Shown: positions 1-64,000 of the stretch, piece by piece | Layout of the letters: the number at the start of each line of letters is the position of its first letter | Position numbering within the stretch: the first letter of the stretch is position 1 | Notes under the pieces: model-generated | Seen by the model: only the letters and a program-made list of their open reading frames with translations | Told to the model about the DNA's origin: nothing | The model's database searches: none | DNA from: a virus | Length of the DNA stretch: 64,000 nucleotides | Reading direction: 5' to 3' (one strand) | IMG/VR virus record: IMGVR_UViG_3300042477_000445 | Location: 1 to 64,000 of that record | Translations under genes and position numbers: made by a program

Positions 1-241
1 TAATAAAATGTGTATAATTAGAACTTTTTTTGGAAATGATAAAAAAGAATACTGTCTTAAAAATAATGCTAAAGAAAGTTATTTGATAAGAGAATTTGAT
101 ACTGATAATTTTTTAAATTTAATCAATAATGATTGGAGCATTTCTTTTCAAGAAGATTTGGCTACAAAAGGAATAGAAAAGCTTATTTGTAATGATAAAA
201 ATATATTAAGAAAACAAAAGGTATTAATTTTAAAAAAATGA
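1..241 (+). CDS. C-terminal end of an unknown protein, possibly a methyltransferase (partial at window start)
   Basis: The reading frame is open from base 2 through the stop at 241, so the ATG at base 8 need not be the true start and the gene probably begins outside the window. About 79 residues are visible. The pattern of a strand (CIIRTFF), a short polar stretch and then YLIREFD...FLNLINNDW recalls the last strands of class I SAM-dependent methyltransferases, but no catalytic or SAM-binding motif lies in the visible part, so this is only a guess. The stop overlaps the ATG of the next gene (ATGA), which puts it in the same operon as the sugar-nucleotide genes that follow. Confidence 0.5.
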   Translation, partial: NKMCIIRTFFGNDKKEYCLKNNAKESYLIREFDTDNFLNLINNDWSISFQEDLATKGIEKLICNDKNILRKQKVLILKK

Positions 242-918
242 ATTGTCTAATATTAGCCAGAGGAGGAAGCAAAGGAGTTCCTGGTAAAAATATAAAATTA
301 TTAAATAATAAACCTCTTATAGCTTATCCGATAGAAGCGGCTATAAAATCCGAATATATAGATAACATTTATGTGTCAACAGATTCCGAAGAGATTGCAA
401 AAATAGCAATGAAATTTGGGGCAAAAATAATAGAGAGGCCGAAAGACTTGGCATCAGACAATTCATTAGATATTGATTCTTTTGTACATGCTGTTAAATA
501 TCTGAACGATTATCGAGACATTGTTCAGCTTAGAGCTACTACTCCAATACTAGATCCAAAAATAATAGATAAAGGAATAAATTTTTTCTTAGAAAATGAA
601 TTAGAATGTTCTTCTTTAAGATCTGCTCATGAATTTTCAGAATCTGTTTACAAATTTTTTAAACAAGATGGGAAATATTGGACAGGATTTTTTCCAGAAT
701 TATCTGGCGAATATTATAATATGCCAAGACAAAGTTTTCCGAAATCGTATCTTCCTAATGGATACATTGATATAGTCAGGCCTAAGATTTTTATGGATAA
801 AAAAACATTTCATGGAGACAAAATATTATCGTTTATAACCCCATACGCAATAGAAGTTGATACAGAGGAAGATTTTAAAAGATTAGAGGCAAAATATTCT
901 AATGATAAGCAAATATAG
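238..918 (+). CDS. neuA: CMP-N-acetylneuraminate (nonulosonate) cytidylyltransferase, NeuA family
   Basis: This 226-residue protein matches the usual length of the NeuA/PseF/LegF cytidylyltransferases, which join CTP to a nonulosonic acid to give a CMP-sugar in the cytoplasm. Near the N-terminus it has the CTP-binding signature ARGGSKGVPGKN with the conserved Arg and Lys. Further on it has STDSEEIA, the RPKDLASDNS segment and a QLRATTP stretch in the place of the family's QPTSP. NGYIDI near residue 175 fits the sugar-binding side. It overlaps both neighbours by a few bases. Which nonulosonic acid it activates (sialic, legionaminic, pseudaminic or Kdo-like) cannot be read from the sequence, and no NeuB-type synthase is visible in the window, so the acid may come from the host. 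Confidence 0.88.
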   Translation: MNCLILARGGSKGVPGKNIKLLNNKPLIAYPIEAAIKSEYIDNIYVSTDSEEIAKIAMKFGAKIIERPKDLASDNSLDIDSFVHAVKYLNDYRDIVQLRATTPILDPKIIDKGINFFLENELECSSLRSAHEFSESVYKFFKQDGKYWTGFFPELSGEYYNMPRQSFPKSYLPNGYIDIVRPKIFMDKKTFHGDKILSFITPYAIEVDTEEDFKRLEAKYSNDKQI

Positions 919-2179
919 AAAAATTAATAAAGATTTTAAATTAATTGAAACAAAATATGATAAAGATCGTAAAAAAAATGAACCGTCTTGTATAAGAAAT
1001 ACATTACCAATAATTTGGAATAAAGCTAAGAATTTTGTTGTTTATGACGAAGAAGATAATTCTTGGATAGATATGACATCTGGAATCTTTGTATCAAACG
1101 CTGGACATGCTAATAAAAAAATTGGTAAAGCAATAAAAAAACAAATAGATTCTGAGCTTTACTTCTCTTTTCTATATGATACAAAGATAAGAAATGATTT
1201 AATTAATAAGATTTTAGATATTTCTCCAAAATACTTTAATAAAGTTGTTTTAGCTAGTACCGGAACAGAAGCTACTGATTTATCTTATAAATTAATAAAA
1301 TATTGGGCTAAAAATAATAATAAAAAATATATTGTGACATTTAGAGGTAGTTATCATGGTAGAGCTTTAAGTTGCGATTTATTTAGTGGAAATGAAAAAA
1401 GCTCTGATTGGGCAAGAGTAACAGATGAAGAGATAGTATTTATTGATTTTCCATACGATCAATCTTCGGAATTTAATCCGAAGGATTTACCGCCAGCAAA
1501 TGAAATTGCAGCTTTTTTTTTAGAAACATATCAAGGATGGGGAGCTTGGATGTATCCAAAAAAATACATCAAAGAATTATATGACTTTGCTAGACAAAAT
1601 GGAGCGTTGGTATGTTTTGATGAGATACAATCTGGTTTTTATAGAATGGGCACTCTTTATGGTTATGAAACATATGGAGAATATTTACAACCGGATTTAA
1701 TTTGCGTTGGTAAAGGTATTACATCATCGCTTCCTTTATCTGCTGTTATAACAAAGAAAGAACTTACTGAGAATAATATTAATATGGGTTTGGGGGGAAC
1801 ACATTCTGGTAATCCATTGTGTTGTGCAGCTGCTATGGCTAATCTAGATTTTTTAACAAATAAAAAGTTTCAAAAAAAATTAGCAAATAATGTTGATATT
1901 TTTGAAGAATGTTGTTATAGTTTATTAAATATTGATATAGTAAAGAATATCAATGTTAAAGGTATGGTAGCGGGATTAATTTTTAAAGATGCAGAAATTG
2001 CCGACAAAATAGTTTTTGAATGTGTATACAATGGTGTGTTGCCGGTAAGAACATATAAAAATTCAATTAAGTTAGCTCCTCCTCTTACGATTAATAAGGA
2101 AGCAATTTTAGAAAGTTTTAACGTTATTAAAGATGCTATAATTAAGGTACAATCAGAATGTTTAGACACGTTGGAATAG
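902..2179 (+). CDS. class III PLP-dependent aminotransferase
   Basis: The 425 residues have the usual length and motif order of the glutamate-1-semialdehyde / ornithine aminotransferase fold. DMTSGIFVSNAGH lies near the N-terminus, ASTGTEATD binds the PLP phosphate, FRGSYHGR carries the ring-stacking region, FDEIQSGFYRMG holds the Asp that pairs with the pyridine nitrogen, and CVGKGITSSLP holds the lysine expected to form the Schiff base. GGTHSGNPLCCAAA follows as usual. The start overlaps neuA by 17 bases. The context suggests it adds an amino group to a keto sugar or related surface-glycan precursor. The substrate is not determined, and most sugar aminotransferases belong to the DegT family instead, which makes this one unusual for such a cassette. 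Confidence 0.85.
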   Translation: MISKYRKINKDFKLIETKYDKDRKKNEPSCIRNTLPIIWNKAKNFVVYDEEDNSWIDMTSGIFVSNAGHANKKIGKAIKKQIDSELYFSFLYDTKIRNDLINKILDISPKYFNKVVLASTGTEATDLSYKLIKYWAKNNNKKYIVTFRGSYHGRALSCDLFSGNEKSSDWARVTDEEIVFIDFPYDQSSEFNPKDLPPANEIAAFFLETYQGWGAWMYPKKYIKELYDFARQNGALVCFDEIQSGFYRMGTLYGYETYGEYLQPDLICVGKGITSSLPLSAVITKKELTENNINMGLGGTHSGNPLCCAAAMANLDFLTNKKFQKKLANNVDIFEECCYSLLNIDIVKNINVKGMVAGLIFKDAEIADKIVFECVYNGVLPVRTYKNSIKLAPPLTINKEAILESFNVIKDAIIKVQSECLDTLE

Positions 2180-2571
2180 TTGTAAAAGATCTAGAAAAGC
2201 AATTAAAATTTTATAGGGATTTACTTAGCCTAGAAGTATATTATAGTGAAGTAGAAAAAGGATATTTTTTAGAAAACTTAATAGGCGTAGAAGGAGCTTC
2301 GCCCTTAATATATAAGCTTGGAAAAAATAATAAAATTATTGTTGAATTGTTGTTTTTTGGGAATGGAAATGAAGTAGAAAAAAAAATAACAACATATGGT
2401 TTAACTCATTTCGCAATTAATGTTGATGATATAGAGAAACTTTATATGCAAATGATAGACAGCGGAATAAAATTTATAAGTGCTCCATTGTTATCAAATG
2501 ATAAAAAAGTAAAAGTATGTTTTTGCCAAGATTATGAATCAAATTATATAGAATTAGTTGAGGTTTTATAA
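2158..2571 (+). CDS. glyoxalase/VOC-superfamily protein (epimerase-like)
   Basis: The 137-residue protein shows the two beta-alpha-beta-beta-beta halves of the vicinal oxygen chelate fold. Candidate metal ligands are His4 (FRHVGIVV), a Glu in VELLFF, the His in LTHFAINV and the Glu in YIELVEVL, in the order seen in methylmalonyl-CoA epimerase and glyoxalase I. It overlaps the aminotransferase by 22 bases, so translation is probably coupled. It may epimerise or isomerise an intermediate of the same sugar pathway. The substrate is unknown. Confidence 0.75.
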   Translation: MFRHVGIVVKDLEKQLKFYRDLLSLEVYYSEVEKGYFLENLIGVEGASPLIYKLGKNNKIIVELLFFGNGNEVEKKITTYGLTHFAINVDDIEKLYMQMIDSGIKFISAPLLSNDKKVKVCFCQDYESNYIELVEVL

Positions 2572-2575
2572 TAAA

Positions 2576-3352
2576 ATGAAATTGGGAATTATTCAAGGTA
2601 GATTAAGTGCTCCTGTAAATAACCATATACAAGAATTTCCGTATGAAAAATGGAGAGAAGAATTTAATTTATTAAATAAATTAAATTTAAATCATGTTGA
2701 GTGGATAATAACTAAAGATAGCTATAATACAAATCCGTTATTTAATAGTGATCTTAAAAATTTTAAAATTAGTTCAATATGTTGTGATCATATAATTGAC
2801 GATAAAATCGAAATTTTTTCTTACCTATATGACAATTTATTAAATGTGTGTAAATTTGCTACTAAAAATAACATAAATTATATAAGCATCCCTTTACTAG
2901 AACAAAGTAATATGGAGTCGGACACCAGAAGAAATGAATTTATAAAGTCTATATTAAAAATCAAAGAATTAACCGGAGATACTAAATTTATTTTTGAAAC
3001 AGAGCTAACACCAGAAAAATCTTTAGAAATAGTAAGCTCACATAAAGATTTTTATATTACATATGATACTGGTAATGTTAATTCATATCTAAAAGAACAT
3101 GAAAAATATATTAAAATTTTGCAACATAAAATTATAAATGTTCATCTTAAAGATAGAACTTTTGATGCCAAAACTGTTATTCCTTTTACTGGTGATACAA
3201 ATTTTGATCAAATATTTAAATTTTTAAAGGAAATAAATTATAATTCAATGTATACTCTTCAAATAGCAAGAGGAATTACTGGACAAGAAGAAGCGCATAT
3301 TATATACTACAAAAATAAATTTAAGGAATTACATGATAAATACTTTATTTAA
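2576..3352 (+). CDS. sugar phosphate isomerase/epimerase-like TIM barrel
   Basis: I place the start at the ATG at 2576, giving MKLGIIQGRLSAP, because this N-terminus is characteristic of the xylose-isomerase-like (AP endonuclease 2) TIM-barrel family. An upstream TTG at 2558 would overlap the previous gene. The 258 residues alternate strands and helices, with candidate metal ligands in FIFETEL, YITYDTGN and NVHLKDR, in the positions where this family places Glu, Asp and His. Its place between a VOC protein and an SDR points to a role in making an unusual sugar or polyol. The exact reaction is not known. Confidence 0.72.
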   Translation: MKLGIIQGRLSAPVNNHIQEFPYEKWREEFNLLNKLNLNHVEWIITKDSYNTNPLFNSDLKNFKISSICCDHIIDDKIEIFSYLYDNLLNVCKFATKNNINYISIPLLEQSNMESDTRRNEFIKSILKIKELTGDTKFIFETELTPEKSLEIVSSHKDFYITYDTGNVNSYLKEHEKYIKILQHKIINVHLKDRTFDAKTVIPFTGDTNFDQIFKFLKEINYNSMYTLQIARGITGQEEAHIIYYKNKFKELHDKYFI

Positions 3353-4148
3353 TTTGTCTGGTAAAACAGCATTTATAACCGGTGGTGGCGGATTACTTGG
3401 ACCCAAACATGCAGAAGCAATTATAGAATGTGGAGGTAATGTAATTTTATGTGATATTGATCATAATACAAAATTAGTAGCAGATAATTTGAATAACAAA
3501 TATAATAGAGAATGTGCTACATTTGTATATGGAGATGTTTGTAATAAGTTATCGATAGAAAAAGCTCTTGAAAGCATAGATAAAATAGATATCTTAATTA
3601 ATAATGCAGCAAAAGATCCGAAAGTAAAAAAAGATAATAATATTAATGTAGAGACTAGGTTTGAAACAATGTCACAGGAATATTGGCAGGAAGGAATAGA
3701 CGCCATTATTAATGGAACTTTTATTTGTTCGCAAGCCGTTTGTAATAAGATGCTACAAACAGGAGGAGGAGTTATTTTAAATATTGCATCAGATTTATCA
3801 GTAATTGCTCCTGATCAAAGGATTTATAAAAAAGAAAATCTTAAAGATGATCAGCAACCTGTAAAACCAATAACATATTCTGCGGCAAAATATGCAGTAG
3901 TTGGAATGACAAAATATCTTGCAGTTTATTTTGCCGATAAAAATATAAGAGTAAACTGTTTAAGCCCAACTGGTGTATATAACGATCACCCAGAAGAATT
4001 TGTATCTAAACTTTCTAATATAATTCCAATGAGAAGAATGGCAGATATAGACGAATACAAGGGAGCAGTTGCTTTTATGTGCTCTAATGCCAGTAGTTAT
4101 ATGACTGGACATAATCTTATAATTGATGGTGGAAAGACGGTCTGGTAA
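3333..4148 (+). CDS. short-chain dehydrogenase/reductase
   Basis: This is a classical SDR of 271 residues. It has an N-terminal Rossmann glycine motif (TGGGGLLG), the NNAA motif after strand 4, a catalytic Ser in NIASDLS, and the Tyr-Lys pair in TYSAAKYAV. The C-terminus carries the usual IRVNCLSPTG and YMTGHNLIIDGG segments. It should oxidise or reduce a hydroxyl or carbonyl with NAD(P)H. It overlaps the preceding isomerase gene by 20 bases and its stop overlaps the next ATG, so it is part of the same tightly coupled operon, presumably acting on the same sugar. Confidence 0.88.
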   Translation: MINTLFNLSGKTAFITGGGGLLGPKHAEAIIECGGNVILCDIDHNTKLVADNLNNKYNRECATFVYGDVCNKLSIEKALESIDKIDILINNAAKDPKVKKDNNINVETRFETMSQEYWQEGIDAIINGTFICSQAVCNKMLQTGGGVILNIASDLSVIAPDQRIYKKENLKDDQQPVKPITYSAAKYAVVGMTKYLAVYFADKNIRVNCLSPTGVYNDHPEEFVSKLSNIIPMRRMADIDEYKGAVAFMCSNASSYMTGHNLIIDGGKTVW

Positions 4149-4990
4149 TGTTAAAATTAGATTACAAACAAATATTAGATAAAAATAAAAATATGCCTGC
4201 CTTTGTTTGCGCTCACGGTCCTAGCTTGAAAAAATATGCAAAGATTATAGAAGAAAAACAAGAAGAGGGTTTTATAAGAGTTTCGGTTAATGATTGGTGG
4301 AATTTTTTCAAAATGCCCCCAGATTATTGCTGTTTAGCAAACTCTGAATTAACAATAGATAAATATATCAATAGAGATGATACAAAAGATGTTATGTTTT
4401 TTTATGCTGATTCTGTTGATGGTACAGGTAGAAAAAAAATAATAGATTCTAAATTAAATGTATTTGGATATGATCAGCGACATTTTAAAAATAAAGATTG
4501 TAAATTGATTATTGAGGATTATTTAAGTTTTAAAGATAAAAGCAATTTTTTAGAATATGGAAATAATAATATAATGTGGCACGACGGGAGAGATGCACCA
4601 GAAGTGGGATTTGCTGGATTTAACCAGTTTGGATATTGTTGCACGCAAAAAATAACTAATAGACCAACTGTGCAAGAATATTTACAAAAAATTTCTAAAA
4701 CAAAACAACATTATAGTACCGGAGATACTGTAGCATTACATGCTATTTCTTTTGCAATAATTTTAGGGCTTAATCCAATATATGTATGCGGATTAGATTT
4801 AAATTATAAACTTGGCTATGCAAATGGCAATAGTTGTCCATATCAAGATGATGAATGGAATAAATTTAAAAATAATACATTAAATGACTTAAATATACTT
4901 AATGAATCTGCAGCAAATAGGGAAATAAAAATTATAAATTTAACTCAAAATCCTTGGTATGGTAATATATTTGAAATTGGAGAAATATGA
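4148..4990 (+). CDS. DUF115 / GT42-like protein, candidate sialyl- or nonulosonate transferase
   Basis: In this 280-residue protein the early FVCAHGPSLKKY segment and the later STGDTVALHAISFAIILG followed by NPIYVCGLDLNY resemble the motif layout shared by DUF115 (MptE-like) proteins and the GT42 sialyltransferases such as Campylobacter Cst-II. In those families GNGPSL binds the CMP moiety and a helix plus GxDxxY follows. That reading is from memory of the families and not from a search. A CMP-sugar synthetase lies in the same operon, so a transferase using the CMP-sugar is an attractive inference. The order of motifs is visible; the activity is not proven. Confidence 0.55.
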   Translation: MLKLDYKQILDKNKNMPAFVCAHGPSLKKYAKIIEEKQEEGFIRVSVNDWWNFFKMPPDYCCLANSELTIDKYINRDDTKDVMFFYADSVDGTGRKKIIDSKLNVFGYDQRHFKNKDCKLIIEDYLSFKDKSNFLEYGNNNIMWHDGRDAPEVGFAGFNQFGYCCTQKITNRPTVQEYLQKISKTKQHYSTGDTVALHAISFAIILGLNPIYVCGLDLNYKLGYANGNSCPYQDDEWNKFKNNTLNDLNILNESAANREIKIINLTQNPWYGNIFEIGEI

Positions 4991-5301
4991 TTATTTATGT
5001 TGACATAGACGAAACTATTTGTGAGAATGAAGAAAGTAGGGATTATTCCAAAGCACTTCCAATTAAAGAAAATATAAAAAAAATAAATAAATTATATGAC
5101 GAAGGTAACACAATAATTTATTGGACAGCCAGAGGAACCACAACTCAAATAGACTGGTCAGAAATTACAAAAAAACAGTTTATTGATTGGGGAGTCAAAT
5201 ATCATGATTTAAAATTTGGAAAGCCATATTATGATTTGTTTGTTTGTGATAAAGCTATAAATTCTAATTTATTTTTCAAAGGAGAAAAATATGCCCATTA
5301 A
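4987..5301 (+). CDS. small HAD-superfamily phosphatase (capsule/LPS type)
   Basis: The 104-residue protein begins with MIIYVDIDETI, the DxDxT nucleophile motif of HAD phosphatases. It has the motif II Thr in WTARGT and a C-terminal GKPYYDLFVCDKAI that supplies the Lys and the acidic motif. Short cap-less HADs like this one are common in capsule and lipopolysaccharide loci, where they remove phosphate from a sugar intermediate. The start overlaps the preceding stop (ATGA). Confidence 0.8.
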   Translation: MIIYVDIDETICENEESRDYSKALPIKENIKKINKLYDEGNTIIYWTARGTTTQIDWSEITKKQFIDWGVKYHDLKFGKPYYDLFVCDKAINSNLFFKGEKYAH

Positions 5302-5861
5302 TTTTGATATTAAAAAATATTCAAAAAATAAAAAAGTTTATATAGAAACAGGATTTTTTAAAGGAGAATCTACAGAAATAGCATTTAAAGCGAATTTTGA
5401 AGAAGTACATAGTTGTGATATAAATGAAGTTTTTTTAGAAGAAGGAAGAAAAAAATTTTCTCATGAAGTTTTAAATAAAAAATTATTTTTGCATTTTGGC
5501 AGATCAACTGATGTTCTAGAAAAAATCTTACAAGATTTAAATAACGAAGCAGTTTTTTCTAGATGCTCACGATATAACATATAAAGGAACAGAAACAGAA
5601 AAATGGAACGAACAAGATGCTTGTCCCATAATGCTTGAATTAAATTTAATTAAAGAACATAAAATCAAAAATCATACAATAATAATTGATGATATTAGGA
5701 TGTTTAGCTACGGATGTACACCTGGAACTTGGGCATACGAGAAAAGTATAACTCCAAAGCATTTATATAATAAATTAAAAGAAATAAATAAAAATTACCA
5801 TATTACACTAGAAGATGGCATTTGCGAAAGAGATGTTATGATTACTTATATAAGAGAATAA
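5291..5861 (+). pseudogene. methyltransferase-like gene split by a frame shift at a T run
   Basis: Two reading frames, 5291-5584 and the frame ending at 5861, join into one sensible protein of about 190 residues if one T is skipped in the six-T run at 5553-5558. The upstream frame ends in a poor tail after NNEAVF. The +1 frame reads through as FLDAHDITYKGTETEKWNEQ and then NHTIIIDDIRMF. The N-terminal part (YIETGFFKGEST, a Rossmann-like glycine motif, then VHSCDINE) and the LDAH segment look like a class I SAM methyltransferase-like fold. No in-frame stop intervenes in the joined frame. Either the gene is broken, or a base was miscalled in the homopolymer, or a +1 ribosomal shift is used. The substrate is unknown. 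Confidence 0.7.
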
Positions 5862-5864
5862 AAT

Positions 5865-6773
5865 ATGAAAAATTTTTTAATTACCGGCGGTTCTGGCATG
5901 GTAGGAAATGCCTTTAAAAATCTCCTACCAAACGCAGAGTATATATCAAAAGAACAACTACATGATTTTTCTTATATCATAAAAGATAAATTTATTATTC
6001 ATTTAGCAGCTAAAGTCGGAGGCGTAAAAGCTAATACAGATTTTGTTTCAGATTTTTATACGTATAACTCAGAGATAAATCAAAAAGTATTAGATTACGC
6101 GAGGATTGGTAAAGCCAAGAAAGTTGTCTCACTTCTTTCTACTTGTGTATACCCAGATGCACTATATGTAACCTATCCCCTTACGGAAAATCAGTTGCAC
6201 ATGGGACCACCACATGAATCGAATTTTGGTTATGCATATGCTAAAAGAATGGTTGATGTTATGTCTAGAGCCTACAGGCAACAGTATGGCTGTAATTTTA
6301 TAACAGCTATTCCAAATAATCTTTACGGAGAAAATGACAATTTTGATTTAGAAAATAGCCATGTTCTACCAGCTTTGATTCGTAAAATTTGGGAAGCAAA
6401 AATAAATAATCAGCACTCAGTTGAGGTTTGGGGCGATGGATCACCCTTGAGAGAGTTTACATATTCAGAGGATATAGTGAAAATTCTCATTTTTCTTCTT
6501 GAAAATTATAATGAGTCAGAACCAATTAACATAGGAAATACAGAAGAATACTCCATAAAAGAGGTTGTTCAGTTGTTATGCGAATTATTGAATTATGATG
6601 GAAAAATAAATTGGAACATAAACAAACCAAATGGGCAGTATAGAAAGCCAAGTAGTAATAAAAAACTACTTGATTTAGGCTGGGAAAAAGAAAACTATAC
6701 CTCTCTAAAAGAAGGACTAAAAAAAACTTGTGATTGGTTTATAATAAATTATCCAAATGTAAGAGGAATATGA
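5865..6773 (+). CDS. fcl: GDP-L-fucose synthase (GDP-4-keto-6-deoxymannose 3,5-epimerase/4-reductase)
   Basis: This 302-residue extended SDR has the NAD(P) motif TGGSGMVG at the N-terminus. It then has the family-specific HLAAKVGGVKAN, the ESNFGYAYAKR segment with the YxxxK catalytic pair, and PNNLYGENDNFDLENSHVLP, which is close to diagnostic of Fcl/WcaG. It converts GDP-4-keto-6-deoxy-mannose to GDP-L-fucose in the cytoplasm. The next gene, gmd, makes its substrate, and the two overlap by ATGA. The pair is a known auxiliary module of several large phages and of host O-antigen loci. Confidence 0.93.
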   Translation: MKNFLITGGSGMVGNAFKNLLPNAEYISKEQLHDFSYIIKDKFIIHLAAKVGGVKANTDFVSDFYTYNSEINQKVLDYARIGKAKKVVSLLSTCVYPDALYVTYPLTENQLHMGPPHESNFGYAYAKRMVDVMSRAYRQQYGCNFITAIPNNLYGENDNFDLENSHVLPALIRKIWEAKINNQHSVEVWGDGSPLREFTYSEDIVKILIFLLENYNESEPINIGNTEEYSIKEVVQLLCELLNYDGKINWNINKPNGQYRKPSSNKKLLDLGWEKENYTSLKEGLKKTCDWFIINYPNVRGI

Positions 6774-7762
6774 AGACAGCTTTTATAACGGGCATAACTG
6801 GTCAAGATGGTTCATACTTAGCAGAACTATTGCTAAATAAGGGATATAAAATAATAGGTTTAAAAAGAAGAACATCACTTATTTGCACTGACAGAATTGA
6901 TCATGTGTTTGAAAATTCTAATTTTAAACTCGAATACTTCGATTTAAATGATGTTGGAAGTATTTATCGCTTACTTCTACAGTATAAACCCGATGAATTT
7001 TATAATTTGGCTGCTCAATCACATGTTAAAGTGTCGTTTGAGTTGCCAGAAAACACCGTTGACGGTATTGCAATGGGCACCATGCGCCTTCTTGAAGCTG
7101 TTAGGAATGTTCATCCAACTTGTAAATTTTATCAAGCATCATCCTCAGAAATGTATGGAGATAATCCAAACTATCCCTATAATGAGGAATCAAGATTTAT
7201 GCCAGCTTCTCCATATGCGAATGCAAAAGTTTTTGCACATCAGCTCATGAGAAACTACCGAAAATCCTATGGTATGTTTTGCTGTGGTGGTATTCTTTTT
7301 AATCACGAATCACCACGTAGAGGCGAAACGTTTGTCACCCGAAAAATTACCATTGGAGCCGCCAAAATCGCCCTAGGAATTGAGAAAGAATTACGATTGG
7401 GTAATCTTGACGCTTACAGGGATTGGGGATTTGCGGGGGATTATGTTGAGGCTATGTGGTTGATGCTTCAACAAGAAGAAGCAGATGACTATGTAATAGC
7501 AACAGGAAAAACCTATTCAGTTAGAGAATTCTGTAAACTAGTGTTTGAATATGCAAGCTTAGGTGATTATCAAAACTATGTGGTACAAGATCCTAAGTAC
7601 TTTAGACCACACGAAGTCCCATATCTTCTTGGAAATCCATCTAAGGCAAAAGAAAAACTTGGGTGGGAACCAAAAACAGATATAAAAAATCTTGTAAAAA
7701 TGATGTATGATGAGGACTTCAATAGGATTAGAAATGAAATACGAATTATGGGAAATGGGTAG
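6770..7762 (+). CDS. gmd: GDP-mannose 4,6-dehydratase
   Basis: I take the start at the ATG at 6770 (MKTAFITGITGQDGSYLAE), preceded by AGAGG, over upstream in-frame starts inside fcl. This gives 330 residues, the usual Gmd length. Clear motifs are TGITGQDGSYL for NADP, ASSSEMYG, SPYANAK (YxxxK), NHESPRRGETFVTRKI and DAYRDWGFAGDYV. It dehydrates GDP-D-mannose to GDP-4-keto-6-deoxymannose, which fcl then converts to GDP-fucose. The gene has a somewhat richer GC content in its middle than the genes upstream. GDP-mannose presumably comes from the host. Confidence 0.95.
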   Translation: MKTAFITGITGQDGSYLAELLLNKGYKIIGLKRRTSLICTDRIDHVFENSNFKLEYFDLNDVGSIYRLLLQYKPDEFYNLAAQSHVKVSFELPENTVDGIAMGTMRLLEAVRNVHPTCKFYQASSSEMYGDNPNYPYNEESRFMPASPYANAKVFAHQLMRNYRKSYGMFCCGGILFNHESPRRGETFVTRKITIGAAKIALGIEKELRLGNLDAYRDWGFAGDYVEAMWLMLQQEEADDYVIATGKTYSVREFCKLVFEYASLGDYQNYVVQDPKYFRPHEVPYLLGNPSKAKEKLGWEPKTDIKNLVKMMYDEDFNRIRNEIRIMGNG

Positions 7763-7892
7763 TTATGGTACTGGAGATTTCGAGCCATTATTATTAAATG
7801 AAAGATTTGATAATTTTATGGACGCATATTTTGCATTTCAAAAATTAATAAAAACCATACCTTGCTGTATTATATTGAACAAAGGAGTATAA
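7734..7892 (+). CDS. small hypothetical protein
   Basis: From the ATG at 7734 it encodes 52 residues (MKYELWEMGSYGTGDF...). It overlaps the end of gmd by 29 bases in another frame. An upstream in-frame ATG at 7707 would lengthen the overlap and has no better ribosome site. I recognise no family. The aromatic and acidic composition and the close packing to the next gene (1 base) support it as a real small phage gene. Confidence 0.5.
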   Translation: MKYELWEMGSYGTGDFEPLLLNERFDNFMDAYFAFQKLIKTIPCCIILNKGV

Positions 7893-7893
7893 A

Positions 7894-8094
7894 ATGAACT
7901 ACAAAGTAAACGACATAATATACTTTAATGAGCAAGAATATGGCAAAATATTGGAAATTAAGTACAATAAAAAATATTGTTTTGAAGAAATTTTATTTGA
8001 AAATTTTATAACAAACAATAATGACATTTGTTATAAAAGAGATCTAAGAATAGATAAAAACAATAAATTACAATATTATCCACAAGGAGATTAA
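7894..8094 (+). CDS. small hypothetical protein
   Basis: This 66-residue protein of mixed charge starts with MNYKVNDIIYFNEQEYGKI and is preceded by a good ribosome site (AAAGGAG, 7 bases before the ATG). The N-terminal strand pattern VNDIIYFN...YGKILEI resembles small SH3-like or KOW-like beta barrels, but that is only an impression. No function can be assigned. Confidence 0.65.
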   Translation: MNYKVNDIIYFNEQEYGKILEIKYNKKYCFEEILFENFITNNNDICYKRDLRIDKNNKLQYYPQGD

Positions 8095-8095
8095 A

Positions 8096-8311
8096 ATGAA
8101 ATTAGCACCACAAGCACATGCAGCAATTATGATGTGTTTACAAAAATGTATTATGGAAGAAACAGACATTCGCCCACTACTGGACGATCTTGATTTTATT
8201 GTCGATGATGATCAACCAGAATTTCTAATTGTTACTAATCCGCCTACTTTTAAAGTAAGCGAAGAAGTAAAAGAAGTAGTTGAAGAAAAGGCATTCCAAT
8301 GGAAAGAGTAG
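8096..8311 (+). CDS. small acidic hypothetical protein
   Basis: The 71 residues start MKLAPQAHAAIMMCLQKCI with AGGAG just upstream. The N-terminal half is a probable helix and the rest is acidic (DDLDFIVDDDQPEF, EEVKEVVEE). It overlaps the downstream cupin gene by 13 bases. The family is not recognised. Coupling with the cupin suggests common expression and nothing more. Confidence 0.65.
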   Translation: MKLAPQAHAAIMMCLQKCIMEETDIRPLLDDLDFIVDDDQPEFLIVTNPPTFKVSEEVKEVVEEKAFQWKE

Positions 8312-8649
8312 AAAAACCTTGGGGTTATGAAATAATCTGGGCTAAAACTGATAAATATGTAGGAAAGATTATAAGGATCAATCCAGGACATAGACTGTCT
8401 TTACAATATCATGAAAATAAATTAGAGACAATATATGTTAATGAAGGAACGTTAGAATTAATTTTAAAAAATAATAATGATATTTTTTCTAATATTTTAA
8501 CAAAGGGGGAATCTTATCATATTCCAAATAAAATGATTCATAGATTTTCTTGTCCTGCTTGGTGCTCTAACGGAGTAGAGCTGATAGAAGTATCAACACC
8601 AGAATTAAATGATGTTATCAGATTAGAAGATAGTTATGGAAGGTCATGA
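8299..8649 (+). CDS. cupin, mannose-6-phosphate isomerase type II-like
   Basis: The 116-residue single cupin domain starts ERVEKPWGYEIIW and has the metal-binding stretch PGHRLSLQYHENKLET. It then has YHIPNKMIHRF and ends with GVELIEVSTPELNDVIRLED. This matches the phosphomannose isomerase domain that forms the C-terminus of ManC (GDP-mannose pyrophosphorylase/PMI). In bifunctional ManC this domain interconverts fructose-6-P and mannose-6-P. A stand-alone copy near gmd and fcl is consistent with feeding the GDP-mannose branch. It could also be a related sugar-modifying cupin. Confidence 0.82.
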   Translation: MERVEKPWGYEIIWAKTDKYVGKIIRINPGHRLSLQYHENKLETIYVNEGTLELILKNNNDIFSNILTKGESYHIPNKMIHRFSCPAWCSNGVELIEVSTPELNDVIRLEDSYGRS

Positions 8650-8894
8650 TGCCAGCTTACGATTATAAATGTGATTCTTGTCAAAAAGAATGGGTAGAAA
8701 TTCATGGTTTTGATGAAAAGCCAGAAAAATGCCCATTTTGCGAAACAGGTGGATTTAAAAAAATTTATAAGTACACAGAAACAATAAACAAGCTTCAAGA
8801 AGCAATGCAAAATAAAACTGGTCAAAAAACCAGAGAATTTATTGAGCAGGCAAGACAGGATCTAAAAGAACATAAGGCAGAACAAAAAAGATGA
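8646..8894 (+). CDS. FmdB-like zinc-ribbon protein
   Basis: The protein has 81-82 residues depending on which of two adjacent ATGs is used (8646 or 8649). It starts with AYDYKCDSCQKEW and a second pair, KCPFCETGGFKK, so the two CxxC knuckles make a zinc ribbon of the FmdB (CxxC_CxxC_SSSS) type. The C-terminal half is a charged helix. Such small ribbons are often found in large phages; their function is not established, though regulatory roles have been suggested. It sits directly upstream of a membrane protein and the late sigma factor. Confidence 0.75.
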   Translation: MMPAYDYKCDSCQKEWVEIHGFDEKPEKCPFCETGGFKKIYKYTETINKLQEAMQNKTGQKTREFIEQARQDLKEHKAEQKR

Positions 8895-9178
8895 TTTATT
8901 TTTTATTTGCAGTATCAACAATATTAAATGGATTTCTGGTTTGGTATTGTTATAATTTACTAAAAGACAGAGTCGCCTTAGTTGAATTATTTAAAGAGTT
9001 TAATCCTCTAATTAAAAAATACGAAGAGCATCTAACCTCTTTAACTAAAATGGAAATGTATTTTGGAGAACCAACTATTATGGCTCTTTTGGATCACACA
9101 AAAGAATTGAATAAAACACTAGACATTCTAGTTGAATCAATAGAGGTGGAAGAAGACGAGGATGACGAAAAAGAATAA
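8891..9178 (+). CDS. small membrane-anchored hypothetical protein
   Basis: The 95 residues begin with a hydrophobic segment (MIYFLFAVSTILNGFLVWYC, about residues 1-20) that should form one membrane helix. A predicted coiled helix and an acidic tail (EVEEDEDDEKE) follow. It overlaps the zinc-ribbon gene (ATGA) and the sigma-factor gene. No family is recognised. The topology suggests an inner-membrane protein with a cytoplasmic acidic tail. Confidence 0.65.
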   Translation: MIYFLFAVSTILNGFLVWYCYNLLKDRVALVELFKEFNPLIKKYEEHLTSLTKMEMYFGEPTIMALLDHTKELNKTLDILVESIEVEEDEDDEKE

Positions 9179-9839
9179 TTATTATTTTACACAAGTTCAC
9201 GAAGATGCCATTATCAAATATGCTCTATCTGGCGACAGGATGGAGAGAACTAAGTTATACGTTCAGTTTATTCAACCAGCATTTGACGAAATGGTAGATA
9301 AAATTATCTTCACCTATAAATTTAATACACTACCAAACATAGATCAACTTCGTGATGAGTGTAAAATATGGCTTACTACAATCCTCGATAAATATGACAC
9401 ATCAAAAGGTTCTAAAGCATTTTCTTATTATTCAGTTATTACAAAAAACTGGTTTATTCAAAATGTAAAAAAGACCAACAAAGAAAGAAAAAGAGAATTA
9501 ACAATTGAAGATGCTGAGAAAGAGATAGACGAAGAAACAGACACAATACCAAATGATTATGAAGGAACAAGAGAAAACGACGAGTTTTGGTCTCATTTTA
9601 TGAATGAAATTAACTCATGGGAAAAATTAGACCTTAGAGAAAATGAAAGAAAAGTTTTAAATGCCATAATCCAAATATTTAATAACATAGATAATATAGA
9701 AATTTTTAATAAGAAGGCTATTTATTTATATATAAGAGAAATCACTGGACTAAACACAAAACAAGTTGTAAGTGGATTGTCTGGTATAAAATCAAAATAT
9801 AGAGTCTTTAAGGAAGAATGGGACGATGGCGAAATCTAA
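9162..9839 (+). CDS. gp55-like late sigma factor
   Basis: This 225-residue protein has the order of sigma region 2. YALSGDRMERTKLYVQFI is followed by IDQLRDECKIWLTTILDKYDTSKGSKAFSYYSVITKNWFIQNVKK, where the aromatic-rich stretch corresponds to the -10 recognition and melting helix. A later helical part (NTKQVVSGLSGIKSKY) looks like a helix-turn-helix. T4 gp55 is the phage sigma that directs host RNA polymerase to late promoters, and this looks like a divergent relative, slightly longer than gp55 (185 aa). Its likely target in this window is the ACTATTTAT box found before several head and envelope genes; that link is inference. Confidence 0.75.
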   Translation: MTKKNNYYFTQVHEDAIIKYALSGDRMERTKLYVQFIQPAFDEMVDKIIFTYKFNTLPNIDQLRDECKIWLTTILDKYDTSKGSKAFSYYSVITKNWFIQNVKKTNKERKRELTIEDAEKEIDEETDTIPNDYEGTRENDEFWSHFMNEINSWEKLDLRENERKVLNAIIQIFNNIDNIEIFNKKAIYLYIREITGLNTKQVVSGLSGIKSKYRVFKEEWDDGEI

Positions 9840-10122
9840 ACTAACAGATGCAGAATTATTAGAAGAAGCAATAACAAACATTAGAGAAGATCGTGGATTA
9901 ACCTATGAATTGATCAACGAGCTTCGAGCAGACTTAGTAGCGGCTAGAGTTTCACATAAAGAAGTTGGATTCACTGCTGCTAAATATATGGAAACCTTGC
10001 AAAGATCAAATGAACAATTAATCAAAGCAGTTGCCATAATGAAAAAAGAAAAAACAGCAAGCGAATCCCTTAGCATATCAGATGAAGAAGTTGACGAGAT
10101 ACTAGATATTATTAAGGGGTAA
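9826..10122 (+). CDS. small helical hypothetical protein
   Basis: The 98 residues are almost all helical by composition, with a middle part GFTAAKYMETLQRSNEQLIK and an acidic C-terminus (SDEEVDEILDIIKG). It overlaps the sigma gene by 14 bases, so the two are probably translated together. The position invites comparison with a late-transcription co-activator (T4 gp33) or a small terminase, but I see no motif that decides this and leave it as unknown. Confidence 0.65.
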   Translation: MAKSKLTDAELLEEAITNIREDRGLTYELINELRADLVAARVSHKEVGFTAAKYMETLQRSNEQLIKAVAIMKKEKTASESLSISDEEVDEILDIIKG

Positions 10123-10128
10123 TAATGA

Positions 10129-11274
10129 ATGGCAGACATTAATTCTTCGCCAAATAATTTAGCTGGAAATGTGGTTCTTGAGAGAGCTGCTGTTATCCCT
10201 GTTTCTAGAGAAGCCTTATTAAATCAATATTTAAGAGATTTAACAGTACCAAACATAGATAGTAAAAGAACTTTTTATAAAGGTTTGGTGACTTTTATTG
10301 TAGACGAAAATAGTAGTGAATTTAGACTAGATGACATATTTTTGGATGCAATTGCAGAACAAGATAGAAATTCTAATACTAATACTACAAAAAATAACAA
10401 AAAACTACTATTTGTTCATATACCATTCTTTACAACAAGTAGTAGAATAAATACAACAGAGATATCAAATTATGATAACTTTAATAAACTAAAAGTCTTT
10501 TACAACGAAGATAAACCAATAAAAGTTGGAGATATAGCACTAATAGAATTTGAAACAAAACAAAATTTTTTGTTTCCAATAGTAAAACAAATAATACCAT
10601 CAGAAACAGCATTTAAACCTGGAAATACAGAAATATCATTAACCGCTTTTCAAGATGTACAACCATATCCCTCTTTAAATATATCCCCTCCTGAGTCACA
10701 AGATCAAATACAAAAAAAAGAAATAACTCGTCCAGGTGGTGGGTATAGTGATGCTTTAAAAGAAATAGAAAAAGTTTTTCAATCAGATTTTATAGAATAT
10801 TACACAGAATTACTTCAAGATCCAGACAAAAAAGTTAAAATTAATTTAAAAATTGAAAAAGTTACTGCTCTTGAAGAATTATATAATTATTTAACAAGTT
10901 TACCAATAACAACAAATTATCAAATTATTCCGGAAAACGATCCAACAAAAAAAGATTATTTAGTATATATTTATGCTTCTTCACAGACAGAAAACATAAA
11001 TAATGTTGGATTTACTAATGGGTTTTTTAATTATATAAAACAATATTTTTCTTCTACTTTAAAGTTTAGTATAAATCCGATATCTTTTGGAGATGATTTT
11101 AGGTTTTCTTTAGATGTAAATTTAAACGAATTAAACGGTTCTAGTAAAACTTTAAATAATTATTTAGAAATTTCAAAACAAACTTCTCTAGATGTTCAAA
11201 AAAATTATGTGTTTGAAAATATACCGCAAAAATCTATTCCGGGAATAATTACTGATAACACAGGTATAGCGTAA
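10129..11274 (+). CDS. putative baseplate/tail structural protein
   Basis: The protein has 381 residues. The ATG at 10129 (MADINSSPNN) is chosen because the nearby ATG at 10125 is in another frame. The middle contains PIKVGDIALIEFETKQNFLFPIV (about residues 130-155), which reads like a small OB-fold strand pair as seen near the N-terminus of gp5-type baseplate hub proteins. The C-terminal part has DYLVYIYASSQTENINNVGF. It opens a long run of structural genes. The family is not firmly recognised, and the baseplate role is from context. Confidence 0.55.
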   Translation: MADINSSPNNLAGNVVLERAAVIPVSREALLNQYLRDLTVPNIDSKRTFYKGLVTFIVDENSSEFRLDDIFLDAIAEQDRNSNTNTTKNNKKLLFVHIPFFTTSSRINTTEISNYDNFNKLKVFYNEDKPIKVGDIALIEFETKQNFLFPIVKQIIPSETAFKPGNTEISLTAFQDVQPYPSLNISPPESQDQIQKKEITRPGGGYSDALKEIEKVFQSDFIEYYTELLQDPDKKVKINLKIEKVTALEELYNYLTSLPITTNYQIIPENDPTKKDYLVYIYASSQTENINNVGFTNGFFNYIKQYFSSTLKFSINPISFGDDFRFSLDVNLNELNGSSKTLNNYLEISKQTSLDVQKNYVFENIPQKSIPGIITDNTGIA

Positions 11275-11290
11275 AATATAGGAATTTTAT

Positions 11291-12349
11291 ATGTCCGTAA
11301 TTAATACTTCAAATGTTGATTCTTTAGTTTTTCAGATGCAATCTATAGAGGCTGCATTAAAACAAAATATAGAGCAACAAAAAAAGACGGTAGAAAATTT
11401 TGTTAGAGCGCAAAAAGATAAAATTAAATCTTCAGAAAATTTAAGCAAAAAATTAGCAGAAGGATCAATTTTACCAGAAGAATATCAAAAAAAGATAAAA
11501 GAAGTAGATGATAACTTAAATCAAATTTATCATCGCAGTCCGACACCGGATGTTCAAAAAGGTAAAAACGGCAGTATTGTTGCCAAACATAAAAATAAAT
11601 TAGGTTTTATTTTTATTGGAGATACATTAAATGCAGAAGAAAATGATTTATTTAATGTAAATTCTCCTAAAATAACTCTTGCCGTTGGTGGCGCACTAGA
11701 GACCTCTTTCAATCCATTTAAAAACAATCCTGCATTTGTTGACCCTAGAGAAGAATTTATACCACAAGCATCGGCACAAATACATCTCATTTCCAGTTCG
11801 GATATAGACGTGGAAGGAATAGCCGCTCAATCTGCGTTTAGAAACAAATCTGCTGTAAAAATTAGATCAGATGTGCTAGATTTTTCCGCCAATCAAGCAG
11901 TAATAATAAGAAGTTTAAACACTCCCTATATTGCTGGAGTTAGATCGTATTCTCCTGGCGGTGTTCATATAGTTTCTGGAAAGGGAGAAGGGTCAAATTT
12001 TAAAGAACCAGAACCAATGGTTTTAGGAACATCTTTAAATTTTGTTTTAAATGATATTATGAAATTAATTGGAGATATAATATCTGTAATTAAAGATATA
12101 AATACTGGAATAATTTCACTAAAAACGGTTTTATCTTTACACACACACATAGTTCCACTACCAACTCCAATACCAACAGCACCCTCTGTAGAATTAGTGA
12201 CTCACAACACTACAACTGCTATTACAGAAGATCTGTTGAATACTGGAAATTTATATTCAATTTTGTTTAATGCAGAACTTTTAAAGTTAAATGATTTAAT
12301 GGAAATGTCTCCAAAATCTTTTACAAGCAAATTTAATAGGGTAAATTAA
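11291..12349 (+). CDS. putative baseplate spike-like structural protein
   Basis: This 352-residue protein has an N-terminal coiled-coil region (about residues 10-85, rich in Lys, Gln and Glu). A beta-rich middle with short alternating strands (SAVKIRSDVLDFSANQAVII and GGVHIVSGKGEG) suggests a small beta-helix or spike-like fold. A hydrophobic helical region near residue 255 follows, then a Pro-rich loop (PLPTPIPTAPS). It has AGGAA upstream and ends one base into the next ATG (TAATGG). The link to a spike is structural impression plus context only. Confidence 0.5.
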   Translation: MSVINTSNVDSLVFQMQSIEAALKQNIEQQKKTVENFVRAQKDKIKSSENLSKKLAEGSILPEEYQKKIKEVDDNLNQIYHRSPTPDVQKGKNGSIVAKHKNKLGFIFIGDTLNAEENDLFNVNSPKITLAVGGALETSFNPFKNNPAFVDPREEFIPQASAQIHLISSSDIDVEGIAAQSAFRNKSAVKIRSDVLDFSANQAVIIRSLNTPYIAGVRSYSPGGVHIVSGKGEGSNFKEPEPMVLGTSLNFVLNDIMKLIGDIISVIKDINTGIISLKTVLSLHTHIVPLPTPIPTAPSVELVTHNTTTAITEDLLNTGNLYSILFNAELLKLNDLMEMSPKSFTSKFNRVN

Positions 12350-15300
12350 TGGCAAGACAAATTCCTTTGAGCGAAATAAGGCAGTATACTTCTAGAAGTA
12401 ACGTAAATACTTGGTTGCCAAGTATTAGTGGTAATTTAGTTAATTTTGCAAAAACTTTTACTTTGAACGGCGAAAATTATAATGGAGCAAGCAGTTTAGG
12501 AGAAATTAATTCAAATACAATATTTGGAAAAGGTAAAGATGAACTTGGAAAAACATATGACAATACTAAAGTATTAGAAGAAAATTTACTTAAATTTTAT
12601 TTAACATTGTATTGCCTACTGCAAGATCCATTAAAAAACCAGAAATTTGCTGGACCTTCAATAGAAGGAACTGCAACAGTCAAAAACGATCGTCTTTTTA
12701 CAAAAGATTTACAAAATTTATTTTTTAATTTACAAACATATAATACAAATCTAATAACTCCAAACACAGAAATAGCGAAAAAAATATCAAGATCTATTAC
12801 ATGTGATGCAGTTAGATATTACAAAAAAGATTTGGTTGGCGATGTTGATCCTATTCAAGATCAAGTTAAATTTACAAATTTAATTAAATTTGCTCAAAAA
12901 CTAAATGGAAATTATCAAAAGAATGTTGCAGGAGTTTTAGGAAAAGTTACTTACGATAGTATTATTAAACATACTTTATATTCATTATTAAAACAAAATA
13001 ATTTTATAAAAGATTTAGAATCAACTGATGCTTGGACAGTTAAAGCTTCAAAGGTACAACCAACAAAAACAGATATTTTTGTTGACGTTGCAGGTGGACC
13101 TTATTTAAGAGCGTTTCCAGTTGCTTGTGTGGTTTTTAACGATACTTCTGGTAAAACTTTGAATGAATTATTGCCAACAGCAAATAATTTAGTTGGACAA
13201 GCTTTTGGGAGAAAATTAGACGGGACAAATCAATTAGTTACAACAATAATTGATAAAGAAAAAAATTTCCTAGAAGTTCAAAATAGAGCAACAGGTTCCT
13301 CACTTTACTGTATTGTTTATGACTTAATAAAAGTATTGGTTTTAGATCCAATTCCAGAAGAAAACATCTTTTTAGATTTAATAAAAATAGGTCTTTCGCT
13401 ATTAAGTCGTAAAGGCTTTACACAAAAATATAAATTTACTAAAGACAGTCTATTTAAACAAATAAGTGAAATTAAAAATTATTTAAATGCTAATTTTACT
13501 AATTTAGATAATAATAAATATAACATCTTATATCAAAATAAACATAATCTAGAAACATCATATATTTTAAAAGATGCCATAGAATCAATAAAACCAAAAA
13601 CAGCAAAAGAATTTTCTGTTCAAATACAAAATCTAGGTAATTCATTAGAAAATGTTTATCAACAAATCTTGCAAAGTGTTAATACAGATGCCTTTTATCT
13701 ACATTTTGACACTTTTTATAATTTGCTGGCGGTAACAGCCGACAAACAAATAACAGCATCTACACAATCTCCTCCTGCTGATGGACCATTTGTCTTAGAA
13801 GAATACTCGGCTAAAGGATTGGAATCTGATCTAATAAAAACATTTTTTCAAAATTCAAACACATTACCAAAGTATGGAGATAAAGACCTTTATGAGTTTA
13901 ATCCAATCATTGCTCAAACACAAAAAATTATTTCTATAACTGATTCTTTTATTTCTGAATTTTATGGAATTTTAGACGATCAAGAGTCTTTATTATTATA
14001 TGATACTGATGAAAATTCTACAGTTGATGATGTTAAGACAATTTTAAATATAAATTTATTAAAATTAATTGATGATAGAACGGGTGGGAAATATAAATTA
14101 AGTAAAAGTAATTATATTTCTAAAGATGCTCAAGGAAAGGTAAATACAGTTTCTTTGCCCCCTAGTATCAATAAATTAGATATAAATACTTTAAACTATT
14201 CTTTTGACTCTGTCGGAATTCCAAAAATAAAATTACAAACTTTAAGTCACTTTTTGTTCACTGATTTAATTACAAACCCAAAAGAAGATGATTTTATAAA
14301 ACTAATTTATTATCCAAGATTAAAGTTGTCTACTAGCACATCGTTACCTACTGATGAAACAGATAGAAGAAAATCCGAACCACCAGAAGATAAACGAGAA
14401 AGAAGTGGTTTGGAAGGTATACCAATACCAAAATTAGATGATGTGCTAAATCCAAAAGAAAAAAATAGAGATTTCTTAATAAATAATATTATCACTAGCG
14501 AACTAGCATGTTATGAAGACATTGCTGAGAGTATAGATGCTTTAGTAAATTCTGATTTTTCACCAGAGGAAAAAATCTCTAAAGTTTTTAAAGTAATATA
14601 TAACATAGGATTTCCGTTTCTATTGGCAACAGTTTCACAAATAATATCTTCTAAGTTATCAGAATTGCTAAAAGACGGGGAGACAATAGATCCAGATCTT
14701 CTTGCTTGCGTAAATAAAGATCTAGATAAAGTTAAAAAAACAATTATAAATTATGCTGATCTTCTAGCAAACCTAGATAATGCAGAACAATTAGCAGGTT
14801 TATTTTTACAAGAAATTCCAGACATACCACAGATCCCAAATATACCATATTTATTAACTTTTGATTCAGAAGAGGAATTAAAAAGAAAAGTTATTCAATA
14901 TGTTATAGATGGAGTAATGCAATTCTTGTCTGGGGCAATTAAAAAAGTTTTAAAGAATTTTATTGATATTTGTAATGCTGATAGTTATTTGTTTGCATTT
15001 TTACAAAGCGCCTTTGATTTAGGAGAGGATACTGGTAAAAAACTTAGTTCTCCAACTCCATCGGGCATGGTTGCAGGCAATATAAGCCCAGTCTATATAC
15101 CAGTATCTATAACCGACATAAATGACTTGATAGATAAAAGTGGCATTGAGACAAAAGAGTTTGTTTATGAAGCTTTTAGAAAAACATTTTTTGTTAATAA
15201 AACAGAATATGGCGATCAAGAAATCTCTATATTCTTTTCAAAGATTAGTGAAGTTGTAGATGCTGGAGAAATGGCATCATTATTAAAAGGAACATCTAGT

Positions 15301-16821
15301 ATTGAAACGAGAAATGTTGTTCTAGGTTTTATAAAAAATTATCTTGTTTCTTCATCTGGTGTTGGTAAATTTTATCTTGTAATTTCTGATGATCAAGGCA
15401 TACAATTATTGTTTTCTTTTCTATCACAATATATAAATTATAGATTGTGTTATGAACAACTTAGTAAATCAATAGCAAATTTCACTCCAACAGTTTGTTT
15501 TAATCCAAATTCAAAATTTGATGAGTATAACAAAATTTTTAACGAAGATGCTATTGAACAAGAAAAAAACAACTTGTTAAGATCATTAGATGATTTATGT
15601 TCTACAAAATTACCTGATGTTTTTGATTTACTTGATAATGGACCAACTGTTGTAACAAAGAATTTTATAAAAACAATTGTAAATGCAGTAAGTGTTGCGA
15701 CATCTTATAAGCCACAAATATTGTCTGTAGGACCGCAACCAGTAACTCCTCAATCAATATATGATTCTGCTCTTTTGTTAGAAGAAGGACAAAATACACT
15801 AAATTTAATAAAAAAATTAAAAGAAAAATCAAGTTATATATTGAACCAAGCGTTTAGGATTGGTATGTCATTTACTGATTATAATTTTCTTATTACATAT
15901 CCAGGAGGACAAGTTGCAGGAGTGACTTATAATGATTATCCAGAACCAACAATAAAAGATAATAAAATTATAGCAGTTCAATCCCCAACGGCAAGATTTT
16001 TTCAGAGAATTGGTTATGAAAATAATATTACTACAACAAAATATGTTGATTTTGAAAATGAATATGAATTTACTAAAAATTTTGTAACTCAATTTTTAGA
16101 TGCTGTAAAATGGAAAAACATAGAAAAACCAGCATATCAAAATAATCCAACGCTTTCTCTTTATAATGAAAAAATTTCTGATAATTTTATTTTTGATGAG
16201 TATTTTGCAAAACAATCTAAAGTTCCAGAAAATGTTGCAAAACTATGGAAAACTGTTAGAAAAGAAGGAATTTTAAACTATACGAACATATCTAATGAAA
16301 AATATCAAGAAAATATTTTTATCTCTGAATTATTATGGCTTTATTATTTATATCTACTATCTAATTTTCATCAACCATTTATCGATGAAGTTAATAAATC
16401 AGTCGGTTCAGAAGAAGAAGACAATACAATAAAACAATTATTTAAAGTAGTAAAAGAAACTCCATCTTTGGAACAATATTATATTTTCTCCGCAAAAATT
16501 TATGAAATGGCATATCAATTAGAGCAAGAATTATTAGGAGACAGCACTATAATAGATGAAGATTTGAAACCTTGGTTAAATTTAGAAATTAACAAATTCC
16601 CACTATATGCGATTAATCGTGGTAATTATAGTGAAGAAATAAAAACATATGTTAAAAATCTTGGTAACTATGCAATTAAAACAGACATGGGAGCGATAGA
16701 TGGATATTTAAAAGAATATGAAATTTTTAGAAAAACAGATACAAGAATATACGACTCAATATCTCCAGGAGTACCTGTTTCAGATCCAAATTTGATAATA
16801 AACTTTATTGAGGAAGAATAA
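12349..16821 (+). CDS. very large structural protein of unknown family (1490 aa)
   Basis: This is one continuous open frame of 1490 residues between putative baseplate genes. It is mostly mixed helical with no long heptad repeat. A Pro-rich hinge lies near residue 670-715 (PPEDKRERSGLEGIPIPKLD), and a hydrophobic helical stretch with PDIPQIPNIPYLL lies near residue 825. It lacks the features expected of a tape-measure protein (long coiled coils, transmembrane segments), so a giant baseplate wedge component in the role of T4 gp7 is a reasonable guess from position just before gp25 and gp6. No homology was recognised. Confidence 0.6.
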   Translation: MARQIPLSEIRQYTSRSNVNTWLPSISGNLVNFAKTFTLNGENYNGASSLGEINSNTIFGKGKDELGKTYDNTKVLEENLLKFYLTLYCLLQDPLKNQKFAGPSIEGTATVKNDRLFTKDLQNLFFNLQTYNTNLITPNTEIAKKISRSITCDAVRYYKKDLVGDVDPIQDQVKFTNLIKFAQKLNGNYQKNVAGVLGKVTYDSIIKHTLYSLLKQNNFIKDLESTDAWTVKASKVQPTKTDIFVDVAGGPYLRAFPVACVVFNDTSGKTLNELLPTANNLVGQAFGRKLDGTNQLVTTIIDKEKNFLEVQNRATGSSLYCIVYDLIKVLVLDPIPEENIFLDLIKIGLSLLSRKGFTQKYKFTKDSLFKQISEIKNYLNANFTNLDNNKYNILYQNKHNLETSYILKDAIESIKPKTAKEFSVQIQNLGNSLENVYQQILQSVNTDAFYLHFDTFYNLLAVTADKQITASTQSPPADGPFVLEEYSAKGLESDLIKTFFQNSNTLPKYGDKDLYEFNPIIAQTQKIISITDSFISEFYGILDDQESLLLYDTDENSTVDDVKTILNINLLKLIDDRTGGKYKLSKSNYISKDAQGKVNTVSLPPSINKLDINTLNYSFDSVGIPKIKLQTLSHFLFTDLITNPKEDDFIKLIYYPRLKLSTSTSLPTDETDRRKSEPPEDKRERSGLEGIPIPKLDDVLNPKEKNRDFLINNIITSELACYEDIAESIDALVNSDFSPEEKISKVFKVIYNIGFPFLLATVSQIISSKLSELLKDGETIDPDLLACVNKDLDKVKKTIINYADLLANLDNAEQLAGLFLQEIPDIPQIPNIPYLLTFDSEEELKRKVIQYVIDGVMQFLSGAIKKVLKNFIDICNADSYLFAFLQSAFDLGEDTGKKLSSPTPSGMVAGNISPVYIPVSITDINDLIDKSGIETKEFVYEAFRKTFFVNKTEYGDQEISIFFSKISEVVDAGEMASLLKGTSSIETRNVVLGFIKNYLVSSSGVGKFYLVISDDQGIQLLFSFLSQYINYRLCYEQLSKSIANFTPTVCFNPNSKFDEYNKIFNEDAIEQEKNNLLRSLDDLCSTKLPDVFDLLDNGPTVVTKNFIKTIVNAVSVATSYKPQILSVGPQPVTPQSIYDSALLLEEGQNTLNLIKKLKEKSSYILNQAFRIGMSFTDYNFLITYPGGQVAGVTYNDYPEPTIKDNKIIAVQSPTARFFQRIGYENNITTTKYVDFENEYEFTKNFVTQFLDAVKWKNIEKPAYQNNPTLSLYNEKISDNFIFDEYFAKQSKVPENVAKLWKTVRKEGILNYTNISNEKYQENIFISELLWLYYLYLLSNFHQPFIDEVNKSVGSEEEDNTIKQLFKVVKETPSLEQYYIFSAKIYEMAYQLEQELLGDSTIIDEDLKPWLNLEINKFPLYAINRGNYSEEIKTYVKNLGNYAIKTDMGAIDGYLKEYEIFRKTDTRIYDSISPGVPVSDPNLIINFIEEE

Positions 16822-16833
16822 GAAGGATTTAAT

Positions 16834-17541
16834 ATGCTTGGTTATGGATTAGCAAATTCTTATACGCAAAAATTTTCAGTAGAAAATATAGTATATTCTT
16901 TTTTAAATCGATGTATTATTTCAAATCTAACGTATTTGTTAGGAATTAAAATTATTATTAATAGAAATATAAATCCAGATGTTTTATTCTTATCTGATCT
17001 TCTAAAGCCGAACATAGAAAGCCTTGATGAATATCAAATTTATGTTGATGAATTATATAATTTATTTATAGAGGAAGAATATCATCTAACAAGAGCAATA
17101 GAAGTTGACAACACAAATCTAGAGATAGATTATCAAAAAGAATTATATAAATATTTAATGTCTTCAAACGTCATAAACAACAAAGATTATAATTTTGATA
17201 AAAAATTAAAAGAAGAAGTAATATTAGAAGGTGAAAATAATTTAAAAAAAATATTTAAAAACGTTTTACTACTATATTTAAACAGCTCCATACCTTTAAC
17301 TGGAAACTCACCAGAAGTTAATAATCTTCTTAATAACGAAGGATCATCTTTATTTATAAGACCAGATCTTGAATTTGTTTTACCACTAGTATTTACAAGA
17401 TATAGGAAGGATTTATTACTACTTAAATCAAGTGGGTTTTTTAATTTTTATGATAAAAATAAATTTTTAGATATAAGAAATAATTACTTAGAGATTCTAA
17501 AAAGACAAGTAAGTGGTCTGGGCGGGCAAAGGATTATATAA
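16834..17541 (+). CDS. putative baseplate protein, unknown family
   Basis: The 235 residues start MLGYGLANSYTQKFSVENI, with AGAAGGA 8 bases before the ATG. It sits between the 1490-residue protein and the gp25 homolog, and its stop is only 1 base before the next start. The composition is helical and acidic with a QVSGLGGQR tail. No domain is recognised; the structural role is from position. Confidence 0.55.
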   Translation: MLGYGLANSYTQKFSVENIVYSFLNRCIISNLTYLLGIKIIINRNINPDVLFLSDLLKPNIESLDEYQIYVDELYNLFIEEEYHLTRAIEVDNTNLEIDYQKELYKYLMSSNVINNKDYNFDKKLKEEVILEGENNLKKIFKNVLLLYLNSSIPLTGNSPEVNNLLNNEGSSLFIRPDLEFVLPLVFTRYRKDLLLLKSSGFFNFYDKNKFLDIRNNYLEILKRQVSGLGGQRII

Positions 17542-17542
17542 A

Positions 17543-17923
17543 ATGGCGCAAGGAATATCAGTTTCACTACCTCTTTTTTATGATAAGCAAGATGGACCAT
17601 TTAAATTAAATAAAACAATACAAGAATCGGTCAAACAGAATTTTAAAAATTTAATTCTTACAAACAAAGGGGAAAGAATAATGGATCCTCTGTTTGGAGT
17701 TGGTATTTATTCTTATTTGTTTGAAAATTATTCACAAGCAACTCAATCCATAATTAATGCAGAAGTGGTATCACAAGTAAATAAATATTTACCATTTATT
17801 ACAATACAACAACTTTTATTAAATGAAACCTCGACAAATTTAAATCAATTTTATATTTATATAAAGTACTCTATAAATTCTTTAGATGTATTGGACGAAC
17901 TTAGTTTTGTCGTAACAAGATAG
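17543..17923 (+). CDS. baseplate wedge protein gp25-like (GPW/gp25 family)
   Basis: I choose the ATG at 17543 (MAQGISVSLPLFYDKQDGPF) over an upstream in-frame start inside the previous gene. The 126 residues match the length of T4 gp25 (132). The core TIQESVKQNFKNLILTNKGERIMDP followed by FGVGIYSYLFEN is the hallmark GPW/gp25 helix and loop (T4: L..L..T..GER...P.fG..l...lF). The protein forms part of the baseplate inner wedge and connects it to the sheath. It is followed by the gp6 homolog, as expected in T4-like baseplate operons. Confidence 0.88.
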   Translation: MAQGISVSLPLFYDKQDGPFKLNKTIQESVKQNFKNLILTNKGERIMDPLFGVGIYSYLFENYSQATQSIINAEVVSQVNKYLPFITIQQLLLNETSTNLNQFYIYIKYSINSLDVLDELSFVVTR

Positions 17924-17935
17924 TGAGAAACAAAT

Positions 17936-19726
17936 ATGATTAAAACTAAACCACCTATTTCTTATACAAGCAGAGATTTTGCTTCTATCAGAAATGATTT
18001 AATAAATTATGTAAAGGTATATTACCCAGATACATATAAAGATTTCAACGAAGCGTCTTTCGGAGCTTTGATGGTCGATATGGTTGCATATGTTGGCGAT
18101 ATTTTGTCATATTATGTTGATTATCAGACAAATGAATCTTTTATAGAAACAGCAATAGAGAGAAATAATCTTATAAAAATTGCCAAACAAATGGGATACA
18201 AATTTACTGGATCCCCTTCCTCTACTGGTATTTCTGCATTTTATGTTTCTGTTCCTGCTTTGGCAAATGGTGGTGGAGAAAATACAGATCTAATACCTGT
18301 CTTGAAAAAAGGTACTTTATTAGGATCGGATTCTGGAGCATCTTTTATATTGGCAGAAGATCTAGATTTTTCAAATCCAAAAGCGGAAAAGAAAGTAATA
18401 AAAGAAACTGCAAACAGCAATCCAACTGGTTATGCTTACAAAATGTATGGCAAAATAATCTCTGGTGAGGTTAGACAAAAGCAAATTGTTATTGGAGATT
18501 ATGAAAAATTTTTAAAATTACAAATTGATGATGAAAGAATATCAGAAGTTATTAGTGTTTACGATTCTGTTGGTAATGAATACTATGAAGTAGATTATTT
18601 AACACAAGACACAATATATAGAGAAATTAAAAATACTTCCTCAGATTCAATAAATGCTCCATTTTTTTTGAAAGAATTTCAAACATTTAGAAAGTTTGTT
18701 ACTGAATTTGATGAAGATGGAAATTGTTATTTACAATTTGGATTTGGATCGGAAACAGAGTTTGTAGAAAACAATTTTCCAGATCCAAGCGACGTATCTT
18801 TACAACTATTTGGAAAAAACTATTATACAGATAGTTTATTTGATCCAAACGTAATATCAACAACAGAAACACTAGGAATATCTCCAGCAAATACAACTTT
18901 AACAATTGTATACAGAGTCAATACAAGTGATACAGTTAATGCAGCGGTTTCTACTGTTAATGTTGTTGTGGATCCTGTATTAAGTTTTCAAACAAACAAT
19001 TATTCACAAACGGAAGCGTCTTCTTTGTTGCTAGGTCTAGAAGTTGATAACGAAGAACCGATTGTTGGGTCAGCAGAAATTGTAAGTAATCAGGAAATAA
19101 GATTAAGAGCGTATGGAGCTTTTGCAACTCAAAATAGAGCAGTTACAAAACAAGATTATGTTTCAATAGCATATAGAATGCCTTCTAAGTTTGGAACAGT
19201 TAAAAGAGTTTCTTTGGTGCAGGACTTAGATTCCTCCAAAAGAAATCTTAATCTTTATATCGTTTCTGTAACTTCTGATAATGAATTAACTTTAGCTACT
19301 GACACTATAAAACAAAATCTTAAAACGTGGATTTCTAAGTATAAAATGTTAAACGATACAGTGGACATTCTTGATGCCACAATTATAAATATAGGTATTA
19401 ATTTTGAAATAATCACAGAACTTACAAAAGACTCTACGATTATATTAAATGATTGCCTAACAAAGTTAAAAGAAATGTTTACAGAAAAAATGAATATTGG
19501 TGAACCACTTTATTTAACAGAAATTTATAAAACATTAAATGCTGTTCCTGGAGTCGTTGATACAAAATCCGTATCCGTTTTCCAAAAAACAGGATCTGGA
19601 TATAGTTCATCTCAGTTCCCAATATTTGATAATTTATCAAAGGACGGAAGATATCTGTCAGTACCAGAAAATGTAATATTAGAGATTAAGAGTCTTGATG
19701 ATGATATTACTGGAGTAACATTATAA
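17936..19726 (+). CDS. baseplate wedge protein gp6-like (Baseplate_J)
   Basis: The protein has 596 residues, close to T4 gp6 (660). The N-terminus has YTSRDFASIRNDLINYVK, then YPDTYKDFNEASFGALMVDM, VAYVGDILSYYVDYQTNESF and TAIERNNLIKIAKQMGY, a signature I recognise from T4-type marine phages. The C-terminal half contains the Baseplate_J pattern, with GAFATQNRAVTKQDYVSIAY near residue 400. Two copies per wedge join neighbouring wedges in T4. It follows gp25 by 12 bases. Confidence 0.9.
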   Translation: MIKTKPPISYTSRDFASIRNDLINYVKVYYPDTYKDFNEASFGALMVDMVAYVGDILSYYVDYQTNESFIETAIERNNLIKIAKQMGYKFTGSPSSTGISAFYVSVPALANGGGENTDLIPVLKKGTLLGSDSGASFILAEDLDFSNPKAEKKVIKETANSNPTGYAYKMYGKIISGEVRQKQIVIGDYEKFLKLQIDDERISEVISVYDSVGNEYYEVDYLTQDTIYREIKNTSSDSINAPFFLKEFQTFRKFVTEFDEDGNCYLQFGFGSETEFVENNFPDPSDVSLQLFGKNYYTDSLFDPNVISTTETLGISPANTTLTIVYRVNTSDTVNAAVSTVNVVVDPVLSFQTNNYSQTEASSLLLGLEVDNEEPIVGSAEIVSNQEIRLRAYGAFATQNRAVTKQDYVSIAYRMPSKFGTVKRVSLVQDLDSSKRNLNLYIVSVTSDNELTLATDTIKQNLKTWISKYKMLNDTVDILDATIINIGINFEIITELTKDSTIILNDCLTKLKEMFTEKMNIGEPLYLTEIYKTLNAVPGVVDTKSVSVFQKTGSGYSSSQFPIFDNLSKDGRYLSVPENVILEIKSLDDDITGVTL

Positions 19727-21177
19727 TGAGCATTAGAAGATATATAGCAAACTCAGATAATACCATAACAAATGCTTTCGAAGCAGATCTTACTACTCGC
19801 GGTACAGGGTCAAACATGGGAGCTTCTGATATTCTTGAAGTGTTTACCATCTACGGGCAAACAAGCGGCGCTTCTGGTTATACGAGAGAGGAATCAAGAA
19901 TTTTAATTAATTTTCCAATCTCAACAATTTCTTCGGATAGAACATCTAAATATATACCTGCTTCTGGTTCTGTGAGTTTTTTCTTAAAACTATACAATGC
20001 TATACATACATCCACAACTCCAACTAATTTTACTTTAAAAGTTGCCCCAGTTTCTGCTTCTTGGACTGAAGGCTTTGGTCTTGATATGGATGAGTATCAG
20101 GACCTTGGAGTATCAAATTGGATTTCTGCTTCTTTGACTTCTGGTTGGACTAATCAAGGTGGAGATTTTTTAACCGGTTCTGGGGCCTCTACTGGCTCTC
20201 AAACATTTGTTCTTGGAACTGAAGATTTAGATGTTGATATTACTGCTCAAGTTGAAAAATGGATCGCAGGAACAACTGGTTCATACGGACTCGCGGTTTA
20301 TCTAGATCCAGTACAAGCTACAGAGGCAAGATCATATTATACTAAAAAGTTCTTCGCAAGAACAAGTGAATTTCAATTATGGAGACCACACATAGAAGCA
20401 AGATGGAATTCTCAAATTGCAGACGATCGTGGTAATTTCTATATAAGCAGTTCTTTACTATCCACAGAAAATGTAAATACAGTATATCTTTACAACTATA
20501 GAAACGGAAAAGCAACAGATATTCCATCAATAGGAACTGGAAATGTTTATGTAAAAATCTATGAAACTCTTGGTGGTTCTGCTTCCTCTATGCCAGTTGC
20601 TGGTGGTGTTTCTGCGGGCAATACGTCGGTTGTAACGGGCGGTTGGGTTTCTACCGGTGTCTACTCCGCCTCGTTTGCTTACACGGGTTCTGCGTCAACA
20701 ATTTACGATGTATGGCAGAATCAAGCTGGTACAACTCTGTTTCACACAGGTACAATTTATCCAATAACTTACAATGCCTCTGGGGACTCGGATATACCAA
20801 ATTATGTATTAAAAGTCACAAATGCTCAACAAAAATATTATCAAAATGACAAGCCAAGACTAAGATTATTTGTTAGACAAAGGGATTGGAGTCCGACAAT
20901 ATATAATGTCGCTTCTACAGAAATAGAGTCTACAATAATCGAAAAAGCTTACTACCGCCTATTTAGAGTACAGGACAATTTTGATGTTGTCCCATATGGA
21001 ACAGGAAGTACACAACACACTCTCCTGTCTTTTGATGTAAGCGGAAACTACTTTGATTTTGATATGTCTATTCTAGAAAAAGGATATATGTACGGTTTCA
21101 AATTTGCTTTTGACTTACAGCAAAATGGTCAAATAGAAGAACAACCATATATCTTTAAATTTAGAGTAGAAGAATAA
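19726..21177 (+). CDS. tail/baseplate appendage protein with DNRLRE-like beta-sandwich
   Basis: This 483-residue protein is rich in Ser, Thr, Gly and aromatic residues. The N-terminal 210 residues have the pattern of the DNRLRE (carbohydrate-binding-module-like) sandwich: SRILINFPI, SVSFFLKLYNA, LKVAPVSASWTEGFG, then VDITAQVEKWIAG and YGLAVYL. The second half looks like another beta-rich domain. It overlaps both neighbours by a base or more (TAATGA). A surface-exposed virion protein that touches host glycans is plausible. The virion role is inferred from position behind gp6. Confidence 0.62.
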   Translation: MSIRRYIANSDNTITNAFEADLTTRGTGSNMGASDILEVFTIYGQTSGASGYTREESRILINFPISTISSDRTSKYIPASGSVSFFLKLYNAIHTSTTPTNFTLKVAPVSASWTEGFGLDMDEYQDLGVSNWISASLTSGWTNQGGDFLTGSGASTGSQTFVLGTEDLDVDITAQVEKWIAGTTGSYGLAVYLDPVQATEARSYYTKKFFARTSEFQLWRPHIEARWNSQIADDRGNFYISSSLLSTENVNTVYLYNYRNGKATDIPSIGTGNVYVKIYETLGGSASSMPVAGGVSAGNTSVVTGGWVSTGVYSASFAYTGSASTIYDVWQNQAGTTLFHTGTIYPITYNASGDSDIPNYVLKVTNAQQKYYQNDKPRLRLFVRQRDWSPTIYNVASTEIESTIIEKAYYRLFRVQDNFDVVPYGTGSTQHTLLSFDVSGNYFDFDMSILEKGYMYGFKFAFDLQQNGQIEEQPYIFKFRVEE

Positions 21178-24100
21178 TGAGTATAAAAGACCTCTGGCAA
21201 AAACAAAAAGAAAACAAACTTTCTGTAAAAACAATTAATTCACAGAATTCTCAAGAATTCTTTAATGAAGTTGAATCACCAGATTATGTAACTCAATATC
21301 AAAAAAGCATTAATTTATATCTCCAAGATGTTAATTTTGCTACAGCATCAAACTTTGCAAGATTTGGATCGGCAAGAAAATATTATGAAAATTTAACTAC
21401 AAGAATAACAGAAACATATACTGGCAAAGATGTTTATTATCCATATGATGGATCAAAAGCAAAACAATTAGAATTTGAAAATAATTTAAATCCATATGAA
21501 AAATATATATTTCTTTACGAGTATCCAAGATCAACTGGATATGTTGAGTTCGGTAGAACGTGGGATGCGGTAGGGTCAGGGGTCAGTGGATTCGGCGCAA
21601 CAAATACACCAGAGTATATTAAATTTTTTAATCAAAATAACGATAATATATACGATCCAGACAATGGACTTAGAGAAAATACTAGATTTATTCCAGAATC
21701 TGGAAGTACAATAGAATTTTGGATGAAAAAAAATGCTTTTCCAAATTCAGCGACACAAACTGCTAAAGAATGTATTTTTTATACAAAAACATATGATTCT
21801 GATAAACTTTTAATAATTTATATAGATCAAGCGGTTAATACAGGTTCTTTTGTTATAAATTATAAATATTCTAATCTTGGAACTTCAGATCTAATTTATG
21901 TATCAAGCAGTCTTTCTACTCTTGCTGATTCTAATTGGCATCATCATGCTTTCGTATTTAGTACCTCTTCTGGAAAAACTAGCATAGATTATTATTTAGA
22001 TGGTGTTTATAGGAATACAAATTCTACTTCAACTACTTCTTTAACTTACAGTTTAACAGGATCATGCCTCAACGCGATCGGTGCGTTAGGCGGTAAGATA
22101 ACTTCTGCTGGATCTGATTTGATTGGGTATGGTAAATTATCTGGATCAATTGATGAATTTAGATTTTGGAATACAAAAAGAAATGCAAAACAAATTGGTT
22201 TAAATTATTTTACTACTATTGGTGGCGGAAATAATGTAATTAATAATTCTAGTATTGGAATATATTACAAATTTAATGAAGGAATATATGGAGATTCTTC
22301 TGTGGATTCCGTGATTTTAGATTATGCAGGTGGAAATTGTAACGGACAATTTGTGGGTTATAATTCTAACTCTAGAAACACAGGTTCTGCCATAACTTCT
22401 ACTCAAGATAACCCAGAACTTGGAACTCCCATATTGAGATATGGTGATCCGTTGGTTCAAACATTTTTAACAGAAAAATTGTATTATGCTGATGAACATG
22501 ATTTTACAAATAATTTTATGTTAAAAAACTCAATCCCATCATGGATCCTAGATCAGGATAATGATAATGGTGGAACATTAGTTAATTTTCTTCAAACAAT
22601 TGCAAGTTATTTAGATACTTTATATCTTCAAATAAAAACACAAAAAGATCTAAAAAATAAAGATTATTTAAATTACGAAGGTAAGGCTCCACCCTTTTCA
22701 GATTTATTGCTAACATCGGCAGGGTTTGATTTACCATCTCTATTTTTAAATACAGATATTGTACAATCTTTACTAAATCAAGATTCTAAAAAAACATACA
22801 ACGAAAGTATAAATGATTTGAAAAATATTATTTATAAAAACATATATAATAATTTGGAATTGTTATATAAATCAAAAGGAACAGAAAATTCTATAAAGCA
22901 ATTGATTAAAAATTTTGGTGTAAATCAAGATATTTTTTCATTAAATATTTATTCTAACAATACTCAATATGAGTTAGAAAATAATTTTGTTAATAAATCA
23001 ATTAAAAAAGATTATATAGATTTTACACCATTTTCTTCTTCGATAAATTCAACCGCAGTCGTCTACCAAATAAATACAGAGTCCGGTACTTCTCCATTTA
23101 TAACTGGTACACTAAATAATCAATTGTCTTTTACTGCAGAGTGTGATGTTGTTATACCAAGTTTCCCTAAAAATTATGATTATTTACAATATAAAACATT
23201 AACTTGGAATACTTCCTCCGTATTTGGCATTAGAACCGCTGGACCAGGAACAGTAGGACTAGGTGGAATAACATATGATACAATTGTACCATCTGGGGAC
23301 CCTGCTGGATTAAAGGTTAGGTTTATCTACAGAGATAACAAAGGATATTTTTCTTTAAATTATCCTTCCGCAAGTGTAACATTAACTTCATCTATTTTTG
23401 AAGATATAACAACAGATCAACATTGGAATTTATCTGTAAGATTAAAACCAGTTTATACTGGAAGTAGTTATGTATTAGAGTTTGCTGGTTATTCTAATTT
23501 TGTTTCAGATAATTTTAGATCCTTTTCTGTTTCCTCTAGTTTACCATCTACGAGTGGTTCTTTGTTACTCTCGACAAGCAAAAGACTTTATGTTGGAGCA
23601 GAAAGAGATGATGTGACAGGATCTTTGGTATATAAATCTTTAATAAAAGGTTTGTCTGCTAAATACTGGGCAGATTATTTAACAGCGGAAGAACTAAAAG
23701 AACACGCAAAGAATCCAAACAATTATGGTCGTTTACAACCATATGAACCATACACATTAGCAACCTCAAGTTATATTCCAAAATCCGAAACACTTTTGTT
23801 ACACTGGGATTTTACAAATGTTACTTCCAGTAATTCAAATGGAAATATAAATTTAATTTATGATTTAACAAGTGGAAATACTTTTGGAAATTCATACGCC
23901 AATACTCCGTTAGAATATTTAGTTGGGAGAAGATATGACGGAAAAGGTTATGGTTTTAACCCCAGTTCAACAATTAAAAATTATGAATTAGTATATTCTT
24001 CCGAGCAACAATCACCAGAAAATGTTTATTCCAATCAATTAGTTAATATTCTAGCAACCGATGATGATTATTATACAACTGCAATAAGACCACAAAAATA

Positions 24101-24776
24101 TTTTTTCTCTTTAGAAAACAGTATGTATGATGTAATATCAAAGAACATGTTAAATATGTTTGCATCAATTGTAGAATTTAATAATTTTATTGGTGAGCCT
24201 GGAAATTTGTATAAAGCACAATATTCAAAACTTAAATTTTTCAGAAAAATATTCTTTGATAAAGCTTCAAACACACCAGATTTAGATAAGTATGTTGGTA
24301 TTTATAAATGGCTTGATGATGCATTAGATAGTATTTTGTTTAATTTAATACCCGCTTCTGCAAACGCTAATGATAAAATTAGAACAATGGTGGAGAATCA
24401 CGTTCTAGAAAGAAGCAAAATTCAATTGCATTTACTGCCAGACGAAGGAACAAATATTGTAGGAGGCAATACTCCAAATCCTGGTAATGCTAATGCGGTA
24501 TTGCCTCCTCCCGGTTCCTCAATTAATATAACTCCGCTTCCTCCAATTTTTTTACCAGAGATTCCAATACCAGGAAAGCAACCTAAAAAGAGAGGATATG
24601 CCCAACCAAAAAATAAAAAGATTGATTATGTAGATGTTAGTGGATTGATACCTGCAGAAGGTTCATTCATAACTCTATATGAAATTCCATCATCTTTTAT
24701 ATCATATTTGTCCTTTAATAAAAGAACGAGAGAGCAGAAAAAAACTATATCAGCTAGAATAGGAAGAGGAAGATGA
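21177..24776 (+). CDS. large tail protein with LamG/concanavalin-like domains
   Basis: The protein has 1199 residues. Around residues 140-340 a LamG-like lectin domain is visible, with STIEFWMKKNAF, DSNWHHHAFVFSTSSGKTSI, YYLDGVYRN and finally GKLSGSIDEFRFWNTKRNAK. A second, less clear jelly-roll follows at about 640-850 (LSFTAECDVVIPSF, QHWNLSVRLKPVYTGSS, LVYKSLIKGLSAKYWADYL). The C-terminus is Pro-rich and then basic. The domains suggest binding to surface polysaccharide. It lies in the baseplate/tail run and overlaps the next gene by ATGA. Confidence 0.7.
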   Translation: MSIKDLWQKQKENKLSVKTINSQNSQEFFNEVESPDYVTQYQKSINLYLQDVNFATASNFARFGSARKYYENLTTRITETYTGKDVYYPYDGSKAKQLEFENNLNPYEKYIFLYEYPRSTGYVEFGRTWDAVGSGVSGFGATNTPEYIKFFNQNNDNIYDPDNGLRENTRFIPESGSTIEFWMKKNAFPNSATQTAKECIFYTKTYDSDKLLIIYIDQAVNTGSFVINYKYSNLGTSDLIYVSSSLSTLADSNWHHHAFVFSTSSGKTSIDYYLDGVYRNTNSTSTTSLTYSLTGSCLNAIGALGGKITSAGSDLIGYGKLSGSIDEFRFWNTKRNAKQIGLNYFTTIGGGNNVINNSSIGIYYKFNEGIYGDSSVDSVILDYAGGNCNGQFVGYNSNSRNTGSAITSTQDNPELGTPILRYGDPLVQTFLTEKLYYADEHDFTNNFMLKNSIPSWILDQDNDNGGTLVNFLQTIASYLDTLYLQIKTQKDLKNKDYLNYEGKAPPFSDLLLTSAGFDLPSLFLNTDIVQSLLNQDSKKTYNESINDLKNIIYKNIYNNLELLYKSKGTENSIKQLIKNFGVNQDIFSLNIYSNNTQYELENNFVNKSIKKDYIDFTPFSSSINSTAVVYQINTESGTSPFITGTLNNQLSFTAECDVVIPSFPKNYDYLQYKTLTWNTSSVFGIRTAGPGTVGLGGITYDTIVPSGDPAGLKVRFIYRDNKGYFSLNYPSASVTLTSSIFEDITTDQHWNLSVRLKPVYTGSSYVLEFAGYSNFVSDNFRSFSVSSSLPSTSGSLLLSTSKRLYVGAERDDVTGSLVYKSLIKGLSAKYWADYLTAEELKEHAKNPNNYGRLQPYEPYTLATSSYIPKSETLLLHWDFTNVTSSNSNGNINLIYDLTSGNTFGNSYANTPLEYLVGRRYDGKGYGFNPSSTIKNYELVYSSEQQSPENVYSNQLVNILATDDDYYTTAIRPQKYFFSLENSMYDVISKNMLNMFASIVEFNNFIGEPGNLYKAQYSKLKFFRKIFFDKASNTPDLDKYVGIYKWLDDALDSILFNLIPASANANDKIRTMVENHVLERSKIQLHLLPDEGTNIVGGNTPNPGNANAVLPPPGSSINITPLPPIFLPEIPIPGKQPKKRGYAQPKNKKIDYVDVSGLIPAEGSFITLYEIPSSFISYLSFNKRTREQKKTISARIGRGR

Positions 24777-27700
24777 AAAAGTTTGTTTTTAGAAGCAATA
24801 AATATAACGTCACTCATCAAGACCTTCAAAGAGGAATTGAGGATCGTGGGTATATAGATTCAAATCCTATTACCGATAGTGAGACAAACCCTTTAAGTAA
24901 ATGGAAAAAATATCAAGGCGAGAGAGACGATACAAATTTGTTTGTTTCTTCTAGCAACAATATTTCAAGAATTCAAATCCATCAAGCAATAAATAGATTG
25001 TATGATAGTTTGGAGTTTGGTCAAGTTAATGTAAGTGTAGATGTTGATCCAACATATAAGGTTGGATACAATTATAATAAACAAAAGTTTTTTAATTATG
25101 TTGAAGAGTATTTAGTTCAAAACCCATCAGAAACTTTGGCATTTGTAAAAGATCCTCAGCAATTTTTAGTAACTATTCCAGGATTAAATGTTAAAAATAT
25201 TCTTGTTTATCAAGGTGGAAGTAACAAAACAAATACAACACTTCCTTTTTTAAAAACAAACACTGGAGACATTGTTGGTCATCATAAAGATGGACAATTT
25301 GAGAGAGGTTTACAAGGACCATTTACAGAAGCAAATGTTGGTGGTTACAAACATAGACACCAGAGAGTTGGCAACACAACTGATAGACCAGAAAGATTTA
25401 AAATAACAGATGACGGTACAACAATTACTTTTTCCTCCCCTATTAGCGGAAATACAAACGCTCCATATGCTAGATTTAGTAGAGAAGGATTTACAAAATC
25501 TGTTGTTAATATTGCCAATATAAGAGCAACAGGATCCTTCGCTTTGGGAAATTTTCAAAGAAACTATGAAGTAGTCAGCGGGCTACATAGAAGAGCACAA
25601 AACCTAGCATTAGTTGATCGTCCACAAAACTTTCAACAAAGAGCAATAGAAAATCCTCTTTTAACAGGATCTTCTGATTATGCTATACCAGATAGAACCT
25701 TATTGGATGGAACTTATAATAAAACAGTTTTTGTGAACAAGTTTGGAGCGCCAGGAGATTCAAAATCATCTACTCCAATTCATATGGATTTTGATTCGGA
25801 AGAATATTCAGTATATAACACGGTTAATTATAGAAATATATCTGGAAGATTGTTTTTAAAGAAGAATTTGTCAACTGGTTCATATTTTGGAGGATATATA
25901 TCTGGTTCTTATGGAATTACAACCTCCTATAATAAAACGCAGAGAAACAATAGAAGAATACCAATTTCCGGTACAACACAATTTAAGTTAAGACCAGATA
26001 ATACATTTTTTAGTTACGGAATTCCCGCAAGAGATGGTGGATATTCTTGGATATTAAATTATACAACAGGCGGAAATAATCCAGGACTTTATATAAATGG
26101 AGTTGATAATGATATAAACTTCATTACATCGTCAATTGATGGGAATTATTTTACAAATCTGTCAAGTAGTTATGTAACTTTTACAACATCTTCTGTTTCT
26201 TTAAATACTTCAACTAATAATGTTTTAAGGAAGTTTAATGTTCAATTTAGTGGAATGTGGAAATTTACTCCAAAAAAACAATTATCGCAAAATTATAATC
26301 CAATAATTGTTAGAAACAAAGCAAGAAATTATTTTGTTGATTATGTTCCGGATCCACAAACGAATACAAGACAAGATATTCGTTTTAAAGATTCTTTTAT
26401 AAAAGATAAACATACAAACATTGTTAATGTTTATGTTGATGAAAACGGAAACGAAGAAAGATTGTCTTTACCATTTGGTCAAGAATATGGATCATTAACT
26501 TCAGATTTTTATAGAGTCGAAACAGATCAAAATATTAATATATATAAAGACTACAGAAACATCAGACAATCAGATAAATCAAAATCTTTATTTGCAAAAC
26601 TATTCAAATTTGATAGATATACAAAAAAGAATAATTTAAATATTAAAAAAATTAAATCAATTATTCATGAAGAAAAAATTTATCCAAGAAGTCAAAATGT
26701 TTATAGAGATATTGCCAGAGTCAGAAACAATTATTCTAGTAAATGGGCAGATAATTTAGATAATAGATTGACAGAATTAACAAATAGTCAAGGTCAAGTT
26801 TATGTAAGAACCGCTTTCTTAAACAAAGACAGTGGTGGAACAGAATATAAATTTAGTTATTGGCCAATGGATGCTAATGAGGATCCAACTTTTACTGGAG
26901 CGATCGTAAGAGATAAATCTGGTGAATTAATACAATTAGATAACATTAATTTTTATTTCAGCGCTTATGGTGTTAACCCTGGTTTAATCGTTCCATCTGG
27001 ATCATATTATGGAGCAAGATTCGGTAGAAACTGGAATCGTAATCGACCAGCGAATGTTGTTCATGAACAAGCAGGCAGAGGACCGTTTAAAAATTCATAT
27101 GAGCAGTTTTACTCGGATATTAAATTGATTGGTCAAGACTGTTCGGTGGTTCCAGAATACAGAATCAGTCCAAGACTAGACACATTTTATAGTAGCAACA
27201 TTTCATATTATAGTGATACATTTAATTCTTTAGAATTAACTGGAACAGTTGTTGAAGATGCAAGTTTGGCAATATCAACAAGTTCCGCTTTCTTGGAACA
27301 GAGAGTCAATTCCGACTATATTGATTTAAATGAATATCTCAATAAAGAACTAACAGAATTTAAATTAAACACGATTAAATTAAAAGTTAAAGGGATTAAG
27401 AAATTTTTGCCATATGATGGATTTTATCCACAGCAAAGAATGTTGCAATTGGCAAGTCAATTTTCTTCATCTTATAATGGATTGTTTACGTTGTTTGGCG
27501 TTCAATCAACATTTAGAACCGCTCTAACTCCATTCTACGCTCCAGGAATTGGATTCAATTCCATTAAAGCAGGAATGGGTATGCCATTTAATGTTGCTAC
27601 GGCAAGTATCGGATCAAACCCTTTTTCTGACATAACAAGCAGTATTGATTCTGCAAGTTTATTTTATCATAAATTACCTTGGGATTCTATTTTATATCCT

Positions 27701-29632
27701 TATAAAAGATTGCAAGAAATATCTGGATTAAAGATAGTTGATATTGATCCTGATATGCCAATAAATTCAACGGCAAGTATCAATAGCAATAATTCGTCAA
27801 CTACTCAAATAAAATACAACCTTGCCTATGATTATATGGCAAACAACTACTACTCAGAAGTAATAGATTTTTTTAAAGACTCTGGGAACTTATCGTCATT
27901 AAAATCAAGACCAAGCAATCAATGGTATTTTCCTGATATTTCAAAAAGATATGCAATGGACATTGTTATACTAAAACAAGGTTTGTACACGACATATTCT
28001 TCACATGAGAATTTTGGTCCAAAACCATATGGATTTCACGCTCCACCATGGAACTTTGCAGATCTATCAAATGCAACAACACCTGGATATAACTCAGATG
28101 TTTCTGAGTCGCCAAATAGTTTTAGAATCTCTGGACAAACATACGCTCAGATCATTTTTGATCCGCAATCTCTTGCAGTTGGTGATCTCGATTATTATTT
28201 GAAAGGCAAGTTTAACATTGGAGATGTTTTAAGAAACAGTACTGTGAGTTATACTTCTTTTATGCTCGGGAACAATACATCATCTGCAACAGTTCAAATA
28301 AACGATCTTGTTGATCTGTTTTCTGTATCCGCAGATGGTTTAACTTGGCAACCACAAGTTAAATGGGAGTGCCCAACTGCTGACTTAAATTTCTATGCTC
28401 TTTCGGCAAAACTAACCAACTCTTCTGGAAATGATAGTGGAGGTGGTTCTAATGGTGATGCAATTAGAGGTATTTGGCATCAATATGCTTCATTGTCTAA
28501 CAATAATGATGGTCTTTTCTTGTCTGTAAGAAACTCAAATGTTAATACAGATTTAACGGGTTCGTTATTGGACGTTGTCGGATTTGACAAATCTGCTAGA
28601 ACAAAAATAGGAAAGATTGCCTCCTCCAGGGTAATAAGTGAAACATTACTTGTCATTCCTTATTATCTAAATGATTGTGGCGAAGAAAAATATTTCGACA
28701 TTGATATTGACACGTTTGAAAGATTATATACAACAAATACTGGTATAGTTGGAGAAATGAAGTTAATTTCAAGAAATTATGTTTTGCCTCCACAGATGGA
28801 TTTTATAAGATTAAGAGATCAAACTAGAAGAAGATTAGAAAAACCAGACTATGGTAGTATTAAATCTCCATTTATAATGTTCCCATTTGAGTTTAAGGCA
28901 ACATTAACACAACAAGATCTTGCAGACATTTGGCAAGGAGTTTTGCCAACTTCAGCAGATGTTGCAGAAGTCGATTACCAAGAAAAAGAATTCTTCATAG
29001 GAAATTATCTAAAAGATTTAAATTATAAATTACCAGATAATACAAGATTTAAAGTCTTTAAAGTTAAAAAGAGAGCAGTTGTAAACTATGAAGAAATCAA
29101 TTACAAGTCTCTTGGATACGCTTATTCTGATACAAGTTATGGATATAATTGGCCTTACGACTTCTTCTCTTTACTGGAGATGGCAGAAGTTAGAGCAGAA
29201 ATGACATATGGAACAGAGACCAAAGAAGATACAAGCAAAGTTGATATAAGTGACATTACAACACAACAGGTACAAACTATTTTAGAGAGATCTTCTATTT
29301 TGGGAACAGTATCACCAGAGGTTGCTTCTGTTTTACAAAGAGAGATTGGAACGCTAGGAGTTATTTCAGACTCTGAAGGTGTAGATGCTACCGCAAGATT
29401 AAGAACTGGTTTAACATTGTCTACTGCAGATACAGTATTGGGATCGGCAGATTTATCAACAAACGTTGCTACGACTACAATTGGTAGAACAATAGATATT
29501 ACAGGAACAACTCTCAACACGAATGGCGGTTCAACAAGTACGTTCATGCCGACATCAACAAATTCTGGTGGTTCAACGACAACGTTTATGCCAACTTCTA
29601 CAACAGACACGGGAACAAATACTAGCGGGTGA
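24773..29632 (+). CDS. giant structural protein (1619 aa) with repetitive C-terminal tail
   Basis: At 1619 residues this is the longest gene in the window, in the middle of the tail block. Most of it is beta-rich and aromatic (for example SGNTNAPYARFSREG near residue 225). The last 40 residues are Thr/Ser/Gly rich and contain two copies of GGSTxTFMPTST. I recognise no family; a large baseplate or tail-fibre-associated protein is likely from size and place. It overlaps the LamG protein gene by 4 bases, and the gap to the next gene is 23 bases. Confidence 0.6.
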   Translation: MKKFVFRSNKYNVTHQDLQRGIEDRGYIDSNPITDSETNPLSKWKKYQGERDDTNLFVSSSNNISRIQIHQAINRLYDSLEFGQVNVSVDVDPTYKVGYNYNKQKFFNYVEEYLVQNPSETLAFVKDPQQFLVTIPGLNVKNILVYQGGSNKTNTTLPFLKTNTGDIVGHHKDGQFERGLQGPFTEANVGGYKHRHQRVGNTTDRPERFKITDDGTTITFSSPISGNTNAPYARFSREGFTKSVVNIANIRATGSFALGNFQRNYEVVSGLHRRAQNLALVDRPQNFQQRAIENPLLTGSSDYAIPDRTLLDGTYNKTVFVNKFGAPGDSKSSTPIHMDFDSEEYSVYNTVNYRNISGRLFLKKNLSTGSYFGGYISGSYGITTSYNKTQRNNRRIPISGTTQFKLRPDNTFFSYGIPARDGGYSWILNYTTGGNNPGLYINGVDNDINFITSSIDGNYFTNLSSSYVTFTTSSVSLNTSTNNVLRKFNVQFSGMWKFTPKKQLSQNYNPIIVRNKARNYFVDYVPDPQTNTRQDIRFKDSFIKDKHTNIVNVYVDENGNEERLSLPFGQEYGSLTSDFYRVETDQNINIYKDYRNIRQSDKSKSLFAKLFKFDRYTKKNNLNIKKIKSIIHEEKIYPRSQNVYRDIARVRNNYSSKWADNLDNRLTELTNSQGQVYVRTAFLNKDSGGTEYKFSYWPMDANEDPTFTGAIVRDKSGELIQLDNINFYFSAYGVNPGLIVPSGSYYGARFGRNWNRNRPANVVHEQAGRGPFKNSYEQFYSDIKLIGQDCSVVPEYRISPRLDTFYSSNISYYSDTFNSLELTGTVVEDASLAISTSSAFLEQRVNSDYIDLNEYLNKELTEFKLNTIKLKVKGIKKFLPYDGFYPQQRMLQLASQFSSSYNGLFTLFGVQSTFRTALTPFYAPGIGFNSIKAGMGMPFNVATASIGSNPFSDITSSIDSASLFYHKLPWDSILYPYKRLQEISGLKIVDIDPDMPINSTASINSNNSSTTQIKYNLAYDYMANNYYSEVIDFFKDSGNLSSLKSRPSNQWYFPDISKRYAMDIVILKQGLYTTYSSHENFGPKPYGFHAPPWNFADLSNATTPGYNSDVSESPNSFRISGQTYAQIIFDPQSLAVGDLDYYLKGKFNIGDVLRNSTVSYTSFMLGNNTSSATVQINDLVDLFSVSADGLTWQPQVKWECPTADLNFYALSAKLTNSSGNDSGGGSNGDAIRGIWHQYASLSNNNDGLFLSVRNSNVNTDLTGSLLDVVGFDKSARTKIGKIASSRVISETLLVIPYYLNDCGEEKYFDIDIDTFERLYTTNTGIVGEMKLISRNYVLPPQMDFIRLRDQTRRRLEKPDYGSIKSPFIMFPFEFKATLTQQDLADIWQGVLPTSADVAEVDYQEKEFFIGNYLKDLNYKLPDNTRFKVFKVKKRAVVNYEEINYKSLGYAYSDTSYGYNWPYDFFSLLEMAEVRAEMTYGTETKEDTSKVDISDITTQQVQTILERSSILGTVSPEVASVLQREIGTLGVISDSEGVDATARLRTGLTLSTADTVLGSADLSTNVATTTIGRTIDITGTTLNTNGGSTSTFMPTSTNSGGSTTTFMPTSTTDTGTNTSG
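29525..29602 (+). repeat. tandem 12-residue repeat at the end of the 1619-aa protein
   Basis: Two in-frame copies (29525-29560 and 29567-29602) encode GGSTSTFMPTST and GGSTTTFMPTST, separated by Asn-Ser. The nucleotide copies differ at several third positions, so the repeat is conserved at protein level. It is a low-complexity tail of the sort seen at flexible ends of virion proteins. Confidence 0.7.
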
Positions 29633-29655
29633 TCTAATTATTTTAGGGAATCATA

Positions 29656-31032
29656 ATGGAATTTTTTAATAAAAAAGAAGAGGTATTAGAAATAGTTTTA
29701 ACCCAAAAAGGGAGAGAACTATATTCACAGGGAAAGTTTAAACCTACTTATTATTCTTTTCACGACACCGACATTACATATGATAATGCATCCGGGGAAG
29801 AGCAGAATGATATTGTTTCAAGAATAAAAGATACCCCAACATTAAAGTCCATAGTTGGATTACAGAATCCTATTACATCGTTTATAGATTATGCTTCTAA
29901 CAAGAATAAACAAAAAGAGTTTGTTTTAAAGAATGAGATAGGATCTAAAACATTAGGCGATCAATATGCTCCATCCTGGAATTTGAAATTTTTAAAAACA
30001 CCACCGTTTCAGTGGTATGGAACAAGCAGAGATCAAATAACAGATAATAAAAAATATCAATTAAATTTTAGCTCAAGTATTGATTTTGATAAAAGTTCAC
30101 AAGAACTAATACCACAATTTAATATTCAAACTCTGTATCAAGTTTATGATGTAGATGATTTAACTCAAAACAAGTTTTCCATTCAATTTCCTAAACAAGA
30201 TTATTCTTTAAGTGGATTTTATTCTTTTGTAGCGAAAGAATTGGGAACAAAAGTCTCTTCAAGCGATAAGCCATTTATACAATTCATACCAAAAAAAGTA
30301 AAAAAGAAATTTGGGTTCTCAGAGATTGAAGTAATAGAATATGATACGATAATAACTCCCACTAATCTTTTTGGATTTCCATCAGAAGAAAAAGAAATTT
30401 TTGGATCAAAAATAAAAACTTATAAAATATTTAATAAATCTTTAAAAATGGATTTATTTTTTTCTATATCACAATTTGAACAAGAACTAAAAAATCTTTA
30501 TGATGCTTCTATATTTGTTTTAACAAAATTGTTTAATGAACTTTTTCCTTTACAATTACAAACTACAGAAGAGTTTGTTAAATTAATGAAAGATGGGTTT
30601 AGTACAGATTATAATTATGATTACGAACAAATTAAACAATTAAGCAAATCACTGATGAATGTTAGTTTTATTATTGATACATTTAAAATGTCAAGCATAG
30701 ACGGGATTAATGTTGAATTTTATAATAGCAAAGATCAAGCAATAAAAATGCAAATTCCTAAATATGATATCCTAAAAAGCATGTGGTTGGTCAGAGATCC
30801 AAAACTTTTAATTGATTTTCAGGAATTAAACGCATATGAAACAAATGAAGAAAGTTTATATGAATTAAAATATTATGAGATTTTAAATAATTCTGGTTTA
30901 TATAAAAAACTAAATACAGATGAGATTAGAGAATATGTTAGTATTTCTTTTGATTCTGTTGCTGATTTAGAAAATAAGCAATTAACTAGAAATATATATG
31001 ATACTAATTCGGCGGACGATACAACATGCTAA
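29656..31032 (+). CDS. virion-associated protein with N-terminal LTxxGRxxLxxG module
   Basis: The 458 residues start MEFFNKKEEVLEIVLTQKGR, then LYSQGKFKPTYYSFHDTDITYD. The same N-terminal layout (VLTxxGRxxLxxG...F...D..I.Y) is seen at the start of the gene at 34642, so the two probably share a small N-terminal attachment domain. The start has AGGGAA upstream. This N-terminus is familiar from uncharacterised structural genes of large marine phages, but no function is known to me. Confidence 0.6.
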   Translation: MEFFNKKEEVLEIVLTQKGRELYSQGKFKPTYYSFHDTDITYDNASGEEQNDIVSRIKDTPTLKSIVGLQNPITSFIDYASNKNKQKEFVLKNEIGSKTLGDQYAPSWNLKFLKTPPFQWYGTSRDQITDNKKYQLNFSSSIDFDKSSQELIPQFNIQTLYQVYDVDDLTQNKFSIQFPKQDYSLSGFYSFVAKELGTKVSSSDKPFIQFIPKKVKKKFGFSEIEVIEYDTIITPTNLFGFPSEEKEIFGSKIKTYKIFNKSLKMDLFFSISQFEQELKNLYDASIFVLTKLFNELFPLQLQTTEEFVKLMKDGFSTDYNYDYEQIKQLSKSLMNVSFIIDTFKMSSIDGINVEFYNSKDQAIKMQIPKYDILKSMWLVRDPKLLIDFQELNAYETNEESLYELKYYEILNNSGLYKKLNTDEIREYVSISFDSVADLENKQLTRNIYDTNSADDTTC

Positions 31033-32261
31033 ACCTTTTTGATCAAAACAAAGTATATTATGATAATTTCAGTTATTATTTTGATAGAGGTCAAAATTTA
31101 AATGTAATATTTTCTTTTAATTTCTATAAATTTATTTTAGATAATGTTCCAAACTCTACTATAGACTTTGCTTTATTAAACAAAGACAGGTATTCTATAA
31201 AAGTTTTTTTGACAAAAGAAAATCAATTTAAAAATTACATAGAACTTTTTGATTCTTATACCAAAGTAAACTTAACAACAACACCATTTTTCGTAGACAC
31301 ATATTTTTGTTCAAAAAGAGTTTCAAATCTAAGTGGAAATTATAGAGTAATGGTTAAAATTAGTTATGGTTCTATAGAATCAGATTATCTTAATTATGAG
31401 ATACCGCTTTCAATACAAAATTCTTCCAAGCTTAATAATCTTAAATATGAAAAAATTATAAATGAACCAAAATATGCATTTTTTGAACAAAAATCTAATA
31501 ATGTAGAAAATCAATATATGTTCATGTCGGAAGATATTAATATAAATTTGAAAGATAAATATATTTACAACTTATACGATATATATTCCAACAATATTAC
31601 ATATAACAATTTATCTAGTTATTTATCATCTTTAGAAGTGAATAGAGGCATAAAATACGATGGTTCTCTTACCACCAACAATTATTATGACCAAGAACAA
31701 AAACCACTTGATTTTAATTTCATAAATAATTCCGGAGATAAAACAAATTATACAAATTTAGTAACAAAAATATTTCAGAATTCTTTACAAGAAAAACAAT
31801 ATAAAGAAATTTGTTATTCAAATAATCTATTTATACAAACTTCTAAGAACGATAGAAACAGAAAAGAATCAATTAAATCATACGAAGTTCTTGCTGGATC
31901 GCTCACGTCTACGGCATGTGAAAATGATTTATTCAACGAATATTCAAAAAAATCTGAAATTTTAAGTTCTGATATTCTTATGTTGTCTTTTTATTATGAC
32001 AACATTTATAACTTGAGTATAAATGATTTTTGGAAAGACGATATAACACTATTACCTGTTTATGTTTTAGATGTTAAAACAAAATATAAAATGTATTATA
32101 TGTCTAGTTTATTACCAGATAGTATGACACAAAATTGGAATTTGTTGGACAGGACAACTTTAGAAAATCTTACTAGTGGAAATTATTTATGCAAGATAGT
32201 TAATGATGAGATATATCTCACAAATTTGTTAATGGAAAATTATTTTATCTTAAATAAGTGA
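31026..32261 (+). CDS. hypothetical structural protein
   Basis: The 411 residues are rich in Asn, Tyr and Ser, without a recognised domain. The ATG at 31026 overlaps the previous gene by 7 bases. The early part (residues 20-130, with FYKFILDNVPNSTIDFALLN and GNYRVMVKISYGSIESDYLN) looks like an Ig-like or jelly-roll beta domain. It lies in the tail block, so a virion role is probable. Confidence 0.55.
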   Translation: MLNLFDQNKVYYDNFSYYFDRGQNLNVIFSFNFYKFILDNVPNSTIDFALLNKDRYSIKVFLTKENQFKNYIELFDSYTKVNLTTTPFFVDTYFCSKRVSNLSGNYRVMVKISYGSIESDYLNYEIPLSIQNSSKLNNLKYEKIINEPKYAFFEQKSNNVENQYMFMSEDININLKDKYIYNLYDIYSNNITYNNLSSYLSSLEVNRGIKYDGSLTTNNYYDQEQKPLDFNFINNSGDKTNYTNLVTKIFQNSLQEKQYKEICYSNNLFIQTSKNDRNRKESIKSYEVLAGSLTSTACENDLFNEYSKKSEILSSDILMLSFYYDNIYNLSINDFWKDDITLLPVYVLDVKTKYKMYYMSSLLPDSMTQNWNLLDRTTLENLTSGNYLCKIVNDEIYLTNLLMENYFILNK

Positions 32262-32268
32262 AAAAAGA

Positions 32269-34599
32269 ATGGCAACACCTAAAACCTCACCAAAAGCTAA
32301 AGAAACATTCCCAAACGGAAATGTAATAGATGTTAATAAATTATTAGATCCAAGCGTTTCTGTATCAAATCAGTTTGAGGATAAGATAAGAAAAGCAGTA
32401 AAATTTATAAATGATATAAATGTTTATACTTTTGATTTTAAACAAGCGGAAGAAACAAAAAAGTTTTTTAAAGATTTTAAACTTACAGAGTATGGAGCAA
32501 AAACAGGTCCAGAACCACCAAAATTTATTTATGATGTAATAAAAACAAACATCATTGATCAATTATATAATTTCTTTAATAATATATTAAAAGAAGATTT
32601 TAAACAACTTGGATTGTCTCCAAATCAATTATTTAAGCAATTAATAGTTGGTCTTAAGGTAAAAACTTATGATCCAAAAGTGAAAGCAATAATTGATGAA
32701 AAAGCAAAAAATTTTAATACGAATCCTATTCCTGCATCTTTATTCATAAATTATGTTTATGATAATCCAAATGTATTGATTCCAAAAACAAGAATACCAA
32801 AACTTCTATTTATCACTGGTGATTCAAATCAATTTTATGATACTTCTCCAATAGTCATAAATCAAGAAGAAATAATTAAATATTTAAATATAAAAAATGC
32901 TCCTTTTGAGCAAATTGGATTTAAAATAGAAAATTATTTCTTATATAAAATAATTGATTCTAAAAAGTCAACTGAAAAATTAAGTGAAAAAACCGCAGAG
33001 GAGTATTTAAAAACAGTTAAGGAAATTTATCAGAGTTTTTTATTCGATATTGATCAAGTTTTTAATAAAGAGTCTGTTAATTCGCCAGCTGCTAAACAAA
33101 AAGTAAAAAATGCCATACAATTAGTAATAAACAAAATCAATGAAATTGATTCATATATTGCTATAAACGAAAATAAGATAATTTTTCCTCCTCAAGAACA
33201 AATTAAAGATAAAAAAGATTTATATAATTTTATTGTTAAATACGGATTGGATCAAAAAAATTTAATTGAGTCTCTTAAAGATATTTCATTAAATGCCATA
33301 AAATTAATGGAGCAAATAGGGCCTCTTTTACCCAAAAGTCCAAATCAAACATCTTCTGGATATTCAGAAACGCTAAAAGAGTTTGAAAAATTTTTAATAG
33401 ATCCACTATTTCAAACAATAGATAGAAGATATAAAGATTTTGTAAAATATTATACAAAATTAGAAGAGGAAATAGGCAAAAAAGTATTACCATATTTAAA
33501 AATTCTTTCTACATCATTTGTAAAATTTCCAATATACAAATATACAGAAGAGTTAGTAAATCCAAAATTTTATGGACCAACTCCAGATTTGGATATAGAT
33601 TTATTATATGATAAAAAAGTTGATATATATAAAAACAAAGACCCAAAACTTTTGTTTACTTTTCAAAAACCTCAACTTTTATCGCATGAGAAAATATTAG
33701 TCCCAATTTTTAATAAAGAAGGAAAAAATAATTATAAACCATCAAAAGAGCAAGAATTTATTAACGCTCTACAACCAACAAAAATATTTGTTTATAGAGC
33801 AGATTATGAAATAAAAAACCTAACTCCTGATTTATTATCTGATGGAAATTTGTTAAAAGAATTAGATGTAAAAAGTGATAATTTATCTTTTTATGATATT
33901 TTAGAACCAAATAAAAATTATTATTATTTTTACGTTTCTAAATTTACAAAACCAACTGATGAAACAGTTTATTTAATAGACAACAACTATGTTATTATAA
34001 GCGGAGAAGATTTATATTGGTTTTGCTCTCCAATTATAAAAGTTAAATTAGTTAAAGACTCAAATTTTTATTTTCTTGAAACTGATACTTTGACTGAAAA
34101 TGATTTTATAGAAACAAAATATGAAGAAAGTTTTAAAAACAAGATATCAATAACACCAAAATCAAAACCTTTTGGTTATGGTGGTAGTAGCTTTGCAAGC
34201 GGTCAAGAAAACTATTTAAAAATTAGAGTTACATCTTCGAAAACAAATAAAAAATTAGATTTAAATCTAAAATATACAATTAACAAAGAAAAGAAAAATA
34301 TGAAAAATTATGAAAAAGAAAAACTAAAACCAGAAATGGTAGAAGATCTAAACGATGAAATAGTAAAAAATATTATAAAAAGCAAATTTAAAAATCAAAA
34401 TGTAACAGAACTTATAAACAACATAGTAAAAGCGGAAGAAAGTTCATTAAAGATTGAAACAACTAATTTAAAAATACCTGTTAATTCTGTTCTAAATACA
34501 GCGTTAGCAGAGGCGATTATTATAGAATCAACAATAAATACTATAGATAATGTAGATAAAGAAATTGATGCAATAGGAAAATTGTTTCCAAAAAAATAA
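32269..34599 (+). CDS. large Lys-rich hypothetical structural protein
   Basis: The 776 residues are Lys-rich and helical in the first half (VKAIIDEKAKNFN; IQLVINKINEIDSYI). A beta-rich stretch follows near residues 500-620, then a helical, basic C-terminus. No recognised domain. The ribosome site is weak (GAAAAAAG) and the previous gene ends 7 bases upstream, so translational coupling is likely. It closes a transcription segment, since the next gene has its own promoter-like box. Confidence 0.55.
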   Translation: MATPKTSPKAKETFPNGNVIDVNKLLDPSVSVSNQFEDKIRKAVKFINDINVYTFDFKQAEETKKFFKDFKLTEYGAKTGPEPPKFIYDVIKTNIIDQLYNFFNNILKEDFKQLGLSPNQLFKQLIVGLKVKTYDPKVKAIIDEKAKNFNTNPIPASLFINYVYDNPNVLIPKTRIPKLLFITGDSNQFYDTSPIVINQEEIIKYLNIKNAPFEQIGFKIENYFLYKIIDSKKSTEKLSEKTAEEYLKTVKEIYQSFLFDIDQVFNKESVNSPAAKQKVKNAIQLVINKINEIDSYIAINENKIIFPPQEQIKDKKDLYNFIVKYGLDQKNLIESLKDISLNAIKLMEQIGPLLPKSPNQTSSGYSETLKEFEKFLIDPLFQTIDRRYKDFVKYYTKLEEEIGKKVLPYLKILSTSFVKFPIYKYTEELVNPKFYGPTPDLDIDLLYDKKVDIYKNKDPKLLFTFQKPQLLSHEKILVPIFNKEGKNNYKPSKEQEFINALQPTKIFVYRADYEIKNLTPDLLSDGNLLKELDVKSDNLSFYDILEPNKNYYYFYVSKFTKPTDETVYLIDNNYVIISGEDLYWFCSPIIKVKLVKDSNFYFLETDTLTENDFIETKYEESFKNKISITPKSKPFGYGGSSFASGQENYLKIRVTSSKTNKKLDLNLKYTINKEKKNMKNYEKEKLKPEMVEDLNDEIVKNIIKSKFKNQNVTELINNIVKAEESSLKIETTNLKIPVNSVLNTALAEAIIIESTINTIDNVDKEIDAIGKLFPKK

Positions 34600-34612
34600 A
34601 AAGCAATTTCAT

Positions 34613-34621
34613 ACTATTTAG
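34613..34621 (+). promoter_or_regulatory. candidate phage late promoter box
   Basis: ACTATTTAG lies in the 42-base gap before the gene at 34642, about 29 bases upstream of its ATG, with AGGAG between. It differs at the last base from the ACTATTTAT box seen at the other sites. The shared spacing suggests a late promoter element. Confidence 0.55.
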
Positions 34622-34641
34622 TAAAGAGCAGGAGATAAAAA

Positions 34642-35709
34642 ATGTCATTTTTAAATAACAGCGGTGATATAATTGTAGATGCGGTATTGACTGATGTAGG
34701 CAGACAAAAATTAGCTCAAGGTGGCGGAAATTTTTTAGTGACGAAATTTGCCCTCGGTGATGCAGAAATTGACTATAGATTATATAATATAAACAATCCA
34801 AGTGGTTCTGCATATTATGATTTAAGCATACTACAAACGCCCATATTTGAACCTTCTACATATGCAGTAGCAGACCTAACAAGCAAGTTAATAACTTTAA
34901 CAGATAATAATTTATTATATCTTCCAGCGATGAAGTTGAATCAAAGTCAATTTACAACACAAACTCCAGTTTTAACAATTGATTCAAATACAGAAGCTCT
35001 TGATCTAATTGCCACTGACAACTTTGCGACTTTTATTTCCAACAATGTAACAACAAGTTTGTTGGACGGAAGAATTAATTTACCAAGCAATGTTGCAAAT
35101 CCAGCAAACAATTTAGCATCCTCTGTAGCGTTTAGAAGTTCAGAGTTGGTGAAAAGAATAGTTAAAGTTTCTCAAGGATTTGATAACCCATTAACAAATG
35201 TTTCTTTGAAAAACAACGGTACAAATCAGAATCCAGACCTAGAAGAAACATCTTTTTCTATTTATGTAAACAGACTTTTCTTACAAGTTGGAGACAACAA
35301 CTTACAAACAGATACTGTTTTGCCAGTCTTTTCTACAAACACATTTAATAGAACTCAAACATCTGATGTCTATAAAGTGGATGTAGTTAATAATCCAAAT
35401 TTCTTTGGTGAAGTAGAAACATATAATGACGGAACTGTCACAAAATTAGCAACAAGTTTAAATGCGCTTGGTATTGATCAGGTTGGAAAAGAATTACAAT
35501 TTTCTTTAAAAATTTCTAATATTTTAGCAAGCAATCCATCATATTACTTTACTACATTTGGTTCTGCTCTAGGAACTGGTTATATTGTTTCGGGAAAAAC
35601 ACTATCTAGTTCTGATAGTATTTATATGATTTCTACAACAGTAAGAGTGGTTGGTAATACATATGGGTACTCTATTGATATACCAGTCAAATTATTTTAT
35701 AAGGCATAA
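34642..35709 (+). CDS. tail-associated structural protein with LTxxGRxxLxxG module
   Basis: The 355 residues start SFLNNSGDIIVDAVLTDVGR, followed by KLAQGGGNFLVTKFALGD and AEIDYRLYN. The N-terminus parallels the one at 29656 and is typical of a conserved, uncharacterised family in large aquatic phages. The rest is beta-rich and ends with STTVRVVGNTYGYSIDIPVK. It is the first gene after a candidate late promoter and is followed within 12 bases by another structural gene. Confidence 0.62.
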   Translation: MSFLNNSGDIIVDAVLTDVGRQKLAQGGGNFLVTKFALGDAEIDYRLYNINNPSGSAYYDLSILQTPIFEPSTYAVADLTSKLITLTDNNLLYLPAMKLNQSQFTTQTPVLTIDSNTEALDLIATDNFATFISNNVTTSLLDGRINLPSNVANPANNLASSVAFRSSELVKRIVKVSQGFDNPLTNVSLKNNGTNQNPDLEETSFSIYVNRLFLQVGDNNLQTDTVLPVFSTNTFNRTQTSDVYKVDVVNNPNFFGEVETYNDGTVTKLATSLNALGIDQVGKELQFSLKISNILASNPSYYFTTFGSALGTGYIVSGKTLSSSDSIYMISTTVRVVGNTYGYSIDIPVKLFYKA

Positions 35710-35721
35710 CGGAGAAAAATA

Positions 35722-36765
35722 ATGATTTATACAACATTAACAGCAGATCAGATTTCTACTGCCAGAGAAACACTTTATGAGTCAATTCCAATTACAGGAA
35801 CTCTTGTTTCTGGGACATACGGAACTTATCCAGATGATACAAACGTTTTAAAGTATACAGCAAGTCATGGATTGTTTGAATCTGTATATGATTATCCGTA
35901 TGCCAGTTCTTCGGCAAATAGTATATTTGATCTTACATACGGAGTTAGAAGCGGAAGTTCATTGACACCAGTAACACAGTCTGCTGAGAAATACAGAATT
36001 TATAAAGAGATGGCTCAAACTTTATTTGGATTTGATGTAACTGGTAATGTTAAAAACTTTGTTATTAACGGATCAACTGTAGACAGAATGTTTTTTGTTA
36101 ATTTTTCTCGTCTTTTAACAAAAGACGGAATTAAAATTGGTAGTTTTTCTGCTTCTATGGGCACAAGTTCTTGGACAGCTCATAAATTTGCAGGTCCTCT
36201 ATTACAAATGAGTGACAATCCCAGCTCTACATATTTAACTGTTAACAGCGATTCTCCAGTAGGTCAATATTGGAAAATATATAGCGGCTCAACATATACA
36301 GACGCAAATCAAATTGGTTTCTTGTTTTACCAACAAGGAGTTTTAGCTTTAAATCAAGGTAATTCTGTATTTAATTCTTTGGCTTATAGCAGTTCGGTTT
36401 CAAACCCTCCAGGAGGTTATTTAAGTGGTTCGTTATTGGCATCTACGGGAACTATTACTGAAATCTCTGATGCATTTAGAAAACACGTTAATAATCTTCA
36501 ATTTCAAAACACTGTTCAAATTAATTCAACAATTTATAATTGCCAAGTTGGATTAAATCAATACAATTACAGTTCAAACATCACATATACATCTGCAAGT
36601 CAAATTGTTGTTAAGAATAGTGTTATTGACACTCCAGTAACTTATATAACAACAGTTGGTTTATATGATGACACAGATCAGCTTTTAGCAGTTGCTAAAC
36701 TATCAGAACCACTAAGAAAGACCTCTGCCGATTCAATTAATTTAAGAGTAAGATTGGATTATTAA
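35722..36765 (+). CDS. structural protein, paralog of the next gene
   Basis: The 347 residues have CGGAG before the ATG. The second half shares with the following gene a pattern of QIGFLFYQQGVLAL, then FQNTVQINSTIYNCQVGLN followed by NYSSNITYTS, and a C-terminal TTVGLYDDTDQLLAVAKLSE plus PLRK. This makes the two genes paralogs over about 200 residues. A beta-rich fibre-like or appendage protein is likely. No enzyme motif is visible. Confidence 0.62.
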   Translation: MIYTTLTADQISTARETLYESIPITGTLVSGTYGTYPDDTNVLKYTASHGLFESVYDYPYASSSANSIFDLTYGVRSGSSLTPVTQSAEKYRIYKEMAQTLFGFDVTGNVKNFVINGSTVDRMFFVNFSRLLTKDGIKIGSFSASMGTSSWTAHKFAGPLLQMSDNPSSTYLTVNSDSPVGQYWKIYSGSTYTDANQIGFLFYQQGVLALNQGNSVFNSLAYSSSVSNPPGGYLSGSLLASTGTITEISDAFRKHVNNLQFQNTVQINSTIYNCQVGLNQYNYSSNITYTSASQIVVKNSVIDTPVTYITTVGLYDDTDQLLAVAKLSEPLRKTSADSINLRVRLDY

Positions 36766-36771
36766 AAGTGT

Positions 36772-38019
36772 ATGAAAAAACTTACAAACAATGACATATT
36801 TTATAATGATATTTTGGCTAAACCAAAATATGTTATAACTATGCAATCTGGTTCTTTAAGAATTAATGATCAAATTAATCAGAATCAAGAGAAAAGTTCT
36901 TCTATATCGATCATAGAATATCCAAGAACATATTCATATGAAAGCTCAAATAAAGCAAACTATTCTGGCTCATATCAATATAGTTCCTCTATCAATAGAG
37001 AATTTATATATGCAACAAGTTCTATATTTGGAACAATTTTTAACTCAAATTACACGGACTATTCCTCTCTAAAGAAAATTTTAGTTTTAAAAAATGTTTT
37101 TAAAGATTATGTCATAGAAAATGAATATGCAAAAATTGACTATTATCTTTTAAACAACGGCTTACCATTGGTGCAAAAAGTAGAACCTGGTGATACAATA
37201 AACAAGTCTTTAGATATAAACAAATATGCATATTATATTAGACCCTCTTCTTCAATAAATTTAATTACAATTCCAAACTTCTTCTATGGAAGTTATATAA
37301 ACCCTGGAAGTGTTCATTTAAATATGTATGTCTCTGGCGTATTAACTGCGTCTGCGGTAGATACTAATAAAAATGGTAAATTGATACAAACATACGGCGG
37401 AACAACGGGTAGTGTTGTAGGAAGTGTTTTTTACGATCATGGAATAATACTTTTAACTGGATCACAGCAACTTTCTAGTCAGCAAGCTCCATACATACAA
37501 CCACTTACATCATCTAACTCAGCGGTAAATGATTATTTGAAATGGATACACTTTGGGTCTTATATCGGAGTTACTGGATCTGCTCCAGAAACAAAATATG
37601 AATTGACATTTCAAGGAACAAATTATGTTCCAACATTAACGATGTTTTGTCACGCAGAAAAAAATGAATTATTTTGGAGCAACAATAGATCATTTATAGA
37701 AGCAGGACAGGGTGAAGAATTATATGTTGGACAGTCAACTTCTTCTATGAACAACAGTGGTCAAGTTTATTACGCAGAAAGCGGAAGTTTTTTATTGCCC
37801 TCTGACAATACGTTTAAAGAAAATCCATATGTTATAATCAAAAATACAATTTCTAGTTCTTTTGCTCATTACAGTGCATCCTACCAACCACAAGTATTCA
37901 TCAGTCAAATTGGTATTTATGATGAAGAAAAAAATCTAATAGGTATTGCTAAATTAGCAAATCCGGTGAGAAAAACAAAAGAATTGGATTATACATTTAA
38001 ACTTAAGATTGATATGTAA
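36772..38019 (+). CDS. structural protein, paralog of the preceding gene
   Basis: The 415 residues end with FISQIGIYDEEKNLIGIAKL and ANPVRKT, closely parallel to the end of the 35722 gene. It also shares GSVFYDHGIILLTGS and ELTFQGTNYVPTLTMFCHA followed by ELFWSNNRSF. The N-terminal third is different and Ser/Tyr rich. The ribosome site is poor, which fits coupled translation across the 6-base gap. It is the last gene of the tail run before nucleic-acid genes. Confidence 0.62.
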   Translation: MKKLTNNDIFYNDILAKPKYVITMQSGSLRINDQINQNQEKSSSISIIEYPRTYSYESSNKANYSGSYQYSSSINREFIYATSSIFGTIFNSNYTDYSSLKKILVLKNVFKDYVIENEYAKIDYYLLNNGLPLVQKVEPGDTINKSLDINKYAYYIRPSSSINLITIPNFFYGSYINPGSVHLNMYVSGVLTASAVDTNKNGKLIQTYGGTTGSVVGSVFYDHGIILLTGSQQLSSQQAPYIQPLTSSNSAVNDYLKWIHFGSYIGVTGSAPETKYELTFQGTNYVPTLTMFCHAEKNELFWSNNRSFIEAGQGEELYVGQSTSSMNNSGQVYYAESGSFLLPSDNTFKENPYVIIKNTISSSFAHYSASYQPQVFISQIGIYDEEKNLIGIAKLANPVRKTKELDYTFKLKIDM

Positions 38020-38031
38020 TATAATGTTTTT

Positions 38032-38556
38032 ATGATTTTAGGACTTGATATTTCAACAACAACCACCGCCTTTACTGTCTTAGACGAAGATGGTAAGATT
38101 GTCTTATGCGAAGCGGTGAGATTAGAAAAACTTAAAGATCTATTTGTTAAAGCTTCAAACATTAAAAAGTATGTCGAAAATATCAACAAAACATACGATA
38201 TTAAAGCAGTCTATGTAGAAGAGCCTCTCATGTCTTTCTCTGCTGGAATGTCTTCTGCTAAAACAATTTCAACACTAATGAGGTTCAATGGCATTGTGTC
38301 TTGGATCTGTTGTGATGTGATAGGTTTGGATCCTCAGTTTATCTCCGCAGGAACAGCGAGGAAAATGTATGGGATTAAACTGGAAAAAGGTAAGAAGGCA
38401 AAAGAAGTCGTATTTGAAGCAGTGCTTGACCGAGAACCCGACTTCAAGGTAGAATACACCGCCCATGGCAATCCAGTACCTGGATCTATGGATAGAAGCG
38501 ATAGTTTTATTATTGCTAAAGCCGGTTATTTACAATGGAAATCACTGAAAAGTTAA
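38032..38556 (+). CDS. RuvC-like Holliday-junction resolvase
   Basis: The 174-residue protein has an RNase-H-like fold signature. The first acidic residue is in ILGLDISTTTTAFTVLD, the second is the Glu in AVYVEEPLMSF, and late Asp residues are in GSMDRSDSFIIAKAG. This is the layout of RuvC/YqgF-type resolvases. Such an enzyme would cut branched replication or recombination intermediates before packaging, the job done by endonuclease VII in T4 itself. It overlaps the primase gene. Confidence 0.75.
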   Translation: MILGLDISTTTTAFTVLDEDGKIVLCEAVRLEKLKDLFVKASNIKKYVENINKTYDIKAVYVEEPLMSFSAGMSSAKTISTLMRFNGIVSWICCDVIGLDPQFISAGTARKMYGIKLEKGKKAKEVVFEAVLDREPDFKVEYTAHGNPVPGSMDRSDSFIIAKAGYLQWKSLKS

Positions 38557-39473
38557 ACATAGTTAGTTCATTTCTTGGGGATTATCACAAGACAGGAAAT
38601 GAATTTTTATTTTTTTGTCCCTTCTGTAAACATCACAAAAGAAAAATGTCCCTTAACTTTGACAAGGGCAAGTATAAATGTTGGGTCTGTGATACAGCAG
38701 GCAACATTCGCAAACTTGTTCGAAAGAAAGGTACATTTGAAGCATTCCAAAAGTGGAAGATGCTTGATGGTGAAATTGACCTAAATACAAATTTAGATGA
38801 TCTATTCTTAGACAAAGAGGAGTCTATCGAGGAAATCTTCTCTCTACCAGAGAAGTTCGTTTCTCTTACTGGTCTAGAGCATTCTCTTGCCCATACAAAG
38901 CCTTTAAACTATCTTAAGAAGCGAGGACTTACACAGCAGGATATTCTTTATTGGAAAGTGGGATTCTGTTTTGACGGAGAATATAAAAACAGAGTTGTCT
39001 TCCCGTCTTTCAACTCTAACGGAGACTTAAATTATTTTGTTGGTAGAACGATTACGGGTGAAAAATTTAATAAATTCAAGATGCCACCAGCATCCAAAGA
39101 TATTGTTTTTAATGAGTTGTATCTTGATTTTGACTCCGACATAATACTTACGGAGGGAATATTTGATGCCGTAAAGGCAGGACAGAATTCTGTTCCTCTT
39201 CTTGGTTCAACTCTAAGAGAAGAAAACAAACTTTTTCAAAGGATTGTAAATTATGATACGGCAGTTTATCTTGCTCTTGATCCAGATGCGAAGAAAAAAG
39301 AAAATGAACTCATTAAAAAATTCATTAACTACGGAGTCGAAACATACAAAGTAGAAATTTCTCCATACAAAGACGCAGGAGAAATGACAAAAGAAGAATT
39401 CCAAAAACGAAAGTCAGAAGCAAAACGAATGACTTATGAAACACTACTACAACAAGAATTAGAGGTTGCTTGA
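38535..39473 (+). CDS. DNA primase, DnaG-like (CHC2 zinc finger plus Toprim)
   Basis: This is a 312-residue protein. The N-terminal zinc finger has FFCPFCKHHKRKMSLN followed by KYKCWVCDTAGN (CxxC...CxxC variant of the CHC2 finger). The middle NRVVFPSFNSNGDLNYFVGR matches the RNA-polymerase-basic subdomain. The Toprim domain has LTEGIFDAVKAG with the catalytic Glu, and ALDPDAKKKENELI with the acidic pair. It is shorter than bacterial DnaG because the helicase-interacting C-terminus is missing. It should make RNA primers for the phage replisome. It overlaps both neighbours. Confidence 0.85.
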   Translation: MEITEKLNIVSSFLGDYHKTGNEFLFFCPFCKHHKRKMSLNFDKGKYKCWVCDTAGNIRKLVRKKGTFEAFQKWKMLDGEIDLNTNLDDLFLDKEESIEEIFSLPEKFVSLTGLEHSLAHTKPLNYLKKRGLTQQDILYWKVGFCFDGEYKNRVVFPSFNSNGDLNYFVGRTITGEKFNKFKMPPASKDIVFNELYLDFDSDIILTEGIFDAVKAGQNSVPLLGSTLREENKLFQRIVNYDTAVYLALDPDAKKKENELIKKFINYGVETYKVEISPYKDAGEMTKEEFQKRKSEAKRMTYETLLQQELEVA

Positions 39474-42400
39474 TGAAATTTGCCCACATAGCAGACATTC
39501 ACATTAAAAATTTAAAACACCACAACACTTACGAACATATTTTTGGGCAACTATACAATGCCGTAGAAAAAGAAGAAGTTGATTGTATCGTATGTTGCGG
39601 AGACATTGCTCATACGAAAACAAACATTTCACCAGAATTTGTTGAGATGGCAAGTAGATTATTTAACAATCTTGCCGACATTGCTCCTCTTTATATTATT
39701 CTCGGCAATCACGACGGCAACTTAAAGAATGCCGATAGACAGGATGCTATTACTCCAATTGTGGAAGCAATCAATAATCCAAGAATTAAGTTGCTTAAAA
39801 ACTCCGGTGAGTTTCATATCAACGAAGAATTTTGTTTAAATGTTTTATCGATCTTTGATCGAGATAACTGGATTAAACCATCAAACCCAGATAAAATTAA
39901 CATTGCTCTTTACCACGGGGCAATTCAAGGAGCAAAAACGGATACTGGTTGGGCGATGAAAGATACGGACGATAGTATCAACATCTTTGATGATTTTGAT
40001 TTTGCTTTTCTTGGAGACATTCATAAACAACAATTTTTAACAGATAGAGTTGCCTATTGTGGTTCAACAATTCAACAGAATTTTGGAGAAGAGATAAACA
40101 AAGGTATTCTTGTATGGACAATCAAAGACAAGAAAAACTTCTCTGTTAAACCAGTTAACTTTCAAAATCCAAGTCCTTTTATAACTTGTGAATATTCTGG
40201 TGTTAATCCAGTGGTTCCTGCGGGTTCAAATGTTAGAATTGTTTTAGATAAGTATTATGATCAAGAGTTCATTGAAAAACTCAAGAGAGATATTCAACTT
40301 CGTTGTAATATAAAGTCAATTCTCATAGTTAATAAACATGCGAAGGAAGTAGAAAACAAAGTAGAAGATACCGATAAAACAAAATTAAACTTGAGAGACA
40401 ATAATGTTCAGCAGGATCTAATCAAAGAGTTCTTGTCCTCTGAGAATCTTACAGATGAACAATTACAACAGGTCCTAGATATTAATACCAAGTTTAACCT
40501 TGATGCTGAAATCAAAGACGAAACAGCAAGAAATGTTAAGTGGGAACTGGCAAAGTTTGAATGGGACAATCTGTTCAACTACAAAGAAGGGAATAAACTA
40601 GATTTCTCTGAACTATCTGGTATTGTTGGTATTTTCGGTAAAAACTATTCAGGAAAATCAAGTGTAATCGATAGTTTACTTTATACTCTGTTTAATACCA
40701 CATCAAAGAATATTCGTAAGAATTTTGATGTGATAAATGAAAGAAAGAATTCTGGTAAAGGTAGAATTGAAATAAAAACGGGCAACGGAGAATATGTTGT
40801 TTTAAGAGAGACAGAAAAGAATATTAAGAAGTCAAAGGGCAAACTGGTTGAAGAAGGAAAGACTTCTGTTGATTTTGAGTTTACAGATGTTTCTTTGAAT
40901 ATTAATTCTTTAAACGGAAATGATAGAAACGAGACAGATAAGAACATTCGCAAGGAAATAGGAACCTATGAGGACTTTTGTAATACCTCCTTATCAACTC
41001 AACATGGATCCCTTGATTTCATTAATGAAGGTTCGGCAAGAAGAAAAGAAATCTTAGCGAATTTTCTTGATCTTCAAATATTTGAAAATAAATATAAACC
41101 AGCGAATCAATATGCAAATGAACTTAAGTCTTTAATTAAAAAATTAGAGATAAAAGATTATTCAAAGATTCTTGTAGATATTCATTTTAAGCACCATGCT
41201 TCTCTTAATGTTTTGTCAGAGGTAAATGAGTCTGTTGAGTCGTTAAAACAAGAACAAGAGTTATTACAGGACAAACTCAACAAATTAACAGCAGATCTAG
41301 CAAAAGTAGAGGACCCAATTGATATTGAGAAGATTACTTCTTTACAAGAACAACTTAACTCTAAATTATCTCAAATAGAATCTTTGATCAGTGATAAAAA
41401 AACTGAACTAAAAACTCACGAAGATACAATTGCTAAGATTAATGAAGTCATTGAAAGACTAAATGTTGAAGAACTTAAAAAGAAACAAGAAACCTCCAAG
41501 AAAATTACAAAAGAAATCGATGCGATCTTGTATGATAAGAAACTAAAAAATAATTCTTTATCAATCTACAAGAAGTCAGCAGGACTTATAGAGACTGTAC
41601 CCTGCGGGAAAGATCAATACAAAGATTGTTCTTTTAAAAAGAATGCTTATGAATCATTAGAAGAGATTTCAATTGTTGAACTTGCTCTAAAGTCTCTAGA
41701 AGAAAAAGAAGAATTATTAAAAGGTGATCTTCTTAAGTTAGATACTGATAAAGTAAATGAATACTTAGACAAATATTCTAAACTTCAAATTAAGTCTGGC
41801 GACTCCTCAAAGAAAGTTGCTTCTCTTTTAAAAGAATTAGTTGATTTACAAGCAAAGCAATCAAAGATTCAGGAAGAACAGAAAGAAAACGAGAAACTAA
41901 TGATTCGCTACGAATCAAATAGAGAACTGTACGAAAACATTGGTGAATTAGAAAAACAAAAAGAATCATTAATTAAAAGCAAATCATCTTCATTTGTCCA
42001 ATTAAAAGAAGAAGAAAACAGACAGAAGAAGGCAATTGCCGATCTTGCTTCAATTGAACAGCAAATAGATTCTTATGAGGAGCAAATTGAAGAACTTAAT
42101 AGATTAAAAAAAGAATACTCGTCTTATGAATTATTCCTTAAGTGTACACATAATAGCGGAATACCATTTGAATTAATCAAGAGAACTCTTCCGATTATTA
42201 ACGAAGAAATTAATTCATTGCTAGCAAATATTGTAGAATTTGAGGCAAGTTTTCAGAATGAAGATGGCAAGTTAGAGATCTATATTAAACATCCTAATTC
42301 TTCTCCAAGAGCAATCGAAAACTGTTCGGGAGCAGAGAAGTCTCTAGTTGCTATGGCAATTAGATTAGCATTGATTAAATGCGGTAGTTTGCCCGTAAGC

Positions 42401-42595
42401 AACTTGTTTATTCTCGATGAACCAGCAACATCTCTTGATGCTGACCACTTAGAGAGTTTTATTAAGGTTCTAGAAATGATTAAAACACAATTTAAGCTTG
42501 TATTATTAATCACTCACCTAGATACATTAAAAGATTCGGTTGATAAAATAATTGAGATCAACAAGGACGAAGAGGGATTTGCGTATTTCAACTAA
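39473..42595 (+). CDS. fused Mre11-Rad50 (gp47-gp46, SbcD-SbcC) recombination nuclease
   Basis: The single chain has 1040 residues from the ATG at 39473. Residues 1-330 are a metallophosphoesterase: FAHIADIHIKN, VCCGDIAHT, LGNHDG, ALYHGAIQG and FLGDIHKQQ give the five Mre11 motifs. From about residue 360 the chain continues as a Rad50 ATPase, with Walker A GIFGKNYSGKSS, long coiled coils (about 560-900), a short hook with VPCGKDQYKDCSF, the signature ENCSGAEKSL, and Walker B LFILDEPATSLDAD. In T4 these are two proteins, gp47 and gp46, that resect DNA ends for recombination-dependent replication. No stop or frame change separates them here. Confidence 0.93.
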   Translation: MKFAHIADIHIKNLKHHNTYEHIFGQLYNAVEKEEVDCIVCCGDIAHTKTNISPEFVEMASRLFNNLADIAPLYIILGNHDGNLKNADRQDAITPIVEAINNPRIKLLKNSGEFHINEEFCLNVLSIFDRDNWIKPSNPDKINIALYHGAIQGAKTDTGWAMKDTDDSINIFDDFDFAFLGDIHKQQFLTDRVAYCGSTIQQNFGEEINKGILVWTIKDKKNFSVKPVNFQNPSPFITCEYSGVNPVVPAGSNVRIVLDKYYDQEFIEKLKRDIQLRCNIKSILIVNKHAKEVENKVEDTDKTKLNLRDNNVQQDLIKEFLSSENLTDEQLQQVLDINTKFNLDAEIKDETARNVKWELAKFEWDNLFNYKEGNKLDFSELSGIVGIFGKNYSGKSSVIDSLLYTLFNTTSKNIRKNFDVINERKNSGKGRIEIKTGNGEYVVLRETEKNIKKSKGKLVEEGKTSVDFEFTDVSLNINSLNGNDRNETDKNIRKEIGTYEDFCNTSLSTQHGSLDFINEGSARRKEILANFLDLQIFENKYKPANQYANELKSLIKKLEIKDYSKILVDIHFKHHASLNVLSEVNESVESLKQEQELLQDKLNKLTADLAKVEDPIDIEKITSLQEQLNSKLSQIESLISDKKTELKTHEDTIAKINEVIERLNVEELKKKQETSKKITKEIDAILYDKKLKNNSLSIYKKSAGLIETVPCGKDQYKDCSFKKNAYESLEEISIVELALKSLEEKEELLKGDLLKLDTDKVNEYLDKYSKLQIKSGDSSKKVASLLKELVDLQAKQSKIQEEQKENEKLMIRYESNRELYENIGELEKQKESLIKSKSSSFVQLKEEENRQKKAIADLASIEQQIDSYEEQIEELNRLKKEYSSYELFLKCTHNSGIPFELIKRTLPIINEEINSLLANIVEFEASFQNEDGKLEIYIKHPNSSPRAIENCSGAEKSLVAMAIRLALIKCGSLPVSNLFILDEPATSLDADHLESFIKVLEMIKTQFKLVLLITHLDTLKDSVDKIIEINKDEEGFAYFN

Positions 42596-42603
42596 CTATT
42601 TAT
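42595..42603 (+). promoter_or_regulatory. candidate phage late promoter box
   Basis: ACTATTTAT starts at the last base of the Mre11-Rad50 stop codon and lies 30 bases upstream of the ATG at 42625, followed by AGGAGG. It is one of the clearest copies of the recurring box and marks the start of the head and packaging region. Confidence 0.65.
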
Positions 42604-42624
42604 ATCACCACTAGGAGGTGCATC

Positions 42625-42693
42625 ATGGCAAAAGGTAATGGAAATGGCAAAAAGCCAGAAAAGAAAGAAGTAAAGAAACCAGTTAAGAAATAA
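42625..42693 (+). CDS. tiny basic protein (22 aa)
   Basis: A 22-residue frame (MAKGNGNGKKPEKKEVKKPV, then KK and stop) sits between a promoter-like box with a strong ribosome site (AGGAGG) and an intrinsic terminator. That isolated promoter-gene-terminator layout is what makes me call it real despite its length. The product is Lys/Gly rich and presumably unstructured. Function unknown; a DNA-binding or head-internal peptide is a guess. Confidence 0.55.
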   Translation: MAKGNGNGKKPEKKEVKKPVKK

Positions 42694-42710
42694 TTTTTCT
42701 TCACTTCTAG

Positions 42711-42744
42711 GGCACCAAGAATAAAACCTTGGTGCCTTTTTTAT
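42711..42744 (+). terminator. intrinsic terminator
   Basis: GGCACCAAG (42711-42719) pairs perfectly with CTTGGTGCC (42728-42736) around an 8-base loop, followed by TTTTTTATTT. It ends the short 42625 transcript and separates the recombination genes from the packaging genes. Confidence 0.9.
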
Positions 42745-42751
42745 TTGCGAT

Positions 42752-42760
42752 ACTATTTAT
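42752..42760 (+). promoter_or_regulatory. candidate phage late promoter box
   Basis: ACTATTTAT lies just after the intrinsic terminator and 33 bases before the ATG at 42785, with CAGGAGG between. A box placed immediately behind a terminator is strong contextual support for a new transcription start. Confidence 0.68.
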
Positions 42761-42784
42761 TGTATAATCTCAGGAGGATTAGTT

Positions 42785-42949
42785 ATGGCAGATCAAAAAC
42801 CAAAAGGACACGGACCAGCAAAAGTTGCTCCATTTACACAAAGCCCAGGTACAGGAAAAGGAAGTAATTGGCCAAAACCAGGTGCTCCAAATACAAAAGG
42901 TTTCAGTGAAAAAGTTGGCAAAGGCCACAGCGCTCCAAAGCCAAAATAA
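42785..42949 (+). CDS. small Gly/Pro/Lys-rich protein (54 aa)
   Basis: The 54-residue frame begins MADQKPKGHGPAKVAPFTQS and ends GHSAPKPK, with CAGGAGG well placed and a promoter-like box 33 bases upstream. It is basic and probably disordered, with repeated KP/GP pairs. It resembles the 22-residue protein before it in composition. Function unknown; it is read first in the late packaging transcript, so it may be made in quantity. Confidence 0.7.
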   Translation: MADQKPKGHGPAKVAPFTQSPGTGKGSNWPKPGAPNTKGFSEKVGKGHSAPKPK

Positions 42950-42958
42950 GAGGTAGTT

Positions 42959-43315
42959 ATGCCTTTTGATCCAAAACAGATTCCTGCTCTTGAAAAAACA
43001 GTTGAGATCAAGTATGGCGAAAAAGCCATACTTGATCCTTCTGTATTTTGGACTGCAGAAAAAGAAAAGATATACCTTGAACAAGTTAAAGAAGTTGAGA
43101 AATATTATCGTCAACAGCCATACGAAAATTACAAAGATCAAGGTGGATTTATTGTTAAAGAAAAACTACTTAATAAGAGGAACTTTAAAAATTGTTCTTA
43201 CTGCGGAGAGCAAGCATATAAGACAGACGACGAAGTTTATATGACCAAGTTTGATTGCTGTTCTAAATGCTATGTTATACACCTAGAAGGAAGAGAATAC
43301 AAATGGCAGAAATAG
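42959..43315 (+). CDS. small zinc-ribbon hypothetical protein
   Basis: The 118 residues start MPFDPKQIPALEKTVEIKYG, with AGAGG upstream. The C-terminal third has FKNCSYCGEQAYK and then FDCCSKCYVIHLEGRE, two CxxC pairs that should bind one zinc. The N-terminal part is charged. It is read between the 54-residue protein and a protein just before terminase. No family name is known to me. Confidence 0.65.
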   Translation: MPFDPKQIPALEKTVEIKYGEKAILDPSVFWTAEKEKIYLEQVKEVEKYYRQQPYENYKDQGGFIVKEKLLNKRNFKNCSYCGEQAYKTDDEVYMTKFDCCSKCYVIHLEGREYKWQK

Positions 43316-43893
43316 TAAACAACGAGGTCCAAAATGATATTTACGAAATTGTCCGTGGGATTAGTCAAGCAGCCTCATTGATGTATGATGGACCAACTTA
43401 TAACGAAGATTCAGATAATAGAGTTGGTCTTAGAAGAGAAGAAGGAAGTTATGCTTTTGATAAAAGAATAATGGATGGTCTTCATGTTAAAATGGGTGGA
43501 AGAAAATTAACTATTAATTACCACACAGAAGTTCCCTTAGCGTATATTCACAAAGTAGGCGCTGGCAAATACGAAGATGAAGTAGAAGAAATGTTAGAAA
43601 GAGGATTAACTTTTATTAAAAAAGAATTTAAAAAAATTACTGGCAAAACTCTTTCAGTCAAAGAAGCAAAAAGAACTTTAAAGAATGGTAAGACAGTTAA
43701 GGATTTCGATGTTTTGATTCAACCAGTTTCTCGCTTTAGAACTTCCGTAACAGCACACAAATGTTATGAACTTACGGGTATCCCAGAAGCAGAAGAATAT
43801 AAGAGTGAGATTATCGCTCAATACGATAAGTACCATAGCAAACTCTTTAAGAACAAGAAGAAAGCAGAAGAAGCTCCTAAGCGAGTTGCATGA
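43303..43893 (+). CDS. hypothetical protein directly upstream of the large terminase
   Basis: I use the ATG at 43303 (MAEIVNNEVQNDIYEIVRGI), which follows AAGGAAGAG; the longer upstream frame lies inside the previous gene. It has 196 residues and is basic near the end (HSKLFKNKKKAEEAPKRVA). In T4-like genomes the small terminase precedes the large one, but this protein lacks clear helix-turn-helix signs, so I do not assign that role. It overlaps terL by 4 bases. Confidence 0.6.
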   Translation: MAEIVNNEVQNDIYEIVRGISQAASLMYDGPTYNEDSDNRVGLRREEGSYAFDKRIMDGLHVKMGGRKLTINYHTEVPLAYIHKVGAGKYEDEVEEMLERGLTFIKKEFKKITGKTLSVKEAKRTLKNGKTVKDFDVLIQPVSRFRTSVTAHKCYELTGIPEAEEYKSEIIAQYDKYHSKLFKNKKKAEEAPKRVA

Positions 43894-45470
43894 GTGTCCA
43901 ATTAACTAAGAAGGAAGTTGTTAAAGAAATAATTAAATGCGGGAAAGACCCCATTTATTTTATCAATAACTTTGTCAAAATTTCCCATCCAGTTCAAGGA
44001 CTTATTAGTTTTAAACTTTATCCATTCCAAGAAGATTGTATAAAGCAATTTCAAGATTATAGATTTAATATCGTACTTAAAGCTCGTCAGATGGGTCTTT
44101 CGACTGCAACTGCGGGCTTTATTCTTTGGATGGTATTGTTTCATAGAGAAAAGACTGTCTTATCTGTTGCTACACAATTAAATGTTGCCGTTGGTATGGT
44201 TAAGAAAGTTAAGACCATGTACAAGAATCTTCCAGAGTGGATGAAAATTGCAAAGATTCAGGGAGACAACAAATCCACACTAGAACTTAATAATGGTTCT
44301 TGGGTCAAGGCGGCGTCCACAACTGGCGACTCTGGTCGTTCTGAAGCACTCTCTTTGCTTGTCGTTGACGAAGCTGGCATCATCCAGGGTATGGATGAAA
44401 TGTGGGCTGGTATTTACCCCACGATCGCTACTGGTGGTCGCTGTATTGCAGTATCAACTCCAAAGGGTGTTGGTAACTGGTTTCATAAAACATATACTGA
44501 TGCAGAACAAGGAAAGAATAACTTTAACCCTATTAAATTAAACTGGGACTCACACCCCGACCGAGATCAAAAATGGTTCGATAGCGAAACAAGAAACATG
44601 GGTAAAAAAGAAATTGCCCAAGAATATGAATGCTCTTTTAATTTCTCAGGAAATACGATTGTTGATGGAGAAATTATACAAGAAATAAAAATAAACTGTA
44701 TGAAACCAGATCGTCGTGGTGGATTCGACGGAAACTTGTGGATTTTTAAAGAACCAGAACCAGGTAGAAGATATTTACTTTCTGCTGACGTTGCCCGTGG
44801 CGATGCAGAAGATAATTCAGCATTCCACGTATTTGATGTAGATTCTATGGAACAAGTGGCAGAGTATCAAGGTAAAATAACTCCAGAACTTTATGCCGAC
44901 CTTTTGTTTCAAATATCAAAAGACTATGGTCTATGTTTAACAATTGTAGAAAATAACTCCTTTGGATATGGTGTACTGGAAAAACTCAAATCAATGAGAC
45001 ATCCATCCATTTACCACCACAAAAAATCAAGTTATGATTTTATTGAGCCAATGACAGCAACATATGATTCCAGCGCTGTTCCTGGTTTTTCTACTAATGT
45101 TAAGATGCGTCCTCTTGCTATTGCAAAAATGGAAGAGTTTTTACGAACCAAGTCTGTAAAAATCAATTCCGAAAGACTAATTACAGAGTTAGAAACATTT
45201 GTTTGGAATAACGGCAAAGCGGAGGCAATTAAAGGTTGTAATGATGATTTAGTAATGTCCCTTGCTATTGCCTGTTGGGTAAGAGAAGGGGCCTTAATTA
45301 TTTCCCAAAGAGATGTACAATATCGTCAAGCATTCATAACAGGATTGTCAGTTGGCGGTAGAACATTTGAGTCATCAATACCAGGAATGCCTCAACATGC
45401 TACCGCCGAAAAAAGAAAAAGATGGGCAGAAGCCTACAACAATGCAAGAGAATTTTCTTGGTTAAAGTGA
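43890..45470 (+). CDS. terL: large terminase, gp17-like (ATPase plus nuclease)
   Basis: The 526 residues form a typical terminase. The adenine-binding region YPFQEDCIKQFQ is followed by a Walker A variant VLKARQMGLSTATAG, Walker B LSLLVVDEAG and the coupling motif IAVSTPKG. The C-terminal RNase-H-like nuclease begins with LLSADVARGDAEDNSAFHVFD and continues with TIVENNSFG and KGCNDDLVMSLAIA, which holds the last Asp pair. It packages DNA through the portal encoded next. The length is a little below T4 gp17 (610). Confidence 0.95.
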   Translation: MSVQLTKKEVVKEIIKCGKDPIYFINNFVKISHPVQGLISFKLYPFQEDCIKQFQDYRFNIVLKARQMGLSTATAGFILWMVLFHREKTVLSVATQLNVAVGMVKKVKTMYKNLPEWMKIAKIQGDNKSTLELNNGSWVKAASTTGDSGRSEALSLLVVDEAGIIQGMDEMWAGIYPTIATGGRCIAVSTPKGVGNWFHKTYTDAEQGKNNFNPIKLNWDSHPDRDQKWFDSETRNMGKKEIAQEYECSFNFSGNTIVDGEIIQEIKINCMKPDRRGGFDGNLWIFKEPEPGRRYLLSADVARGDAEDNSAFHVFDVDSMEQVAEYQGKITPELYADLLFQISKDYGLCLTIVENNSFGYGVLEKLKSMRHPSIYHHKKSSYDFIEPMTATYDSSAVPGFSTNVKMRPLAIAKMEEFLRTKSVKINSERLITELETFVWNNGKAEAIKGCNDDLVMSLAIACWVREGALIISQRDVQYRQAFITGLSVGGRTFESSIPGMPQHATAEKRKRWAEAYNNAREFSWLK

Positions 45471-45479
45471 GAATAAAAT

Positions 45480-47531
45480 ATGGCAGACAAAAAACCAGAT
45501 TATACAAAAAATATACAAAATCACAACTCTCCTTTGTTCAAGAGACTAACCAAGTTATTTTCTGGTCCTATTGTCAATTTTAGAGCGCAAAAACCAACAA
45601 GAGAAAGAAAATATCAATTAGATAAATATGCTAGTCGTTTTAATTCTCTCCAAGGTTTATCATACAAGAAAAACGTCTACAACCCATTTGACTCACTGCG
45701 CTCTGGAAACATGGCAATCCAAAGCCGTGCGGAAAGATATGTTGACTTTGAACAAATGGAATTTTATCCAGAGTTAGCATCGGCTCTTGATGTTTATGCA
45801 GATGAAATGACGACCTTTACAGAGGTTTCAAAACTATTAAAGATTGATTGCCATAACGAAGAAATCAAGAACATTATTGACACATTGTTCTACAAGACAT
45901 TAAATATTGAATCAAACCTGTTTAACTGGGCAAGAACAATGTGCAAGTATGGAGATTTCTTTTTATATCTTGATACAGACGAAGTCTTGGGTGTTAAATC
46001 AGCAATTGGTCTTCCTTCTCAAGAGATTGAAAGACTAGAAGGCGAAGATCAAACCAATCCAAACTATATTCAGTTCCAGTGGAATGCTGGTGGTTTAACT
46101 TTTGAGAACTGGCAGATTGCTCACTTTCGTGTACTGGGTAATGATAAGTATTCTCCCTATGGTACATCTGTATTAGATCCAGCAAGAAGAATTTGGAGAC
46201 AATTAATTCTTGTAGAAGATGCAATGATGGCAGCGCGTGTTATTCGTGCTCCAGATAGAAAAGTATTTGAGATCGACGTTTCTGGTATTCCCCCAGAAGA
46301 TGTTGAACAATACATGCAGAGAGTCATTACTCAACTCAAAAGACATCAAGTTGTAGATGATACAACAGGGCAAGTAGATCTTCGCTATAATCCTCTAAGC
46401 GTAGAAGAAGATTATTATCTGCCTGTCCGCGCTGGTTCGGCATCCAAGATCACTCCACTTGCCGGTCAAAAAGGTATTGATTCAATTGATGATATTAAAT
46501 ACCTAAAAGATAAATTGTTTGCGGCGATTAAGATTCCAAAAGCTTATCTATCTCAATCAGATCAAGGAGGGGAAGATAAATCAACACTTGCTCAGAAAGA
46601 CATTCGTTTTGCTAGAACAATTCAAAGACTACAAAGAGCAATGCTTTCAGAAATGGAAAAAATTGGTATTGTTCACCTTTATACTCTTGGATTTAGAGGT
46701 GATGATTTAATCTCATTTAAACTTACTCTTAATAATCCTTCTCGTATTGCTCAAATGCAAGAACTAGAGGGATTAAGTCAAAAACTTGATGTTGCTTCAA
46801 AAGCGCTTGGTGCAAACTTTTTCTCTCGTCAATATGTTTCTAAGAATATATTTGGCATGTCTGACGAAGATTTCGAGAAGATTGAAAGACAGCGTTTCTA
46901 CGATAAGAGAGTTGATGCTGCTCTTGAAGCATCTGCTCAAGATACTCCAACAGCAGGAGATATGAGTGGACTTGGCGCACCAGCAGGCGCAGAAACTCCA
47001 ACAGCAGGAGCAGAGGCAACGCTTCCAACAGAAGCCCCGGGCGGACTAGGAGCAGGATTAACACCACCAACGCCCGAAGGAGAAACACCAGCAGGAGAAA
47101 CACCAGAGGCAGGAGCAGAAGCCCCACCCGCCCCAGGTGAAGAAGGCGGATCAGCACTATTAGCAGCGCCACCACCAACAGCACCAGCCAAAAGAGACAG
47201 TGTTGTAGCAAGGGACGACAAAGATAAACCAGTTAAAATTGAATATGCCGATGGAGCGTACATAACTCTTGGTTCAAAGGGCAAAAAATATAAACCAGTT
47301 GATGATGACAAAAGAGAAGATCGCGGACCATTTACAAGACATGTTAAATCTTTATGGGGAAGTCAAGCGTATGGTAAGAACTCCAAGAGAAATACTTTCG
47401 GATTTGGATATGTTACATCAGATCGTTTAGCAAAAGGTATTGCAGAGTCAATTGATACTAATTATAATAAGTCAGCCGAGGATCAATTAAATAAACTTGA
47501 CCGGGATTTAGAAACCATAATGGAAGAGTAA
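45480..47531 (+). CDS. portal protein, gp20-like, with Ala/Pro-rich C-terminal insert
   Basis: The protein has 683 residues; T4 gp20 has 524. The core is recognisable: AERYVDFEQMEFYPELASAL and DVYADEMTTF, YGDFFLYLDTDEVLGV, APDRKVFEIDVSGIPPEDVE, and the AIKIPKAYLSQSDQGGEDKS segment followed by LAQKDIRFARTIQRLQRAM. Residues about 490-570 are a low-complexity Ala/Pro/Gly/Glu stretch absent from T4, followed by a basic-acidic tail. The portal forms the 12-mer at the head vertex through which the terminase pumps DNA. The spacing to terL is 9 bases. Confidence 0.93.
   Translation: MADKKPDYTKNIQNHNSPLFKRLTKLFSGPIVNFRAQKPTRERKYQLDKYASRFNSLQGLSYKKNVYNPFDSLRSGNMAIQSRAERYVDFEQMEFYPELASALDVYADEMTTFTEVSKLLKIDCHNEEIKNIIDTLFYKTLNIESNLFNWARTMCKYGDFFLYLDTDEVLGVKSAIGLPSQEIERLEGEDQTNPNYIQFQWNAGGLTFENWQIAHFRVLGNDKYSPYGTSVLDPARRIWRQLILVEDAMMAARVIRAPDRKVFEIDVSGIPPEDVEQYMQRVITQLKRHQVVDDTTGQVDLRYNPLSVEEDYYLPVRAGSASKITPLAGQKGIDSIDDIKYLKDKLFAAIKIPKAYLSQSDQGGEDKSTLAQKDIRFARTIQRLQRAMLSEMEKIGIVHLYTLGFRGDDLISFKLTLNNPSRIAQMQELEGLSQKLDVASKALGANFFSRQYVSKNIFGMSDEDFEKIERQRFYDKRVDAALEASAQDTPTAGDMSGLGAPAGAETPTAGAEATLPTEAPGGLGAGLTPPTPEGETPAGETPEAGAEAPPAPGEEGGSALLAAPPPTAPAKRDSVVARDDKDKPVKIEYADGAYITLGSKGKKYKPVDDDKREDRGPFTRHVKSLWGSQAYGKNSKRNTFGFGYVTSDRLAKGIAESIDTNYNKSAEDQLNKLDRDLETIMEE
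46945..47190 (+). repeat. low-complexity Ala/Pro/Gly/Glu coding stretch in the portal gene
   Basis: This segment encodes short imperfect repeats of the type TPTAG, AGAE, PEGETPAGETPEAGAEA and PPAPGE. The DNA is locally far richer in G and C than its surroundings (gca, gga, cca codons), and on the opposite strand it creates long Leu-rich and Ser/Ala-rich phantom frames. It is probably a flexible linker. Confidence 0.75.
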
Positions 47532-47533
47532 AA

Positions 47534-48352
47534 ATGAAGATAAACCACAATAAAAAAAGAAATACATTATTTTTATACGAAGCTCTTGTAAGAGAATACA
47601 CAAAAGCAAAATTAGATAATGATCCAAGAAAATTACAAGAGATTCGTAATTTATTTGTGGAATATTTTTCAGAAGGAAAAGTTCTCAAAGAAGAACTAAA
47701 AATTTATAAAGCCGTTCTTGAAACAAAAAATGTAGATAAAGAATTGGCAGAAAGAATTTTATCAGAAGCGAAAAGAATGTATTCTGGTCTTGGAATGGAT
47801 AAAGTGTTCCAACAACAGAGTTCTTTGATCGCTAAAGTTAATCGTTCGTTAACTCCTAAGTTTTTTGCAAATTATGTTCCAAACTATAAAGATATTGCTA
47901 CTCTTCAACAAATCTTTGGAGAAAAAGTTTCCATTCCAGCAAGAATGTTGATGGAGAGACAAGCGATTGAGAAGATGACAGTTGGTGAACAAACATTAGA
48001 TCAAATTAATGAGAAAATTGATAAGTATGTTGTTCATAGTTATTTAAATGCTTTTAACAAAAAATACTCTGATCTATTAGAAAACCAGAAGTCTTTATTG
48101 AAGAAATATATGACTGCAACAGAAGATGATAATACTGATTTTGTTGTTTTCTTAAACGAAGAATTACAAAACATTTCTTCTAAATTAAATACTGCTCACA
48201 ATGTTGCAGAGATTAAAGAAGACAAAGAAATTCTAAAGAAATTAGTCGAAGTCAAAAAGAGATTTAACACTCTCAAAGATGAAGAAATTGACGAGAAGTA
48301 TCTACAAAAGATCCTTAAATTCCAAAAACTCGTCAATGAATTAGAGAACTAA
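47534..48352 (+). CDS. hypothetical helical protein after the portal
   Basis: The 272 residues are Lys/Glu-rich and nearly all helical, with long charged helices at residues 60-95 and 220-270 (KRFNTLKDEEIDEKYLQKIL). It lies 2 bases behind the portal gene. No family is recognised. Position and helical content would fit a head-assembly or core-related protein, but that is inference. Confidence 0.6.
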   Translation: MKINHNKKRNTLFLYEALVREYTKAKLDNDPRKLQEIRNLFVEYFSEGKVLKEELKIYKAVLETKNVDKELAERILSEAKRMYSGLGMDKVFQQQSSLIAKVNRSLTPKFFANYVPNYKDIATLQQIFGEKVSIPARMLMERQAIEKMTVGEQTLDQINEKIDKYVVHSYLNAFNKKYSDLLENQKSLLKKYMTATEDDNTDFVVFLNEELQNISSKLNTAHNVAEIKEDKEILKKLVEVKKRFNTLKDEEIDEKYLQKILKFQKLVNELEN

Positions 48353-48355
48353 AAT

Positions 48356-48967
48356 ATGGCAATAACTATTAAAATAACAGACAATGAAGTTGCAGCTGCT
48401 GGTGTTAATCCAGAAGATATTGGAACACCTATAGGTGCAACTGAAGAACCAAAGAAAGAAGAAATTAAAATTATCTTTGGACCAAGGTTCTTAAAAGTTA
48501 AACTTAATATAAGAAAAACTTTGGACAATAATATTGTTATTTACGATCATCCTTTAATTGATATAGTAGTTATTCCATCTAAGAATAAAATATTCACAAT
48601 TCCAAAAGATAATGTAACATCTGATACATATCCTGCTCAAAATAGATATTTTAAGTTCCTAGATACCAAAGGAGTTTTGGTTAAAGGAACCATTAGAAGT
48701 GGAGCGATAATAAATTCACTAGAATCATTTTATCCGCCAAACGATAAGATTGATGTTTTACAAGTTATAATTCTTCTTACCAAGAGATTTCTTGAAAAAG
48801 AAATGGAGTTTATTGATATAGCAAAGAATTATGAAGAAAATGTAGAAGATATGTATGTCAATCCAGACGAAGAAGACACAACAGAACTTGGTGAAGTTCC
48901 ACAAAAACCAAGAAAGGGACATGTAAATATCTATCAAACTGCTTATGGTATTCTGTACAGAGTGTAG
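48356..48967 (+). CDS. hypothetical head-region protein
   Basis: The 203 residues begin MAITIKITDNEVAAAGVNPE. A beta-rich core near residues 40-110 (IIFGPRFLKVKLNIRKTLDN, LIDIVVIPSKNKIFTIPKD) is followed by an acidic segment (EENVEDMYVNPDEEDTTE) and a C-terminal ends-in-strand part. I do not recognise the family. It lies 3 bases behind the previous gene and 7 before the tail fibre gene. Confidence 0.58.
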   Translation: MAITIKITDNEVAAAGVNPEDIGTPIGATEEPKKEEIKIIFGPRFLKVKLNIRKTLDNNIVIYDHPLIDIVVIPSKNKIFTIPKDNVTSDTYPAQNRYFKFLDTKGVLVKGTIRSGAIINSLESFYPPNDKIDVLQVIILLTKRFLEKEMEFIDIAKNYEENVEDMYVNPDEEDTTELGEVPQKPRKGHVNIYQTAYGILYRV

Positions 48968-48974
48968 GTGAAGA

Positions 48975-51599
48975 ATGCCTATTAATAATTCAAACTTAAA
49001 AAAGGGCATTAGTTTAGTAGGTATTTCTTCTCCTGCTAATTTAAAGATTTATCCAACTGGATCTTATGTTATTCCACCAGGAACAGATGGTTATGTGTTA
49101 CAATCTGATTCTACTTCTCTAACTGGATTCTCTTGGGTTTCTGCAAGCGGTGGAGGTGGTGGTGGCTCTCCTACTGGCAATGCAGGAGGGGATTTAACAG
49201 GTTCCTATCCAAATCCAACATTAAAGACAATAACTACCGCCGCAACATCTGGTTCTGCTTCCGTGGTTCCTGTCGTGACAGTGGATGCAAAAGGCAGAGT
49301 AACAGGCATGTCCTCTGCAAACATTGCCATTTCTCAATCTGCTGTTGCAAATTTAACAACCGATTTGTCCTCTAAACTTGCCTTAACTGGCGGAACAATG
49401 ACAGGAAATTTAAATATTTCTGCCGGAAATCAATTGTTTTTACAGGGAGTAGGAAATCTTCGTCTTGGTGTTGGGTTTTCTGTTGGAAATTTTTCTAATG
49501 CAAATGCAGTTGTAGAATTTAAACCGAGCACTTCTTCTAGGTTTACCTTTTTGGATAATGTAAATGGAGCATTAAAAAATCCAGTTCTCGCCCTTTGTAA
49601 TTTGGACGGAGCAGGAAAAGGAATGGCATTGTTTGCTGATTCAAATTCGTCAGCATTCATCTATAGTGATAACGGAAATTTTGACATTACAAGCGATACA
49701 AAGGCTCGCATTGAAGCATCAACCTTTGGTTTAGGAACTTTAAGATTTCGGGTTGATAATAGTGGTTCTGCTTATGTTACAAATAAAATGTATGTCGGTG
49801 GCACGGTTGTACCAACAGCATTAATACATCTTAAAGCAGGAACAGCGACAGCAAATACAGCGCCTTTGAAATTTGCATCTGGTTCTCTTCTGACCTCGCC
49901 AGAAGCCGGTGCTGTTGAGTTTAATGGAGATAATCTTTACCTAACTATTACAAGCAGCACTGCCCGTAAAAACATTCTTTTAGCAGATAATGGTCTAACA
50001 TTCGGACAAATTCCTTTTACAACAGGAAGCGGCAGATTGGCAGGAAGCTCTGCTTTGACATACACAGCAAGCAATTCAACTTTGAACATGTCTTTCAATC
50101 AAAGCGCAAGAACTGCTATGATTGTTACAAACAACAGCACAAATCCTGCTGGTGAAGCTGGATTTTCTGGTGTAACAACTGCGGGAACAGCTTTCTTCGG
50201 GATGGGAAGTAGCGCAAGCTCAAAATCCGCCGGTATTTTAATTTATACAAACGAGTCAGTTCCTGTGTCGTTTTGGAATAATAATACCCGCGCCATGACC
50301 ATAAATACCTCACAGCAACTTGGTATTGGTGTTTCTAATGCTACTGCGAATTTACATATAAAAGCAGGAACGGCAACTGCAAACACAGCGCCTTTGAAAT
50401 TTAACTCTGGAACTCTACTTGGTACAGCAGAAGCGGGTGCTATTGAATTTTTAACTGATAAGTATTATGCTTCAATTACAACTGGTCCTTCAAGAAAAGA
50501 AATTGCTTTAAGCGAAGGTCTAACATCTGGTCGAGTTCCTTTTGCCACAACAAATGGAAGATTAACAGATAATGCCAATCTAACATATAACACAACAAAC
50601 CTAATGTTGATGAGTGGTTCGTTTATGACTTCGCCAACATCAGGTGTTACTGCTTCAATTAGTGTTTTTGGTTCTGGAACTGTTGGTGGTTCTACATACC
50701 TTGATTTTATGCGTGTTACAAATGCTTCTTCTGGGGCAGGAACTCCCGCTAAAACATTTAGAGTGGATAATAGTGGTTCGCTTGAAATAGTAAATAATGC
50801 TTATAATCAAGTATTACTTTCTTTAACCGACAACGGAAATCTTTCTGTAAACGGAACCACAGCAGCAACAGTTGTAAGCAATGATGCAACTTCTGGTTCT
50901 TTGAGATTCAATAACAATAATAGTCAAATATATGACGACGGAAATTTCCACATTCATTCTAGAGGCACTGGACAATCATTGTGGATTAATGCGAATAGTG
51001 GTTCAATTATTATAGGAAATCAAAGTCCCGTTTCTGGTGGAGCAGCAGCAACTGCAATCACAATGGGTTCTTCTACAACCGCAACTGCATACGTAAGTAT
51101 GTATGGTAGCAAAACTTACACCATAGGTAGTTATGGTTATGTTTTTGCCGGTGGTGCTGGTGGACCATTAAGCGGCACAACAGCACCATATACTTTATAT
51201 TGCGATAATCGTATTCAATGTTCAGAACTTGATGCAACATCTGATGAAAGATTAAAAGACATACAAGGAGAAATTCCGCTACAAGAAGCCATTGATTTGG
51301 TAAACAATGTAAAGCCTATCAAGTTTACTTGGAAAGACGGCGAAGATAAAGGATTAAAAACAGGTTTCTCTGCACAACAAACTCATAAAGCCGGATTCGA
51401 CCATTTAGTCGGAGCAATTAAAAATGAAAAGGTGAAAGAAGAGATTGACGAAGACGGATTTGTAAGCCCAGATCAAGTTCAACTTACAATCGCTTATGAC
51501 CAAGTAATCCCATATCACACAGCAGTAATAAAACATTTATTAGAGAAGATTGAAAAACTGGAACAAACTGTGGCAGAATTACAAGCAAAGAATAAATAA
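48975..51599 (+). CDS. tail fibre protein with S74 intramolecular chaperone domain
   Basis: The protein has 874 residues. The N-terminal part has a Gly-rich hinge (GGGGGGS, about residue 55-65) and the collar-like GGDLTGSYPNPTLK found in many phage fibres. The shaft is Thr/Ser/Gly-rich with two long repeats. The C-terminal 110 residues are a peptidase S74 (endosialidase chaperone) domain: SDERLKDIQGEIPLQEAIDL, KPIKFTWKDGEDKGLKTGFS and then AQQTHK, with the catalytic Ser in the SDERLK motif, ending in a coiled coil (IEKLEQTVAELQAKNK). The S74 domain trimerises the fibre and cleaves itself off. The fibre probably binds the host receptor. Confidence 0.9.
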   Translation: MPINNSNLKKGISLVGISSPANLKIYPTGSYVIPPGTDGYVLQSDSTSLTGFSWVSASGGGGGGSPTGNAGGDLTGSYPNPTLKTITTAATSGSASVVPVVTVDAKGRVTGMSSANIAISQSAVANLTTDLSSKLALTGGTMTGNLNISAGNQLFLQGVGNLRLGVGFSVGNFSNANAVVEFKPSTSSRFTFLDNVNGALKNPVLALCNLDGAGKGMALFADSNSSAFIYSDNGNFDITSDTKARIEASTFGLGTLRFRVDNSGSAYVTNKMYVGGTVVPTALIHLKAGTATANTAPLKFASGSLLTSPEAGAVEFNGDNLYLTITSSTARKNILLADNGLTFGQIPFTTGSGRLAGSSALTYTASNSTLNMSFNQSARTAMIVTNNSTNPAGEAGFSGVTTAGTAFFGMGSSASSKSAGILIYTNESVPVSFWNNNTRAMTINTSQQLGIGVSNATANLHIKAGTATANTAPLKFNSGTLLGTAEAGAIEFLTDKYYASITTGPSRKEIALSEGLTSGRVPFATTNGRLTDNANLTYNTTNLMLMSGSFMTSPTSGVTASISVFGSGTVGGSTYLDFMRVTNASSGAGTPAKTFRVDNSGSLEIVNNAYNQVLLSLTDNGNLSVNGTTAATVVSNDATSGSLRFNNNNSQIYDDGNFHIHSRGTGQSLWINANSGSIIIGNQSPVSGGAAATAITMGSSTTATAYVSMYGSKTYTIGSYGYVFAGGAGGPLSGTTAPYTLYCDNRIQCSELDATSDERLKDIQGEIPLQEAIDLVNNVKPIKFTWKDGEDKGLKTGFSAQQTHKAGFDHLVGAIKNEKVKEEIDEDGFVSPDQVQLTIAYDQVIPYHTAVIKHLLEKIEKLEQTVAELQAKNK
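49821..50620 (+). repeat. duplicated shaft module in the tail fibre
   Basis: Two direct copies of about 90 residues begin at 49821 (LIHLKAGTATANTAPLKFAS) and at 50352 (LHIKAGTATANTAPLKFNSG). Each continues with an EAGA(V/I)EF segment, a short strand pair, a (S/A)RK step and a G(Q/R)(I/V)PF motif. They are separated by a non-repeated stretch from about 50095 to 50350. The DNA is nearly identical at the start of each copy, pointing to internal duplication or recombination. Confidence 0.85.
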
Positions 51600-51611
51600 G
51601 GGAGCAATAAA

Positions 51612-51803
51612 ATGGAAATAACTGTTATTATAAAATTACCAGACGGCACTACAAAAACAGTAGAACTTGTAGGAGCAAATATAAATACAACTTGGAACAG
51701 TACCGTACCATATAATCCATCTTTAACACCAGATGCTCCAATCGTAGGACATCTATCATTGCAAGGTATAATAAAAGATAGTTTATTGGTTGGTTCAGTT
51801 TAA
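51612..51803 (+). CDS. small hypothetical protein after the tail fibre
   Basis: The 63 residues start MEITVIIKLPDGTTKTVELV, with GGGAG upstream. Strand-rich N-terminus and a Pro/Asn-rich middle. It lies 12 bases behind the tail fibre gene and 10 bases before the next start. It may be fibre-associated; the family is not recognised. Confidence 0.6.
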   Translation: MEITVIIKLPDGTTKTVELVGANINTTWNSTVPYNPSLTPDAPIVGHLSLQGIIKDSLLVGSV

Positions 51804-51813
51804 TAGAGGAACA

Positions 51814-52161
51814 ATGCTACAACTAATTTATTTTATTCTCGTTTCTTACGGTTTAACCCAAATACTTTGTTATGGTAGTATATTAAATCCAATAAGACCA
51901 ACAAAAGGTAAACTTGGAGAACTATTCAAGTGTCCTATGTGTATGGGATTTTGGGTAGGAATGTTCCTATGTGGCATTTCGCCATATACAGAACTATTTA
52001 GTTTTGGACAGACATTTATTAATTTTATCCTGTTGGGGTGCTTAAGTTCAGGAACAAGCTACATACTGAACATGGGAGTAAGCGATGACGGCTTTAATTT
52101 TAAAATCAAATCAGGGAGTCAACCTCTGGACAAACAAGTGGATGAAAAGACCACCAACTAA
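51814..52161 (+). CDS. small membrane protein, DUF1360-like
   Basis: I use the ATG at 51814 with AGAGGA upstream, giving 115 residues; a longer frame starts inside the previous gene. It has a hydrophobic N-terminus (LQLIYFILVSYGLTQILCYG), then GELFKCPMCMGFWVGMFLCG, and a second hydrophobic helix near residue 70. The Cys-x-x-Cys-x-Gly-Phe-Trp motif is typical of small membrane proteins of the DUF1360 type that recur in large phages. Function unknown. Confidence 0.65.
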   Translation: MLQLIYFILVSYGLTQILCYGSILNPIRPTKGKLGELFKCPMCMGFWVGMFLCGISPYTELFSFGQTFINFILLGCLSSGTSYILNMGVSDDGFNFKIKSGSQPLDKQVDEKTTN

Positions 52162-52182
52162 TTGTAAGGGCGGGTGCTGACT

Positions 52183-52401
52183 ATGAAAATATCATATGAA
52201 AGATTAAATGAAATTATTGAAGAAGAAGTTTCTAGATTTAAAAATTTAAATGAACAAGTTGGTAATCCAACTCCTGTTGATTCTTCTACATTAAAACAAC
52301 TAAATAGTTTGCTTGATGACGCAAGAAAATTTGCCACGATGAACCAAGCAAATGCTCTCGCAGTAATTTCAGCTGTTTCAAAATTTAAGGCAACACCATA
52401 A
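52183..52401 (+). CDS. small acidic protein with capsid-targeting-like N-terminus
   Basis: From the ATG at 52183 it has 72 residues and begins KISYERLNEIIEEEVSRFK; a GTG at 52174 would add three. The amphipathic, acidic N-terminal helix with LNEQ near residue 25 resembles the leader segments of T4 internal head proteins that are trimmed by gp21. It lies 1 base before the prohead protease gene. The capsid-internal role is inference from sequence style and position. Confidence 0.55.
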   Translation: MKISYERLNEIIEEEVSRFKNLNEQVGNPTPVDSSTLKQLNSLLDDARKFATMNQANALAVISAVSKFKATP

Positions 52402-52402
52402 T

Positions 52403-52993
52403 ATGAATAAATATGTTTTAACAGAATTTCTTGAACTTGATAACGATTCTTCTCTTCTAACAGAAGACGATAAGAGAATGATTGAAGCTGGCGATGTTAT
52501 TCTTGCTGGCCGTTTACAAAAAGCAGATGCTAAGAACGGCAACGGCAGAGTTTATCCAAAGAGAACTCTCCAAAGAGAAGTGGAAAACTATAAAAAGCTT
52601 GTTCAAGAAAAAAGAGCATTAGGCGAATTAGACCACCCAGATTCTTCTGTTATTGAATTAAAGAATGCTTCTCACATTGTAACACACATTGAGATGAAAG
52701 GCGATGAAGTTGTTGGCAAACTAAGACTATTAGATACTCCAGCAGGTAGAATCGCTAAAGATCTTATTAAAGGTGGAGTCAAACTTGGTGTCTCTTCTCG
52801 CGGTCTTGGATCAACAAAAGAACAAAGCGGAGTTACGATGGTACAAGACGACTTCCAATTAATATGCTTTGACCTTGTTTCAGAACCATCCACAACTGGT
52901 GCTTTCTTATTTAAAGAGCACAAAGAACCAAATATCTTTACAAAATCCGATAAGATTTATAGAGCAATAAACGACATTCTTATTGGAGAGTGA
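52403..52993 (+). CDS. prohead core protease, gp21-like
   Basis: The 196 residues match the T4 gp21 length (212). Visible motifs are LAGRLQKADAKNGNGRVYPK, the catalytic-His region ALGELDHPDSS, and the catalytic-Ser region GVKLGVSSRGLGS, in the order of the U9/S78-type prohead proteases related to herpesvirus assemblin. The C-terminus has FDLVSEPSTTGAF. It should cleave scaffold, capsid and internal proteins after L/I-x-E. It sits next to the core and capsid genes as in T4. Confidence 0.92.
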   Translation: MNKYVLTEFLELDNDSSLLTEDDKRMIEAGDVILAGRLQKADAKNGNGRVYPKRTLQREVENYKKLVQEKRALGELDHPDSSVIELKNASHIVTHIEMKGDEVVGKLRLLDTPAGRIAKDLIKGGVKLGVSSRGLGSTKEQSGVTMVQDDFQLICFDLVSEPSTTGAFLFKEHKEPNIFTKSDKIYRAINDILIGE

Positions 52994-52995
52994 TA

Positions 52996-53847
52996 ATGCT
53001 GAATGAAGCAATATTACAGAAAGAACTTTACAAGGAGTTAGAACAATTTTTAGCAAGTTCTAATTTCCTAGACGAAGATAATGAATTTACTGATTCTGTG
53101 AGAGTTGCTGGTTATGGAGAGATTGAACAAACAGAAAGTGCTACTGCATTATCAAAAGCATTAAAAACATTCTTCAAAACCAAAAAAGTTCCTTTATCTG
53201 TTGTTGTATCTACGATAAATCCATCAGATGTTAAAATGGAACCATCCTCACAGACTAACGAACATCCAAATAATTATTTAATCGCTGCCGAAGCAGGATT
53301 AGATCAAAAAGGTAAGATGCAGTTGATACTTCATACTGCGGAAACCTCTGAAGATTTTAATCCGAGCTTAATGAATAAAGATAAAATTATTCACAGCATA
53401 GCAACAGCAATTAGGCACGAACTAATACACGATAGGCAATACACTGGGTTGTCTAAGAAAATGGGTATTACAAGACCAGAGGCAAAACAAAAATACGAAG
53501 ACTGGGGACAAATACCAGGAGCAGATACAGATAGAAAACAATACTTAGGAGCAGACATCGAACTAGATGCTTTTGGTCATGAGTTTGCTGAATTGCTTGC
53601 TCGCAATTTTGGCATAGATAAAGCGATGGAATTGGTCGCCACATCAGATTCTACAGAACTACAAAAAGTAGCAAAAGATATAGATTTTGGCGATAATCTT
53701 AGAGAATATTATATAGACCATCCACAAGAAAGATTTACAGGCAAATTACAAAAGAAAATAAGAAAATATTTAAAGCATTTTAAAGATCAACAGATTTATG
53801 AAAACTATTTATATAGTGTTTTGAGAAAAAATTTATTAGAAGGTTAA
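52996..53847 (+). CDS. putative zinc metallopeptidase (HEXXH) in the head cluster
   Basis: I use the ATG at 52996 (MLNEAILQKELYKELEQFLA, with GGAGAG upstream); an upstream GTG at 52990 overlaps the previous gene. It has 283 residues. Around residue 145 it contains IRHELIHDRQYTG, an HEXXH zincin motif, and about 45 residues later ELDAFGHEFAELLARNFG, whose Glu could be the third zinc ligand. The N-terminus is an acidic helix like the other head-internal proteins. Position between the serine prohead protease and the core proteins suggests it is packaged or acts in head maturation. Enzyme activity is unproven. Confidence 0.6.
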   Translation: MLNEAILQKELYKELEQFLASSNFLDEDNEFTDSVRVAGYGEIEQTESATALSKALKTFFKTKKVPLSVVVSTINPSDVKMEPSSQTNEHPNNYLIAAEAGLDQKGKMQLILHTAETSEDFNPSLMNKDKIIHSIATAIRHELIHDRQYTGLSKKMGITRPEAKQKYEDWGQIPGADTDRKQYLGADIELDAFGHEFAELLARNFGIDKAMELVATSDSTELQKVAKDIDFGDNLREYYIDHPQERFTGKLQKKIRKYLKHFKDQQIYENYLYSVLRKNLLEG

Positions 53848-53848
53848 T

Positions 53849-54223
53849 ATGACAAAAAGTGAAATGAAAAAAATTATGAAACCACTTGTAAAAGAATGTC
53901 TCCAAGAGATGCTTTTAGAAGAAGGTTTATTATCAAATCTTATTAGTGAAGTAAATAAAGGTAATAAAACTACCTTCTCTGAATCTTCTAGAAGAGATCC
54001 AACTCCTCTAAGACCAAGAGAGCAAGTTAAACCACAAGCAAAACCACAAATAAACGAAGTTAGAAGAAAATTAGCAGACTCCATAGGAAATGGAGCATAT
54101 GCGAATGTCTTCGAAGGAATCGAACCAGCACCAAGTCCAAGTAATCTTGGAGGAGATAATGGAGATCCAGGACTGGATTTATCAGTCCTTAGTAACATCC
54201 CTGGATTAAAGGGATTTAAATGA
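53849..54223 (+). CDS. putative head-internal/core protein
   Basis: The 124 residues start MTKSEMKKIMKPLVKECLQE, followed by MLLEEGLLSNLISEVNKG. The rest is Pro/Arg-rich and ends with NIPGLKGFK. The N-terminal helix with LEEG near residue 25 resembles a leader cut by the gp21-type protease (consensus L/I-x-E followed by Gly or Ala). It is 1 base behind the metallopeptidase gene. An ACTATTTAT box inside that gene (53804-53812) is 45 bases upstream and could serve it. Confidence 0.55.
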   Translation: MTKSEMKKIMKPLVKECLQEMLLEEGLLSNLISEVNKGNKTTFSESSRRDPTPLRPREQVKPQAKPQINEVRRKLADSIGNGAYANVFEGIEPAPSPSNLGGDNGDPGLDLSVLSNIPGLKGFK

Positions 54224-54229
54224 GGCGTT

Positions 54230-54472
54230 ATGGCAAACAAGAGAGTTAATGTCGAAGTTAAACTAAGACTAGGCGAACATCAAGATAAAATGATCAAAAG
54301 ATTTCTTAATAAAGTTAAGAAAGAAAAGATTGTTGAAGAGTTACAAAATAGAAGATATTATGAAACTCCAACAGCAAAAAGATCAAGATTGAAGAATCGT
54401 AGAAAGAAAGTACTTGCTAAACTTCGTAGAGAAAGAGAAGCAATCGACAGACCAAAAGAAAAGAAAGATTAA
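54230..54472 (+). CDS. ribosomal protein bS21 homolog
   Basis: The 80 residues begin MANKRVNVEVKLRLGEHQDK, followed by MIKRFLNKVKKEKIVEELQN and RRYYETPTAKRSR, and end in a Lys/Arg-rich tail. The order of a beta-strand, then a helix with RF.KKV.KE.I..EL..R.YYE.P..KR matches bS21, the small-subunit protein that contacts the 3' end of 16S rRNA. bS21 is known to be carried by some aquatic phages. A phage copy could replace the host protein on the 30S subunit and change initiation. It is unexpected in the middle of a head-gene operon. The gene could in principle be a nucleic-acid-binding relative with another role. Confidence 0.75.
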   Translation: MANKRVNVEVKLRLGEHQDKMIKRFLNKVKKEKIVEELQNRRYYETPTAKRSRLKNRRKKVLAKLRREREAIDRPKEKKD

Positions 54473-54481
54473 ACTATTTAT
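54473..54481 (+). promoter_or_regulatory. candidate phage late promoter box
   Basis: ACTATTTAT overlaps the end of the bS21-like stop region and lies 30 bases upstream of the ATG at 54503, with AGGAG between. It starts the transcript for the decoration-like protein. Confidence 0.65.
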
Positions 54482-54502
54482 TGGAAACTAGGAGATTAAA
54501 AT

Positions 54503-54931
54503 ATGTCAAATATACAGTGGCCTTATGCTGGGCTTGGAAATGCCCCGTCTTATCAAGTAAGTGGTATTCCATTTGCAACAAGCAGTAATGCAATTCCTGC
54601 TCTTGGCACAGCTCCTTTGCAAATTAGCTTTCCTTATGTAACAAAGAATGTAACAATTCACCTTTTAAATAAAAATAAAAAATTAAGAGTAGGTTTTAGT
54701 CAAAACGGAGTTACTGGTTCTGGAACAAATTATTTTGTAATTGACAGCAATTCTCCTTCTGATCCAATAGTGACTTTTGATGTAAAGTGTTCCTCTGTTT
54801 TTTTATTGAGTGATAGTGCAGACATTTTAACAGGTTCTGTTTATGCAGCATTAACTGGAATACAAACATCCGAGTTACAAGCATCTGGACCAAATGGAGC
54901 AAATTGGTCTGGTTCGTTGGGAGTTGGATAG
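54503..54931 (+). CDS. putative head decoration or small virion protein
   Basis: The 142 residues start MSNIQWPYAGLGNAPSYQVS, a distinctive N-terminus I associate with an uncharacterised structural family in large aquatic phages. The body is beta-sandwich-like (NVTIHLLNKNKKLRVGFSQN, NYFVIDSNSPSDPIVTFDV). It has its own promoter-like box upstream and another downstream, so it is a single-gene late unit made in quantity, which fits a decoration protein. No direct proof. Confidence 0.6.
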   Translation: MSNIQWPYAGLGNAPSYQVSGIPFATSSNAIPALGTAPLQISFPYVTKNVTIHLLNKNKKLRVGFSQNGVTGSGTNYFVIDSNSPSDPIVTFDVKCSSVFLLSDSADILTGSVYAALTGIQTSELQASGPNGANWSGSLGVG

Positions 54932-54937
54932 TATAAT

Positions 54938-54946
54938 ACTATTTAT
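54938..54946 (+). promoter_or_regulatory. candidate phage late promoter box inside a perfect dyad
   Basis: ACTATTTAT is 33 bases upstream of the ATG at 54971, with GTGGAG between. It overlaps a perfect 7-base inverted repeat, GTATAAT (54931-54937) and ATTATAC (54945-54951), so the box is the loop and part of the right arm. The dyad may be chance in AT-rich DNA. Confidence 0.62.
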
Positions 54947-54970
54947 TATACAATAAGTGGAGAAACATAT

Positions 54971-56779
54971 ATGAGTTCAATGTTAGAGCAAGCAATTCTA
55001 GATGCTAAAGAATTAAAAGAAGCAGCAATTAAAAACGCCCAACAGTCCATTATCGAGAAATACTCTAATGAATTTGAAGGTGAGATAGAAAAACTACTAG
55101 AACAAGCCGCTGCTCCAGCTGATCCCGCTGCGGCTGCTCCCGCTGCTGATCCAATGGCCGGTCTTGGTGCTGCTCCTGCGGCTGCTCCTATGCCCGGTAT
55201 GACCATGCCAGGATCTGCTCCTGTTGATCCAGAAAAAGCAAAGTCAGACTCAGATAATAAATCTTCAATGTTTGATAAACTAAATTATGCTTTTAAAGAC
55301 GGAGAAGTAATTGAAGATAAAATTTTCCCAACAGGACTTGTTGAGGTAGATTTAGATTCTTTGTCAGAATTTAGTTTTGAAGATAATAAAAAAACACCAG
55401 AACAAATGGCGTTACAAGAACTTAAAAACCTTTCTCTTAGAGAGCAGATTGAAGAAGAAATGAATGATGACGATGATTATGATTTCGATTCAGATTCTTT
55501 TCCATATGAAGACTCAGAAGAAGAAGATGATGAGAATGAAGAAGAATCAGAAGAAGACGAAGAACTAGACGACGAAGAATTCGAAGATGAAGACGAATTA
55601 GAAATGGACGATGAAGATTTTGAAGATAAAGATATGGAATCCGATTCGGATGAATTAGCAGATTTACAAGATTATAATGATGAAGGTAGTGTTGACCTAG
55701 AAGACGAAGAATCCGATATGGACATTGATATTGAAGACGAAGAGTTTACAGACGACGAAGATATGGAAGATGAAGATCTTTATGGCACAGAAGACGATGT
55801 AGGATTCCACGTTGATTACGATACAGACGAAGAGGATGAAGAATCCGAAGAAGACTATAATCCAGACGCTGACGTAGAAGATTTTGAAGATGAAGAGTCA
55901 GAAGAAGATGTAGACGAAGAAGAAGAGGACTCCGAGGAAGACGAAGAGGACGAAGAATATTATTATGACGACGAAGAGGAAGATTCTGAGGAAGACGAAG
56001 AAGATTCCGAAGAGGACGATGAGGAAGAATCAGAGGACGAGGAAGAAGATTTAGATGAAGCAAGAGATTTAACAGATAAAGAAAAGTCTAAACTTGACGA
56101 TATTATTTCAAGATTAGAGAGAGCCTCTAAGTCTATCGAAAAAGGTAGTGCAAAGAATATGGTTGATGCTTCTGCTCGTCAACTAAAAGATCTACTAGAT
56201 TCTCTTAAGGGTTCGGATAAAGAAGAACTACAAGAAGCTATTAAACTTGATTGGAAGAGATCTGGTCAAAGATCTCCATTCACCGGTATGTTTAAAGAAG
56301 AGGCAGAGCATGATTACATGCTAGAGCAAGTTCAAGCACAAATTGAAGCATTAGAACAAGAAGTCGAAGAACTTCAAGAATCTAATAAAAAACTAAAAAG
56401 TGGTTTAAAAGAGTCAATTAATCTTGTTGAAAATTTAACTGATAAAGTTAAAAAATATGAACAAAAATTGCACGAATCAAGATTATTGAATTATAAGCTA
56501 CTATATACTAATAAGGCGCTATCAGATAGTTCCCTAAATGGACAGCAAAAAAATAAAATTGCTGAATCTATTGACGGTGCCAAGACAGCTGAAGAAGTAA
56601 AATTGCTTTATGAAACATTAAAAAGCACAATGCGGGATGGAACCAGTAGAAGTACACCCAAATCATTGAGCGAGGCAGTTGAAAGACGTTCTTCTTCACT
56701 TTTGCTAAGAGGCTCTCGTGCGGAGCCTAAGAAGCAAGATGATTTTGCTGAACGTATGAAACGGTTAGCAGGTTTATAA
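54971..56779 (+). CDS. prohead core/scaffold protein, gp22-like, with long acidic region
   Basis: The protein has 602 residues. The N-terminus (SSMLEQAILDAKELKEAAIK) is an acidic helix as in T4 core proteins. An Ala/Pro/Gly-rich linker (about residues 46-80) follows, then an extremely Asp/Glu-rich region at about 160-362. The C-terminal 200 residues are coiled coil (EQVQAQIEALEQEVEELQES) and end NDDFAERMKRLAGL-like, matching the end of scaffold proteins that contact gp23. It sits immediately before the capsid gene, as gp22 does in T4. It is much longer than gp22 (269) because of the acidic block. Confidence 0.82.
   Translation: MSSMLEQAILDAKELKEAAIKNAQQSIIEKYSNEFEGEIEKLLEQAAAPADPAAAAPAADPMAGLGAAPAAAPMPGMTMPGSAPVDPEKAKSDSDNKSSMFDKLNYAFKDGEVIEDKIFPTGLVEVDLDSLSEFSFEDNKKTPEQMALQELKNLSLREQIEEEMNDDDDYDFDSDSFPYEDSEEEDDENEEESEEDEELDDEEFEDEDELEMDDEDFEDKDMESDSDELADLQDYNDEGSVDLEDEESDMDIDIEDEEFTDDEDMEDEDLYGTEDDVGFHVDYDTDEEDEESEEDYNPDADVEDFEDEESEEDVDEEEEDSEEDEEDEEYYYDDEEEDSEEDEEDSEEDDEEESEDEEEDLDEARDLTDKEKSKLDDIISRLERASKSIEKGSAKNMVDASARQLKDLLDSLKGSDKEELQEAIKLDWKRSGQRSPFTGMFKEEAEHDYMLEQVQAQIEALEQEVEELQESNKKLKSGLKESINLVENLTDKVKKYEQKLHESRLLNYKLLYTNKALSDSSLNGQQKNKIAESIDGAKTAEEVKLLYETLKSTMRDGTSRSTPKSLSEAVERRSSSLLLRGSRAEPKKQDDFAERMKRLAGL
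55450..56058 (+). repeat. Asp/Glu-rich low-complexity coding stretch
   Basis: About 200 codons, mostly GAA, GAC, GAT and GAG, encode runs such as DEEEDSEEDEEDEE. The DNA forms many imperfect GAAGAC/GAAGAT repeats and produces long Leu/Arg-rich phantom frames on the other strand. In the protein it is probably a disordered polyanion inside the prohead. Confidence 0.85.
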
Positions 56780-56810
56780 TTAACTTAACTTTAACAAAGG
56801 AGAAAACACA

Positions 56811-58640
56811 ATGGCAAGTATAGTCGAAAGATTAACAGAAAATATTGTTGAAAGAAATCTCCTTCGTGAAGGCGCTGCCCTCTCAAAGAAATGGGAAAGA
56901 ACAGGTCTTCTAGAAGGAATCGATAGTGAGATGACAAAGACAACCATGTCTCGTCTTCTCGAAAATCAAGCAAAGGAACTACTCCGCGAAGCTTCCACAA
57001 TGTCCGCAGGTGACGTTGAAGGTTTCGCAGCAGTTGCATTCCCAATTGTTAGACGCGTATTCGGTGGTCTAATTGCAAATGAACTCGTTGCAGTTCAACC
57101 AATGAGCCTCCCAAGCGGTCTAATCTTCTTCCTTGATTTTACCTATAGCAATGACACAGGAAACAAAACATTCGCTGGTGCAGTCGGTGGCCAATCTATT
57201 TACGGCGGTAACGTTGTAGCTAGCCAAATCACTGGTGGTGTTAGCTTAACTGGTGTTGATGCAAGTGGCGTACAAAACCTAGAAAAGAGCTTCTACTCTT
57301 TAAATAACGGTTTCTCAAGCGTAACTGGCTCAAGAGTGCTTAATCATTCTTGGAATTATGGCAACGCTGGTAAGGCTGGTGCATCTTCTACGGTTGTTGT
57401 TTACCAAACTTCCAGCTGGACAGACGTTGGTCTATCAACTGCTACAGGTAGTTCATTAACTGGCTCAACAGATGCAGCGTTCGTCGCATACGATCCAGAT
57501 GTTCTTGCAGACACTTCTGCTTTAACATACCAAAAATTAAGACTATTCTTTGATTTGGGAACTTGGAATCAACTAGATAGAAATAATCTAGTAGCAATCA
57601 ACATTACTGGTTCAACAATTTCTGGTTCATTGGTTAGAAGACTAACTAAATTGGGTCCAGTAAGCCAATCTTTAGATGTAGTTGTTAAAACAGATGCTGG
57701 TGCTCCAATTTCAGAAGTTGGTGTTGCCCCATCTATTGCATCAACAACTTTTGCAATTAGGGATACATTAACAACTGGTAATTCTATAGGTTCTGTTCTT
57801 ACCGATCTATATGGTCTAGAAGGCGCTGGATCTGGTTCAACATTGAATGGTCAGGATATTCCTGGGGCTAACTTTACAATTCCAGAGATTGACATCAAAG
57901 TTGATAGCATCGCTGTAACAGCTCAAACCAAGAAACTCAAGGCCAAGTGGTCACCAGAATTAGGTCAAGACCTAAATGCTTACCATAATCTTGACGCCGA
58001 AGTTGAGTTAACAAGCATCCTCTCCGAGCACGTTGCTCTTGAAATCGATCAAGAAATCCTCAACGATCTCGTTAAGGGTGCAACAGCTGGTACTAAGTAC
58101 TGGAGCCGTAGACCAGGTAAGTTTGTCAACCGTGACACAGGTGCAAGCATCACATCAGTTGGTGCCCCACCAGACTTCACAGGTAATGTCAGCATGTGGT
58201 ATGAAACACTCATTGAAACAATCAATGACGTTTCTGCTCAAATCCACAGAAAGACAAGACGTGGTGGTGCAAACTTCCTCGTAACTTCACCAGAAGTTGC
58301 TAACCTCCTAGAGTTCACCTCTGGTTTCCGCGCTGATGTCAGCATGGAAGACCTAAAGGGCGGTTCAGTTGGCGCAGTCAAGGCTGGTAGCCTCAGCAAG
58401 AAGTTTGATCTTTATGTTGATCCATATTTCCCACGCAACCTAATCCTAGTTGGTCGTAGAGGCAAGGCATTCCTCGAAAGCGGTTATGTCTACGCTCCAT
58501 ACGTCCCACTAATGATTACACCAACAATCTTCGGTACAGAAGACTTTGTACCAAGAAAGGGTCTAATGACTCGCTACGCCAAGAAGATGGTTCGTCCAGA
58601 CATGTATGGCCTAGTAGTTTGCCAAGACCTAATTGGTTAA
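56811..58640 (+). CDS. major capsid protein, gp23-like
   Basis: The protein has 609 residues; T4 gp23 has 521. The N-terminus has the LLREGAALSKKWERTGLLEG leader and ENQAKELLREASTM, whose LRE-Ala junction (Glu60/Ala61) fits cleavage by the gp21-type protease at the same place as in T4 (Glu65). VEGFAAVAFPIVRRVFGGLIA and then NELVAVQPMSLPSGLIFFLDF are the best conserved gp23 segments. The end has LMTRYAKKMVRPDMYGLVV. The ribosome site AAAGGAG is strong, and both ends of the gene use more C-ending codons than its neighbours, as expected for very high expression. An intrinsic terminator follows. Confidence 0.96.
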   Translation: MASIVERLTENIVERNLLREGAALSKKWERTGLLEGIDSEMTKTTMSRLLENQAKELLREASTMSAGDVEGFAAVAFPIVRRVFGGLIANELVAVQPMSLPSGLIFFLDFTYSNDTGNKTFAGAVGGQSIYGGNVVASQITGGVSLTGVDASGVQNLEKSFYSLNNGFSSVTGSRVLNHSWNYGNAGKAGASSTVVVYQTSSWTDVGLSTATGSSLTGSTDAAFVAYDPDVLADTSALTYQKLRLFFDLGTWNQLDRNNLVAINITGSTISGSLVRRLTKLGPVSQSLDVVVKTDAGAPISEVGVAPSIASTTFAIRDTLTTGNSIGSVLTDLYGLEGAGSGSTLNGQDIPGANFTIPEIDIKVDSIAVTAQTKKLKAKWSPELGQDLNAYHNLDAEVELTSILSEHVALEIDQEILNDLVKGATAGTKYWSRRPGKFVNRDTGASITSVGAPPDFTGNVSMWYETLIETINDVSAQIHRKTRRGGANFLVTSPEVANLLEFTSGFRADVSMEDLKGGSVGAVKAGSLSKKFDLYVDPYFPRNLILVGRRGKAFLESGYVYAPYVPLMITPTIFGTEDFVPRKGLMTRYAKKMVRPDMYGLVVCQDLIG

Positions 58641-58663
58641 TCAACTAAGGGTTAATTAAGCAG

Positions 58664-58697
58664 AACCCCTGTCAGGGAAACTTGACAGGGGTTTTGT
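58664..58697 (+). terminator. intrinsic terminator after the major capsid gene
   Basis: AACCCCTGTCA (58664-58674) pairs with TGACAGGGGTT (58683-58693) around an 8-base loop, an 11-base perfect stem ending in TTTTG. It is the strongest hairpin seen in the window and isolates the capsid transcript from the envelope-protein genes. Confidence 0.92.
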
Positions 58698-58708
58698 GTT
58701 TCTGATAA

Positions 58709-58717
58709 ACTATTTAT
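58709..58717 (+). promoter_or_regulatory. candidate phage late promoter box for the envelope cassette
   Basis: ACTATTTAT follows the capsid terminator by 12 bases and lies 23 bases upstream of the ATG at 58732, with AAGGAG between. The box links the lipoprotein genes to the same late programme as the head genes. Confidence 0.65.
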
Positions 58718-58731
58718 CAAAAGGAGAAACT

Positions 58732-60603
58732 ATGAAAAAACTTTTATTATCTTTATTATTGTTGACTGCATGTGGCGACGATTTAGGTTGGGAACACAAA
58801 GAAACAAAACACGATTGTGCTGATGCAGTTGTTGGAGACAGCGGTGTTTGTAATTTATGTCAAGACGTAACGGAGACAAAAGATGAGCAATCTGGAACAG
58901 AAGAAGTTGTTAGCGATGTTGCTGACAGTACCCAAAGTGACGTTCTCGCTGACAGTGGGAGCGATGACGCTGACGTTTCTGTCCCTGATGGCGTTACAGG
59001 AACGGACACAGAAGATACGCAAGATGCACAAGATGTACCAGAAGATGTAACTCAGGACGTTGCTCCACCACCAGAATGTGTTACGGCGACCGATTGTGTC
59101 GTTATAGCTTTGCCTTGTGTGGCACCAGATTGCCAAGAAGGTAAGTGTGTTAAAGTTCCATTTGATACACCATGTTCCGATAATAATGAATGTACGGCAG
59201 GCGATCAATGCCAACTTGGTGTATGTGTTGCTGGTATTCAAATTAATTGTGACGATCTAGAATCTTGCACATTAGATTCTTGCGAGGCAGATAAAGGTTG
59301 CGTACATTTGCCAGTTGATGCAACTTGTGTCGATGGAGATGGTTGCACCGCAGAAGATATTTGCAAAGATGGTAAATGTGTAGGCGGTAAACCATTTAAT
59401 TGCGATGATGGAAATGTTTGCACAGATGATACTTGCGAGACATTTGGTAAGGATGAAATTCATGTTTGTAATCATTTGCCAAATCAAGCGACTTGTACAG
59501 ACAACGATGTTTGCACATTAGATGATGCCTGTGAGGGTGTTGTTTGCAAATCAAAAGCAGTTGCTATTTGTGATGATAATAATGTTTGTACAGACAATAC
59601 TTGCGATCCAGCAAATGGTTGTGTTTATTTAGCAAATGTAGCAACTTGTACCGACAATGACGCTTGTACTGTGAATGATTTATGCTCCGAAACTGTTTGT
59701 AAATCTGGATTAGTATTAAGTTGTGCAGATAATAATGAATGTACAACTGATCTATGCAAGTCAGAATCAGGTTGTTATTTTGAGAATAACACAAATGTTT
59801 GTAGCGATAATAATGTTTGTAGCATTGACGATAAGTGTGAGGCAGGATCATGTATTGCTGGCGCTCAAAAGGTTTGTGATGACGCTAATCTTTGCACCGT
59901 TGATTCATGTGATGCTGTAAATGGATGTGCTTCCGTAAATGCTGTTGATGGTACAAAATGTGCTGAAGGCGTCTGTAAAGACGGCTCTTGTGCTTGTGTA
60001 AGCGGGTTTGGCTGTGCTTTGCCTGCCTTCGTATATACTGGCGATGTGACTGCTGGTATGTTAGGAGGAATGGGTGGTGGTGTCGGTCCAAAGATGGGTT
60101 GCCCTGCTACTGATGTTTTAATCGGTTTAGGTTTTGATTTCAGTAATGGTCAAAAAACAGCCACTAGAACAACTGCCGTTTGTGGTAAAGTTACAATTGA
60201 ACAAAATGGAACTGTCATAACAACTCAAACAACTACACAAAAATCAGGTGGTTCTGGATGTTTTGGTTGGGATCCTTCAACTCCAACTCCGCTTGTAGTT
60301 TGCAAGAGTGGTTGGGCTGTTGTTGGTATTAAAGGCAAAAAACCCGGAGGCACTCTATTCAATTCTGTAAAAGTTGTTTGTGGTAAACTCGATGTTGCTG
60401 GCAAACCAACTGGCGAGACAGAAGTTTTAAATGTAGAAGGAACACTAGGCTCAGGTGTTGATCAAGAAGTATTATGCCCAGAAAAAACAATTGCTCGTTA
60501 TTTTGAGACAAGAGCTGGTTGTGGGCAAGATGCTTTGACTATGTATTGTGCTACTGCAACACCAGATTGTACTGGTCAAGAATTAATTTGTAAGGATTTA
60601 TAA
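58732..60603 (+). CDS. exported Cys-rich repeat lipoprotein with lectin-like C-terminus
   Basis: I choose the ATG at 58732 (AAGGAG upstream, signal peptide at once), giving 623 residues. MKKLLLSLLLLTAC is a lipoprotein signal with lipobox LTAC, and Gly at +2 suggests outer-membrane sorting. An Asp/Val/Thr-rich linker (about 50-120) precedes five repeats of about 50 residues (146-405) with CxDNNxCTxxDxC and CDDxNxCTxDxCDxxxGC units, the Dictyostelium CTDC type common in Myxococcota. The last 200 residues hold three similar blocks (C...VLIGLGF...VCGK; VCKSGWAVVGIKG...VVCGK; LCPEKTIARYF...YCA) that resemble a three-fold beta-prism lectin. Location: cell surface of a Gram-negative host. Role unknown. 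Confidence 0.8.
   Translation: MKKLLLSLLLLTACGDDLGWEHKETKHDCADAVVGDSGVCNLCQDVTETKDEQSGTEEVVSDVADSTQSDVLADSGSDDADVSVPDGVTGTDTEDTQDAQDVPEDVTQDVAPPPECVTATDCVVIALPCVAPDCQEGKCVKVPFDTPCSDNNECTAGDQCQLGVCVAGIQINCDDLESCTLDSCEADKGCVHLPVDATCVDGDGCTAEDICKDGKCVGGKPFNCDDGNVCTDDTCETFGKDEIHVCNHLPNQATCTDNDVCTLDDACEGVVCKSKAVAICDDNNVCTDNTCDPANGCVYLANVATCTDNDACTVNDLCSETVCKSGLVLSCADNNECTTDLCKSESGCYFENNTNVCSDNNVCSIDDKCEAGSCIAGAQKVCDDANLCTVDSCDAVNGCASVNAVDGTKCAEGVCKDGSCACVSGFGCALPAFVYTGDVTAGMLGGMGGGVGPKMGCPATDVLIGLGFDFSNGQKTATRTTAVCGKVTIEQNGTVITTQTTTQKSGGSGCFGWDPSTPTPLVVCKSGWAVVGIKGKKPGGTLFNSVKVVCGKLDVAGKPTGETEVLNVEGTLGSGVDQEVLCPEKTIARYFETRAGCGQDALTMYCATATPDCTGQELICKDL
59170..59950 (+). repeat. five tandem Cys-rich (CTDC-type) repeats
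   Basis: Five units of about 150 bases encode the pattern C(S/T/V)DxxxCTxxDxCxxxxCxxG...CDDxNxCTxDxCxxxxGC. The units start near 59170, 59326, 59494, 59644 and 59797. They have drifted in DNA sequence but keep all cysteines, so the repeat is under selection at protein level. All the cysteines are expected to be disulphide-bonded outside the cytoplasm. Confidence 0.8.
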
Positions 60604-60605
60604 CA

Positions 60606-61556
60606 ATGAAAAAACTGCTCTTAACTCTCTTTTTATTACTATTATCAAATACTGCCAATGCTTGGGAAGCAACAGTTGGGCTTGGTGGCTATGGTAGGAT
60701 TTTTGACGAAAAGGATCAGTTAGGAGCAGTTTCAAAACATGAAAGTTTAATTCCAGAATTTTCAGGTGGGTTGGCATTGAATGGATCATTTCTGTTTGAT
60801 GCCAGCCCTTCTTTTAGAATTGGTCCAGATTTAATGCTTGGATACGGCTGGTTGTCTGCCCAAGTAAATGAAAGGTTTGGAACAAGTTTGCAAAATCAAA
60901 CTATTATTACCTCTCTAAATGTTCAGTATCAAATTTATGATTTTAGAGTTTCTGTAAAGCCCGGCTTTGTTGTCAATACTCTAACCGCTGGATACACAGA
61001 TAAAATTGACTCTGACACAGGTTTCTCTTCGTCCTTAAGATTTTCAACGGATCTATTTTCATCAGCAAGATTTTTTTTTGAGCCACAGGTTTTATTCTCT
61101 CCCTCTGTAGAATCAAAGAATTCTTTTGTTCCATCGTATAGTTTAACTTTGGGCTTTGAAAAAATCTTTTCGCCAAAGAAGGTTCCTGCTCCCGTTGTGG
61201 AGAAACCAGTAGAAGTAAAGCCAGCAGTGAAAACACCAGAACCAGTTGTTGAACCTATTAAACTTCCAGAACCAGCAACCCCAGTTAAGCAACCAGATCC
61301 ACCAGTTAAAGTTGAGGAAACTAAAGTAGAACCTCAATTAAATGTTGAGTCAAAAGGATACTTGGAAAACATATTAAAGGTTCATAAAGTATTAAAATCA
61401 TCCATTAAAATAATTTATAGTGAAGATAAGATTCTTAAAGAAAAGGCAGAAAAATTAGCAACTTGGTTTGCAGAGCGTGGAGTAAGTAAAGAAGATATTG
61501 TTCTAACAAACACGCTTGAAACAAAAGGCATAAGAATAGAAATTCTCAAAAAGTAG
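60606..61556 (+). CDS. outer-membrane beta-barrel protein with degenerate OmpA-like C-terminus
   Basis: The protein has 316 residues. The signal peptide is KKLLLTLFLLLLSNTANA, probably cut before WEATVGLGG. Residues 20-195 alternate short amphipathic strands (SGGLALNGSFLFDAS, RVSVKPGFVVNTLTAGYT, SYSLTLGFEKIF), which suits an 8-stranded barrel. A Pro/Val/Lys-rich linker (about 196-245) reaches a C-terminal part with KEKAEKLATWFAERGVSKED and IVLTNTLETKGIRIEI, resembling the end of an OmpA peptidoglycan-binding domain but lacking its usual Asp and Arg pair. It lies 2 bases behind the Cys-rich lipoprotein gene, so the two are co-translated. Confidence 0.72.
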   Translation: MKKLLLTLFLLLLSNTANAWEATVGLGGYGRIFDEKDQLGAVSKHESLIPEFSGGLALNGSFLFDASPSFRIGPDLMLGYGWLSAQVNERFGTSLQNQTIITSLNVQYQIYDFRVSVKPGFVVNTLTAGYTDKIDSDTGFSSSLRFSTDLFSSARFFFEPQVLFSPSVESKNSFVPSYSLTLGFEKIFSPKKVPAPVVEKPVEVKPAVKTPEPVVEPIKLPEPATPVKQPDPPVKVEETKVEPQLNVESKGYLENILKVHKVLKSSIKIIYSEDKILKEKAEKLATWFAERGVSKEDIVLTNTLETKGIRIEILKK

Positions 61557-61562
61557 GATAAT

Positions 61563-63626
61563 ATGTTAAAGAAAATAATACCGCTTTTATTTTTAGTCTC
61601 CTGTTCGCAAGAGACAGCAGCGCCCACTATTCAAGGGGGCATTGGCTTTGACATACAGCAAGACACCACCATCATTGTTAAAGATATAGAACAACCAGAT
61701 GTTATTGAATCAGACACAGAACCAGTGGAAGATACACAGGTAGAAGACGCGGAAAATGACCTAGAAAATACGGAAATAATAGAAGTAGAAGAAGATGCGG
61801 TCGAAGATGTTGAGCCTCCTGTAGAGGACACAGAAGAGCCTGAATGTATTGATGAAGACGGCGATGGGTTTGGTGAAAACTGCAACTTTGGTATTGATTG
61901 CGATGACTTCAATCCAAACTTTGGAGATGTATGCCCAGATTGCTCAAAGGCTGGAACTATAGGCTGTACTTGTTCTGGCAAGCCTTTATCGTGTTATGAA
62001 TACGATCCAGCGACAGTAGGAAAAGGCTTGTGTAAAAAAGGTCAGCAATTATGTACAGACGGCTTCTGGAAAGCATGTAGCGGGAGCATTGGACCAGCAC
62101 CAGAACTCTGCGACTTCAAAGACAACGACTGCGATGGCGAAACAGACGAGGGCGTAAAATCAACTTGTGGTAATTGTGATCTAACTTGTAATCAACAAAC
62201 TATTGGTTCTGGTGGTAAAGGATGGAATCTAAATAGTGAAAATGCTACAGGGCTTGGTTTGGATCCACAAGGTAATGTAACTCTTGATTTATCAGCGATC
62301 TCGCTCAACTTGAAGTTTATTTGGATCGCAAACTCACCAAATAACACTGTATCCAAAGTTGATTGTAAGACCATTACAGAAGTTGGTAGATTCCAAGTTT
62401 GCTCAGACCCTTCAAGAACTTCTGTTGACCTTGAGGGAAATGTTTGGGTTGCTTGCCGTGGCGATGGTGCCGTAACAAAAATTATCGCAGATAAAACAAA
62501 ATGTGCTGATAAAAACGGCAATGGTATTATTGAAACATCGACAAGCTCACAGCCAATAGGCAATGATGAGTGTATCAAGTTTATTGTAAACCCCGGCAAA
62601 GGATCTTATGCTAGAGGTGCCGCTGTAGATAAAGAAAATCATGTATGGATAGGTTATTGGAACCAAAAAACAATGGTTCGTCTTAATGCCAACACTGGCG
62701 CAACGATGACGGAAATTCCATTGGGTGTATCGCCCTATGGTTTAGTAATTGACCAAAAGGGAATGATCTGGGCGCAAGGTGAGTTCAACACGCTGGTCAT
62801 GATAGACCCTTTGACACAAGTCGTTACAAAGAATAATACCTTACCACAACTAAAGTTCCCTGCTAGTGCTTACGGGCTTAATGTAGATAAGTATGGTCGT
62901 TTGTGGGTTGCTTCGGGCAACAAAGCATCTGTTTATGATCCCAAGACATTACAATGGAAGGTCGTTAACATGAACTGGGGTGGTGGTCGTGGTGTTGCTA
63001 CATCAAATGATGGTTATACTTATGTCGCCGTAGATGGTTCAGGCGGGGCAGTAAAAATAAATGGCAATGTTGATCCACCACAAGTAGAAGGTTTTATCAA
63101 GGGAGCAGGAAGCCCTGTCGGTGCTGCTATTGACTATGATGGTTTTGTTTGGGTCGTAAATCAAGGTGGTTCAAGCGCAACAAAGATGGATCCAAATACA
63201 ATGTCTGCGGTAGGAACTGTTTCAGTTGGTTCATCTCCATACACATACTCAGACATGACTGGTTATACTCTAAACTACTTTACTGCGCCAAAAGGTCAAT
63301 ACAGCACAGTATTCTTTGGAAGTGTATCATCAAACCCAATAACAACTTCCACAATGAAACAAGTGTGGCAGTCAATTTCAGCAGAAGCGGATCTTCCAGA
63401 AGGGACAGCATTGAGGTTTAGATTAAGAGCGGGCAATACAAAAGTAGAACTAGAAAATGCTAAATGGTCTGAGCCTATTGATTTTCCGCCAGAAGTATTT
63501 CCTTATGATCTTACCAAGGCAAATATTATCGGCAACATGCTACAAGTTGAAATACAGTTGACAACAAAAGATAAAAAGGTTGCTCCAACTCTAAAATCTA
63601 TAACGGCGAAGTCCAAACTGATTTAA
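61563..63626 (+). CDS. MopE-like lipoprotein with beta-propeller
   Basis: The protein has 687 residues. MLKKIIPLLFLVSC is a lipoprotein signal (lipobox LVSC, Ser at +2). Residues 25-93 are an acidic linker. Two metal-binding-like Cys/Asp motifs follow, CIDEDGDGFGENC near 94 and LCDFKDNDCDGETDEG near 180, of the MopE/thrombospondin type frequent in Myxococcota. Residues 205-540 form an NHL/Vgb-like propeller with repeated (V/I)D..G.(V/I)W(V/I)A blades, for example TSVDLEGNVWVACRGDGAVT, AAVDKENHVWIGYWNQ and AAIDYDGFVWVVNQGG. The last 140 residues are a separate beta domain. It is 6 bases behind the barrel gene. Role unknown; exported and surface-anchored. Confidence 0.8.
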   Translation: MLKKIIPLLFLVSCSQETAAPTIQGGIGFDIQQDTTIIVKDIEQPDVIESDTEPVEDTQVEDAENDLENTEIIEVEEDAVEDVEPPVEDTEEPECIDEDGDGFGENCNFGIDCDDFNPNFGDVCPDCSKAGTIGCTCSGKPLSCYEYDPATVGKGLCKKGQQLCTDGFWKACSGSIGPAPELCDFKDNDCDGETDEGVKSTCGNCDLTCNQQTIGSGGKGWNLNSENATGLGLDPQGNVTLDLSAISLNLKFIWIANSPNNTVSKVDCKTITEVGRFQVCSDPSRTSVDLEGNVWVACRGDGAVTKIIADKTKCADKNGNGIIETSTSSQPIGNDECIKFIVNPGKGSYARGAAVDKENHVWIGYWNQKTMVRLNANTGATMTEIPLGVSPYGLVIDQKGMIWAQGEFNTLVMIDPLTQVVTKNNTLPQLKFPASAYGLNVDKYGRLWVASGNKASVYDPKTLQWKVVNMNWGGGRGVATSNDGYTYVAVDGSGGAVKINGNVDPPQVEGFIKGAGSPVGAAIDYDGFVWVVNQGGSSATKMDPNTMSAVGTVSVGSSPYTYSDMTGYTLNYFTAPKGQYSTVFFGSVSSNPITTSTMKQVWQSISAEADLPEGTALRFRLRAGNTKVELENAKWSEPIDFPPEVFPYDLTKANIIGNMLQVEIQLTTKDKKVAPTLKSITAKSKLI

Positions 63627-63629
63627 CAA

Positions 63630-63638
63630 ACTATTTAT
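63630..63638 (+). promoter_or_regulatory. candidate phage late promoter box before the transglycosylase gene
   Basis: ACTATTTAT begins 4 bases after the stop of the propeller gene and lies only 13 bases before the ATG at 63643. The short distance and the missing ribosome site would give a leaderless or near-leaderless message if this box works as at the other sites. Confidence 0.5.
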
Positions 63639-63642
63639 AGTA

Positions 63643-64000
63643 ATGTTAGTTATTTTTAAGCTGAGTTTCTGGATCAGCTTATTGTTCTCTTGTAGACCAG
63701 TAGATCCAGTAATAAGCAACAAAATAATTGATTCAGTTGAGTTTCAGGAATCGAGAGGTGTAGCTTCTGTAAGAGATAATGGTTATTGTGTTGGGTTAAT
63801 GCAGATAGATAGAAGATATTCTCCAATACAAAAACCTTATTTAAAAATTCCTTATCTCAATCGAATCATTGGCGTGCGAATGCTTCGATATTGGCATAAG
63901 CAGGCGAGAGGTGATATGAATCATGCTCTTGCGGCCTATAATTGTGGATATGCTGGATTAAATACCACTTGCGGTTCTGGATATGCCAGCGCCGTTTTAA
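63643..64000 (+). CDS. lytic transglycosylase lipoprotein (SLT family), cut by window end
   Basis: The visible part is 119 residues and the frame is still open at base 64000. MLVIFKLSFWISLLFSC is a lipoprotein signal with lipobox LFSC. The SLT fold signs follow: VEFQESRGVAS with the catalytic Glu, GYCVGLMQIDRRY (the GLMQI motif), and HALAAYNCGYAGL (AYNxG). It would cleave peptidoglycan from the periplasmic side while anchored to the outer membrane. No ribosome site precedes the ATG, but downstream starts would remove the signal. It may be a lysis or entry enzyme of the phage. Confidence 0.82.
   Translation, partial: MLVIFKLSFWISLLFSCRPVDPVISNKIIDSVEFQESRGVASVRDNGYCVGLMQIDRRYSPIQKPYLKIPYLNRIIGVRMLRYWHKQARGDMNHALAAYNCGYAGLNTTCGSGYASAVL

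Follow-up and report, generated by a model that had tools for sequence, protein, structure and literature searches.

The window, by which we mean the whole 64,000-nucleotide stretch of viral DNA analyzed here, belongs to a virus record of 74.9 kb and contains a cluster of head genes that all lie on one strand. These run in the order terL, T4-type portal, several further genes, S77 protease, a 285-aa gene, p124, bS21, p142, a scaffold-like gene and Gp23. A homolog of ribosomal protein bS21 is thereby only a few genes away from TerL, portal, prohead protease and capsid, the co-location considered by Chen et al. 2022 (PMC9723584). The features of the cluster are as follows.

43890..47531, + strand: terminase large subunit (terL, starts 43890) and T4-type portal (starts 45480), from profile matches
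51790-52161, + strand: DUF1360 protein shortly before the prohead protease, kept in almost every related head operon
52403..52993, + strand: prohead core serine protease, T4 gp21-like (PF03420 Peptidase_S77, 89.8 bits; PHROG 207)
52990..53847, + strand: ORF for a 285-aa protein with a HELIHD zinc-peptidase-like motif, between the protease and p124
53849..54223, + strand: p124, a conserved small protein found beside bS21 in most relatives
54222..54225, + strand: GAGG, Shine-Dalgarno (SD)-like site of bS21, from a scan of the sequence at the start region
54230..54472, + strand: bS21, 80 aa (PF01165, TIGR00030, PHROG 21469, AlphaFold model)
54503..54931, + strand: p142, predicted beta-sandwich protein (AlphaFold model, pLDDT 78)
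54971..56779, + strand: acidic scaffold-like gene directly 5' of the capsid gene, from position, acidic composition and retention in relatives
56811..58640, + strand: major capsid protein, Gp23 (PF07068, 235 bits; PHROG 138)
58660..58697, + strand: strong terminator-like hairpin just 3' of the capsid gene, 17 pairs followed by a T-rich tail

Family assignment, neighboring genes and expression signals

The ORF at 54230-54472 starts with ATG, and three profile libraries agree in confirming, at the level of sequence, that its 80-aa product is a phage-encoded bS21 homolog: Pfam PF01165 (Ribosomal_S21) at 39 bits against a curated cut-off of 27 (E 6.8e-10), NCBIfam TIGR00030 at 35.5 bits (cut-off 28.95) and PHROG 21469 'ribosomal protein S21' at E 1.2e-7. 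Nearly all matches in a PDB sequence search were likewise bS21 proteins, from many ribosomes, the best at 3e-5. The initial annotation had called the gene a bS21 homolog, which these profiles and an AlphaFold model matching ribosomal bS21 chains bear out. Membership in another small basic family, which it had named as the outcome that would overturn the call, did not materialize, all 72 aligned relatives matching PF01165 and no other Pfam family. Purifying selection is evident from a dN/dS of about 0.2 against two relatives, which together with conservation in relatives argues that this is not a chance ORF. Near cellular bS21 was absent from two scans of the genomes of 84,980 species: the first returned none, and the second, whose search pattern was biased towards Gammaproteobacteria and Acidobacteriota, gave best identities of 30-47%.

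Of the labels first given to the flanking genes, 'decoration-like' is plausible for p142 downstream, whose sequence matched no family and whose model has matches to beta-sandwich viral and appendage proteins that are too weak for a family name. Upstream, p124, which had been labeled head-internal, begins with a charged, helix-like stretch of the kind found in other head genes and matched nothing in family searches or in a PDB profile search. The p142 family, with one to three copies in tandem in the interval from bS21 to the scaffold (window, L022, L024 and L025), evolves rapidly (dN/dS 0.36-0.56), which would suit a head protein exposed at the surface. The 285-aa gene, which gave no match in family searches, is found in the window and in one relative (L005) and not in four others (L002, L004, L006 and L007); many relatives have other inserts at the protease/p124 junction. 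Family search of the scaffold-like gene gave no match of weight. The hairpin at 58660..58697 is likely the end of the head operon.

Several genes outside the head operon also drew our attention. Directly after the terminator lies a gene for a 635-aa protein (58696-60603, + strand). With MKKLLLSLLLLTACGDD near the start, this protein is probably a lipoprotein, and it has Cys-rich Dicty_CTDC repeats, which seem unusual in phage; one relative (L014) has a different lipoprotein-like gene 3' of its capsid gene. Further on, a 687-aa protein (61563-63626, + strand) has beta-propeller-type matches (SGL, Reg_prop) and weak MopE-like matches. A cysteine dioxygenase-like protein (8299-8649, + strand; PHROG 7851) and an aminotransferase-like gene (902-2179; PHROG 2736) are possible auxiliary metabolic genes by their family matches, and a search for defense families gave none.

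The GAGG site of bS21 overlaps the TGA stop of p124 (54221-54223), and bS21 starts 6 nt past the p124 end, an overlap which suggests that translation of bS21 is coupled to that of p124. Matches of at least 4 nt to an SD site precede 34 of 52 starts in the phage, where 9 would be expected, and the strongest in the lineage belong to capsid genes, with a mean of 6.2 nt. Because the phage genes use SD-led initiation, SD blindness of the Bacteroidia type is probably not applicable here. A special SD for self-regulation of bS21, as in Flavobacteriales, was not seen, the strength of the site being average for the operon. The T4 late promoter TATAAATA was not clearly enriched (18 occurrences against 11.6 expected, with 6 of 100 shuffles as high) and sigma-70-like sites were at chance level; on this basis we propose no promoter.

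Conservation and descent of the head-operon copies

Scans seeded with bS21 recovered 21 viral loci, and every locus that reached upstream of bS21 showed the head cluster on the same strand. Circularity was lessened by using the protease as seed instead. Among the best 80 protease-seeded loci, bS21 was present in 62, and where at least 2.5 kb was available downstream of the protease it was present in 49 of 50, the sole exception (L167) being without both bS21 and p124; since the alignment used as seed was drawn from phages with bS21, and only the 80 closest loci were retained, this 98% holds for the lineage and not for all T4-like phages. All 62 copies lie on the strand of the head genes, and for 55 of the 62 the start is no more than 35 nt from where p124 ends. 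Such presence at a fixed same-strand site argues that bS21 is a core gene of the lineage and not stray cargo. The initial annotation had placed bS21 inside the head operon and had taken it to be late for that reason; its place and shared strand recur across the relatives, so that late expression is probable. Farther afield, a weak bS21 match directly precedes the scaffold-like and capsid genes of LR756508, an unannotated phage of 484 kb. No bS21 was found at the corresponding place in Flavobacterium phage immuto or the 595-kb LR756511, or near the capsid gene of RM378.

Distances among bS21 copies correlate with those of neighboring genes, with a Mantel r of 0.40 for the portal, 0.45 for the protease, 0.60 for p124 and 0.65 for p203, whereas the largest permuted r was 0.20 (500 permutations), as expected under shared descent. 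A tree of 100 rows separates the 72 head-operon copies from cellular and pelagiphage bS21 by a supported branch (98/91), though with few alignment columns and a biased cellular sample this tree is suggestive only. That branch also sets the copies of Microcystis phage Mel-JY01 and LR756508 apart from the head-operon lineage, and because both are long branches the head-operon site could have been filled once or repeatedly.

Predicted fold and lineage-specific residues

The AlphaFold model of bS21, built on 72 relatives, has a pLDDT of 88.8 and helices at 18-32, 34-42 and 47-73. In a Foldseek search of the PDB, the top 20 matches were bS21-type chains from bacterial, chloroplast and mitochondrial ribosomes, with TM up to 0.72; as the protein is short, E-values were only 0.1-2, and we take the fold match as support and not as proof.

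Residue positions below follow the 80-aa phage protein (P0001), with equivalence to Tyr54 taken through the numbering of 7jil_z. The window bS21 has L26, K30 and K33, where cellular bS21 has K, E (D, S or T in others) and G. These departures are common to the phage lineage, and scores stay above the family cut-offs; the cellular residues at these positions are common ones in cellular bS21 and no requirement of the curated models. Position 30, which is residue 24 of 7jil_z and lies within the first helix, is K or R in all 72 head-operon copies and E in all 61 distinct cellular copies found, even though the cellular search pattern permitted K; elsewhere in cells it is S or T in Bacilli and D in F. 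johnsoniae. Position 26 is K in the 61 cellular copies and mostly hydrophobic in phage copies, and position 33 is G in cells and K or R in 45 of the 72 phage copies. F25, Y/F44, P47 and T/S48 are kept in the phage bS21s. Divergence of phage bS21 in the first helix was also reported by Chen et al. 2022 (PMC9723584).

In Bacteroidia, Tyr54 of F. johnsoniae bS21 helps to hide the anti-SD (PMC9976891). The equivalent site is K60 in the window bS21 and is aromatic in only one of the 72 relatives, so that the aromatic residue required of a Bacteroidia-type anti-SD-sequestering bS21 is absent here.

Possible role and comparison with known systems

Of all the ribosomal proteins that viruses encode, phage bS21 is the commonest. 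We consider it reasonably probable that bS21 is a core late gene of this T4-like lineage, most likely exchanging onto the host 30S and favoring phage late mRNAs. The gene would be transcribed together with those for prohead protease, scaffold and capsid, its translation probably coupled to upstream p124, and the protein would exchange onto the host 30S near the 3' end of 16S rRNA at peak capsid synthesis. A 30S with phage bS21 would then favor initiation on SD-bearing phage late mRNAs. Its near-universal presence at the same place in close relatives suggests that phage bS21 probably enters host ribosomes late in infection, and a fixed same-strand site despite bS21 identity as low as ~20-30% argues for a tie to late protein synthesis in the lineage. 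Pelagiphage (HTVC008M) bS21 does enter E. coli ribosomes (Mizuno et al. 2019, PMC6375957), and altered cellular bS21 changes which mRNAs are translated, as with a Francisella homolog (PMC9578407) and F. johnsoniae bS21 (PMC9976891). Because the window protein departs from cellular bS21 at sites that are otherwise invariant, it may not bind in an equivalent way.

With bS21 from a pelagiphage in place, ribosomes of E. coli had ~5% of control translation (Mizuno et al., PMC6375957), so incorporation may inhibit and not redirect. The protein could thus be a poison or brake that enters the 30S and lowers host translation or SD-independent initiation while phage late mRNAs with strong SD sites are spared, as the strong SD matches of capsid genes and the charge change at position 30 in helix 1 would allow. 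Yet according to Mizuno et al. the inactivity may reflect host mismatch, and genes expressed at very high levels, such as that for a capsid, commonly have a strong SD; we hold this reading to be quite unlikely. Packaging of bS21 in the head as a core or internal protein, injected with the DNA and acting on ribosomes from the first minutes, was also raised by Chen et al. 2022 (PMC9723584) and would suit a small, very basic protein encoded between protease and scaffold at a nearly invariant place among head genes. Its gene product, however, is without the charged N-terminal helix-like stretch of p124 and several neighboring head genes and keeps the bS21 core, and location alone is no proof; in our judgment packaging is distinctly improbable. 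Least of all do we expect that the bS21 fold is reused off the ribosome as an RNA- or DNA-binding head assembly protein. The near-obligate place in the head operon and the changes at cell-fixed residues (K26 to hydrophobic, E30 to K, often G33 to K/R) would fit such reuse, but all 72 relatives score as Ribosomal_S21 with F25, Y/F44, P47 and T/S48 kept, and the predicted fold matches bS21 in ribosomes.

Exchange onto the host 30S, the reading we prefer, can be carried further into a speculation that we rate as unlikely: that the lineage has made bS21 obligate for head production, as a separate clade with a lysine patch in helix 1 and coupling to p124, such that capsid-operon mRNAs with strong SD sites would win at 30S initiation and p124 would possibly be a partner or delivery factor.

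Phage bS21 itself (Mizuno et al. 2019) and its head-gene neighborhood and late expression (Chen et al. 2022, PMC9723584) are already published. In hundreds of phage genomes, the latter authors reported bS21 near genes for the prohead protease or the capsid, with the protease at most 10 genes away in 310 of 900. They found from metatranscriptomes that bS21 of Bacteroidetes phages is transcribed at the structural-gene stage, and they proposed a late switch of 30S specificity for these phages, the idea that the initial annotation had put forward as possible for the window; in their phages the head region was not transcribed as a single operon. The Bacteroidetes jumbo phages that they describe resemble the window in being aquatic, in having bS21 among TerL, portal, prohead protease and capsid, in proposed late expression and in first-helix divergence from cellular bS21. 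They differ in having bS21 on the strand opposite the head genes, an aromatic residue where Tyr54 lies and SD-poor hosts, whereas the window has bS21 on the same strand, K at that position and SD-using genes. Because the window and all 62 copies are on the same strand, we do not place them in clades a-e as these are described there. The pelagimyophages HTVC008M and Mosig also carry phage bS21 (PMC6375957; PMC7029224), but theirs is near replication genes (sliding clamp, clamp loader) and on the other side of the supported branch. The Francisella and F. johnsoniae bS21 are comparable in how they may work; these are cellular genes, and the Bacteroidia mechanism needs the Tyr54 that is absent in the window.

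New here are the near-invariant same-strand site after p124, a distinct sequence clade with its own residues, and an isolate in which the layout recurs. This isolate, Mel-JY01 (PP395634.1), has protease, a 154-aa protein, RpsU (bS21), further genes, a scaffold-like gene and capsid on one strand, as in the window. Unlike the window, its bS21 is distant, lies outside the lineage in the tree and has G at the K33 position, and the protein upstream was not recognized as p124. Mel-JY01 is cultured, with a known host, and its shared layout makes the role of bS21 directly testable.

Follow-up and report, generated by a model that had tools for sequence, protein, structure and literature searches.

What is a set of exported envelope proteins doing directly behind the capsid gene of a T4-like phage? 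The stretch analysed here (the window, 64,000 nucleotides) is part of a 74,862-base IMG/VR record that carries the gp23 capsid, portal, terminase, prohead protease and sheath genes of such phages, with the neck and sheath genes beyond the window's end, where the record continues to position 74862. It comes from a T4-like tailed phage whose hosts are most likely little-known Myxococcota bacteria. A sequence-only reading had described, downstream of the capsid gene, a late-promoter-linked cassette of four exported, Myxococcota-type surface proteins, in a layout unfamiliar for a phage late operon. We examined the borders of this cassette, its products, their relatives in phages and bacteria, and the roles they might play at the host envelope (Table 1).

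Borders of the inserted genes

Three genes, which we call the triad, occupy 58732-63626 and are separated by 2 and 6 bases, as had been claimed and as the ORF coordinates agree. All three products bear export signals: two have lipoboxes (LTAC and LVSC), and the barrel protein starts with a type-I signal. The proposed fourth member is indeed an SLT lipoprotein (PF01464, 33.5 bits against a cut-off of 21.3; lipobox LFSC), but it has its own box at 63629, and four relatives with capsids 70-78% identical (L202, L205, L206 and L208) keep the order capsid, SLT, neck without the triad, L208 with one further small gene. In L205 the terminator sequence at 58660-58697 recurs identically, followed by one box variant and then by SLT, an arrangement that represents an empty site for the triad. 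The triad is also absent from the capsid/neck site in 72 other loci, which were found by capsid similarity and had recognisable genes for capsid and neck alike. By this comparison, SLT is a resident phage gene outside the triad; the empty-site relatives rule it out as a fourth cassette member, whereas genes 1-3 hold as an exported set.

Table 1. Positions of the triad and its flanking features in the window
Feature	Position	Strand	Basis and remarks
Major capsid protein gp23	56811..58640	+	PF07068, 235 bits; phrog_138; 5′ border of triad
Intrinsic terminator after capsid gene	58660..58697	+	17 pairs, loop 4, T-rich tail
Promoter-like box AACTATTTAT before triad	58708..58717	+	strand-specific, non-coding
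Gene 1, lipoprotein, 623 aa, 64 Cys	58732..60603	+	PF00526, predicted model
Gene 2	60606..61556	+	signal peptide, barrel-like middle, Pro-rich linker, OmpA/Pal-like end
Gene 3, lipoprotein, 687 aa	61563..63626	+	acidic linker, MopE-like motif, beta-propeller
Second AACTATTTAT box, before SLT	63629..63638	+	3′ border of inserted triad
SLT lipoprotein, 171 aa	63643..64000, ends 64158 of record	+	PF01464

The triad sits exactly between two AAACTATTTAT boxes, and the perfect terminator noted ahead of it is present as a 17-pair hairpin. Across the whole record, the plus strand has eight copies of ACTATTTAT and the minus strand none, where chance would give about one plus-strand copy. Seven of the eight copies fall within 915 non-coding bases (1.2% of the sequence; P about 3e-13), and most lie 12-35 nt upstream of an ORF, one being at 189 nt. 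Copies also precede the prohead core gene (54971) and the sheath gene (66774 of the record), in agreement with the suggestion that the triad shares its box with head genes, and the same pattern appears in the related genomes G005 and G006. The ACTATTTAT box is thus a genuine motif in this group of phages, promoter-like and tied to one strand, and the genes standing behind it suggest a late promoter. The description of a late-promoter-linked cassette fits the window, but not a second phage locus (L005), where the triad starts 9 bases after an SbcC-like gene with no box ahead of it; the promoter link is therefore not general.

T4-like phages have been described as exchanging modules at promoter-terminator units (Comeau et al. 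2014, as listed in PMC5348500). By analogy, an exchange of this type may have taken place at this site: as in the PeSL shuffling so listed, the module lies in a T4-like genome and is bounded by terminator and promoter units. Unlike PeSL as it appears in that listing, the box here serves head and tail genes, and the mechanism is one that we only infer.

Predicted folds of the three products

Gene 1 combines an Asp-rich linker with five CTDC repeats and has a beta-prism domain at its C-terminus (60022-60600). The Dicty_CTDC family (PF00526) matches five stretches with 68.5 bits against a cut-off of 27, which places the protein in this family and bears out the description of a lipoprotein with five CTDC repeats; we read the repeats as a Cys-rich stalk. 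The last 193 residues gave a fair model (pLDDT 78, pTM 0.80) that aligns with VMO-I (1vmo) at Z 14.3 over 142 residues (rmsd 2.6) and with jacalin-type lectins at Z about 13 (Foldseek E=3e-4). The tip is thus predicted to adopt the beta-prism fold of VMO-I and jacalin, and the "lectin-like end" of the sequence-only reading finds its counterpart in this model. Unlike in VMO-I and jacalin-type proteins, with which it shares 9-21% identity, a lectin-like role of the phage domain is only predicted, and the modelled fold alone is no proof of sugar binding.

Neither of the Pfam families VOMI and Jacalin matches the phage proteins significantly. A beta-prism homologue (47-48% identity) was found in one genome only, G010, and itself matches VOMI at E=0.023, its 15.3 bits falling short of the cut-off of 25. 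A GxxxD-like stretch, GCGQDAL, is common to the three phage proteins and reads GAGQDAL in G010. Such a beta-prism, lectin-like lipoprotein would be an addition to the proteins that phages are known to export; our literature searches found no bacterial or phage work on Dicty_CTDC and none on phage lectin lipoproteins.

Gene 2 has a signal and a Pro-rich linker like OmpA, Pal and YfiB, and is predicted to resemble them in a barrel-like middle and an OmpA-like end. The middle has about eight strands in a pattern that fits a barrel; the whole-protein model was poor (pLDDT 42), and the whole-barrel model was set aside as too poor for use. Foldseek pairs it best with E. coli OmpA in full length (E=3e-3), the predicted model of its end (aa 243-316) resembles OmpA/Pal domains at Z 6-8, and there is a weak match to the outer-membrane barrel family NF049866 (E=2e-4). 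Unlike these relatives, gene 2 is phage-borne and has no match to Pfam OmpA. The earlier label of a barrel/OmpA-like protein is acceptable for its end, and on these models OmpA-like is the best, if unproven, name for the protein.

For gene 3, the propeller half of the proposed "MopE-like propeller lipoprotein" stands, as the SGL family (PF08450) scores 38.1 bits against 26.3, and the Pizza and PknD propellers match the profile. The MopE motif (PF11617) falls short, at 22.4 bits against a cut-off of 27, as does the copy in L005.

Related loci and the origin of the propeller

Two records from other metagenomes (L002 and L003) are 100% identical to the window across the region. A diverged triad (71/50/51% identity) lies in L004/L005 between the SbcC-like gene and terminase genes; downstream of it in L005 stands a box variant, and behind this come, in order, genes for an endolysin that has a peptidoglycan-binding domain and for Rz-like, exported and holin-like proteins. 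In L200, part of a 101-kb contig from a different myovirus whose terminase, head and sheath proteins belong to other families, the order is endolysin, a 78-aa product, CTDC, barrel and holin-like, and the propeller is absent. Conversely, L105 and L007 carry the propeller at the capsid/neck site without an adjoining lysis gene; the CTDC and barrel proteins have no match in L105's 115-kb record, and L007 is truncated at its end. Taken together, these loci suggest that the CTDC-barrel pair is a core tied to lysis blocks, to which the propeller is an optional addition. None of the three triad proteins was matched in 50,697 phage records, in keeping with the remark that the layout is unfamiliar.

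The propeller protein has cellular homologues with up to 73% identity and a common architecture that includes the lipobox and acidic linker. Across the phylum, homologues occur in 21 of 379 genomes, and the best matches all fall within one small order, that of genome G001, where 15 of 22 genomes have one; the founding metagenome-assembled genome of this order is assigned to Myxococcota by NCBI. In the propeller tree, the copies of the window, L007 and L105 group together in one clade with cellular sequences as its sister; the copy in L005 falls in another, mainly cellular clade. An AU test rejects a single phage clade (p=2.7e-7), ruling out a single origin of the phage propellers. These two phage positions, with the single clade rejected, point to at least two captures of the propeller by phages from Myxococcota, and the nesting in the tree and the distribution of homologues suggest that transfer ran from host to phage. 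At the level of phylogeny, this amounts to a demonstration of repeated phage capture of a host surface lipoprotein, and it supports, for the propeller, the earlier label of Myxococcota-type surface proteins. The neighbours of the host propeller genes have no consistent function.

Gene 3 keeps the lipobox, acidic linker, MopE-like motif, propeller and C-terminal region of the Myxococcota lipoprotein; unlike it, the phage copies are AT-rich and stand in phage operons. Here dN is far below dS, indicating purifying selection, and composition is phage-like and AT-rich (GC3 0.21-0.40) in contrast to the GC-rich host loci. Both features suggest that these are retained, working phage genes. Homologues of the barrel and beta-prism proteins were found in 0 of the 22 genomes of the order of G001, in searches that had no positive control there. 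Genome G001 itself contains 252 CTDC-repeat matches, and because of this huge expansion and the propeller captures, its order is the likely host group of the phage. This would provide one group of T4-like phages with a sequence-based host link; to our knowledge, few phages of Myxococcota are known.

Possible roles at the host envelope

Phage-made envelope proteins are a known kind; our literature searches did not find the triad's domain set, its host capture or its tie to lysis blocks. Of the jobs proposed earlier, outer-membrane action at lysis, a block to superinfection and surface remodelling are, on the sequence evidence, the leading candidates. Decoration of released virions, also proposed, is ruled out as a main reading, because heads assemble in the cytoplasm and the signal peptides and lipoboxes direct the proteins away from it.

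We tentatively favour, as something still short of probable, that the triad is a module inserted in the phage genome, and that its exported outer-envelope proteins act late, around lysis, by masking or replacing phage receptors. The CTDC/beta-prism lipoprotein and the barrel protein would go to the outer membrane, where the OmpA-like end of gene 2 may grip peptidoglycan and the beta-prism of gene 1 may bind surface glycans; this pair would be the core, and the captured propeller, as an optional host-matched addition, would substitute for the host's own surface lipoprotein. With adsorption targets masked or replaced, progeny would not be wasted on the dying cell and its debris, and other phages would be excluded. 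Masking of the host surface, to save progeny and block superinfection, is the most likely purpose among those considered because it explains the lectin-like tip as well as the host-matched propeller, and because T5 Llp, a phage outer-membrane lipoprotein that blocks its receptor (PMC9586334), is a precedent. Two triad proteins resemble Llp in carrying a lipobox and in the predicted job of receptor blocking and progeny protection (PMC9586334); unlike Llp, which is small, early, periplasmic and FhuA-binding, they are large and multi-domain and stand in a late or lysis context. The module recurs in several phage lineages, with the CTDC-barrel pair accompanied by lysis genes in two of them, which supports the module reading. 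Against masking, the lysis link holds for that pair rather than for the propeller (L105, L007), and the proteins are assumed to be exposed at the surface rather than at the periplasmic face.

The main rival, which we consider unlikely, is outer-membrane disruption during lysis: CTDC lipoprotein and OmpA-like barrel together would serve as an accessory, spanin-like step, breaking or loosening an outer envelope with a heavy protein coat once the endolysin has cut the wall. It accounts equally well for the lysis-block location, with endolysin and holin-like genes around the pair in both L200 and L005, and it gains from presumed hosts rich in CTDC-repeat segments and from an OmpA-like end that could bind peptidoglycan. 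That SLT is the next gene in the window would also fit, but SLT is resident, so its adjacency is partly accidental. The resemblance to two-component spanins (Rz/Rz1) extends to a lipoprotein and, in L005 and L200, the lysis-block setting, but not to size or domain content: at 623 and 687 aa, the triad lipoproteins are far bigger and do not qualify as such spanins. Moreover, L005 already has a separate Rz-like protein with an exported partner (inspection of ORFs beside the triad in the window revealed no Rz-like gene), and disruption leaves the host-matched propeller unexplained. A bolder reading that we hold to be only slightly less doubtful is a hitherto undescribed two-protein, lysis-stage outer-envelope system for coated Gram-negative hosts, in which a lectin-tipped CTDC lipoprotein and an OmpA-like barrel would travel with endolysin/holin-like blocks between unrelated phages and be tuned by capture of host propellers. 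The triad itself is a compact gene set that gives access to the outer-envelope step of infection in such cells.

Compared with receptor masking, other explanations fare worse. That these are surface genes altering adhesion, aggregation or cell contacts during infection, with no role in lysis or exclusion, would suit the lectin-like fold, the surface-type lipoproteins and the repeated capture of a host surface protein, yet with a late-type box and lysis-block positions a lytic cycle would offer these effects hardly any time, and we judge it improbable. Still more so, to the point of being barely credible, is the idea of passenger host genes caught by chance and of no benefit to the phage. The propeller's clear host origin and the triad's absence from most relatives speak for it, but composition, purifying selection and two captures speak against it, as do tight packing, the promoter-like box, conservation across lineages and the intactness of the genes in all copies. 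Lastly, Myxococcota-type domains could mean host chromosomal DNA or a contig misassembled near 58.65 kb, a concern raised with the original description. We looked for a host locus with the same four genes without phage flanks and saw none, and we give this explanation practically no chance, since L002 and L003 have identical junctions, L005 and L200 hold diverged copies, and phage genes flank the triad on either side.

Promoter-like box and putative surface-sugar genes

In this phage group (G000 and the related genomes G005 and G006), ACTATTTAT/CTATTTAT is a promoter-like box that is specific to one strand and precedes the prohead and sheath genes. Upstream of the structural genes, the window carries an AT-rich gene run (238-8649) whose products resemble nucleotide-sugar and surface-sugar enzymes, as judged by eye only.

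A candidate spanin pair

Near the SbcC-like gene, several relatives encode an exported protein that bears a membrane segment at its C-terminus (table). An Rz-like gene immediately precedes it in two relatives, and the two products together may form an unusual spanin pair.

Acidic, MopE-repeat and CTDC-repeat proteins

The CTDC-repeat region has 252 matches in the Myxococcota MAG VGRO01 (G001), a genome with a massive expansion of giant CTDC proteins.

More distant phage contigs (L108-L112 and the 191 kb G390) encode MopE-repeat lipoproteins ending in a VWA-like domain. In L108 a VanY endolysin is encoded nearby, and L109 has an exported SLT; the set further includes lipoproteins that are small and Cys-rich, as well as barrel genes. 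The VWA-like lipoprotein of L088 occupies the site of the triad, and the small lipoprotein of L210 is similar to the triad's acidic linkers.

Features located in other phage contigs
Feature	Location	Strand or orientation	Remark
Exported protein, C-terminal membrane segment	L005:16322-17163		
Exported protein, C-terminal membrane segment	G005 1554-2461	reverse	
Exported protein, C-terminal membrane segment	G390:104104-104544		
Small Asp-rich lipoprotein	L210:4435-4650		contig also bears SLT
Putative reverse-transcriptase-like protein	L200:14739-16058	-	judged by eye
MopE-repeat/VWA-like lipoprotein (example)	L110:9650-11614		
VWA-like lipoprotein	L088:3269-4213		T4-like relative; behind capsid gene
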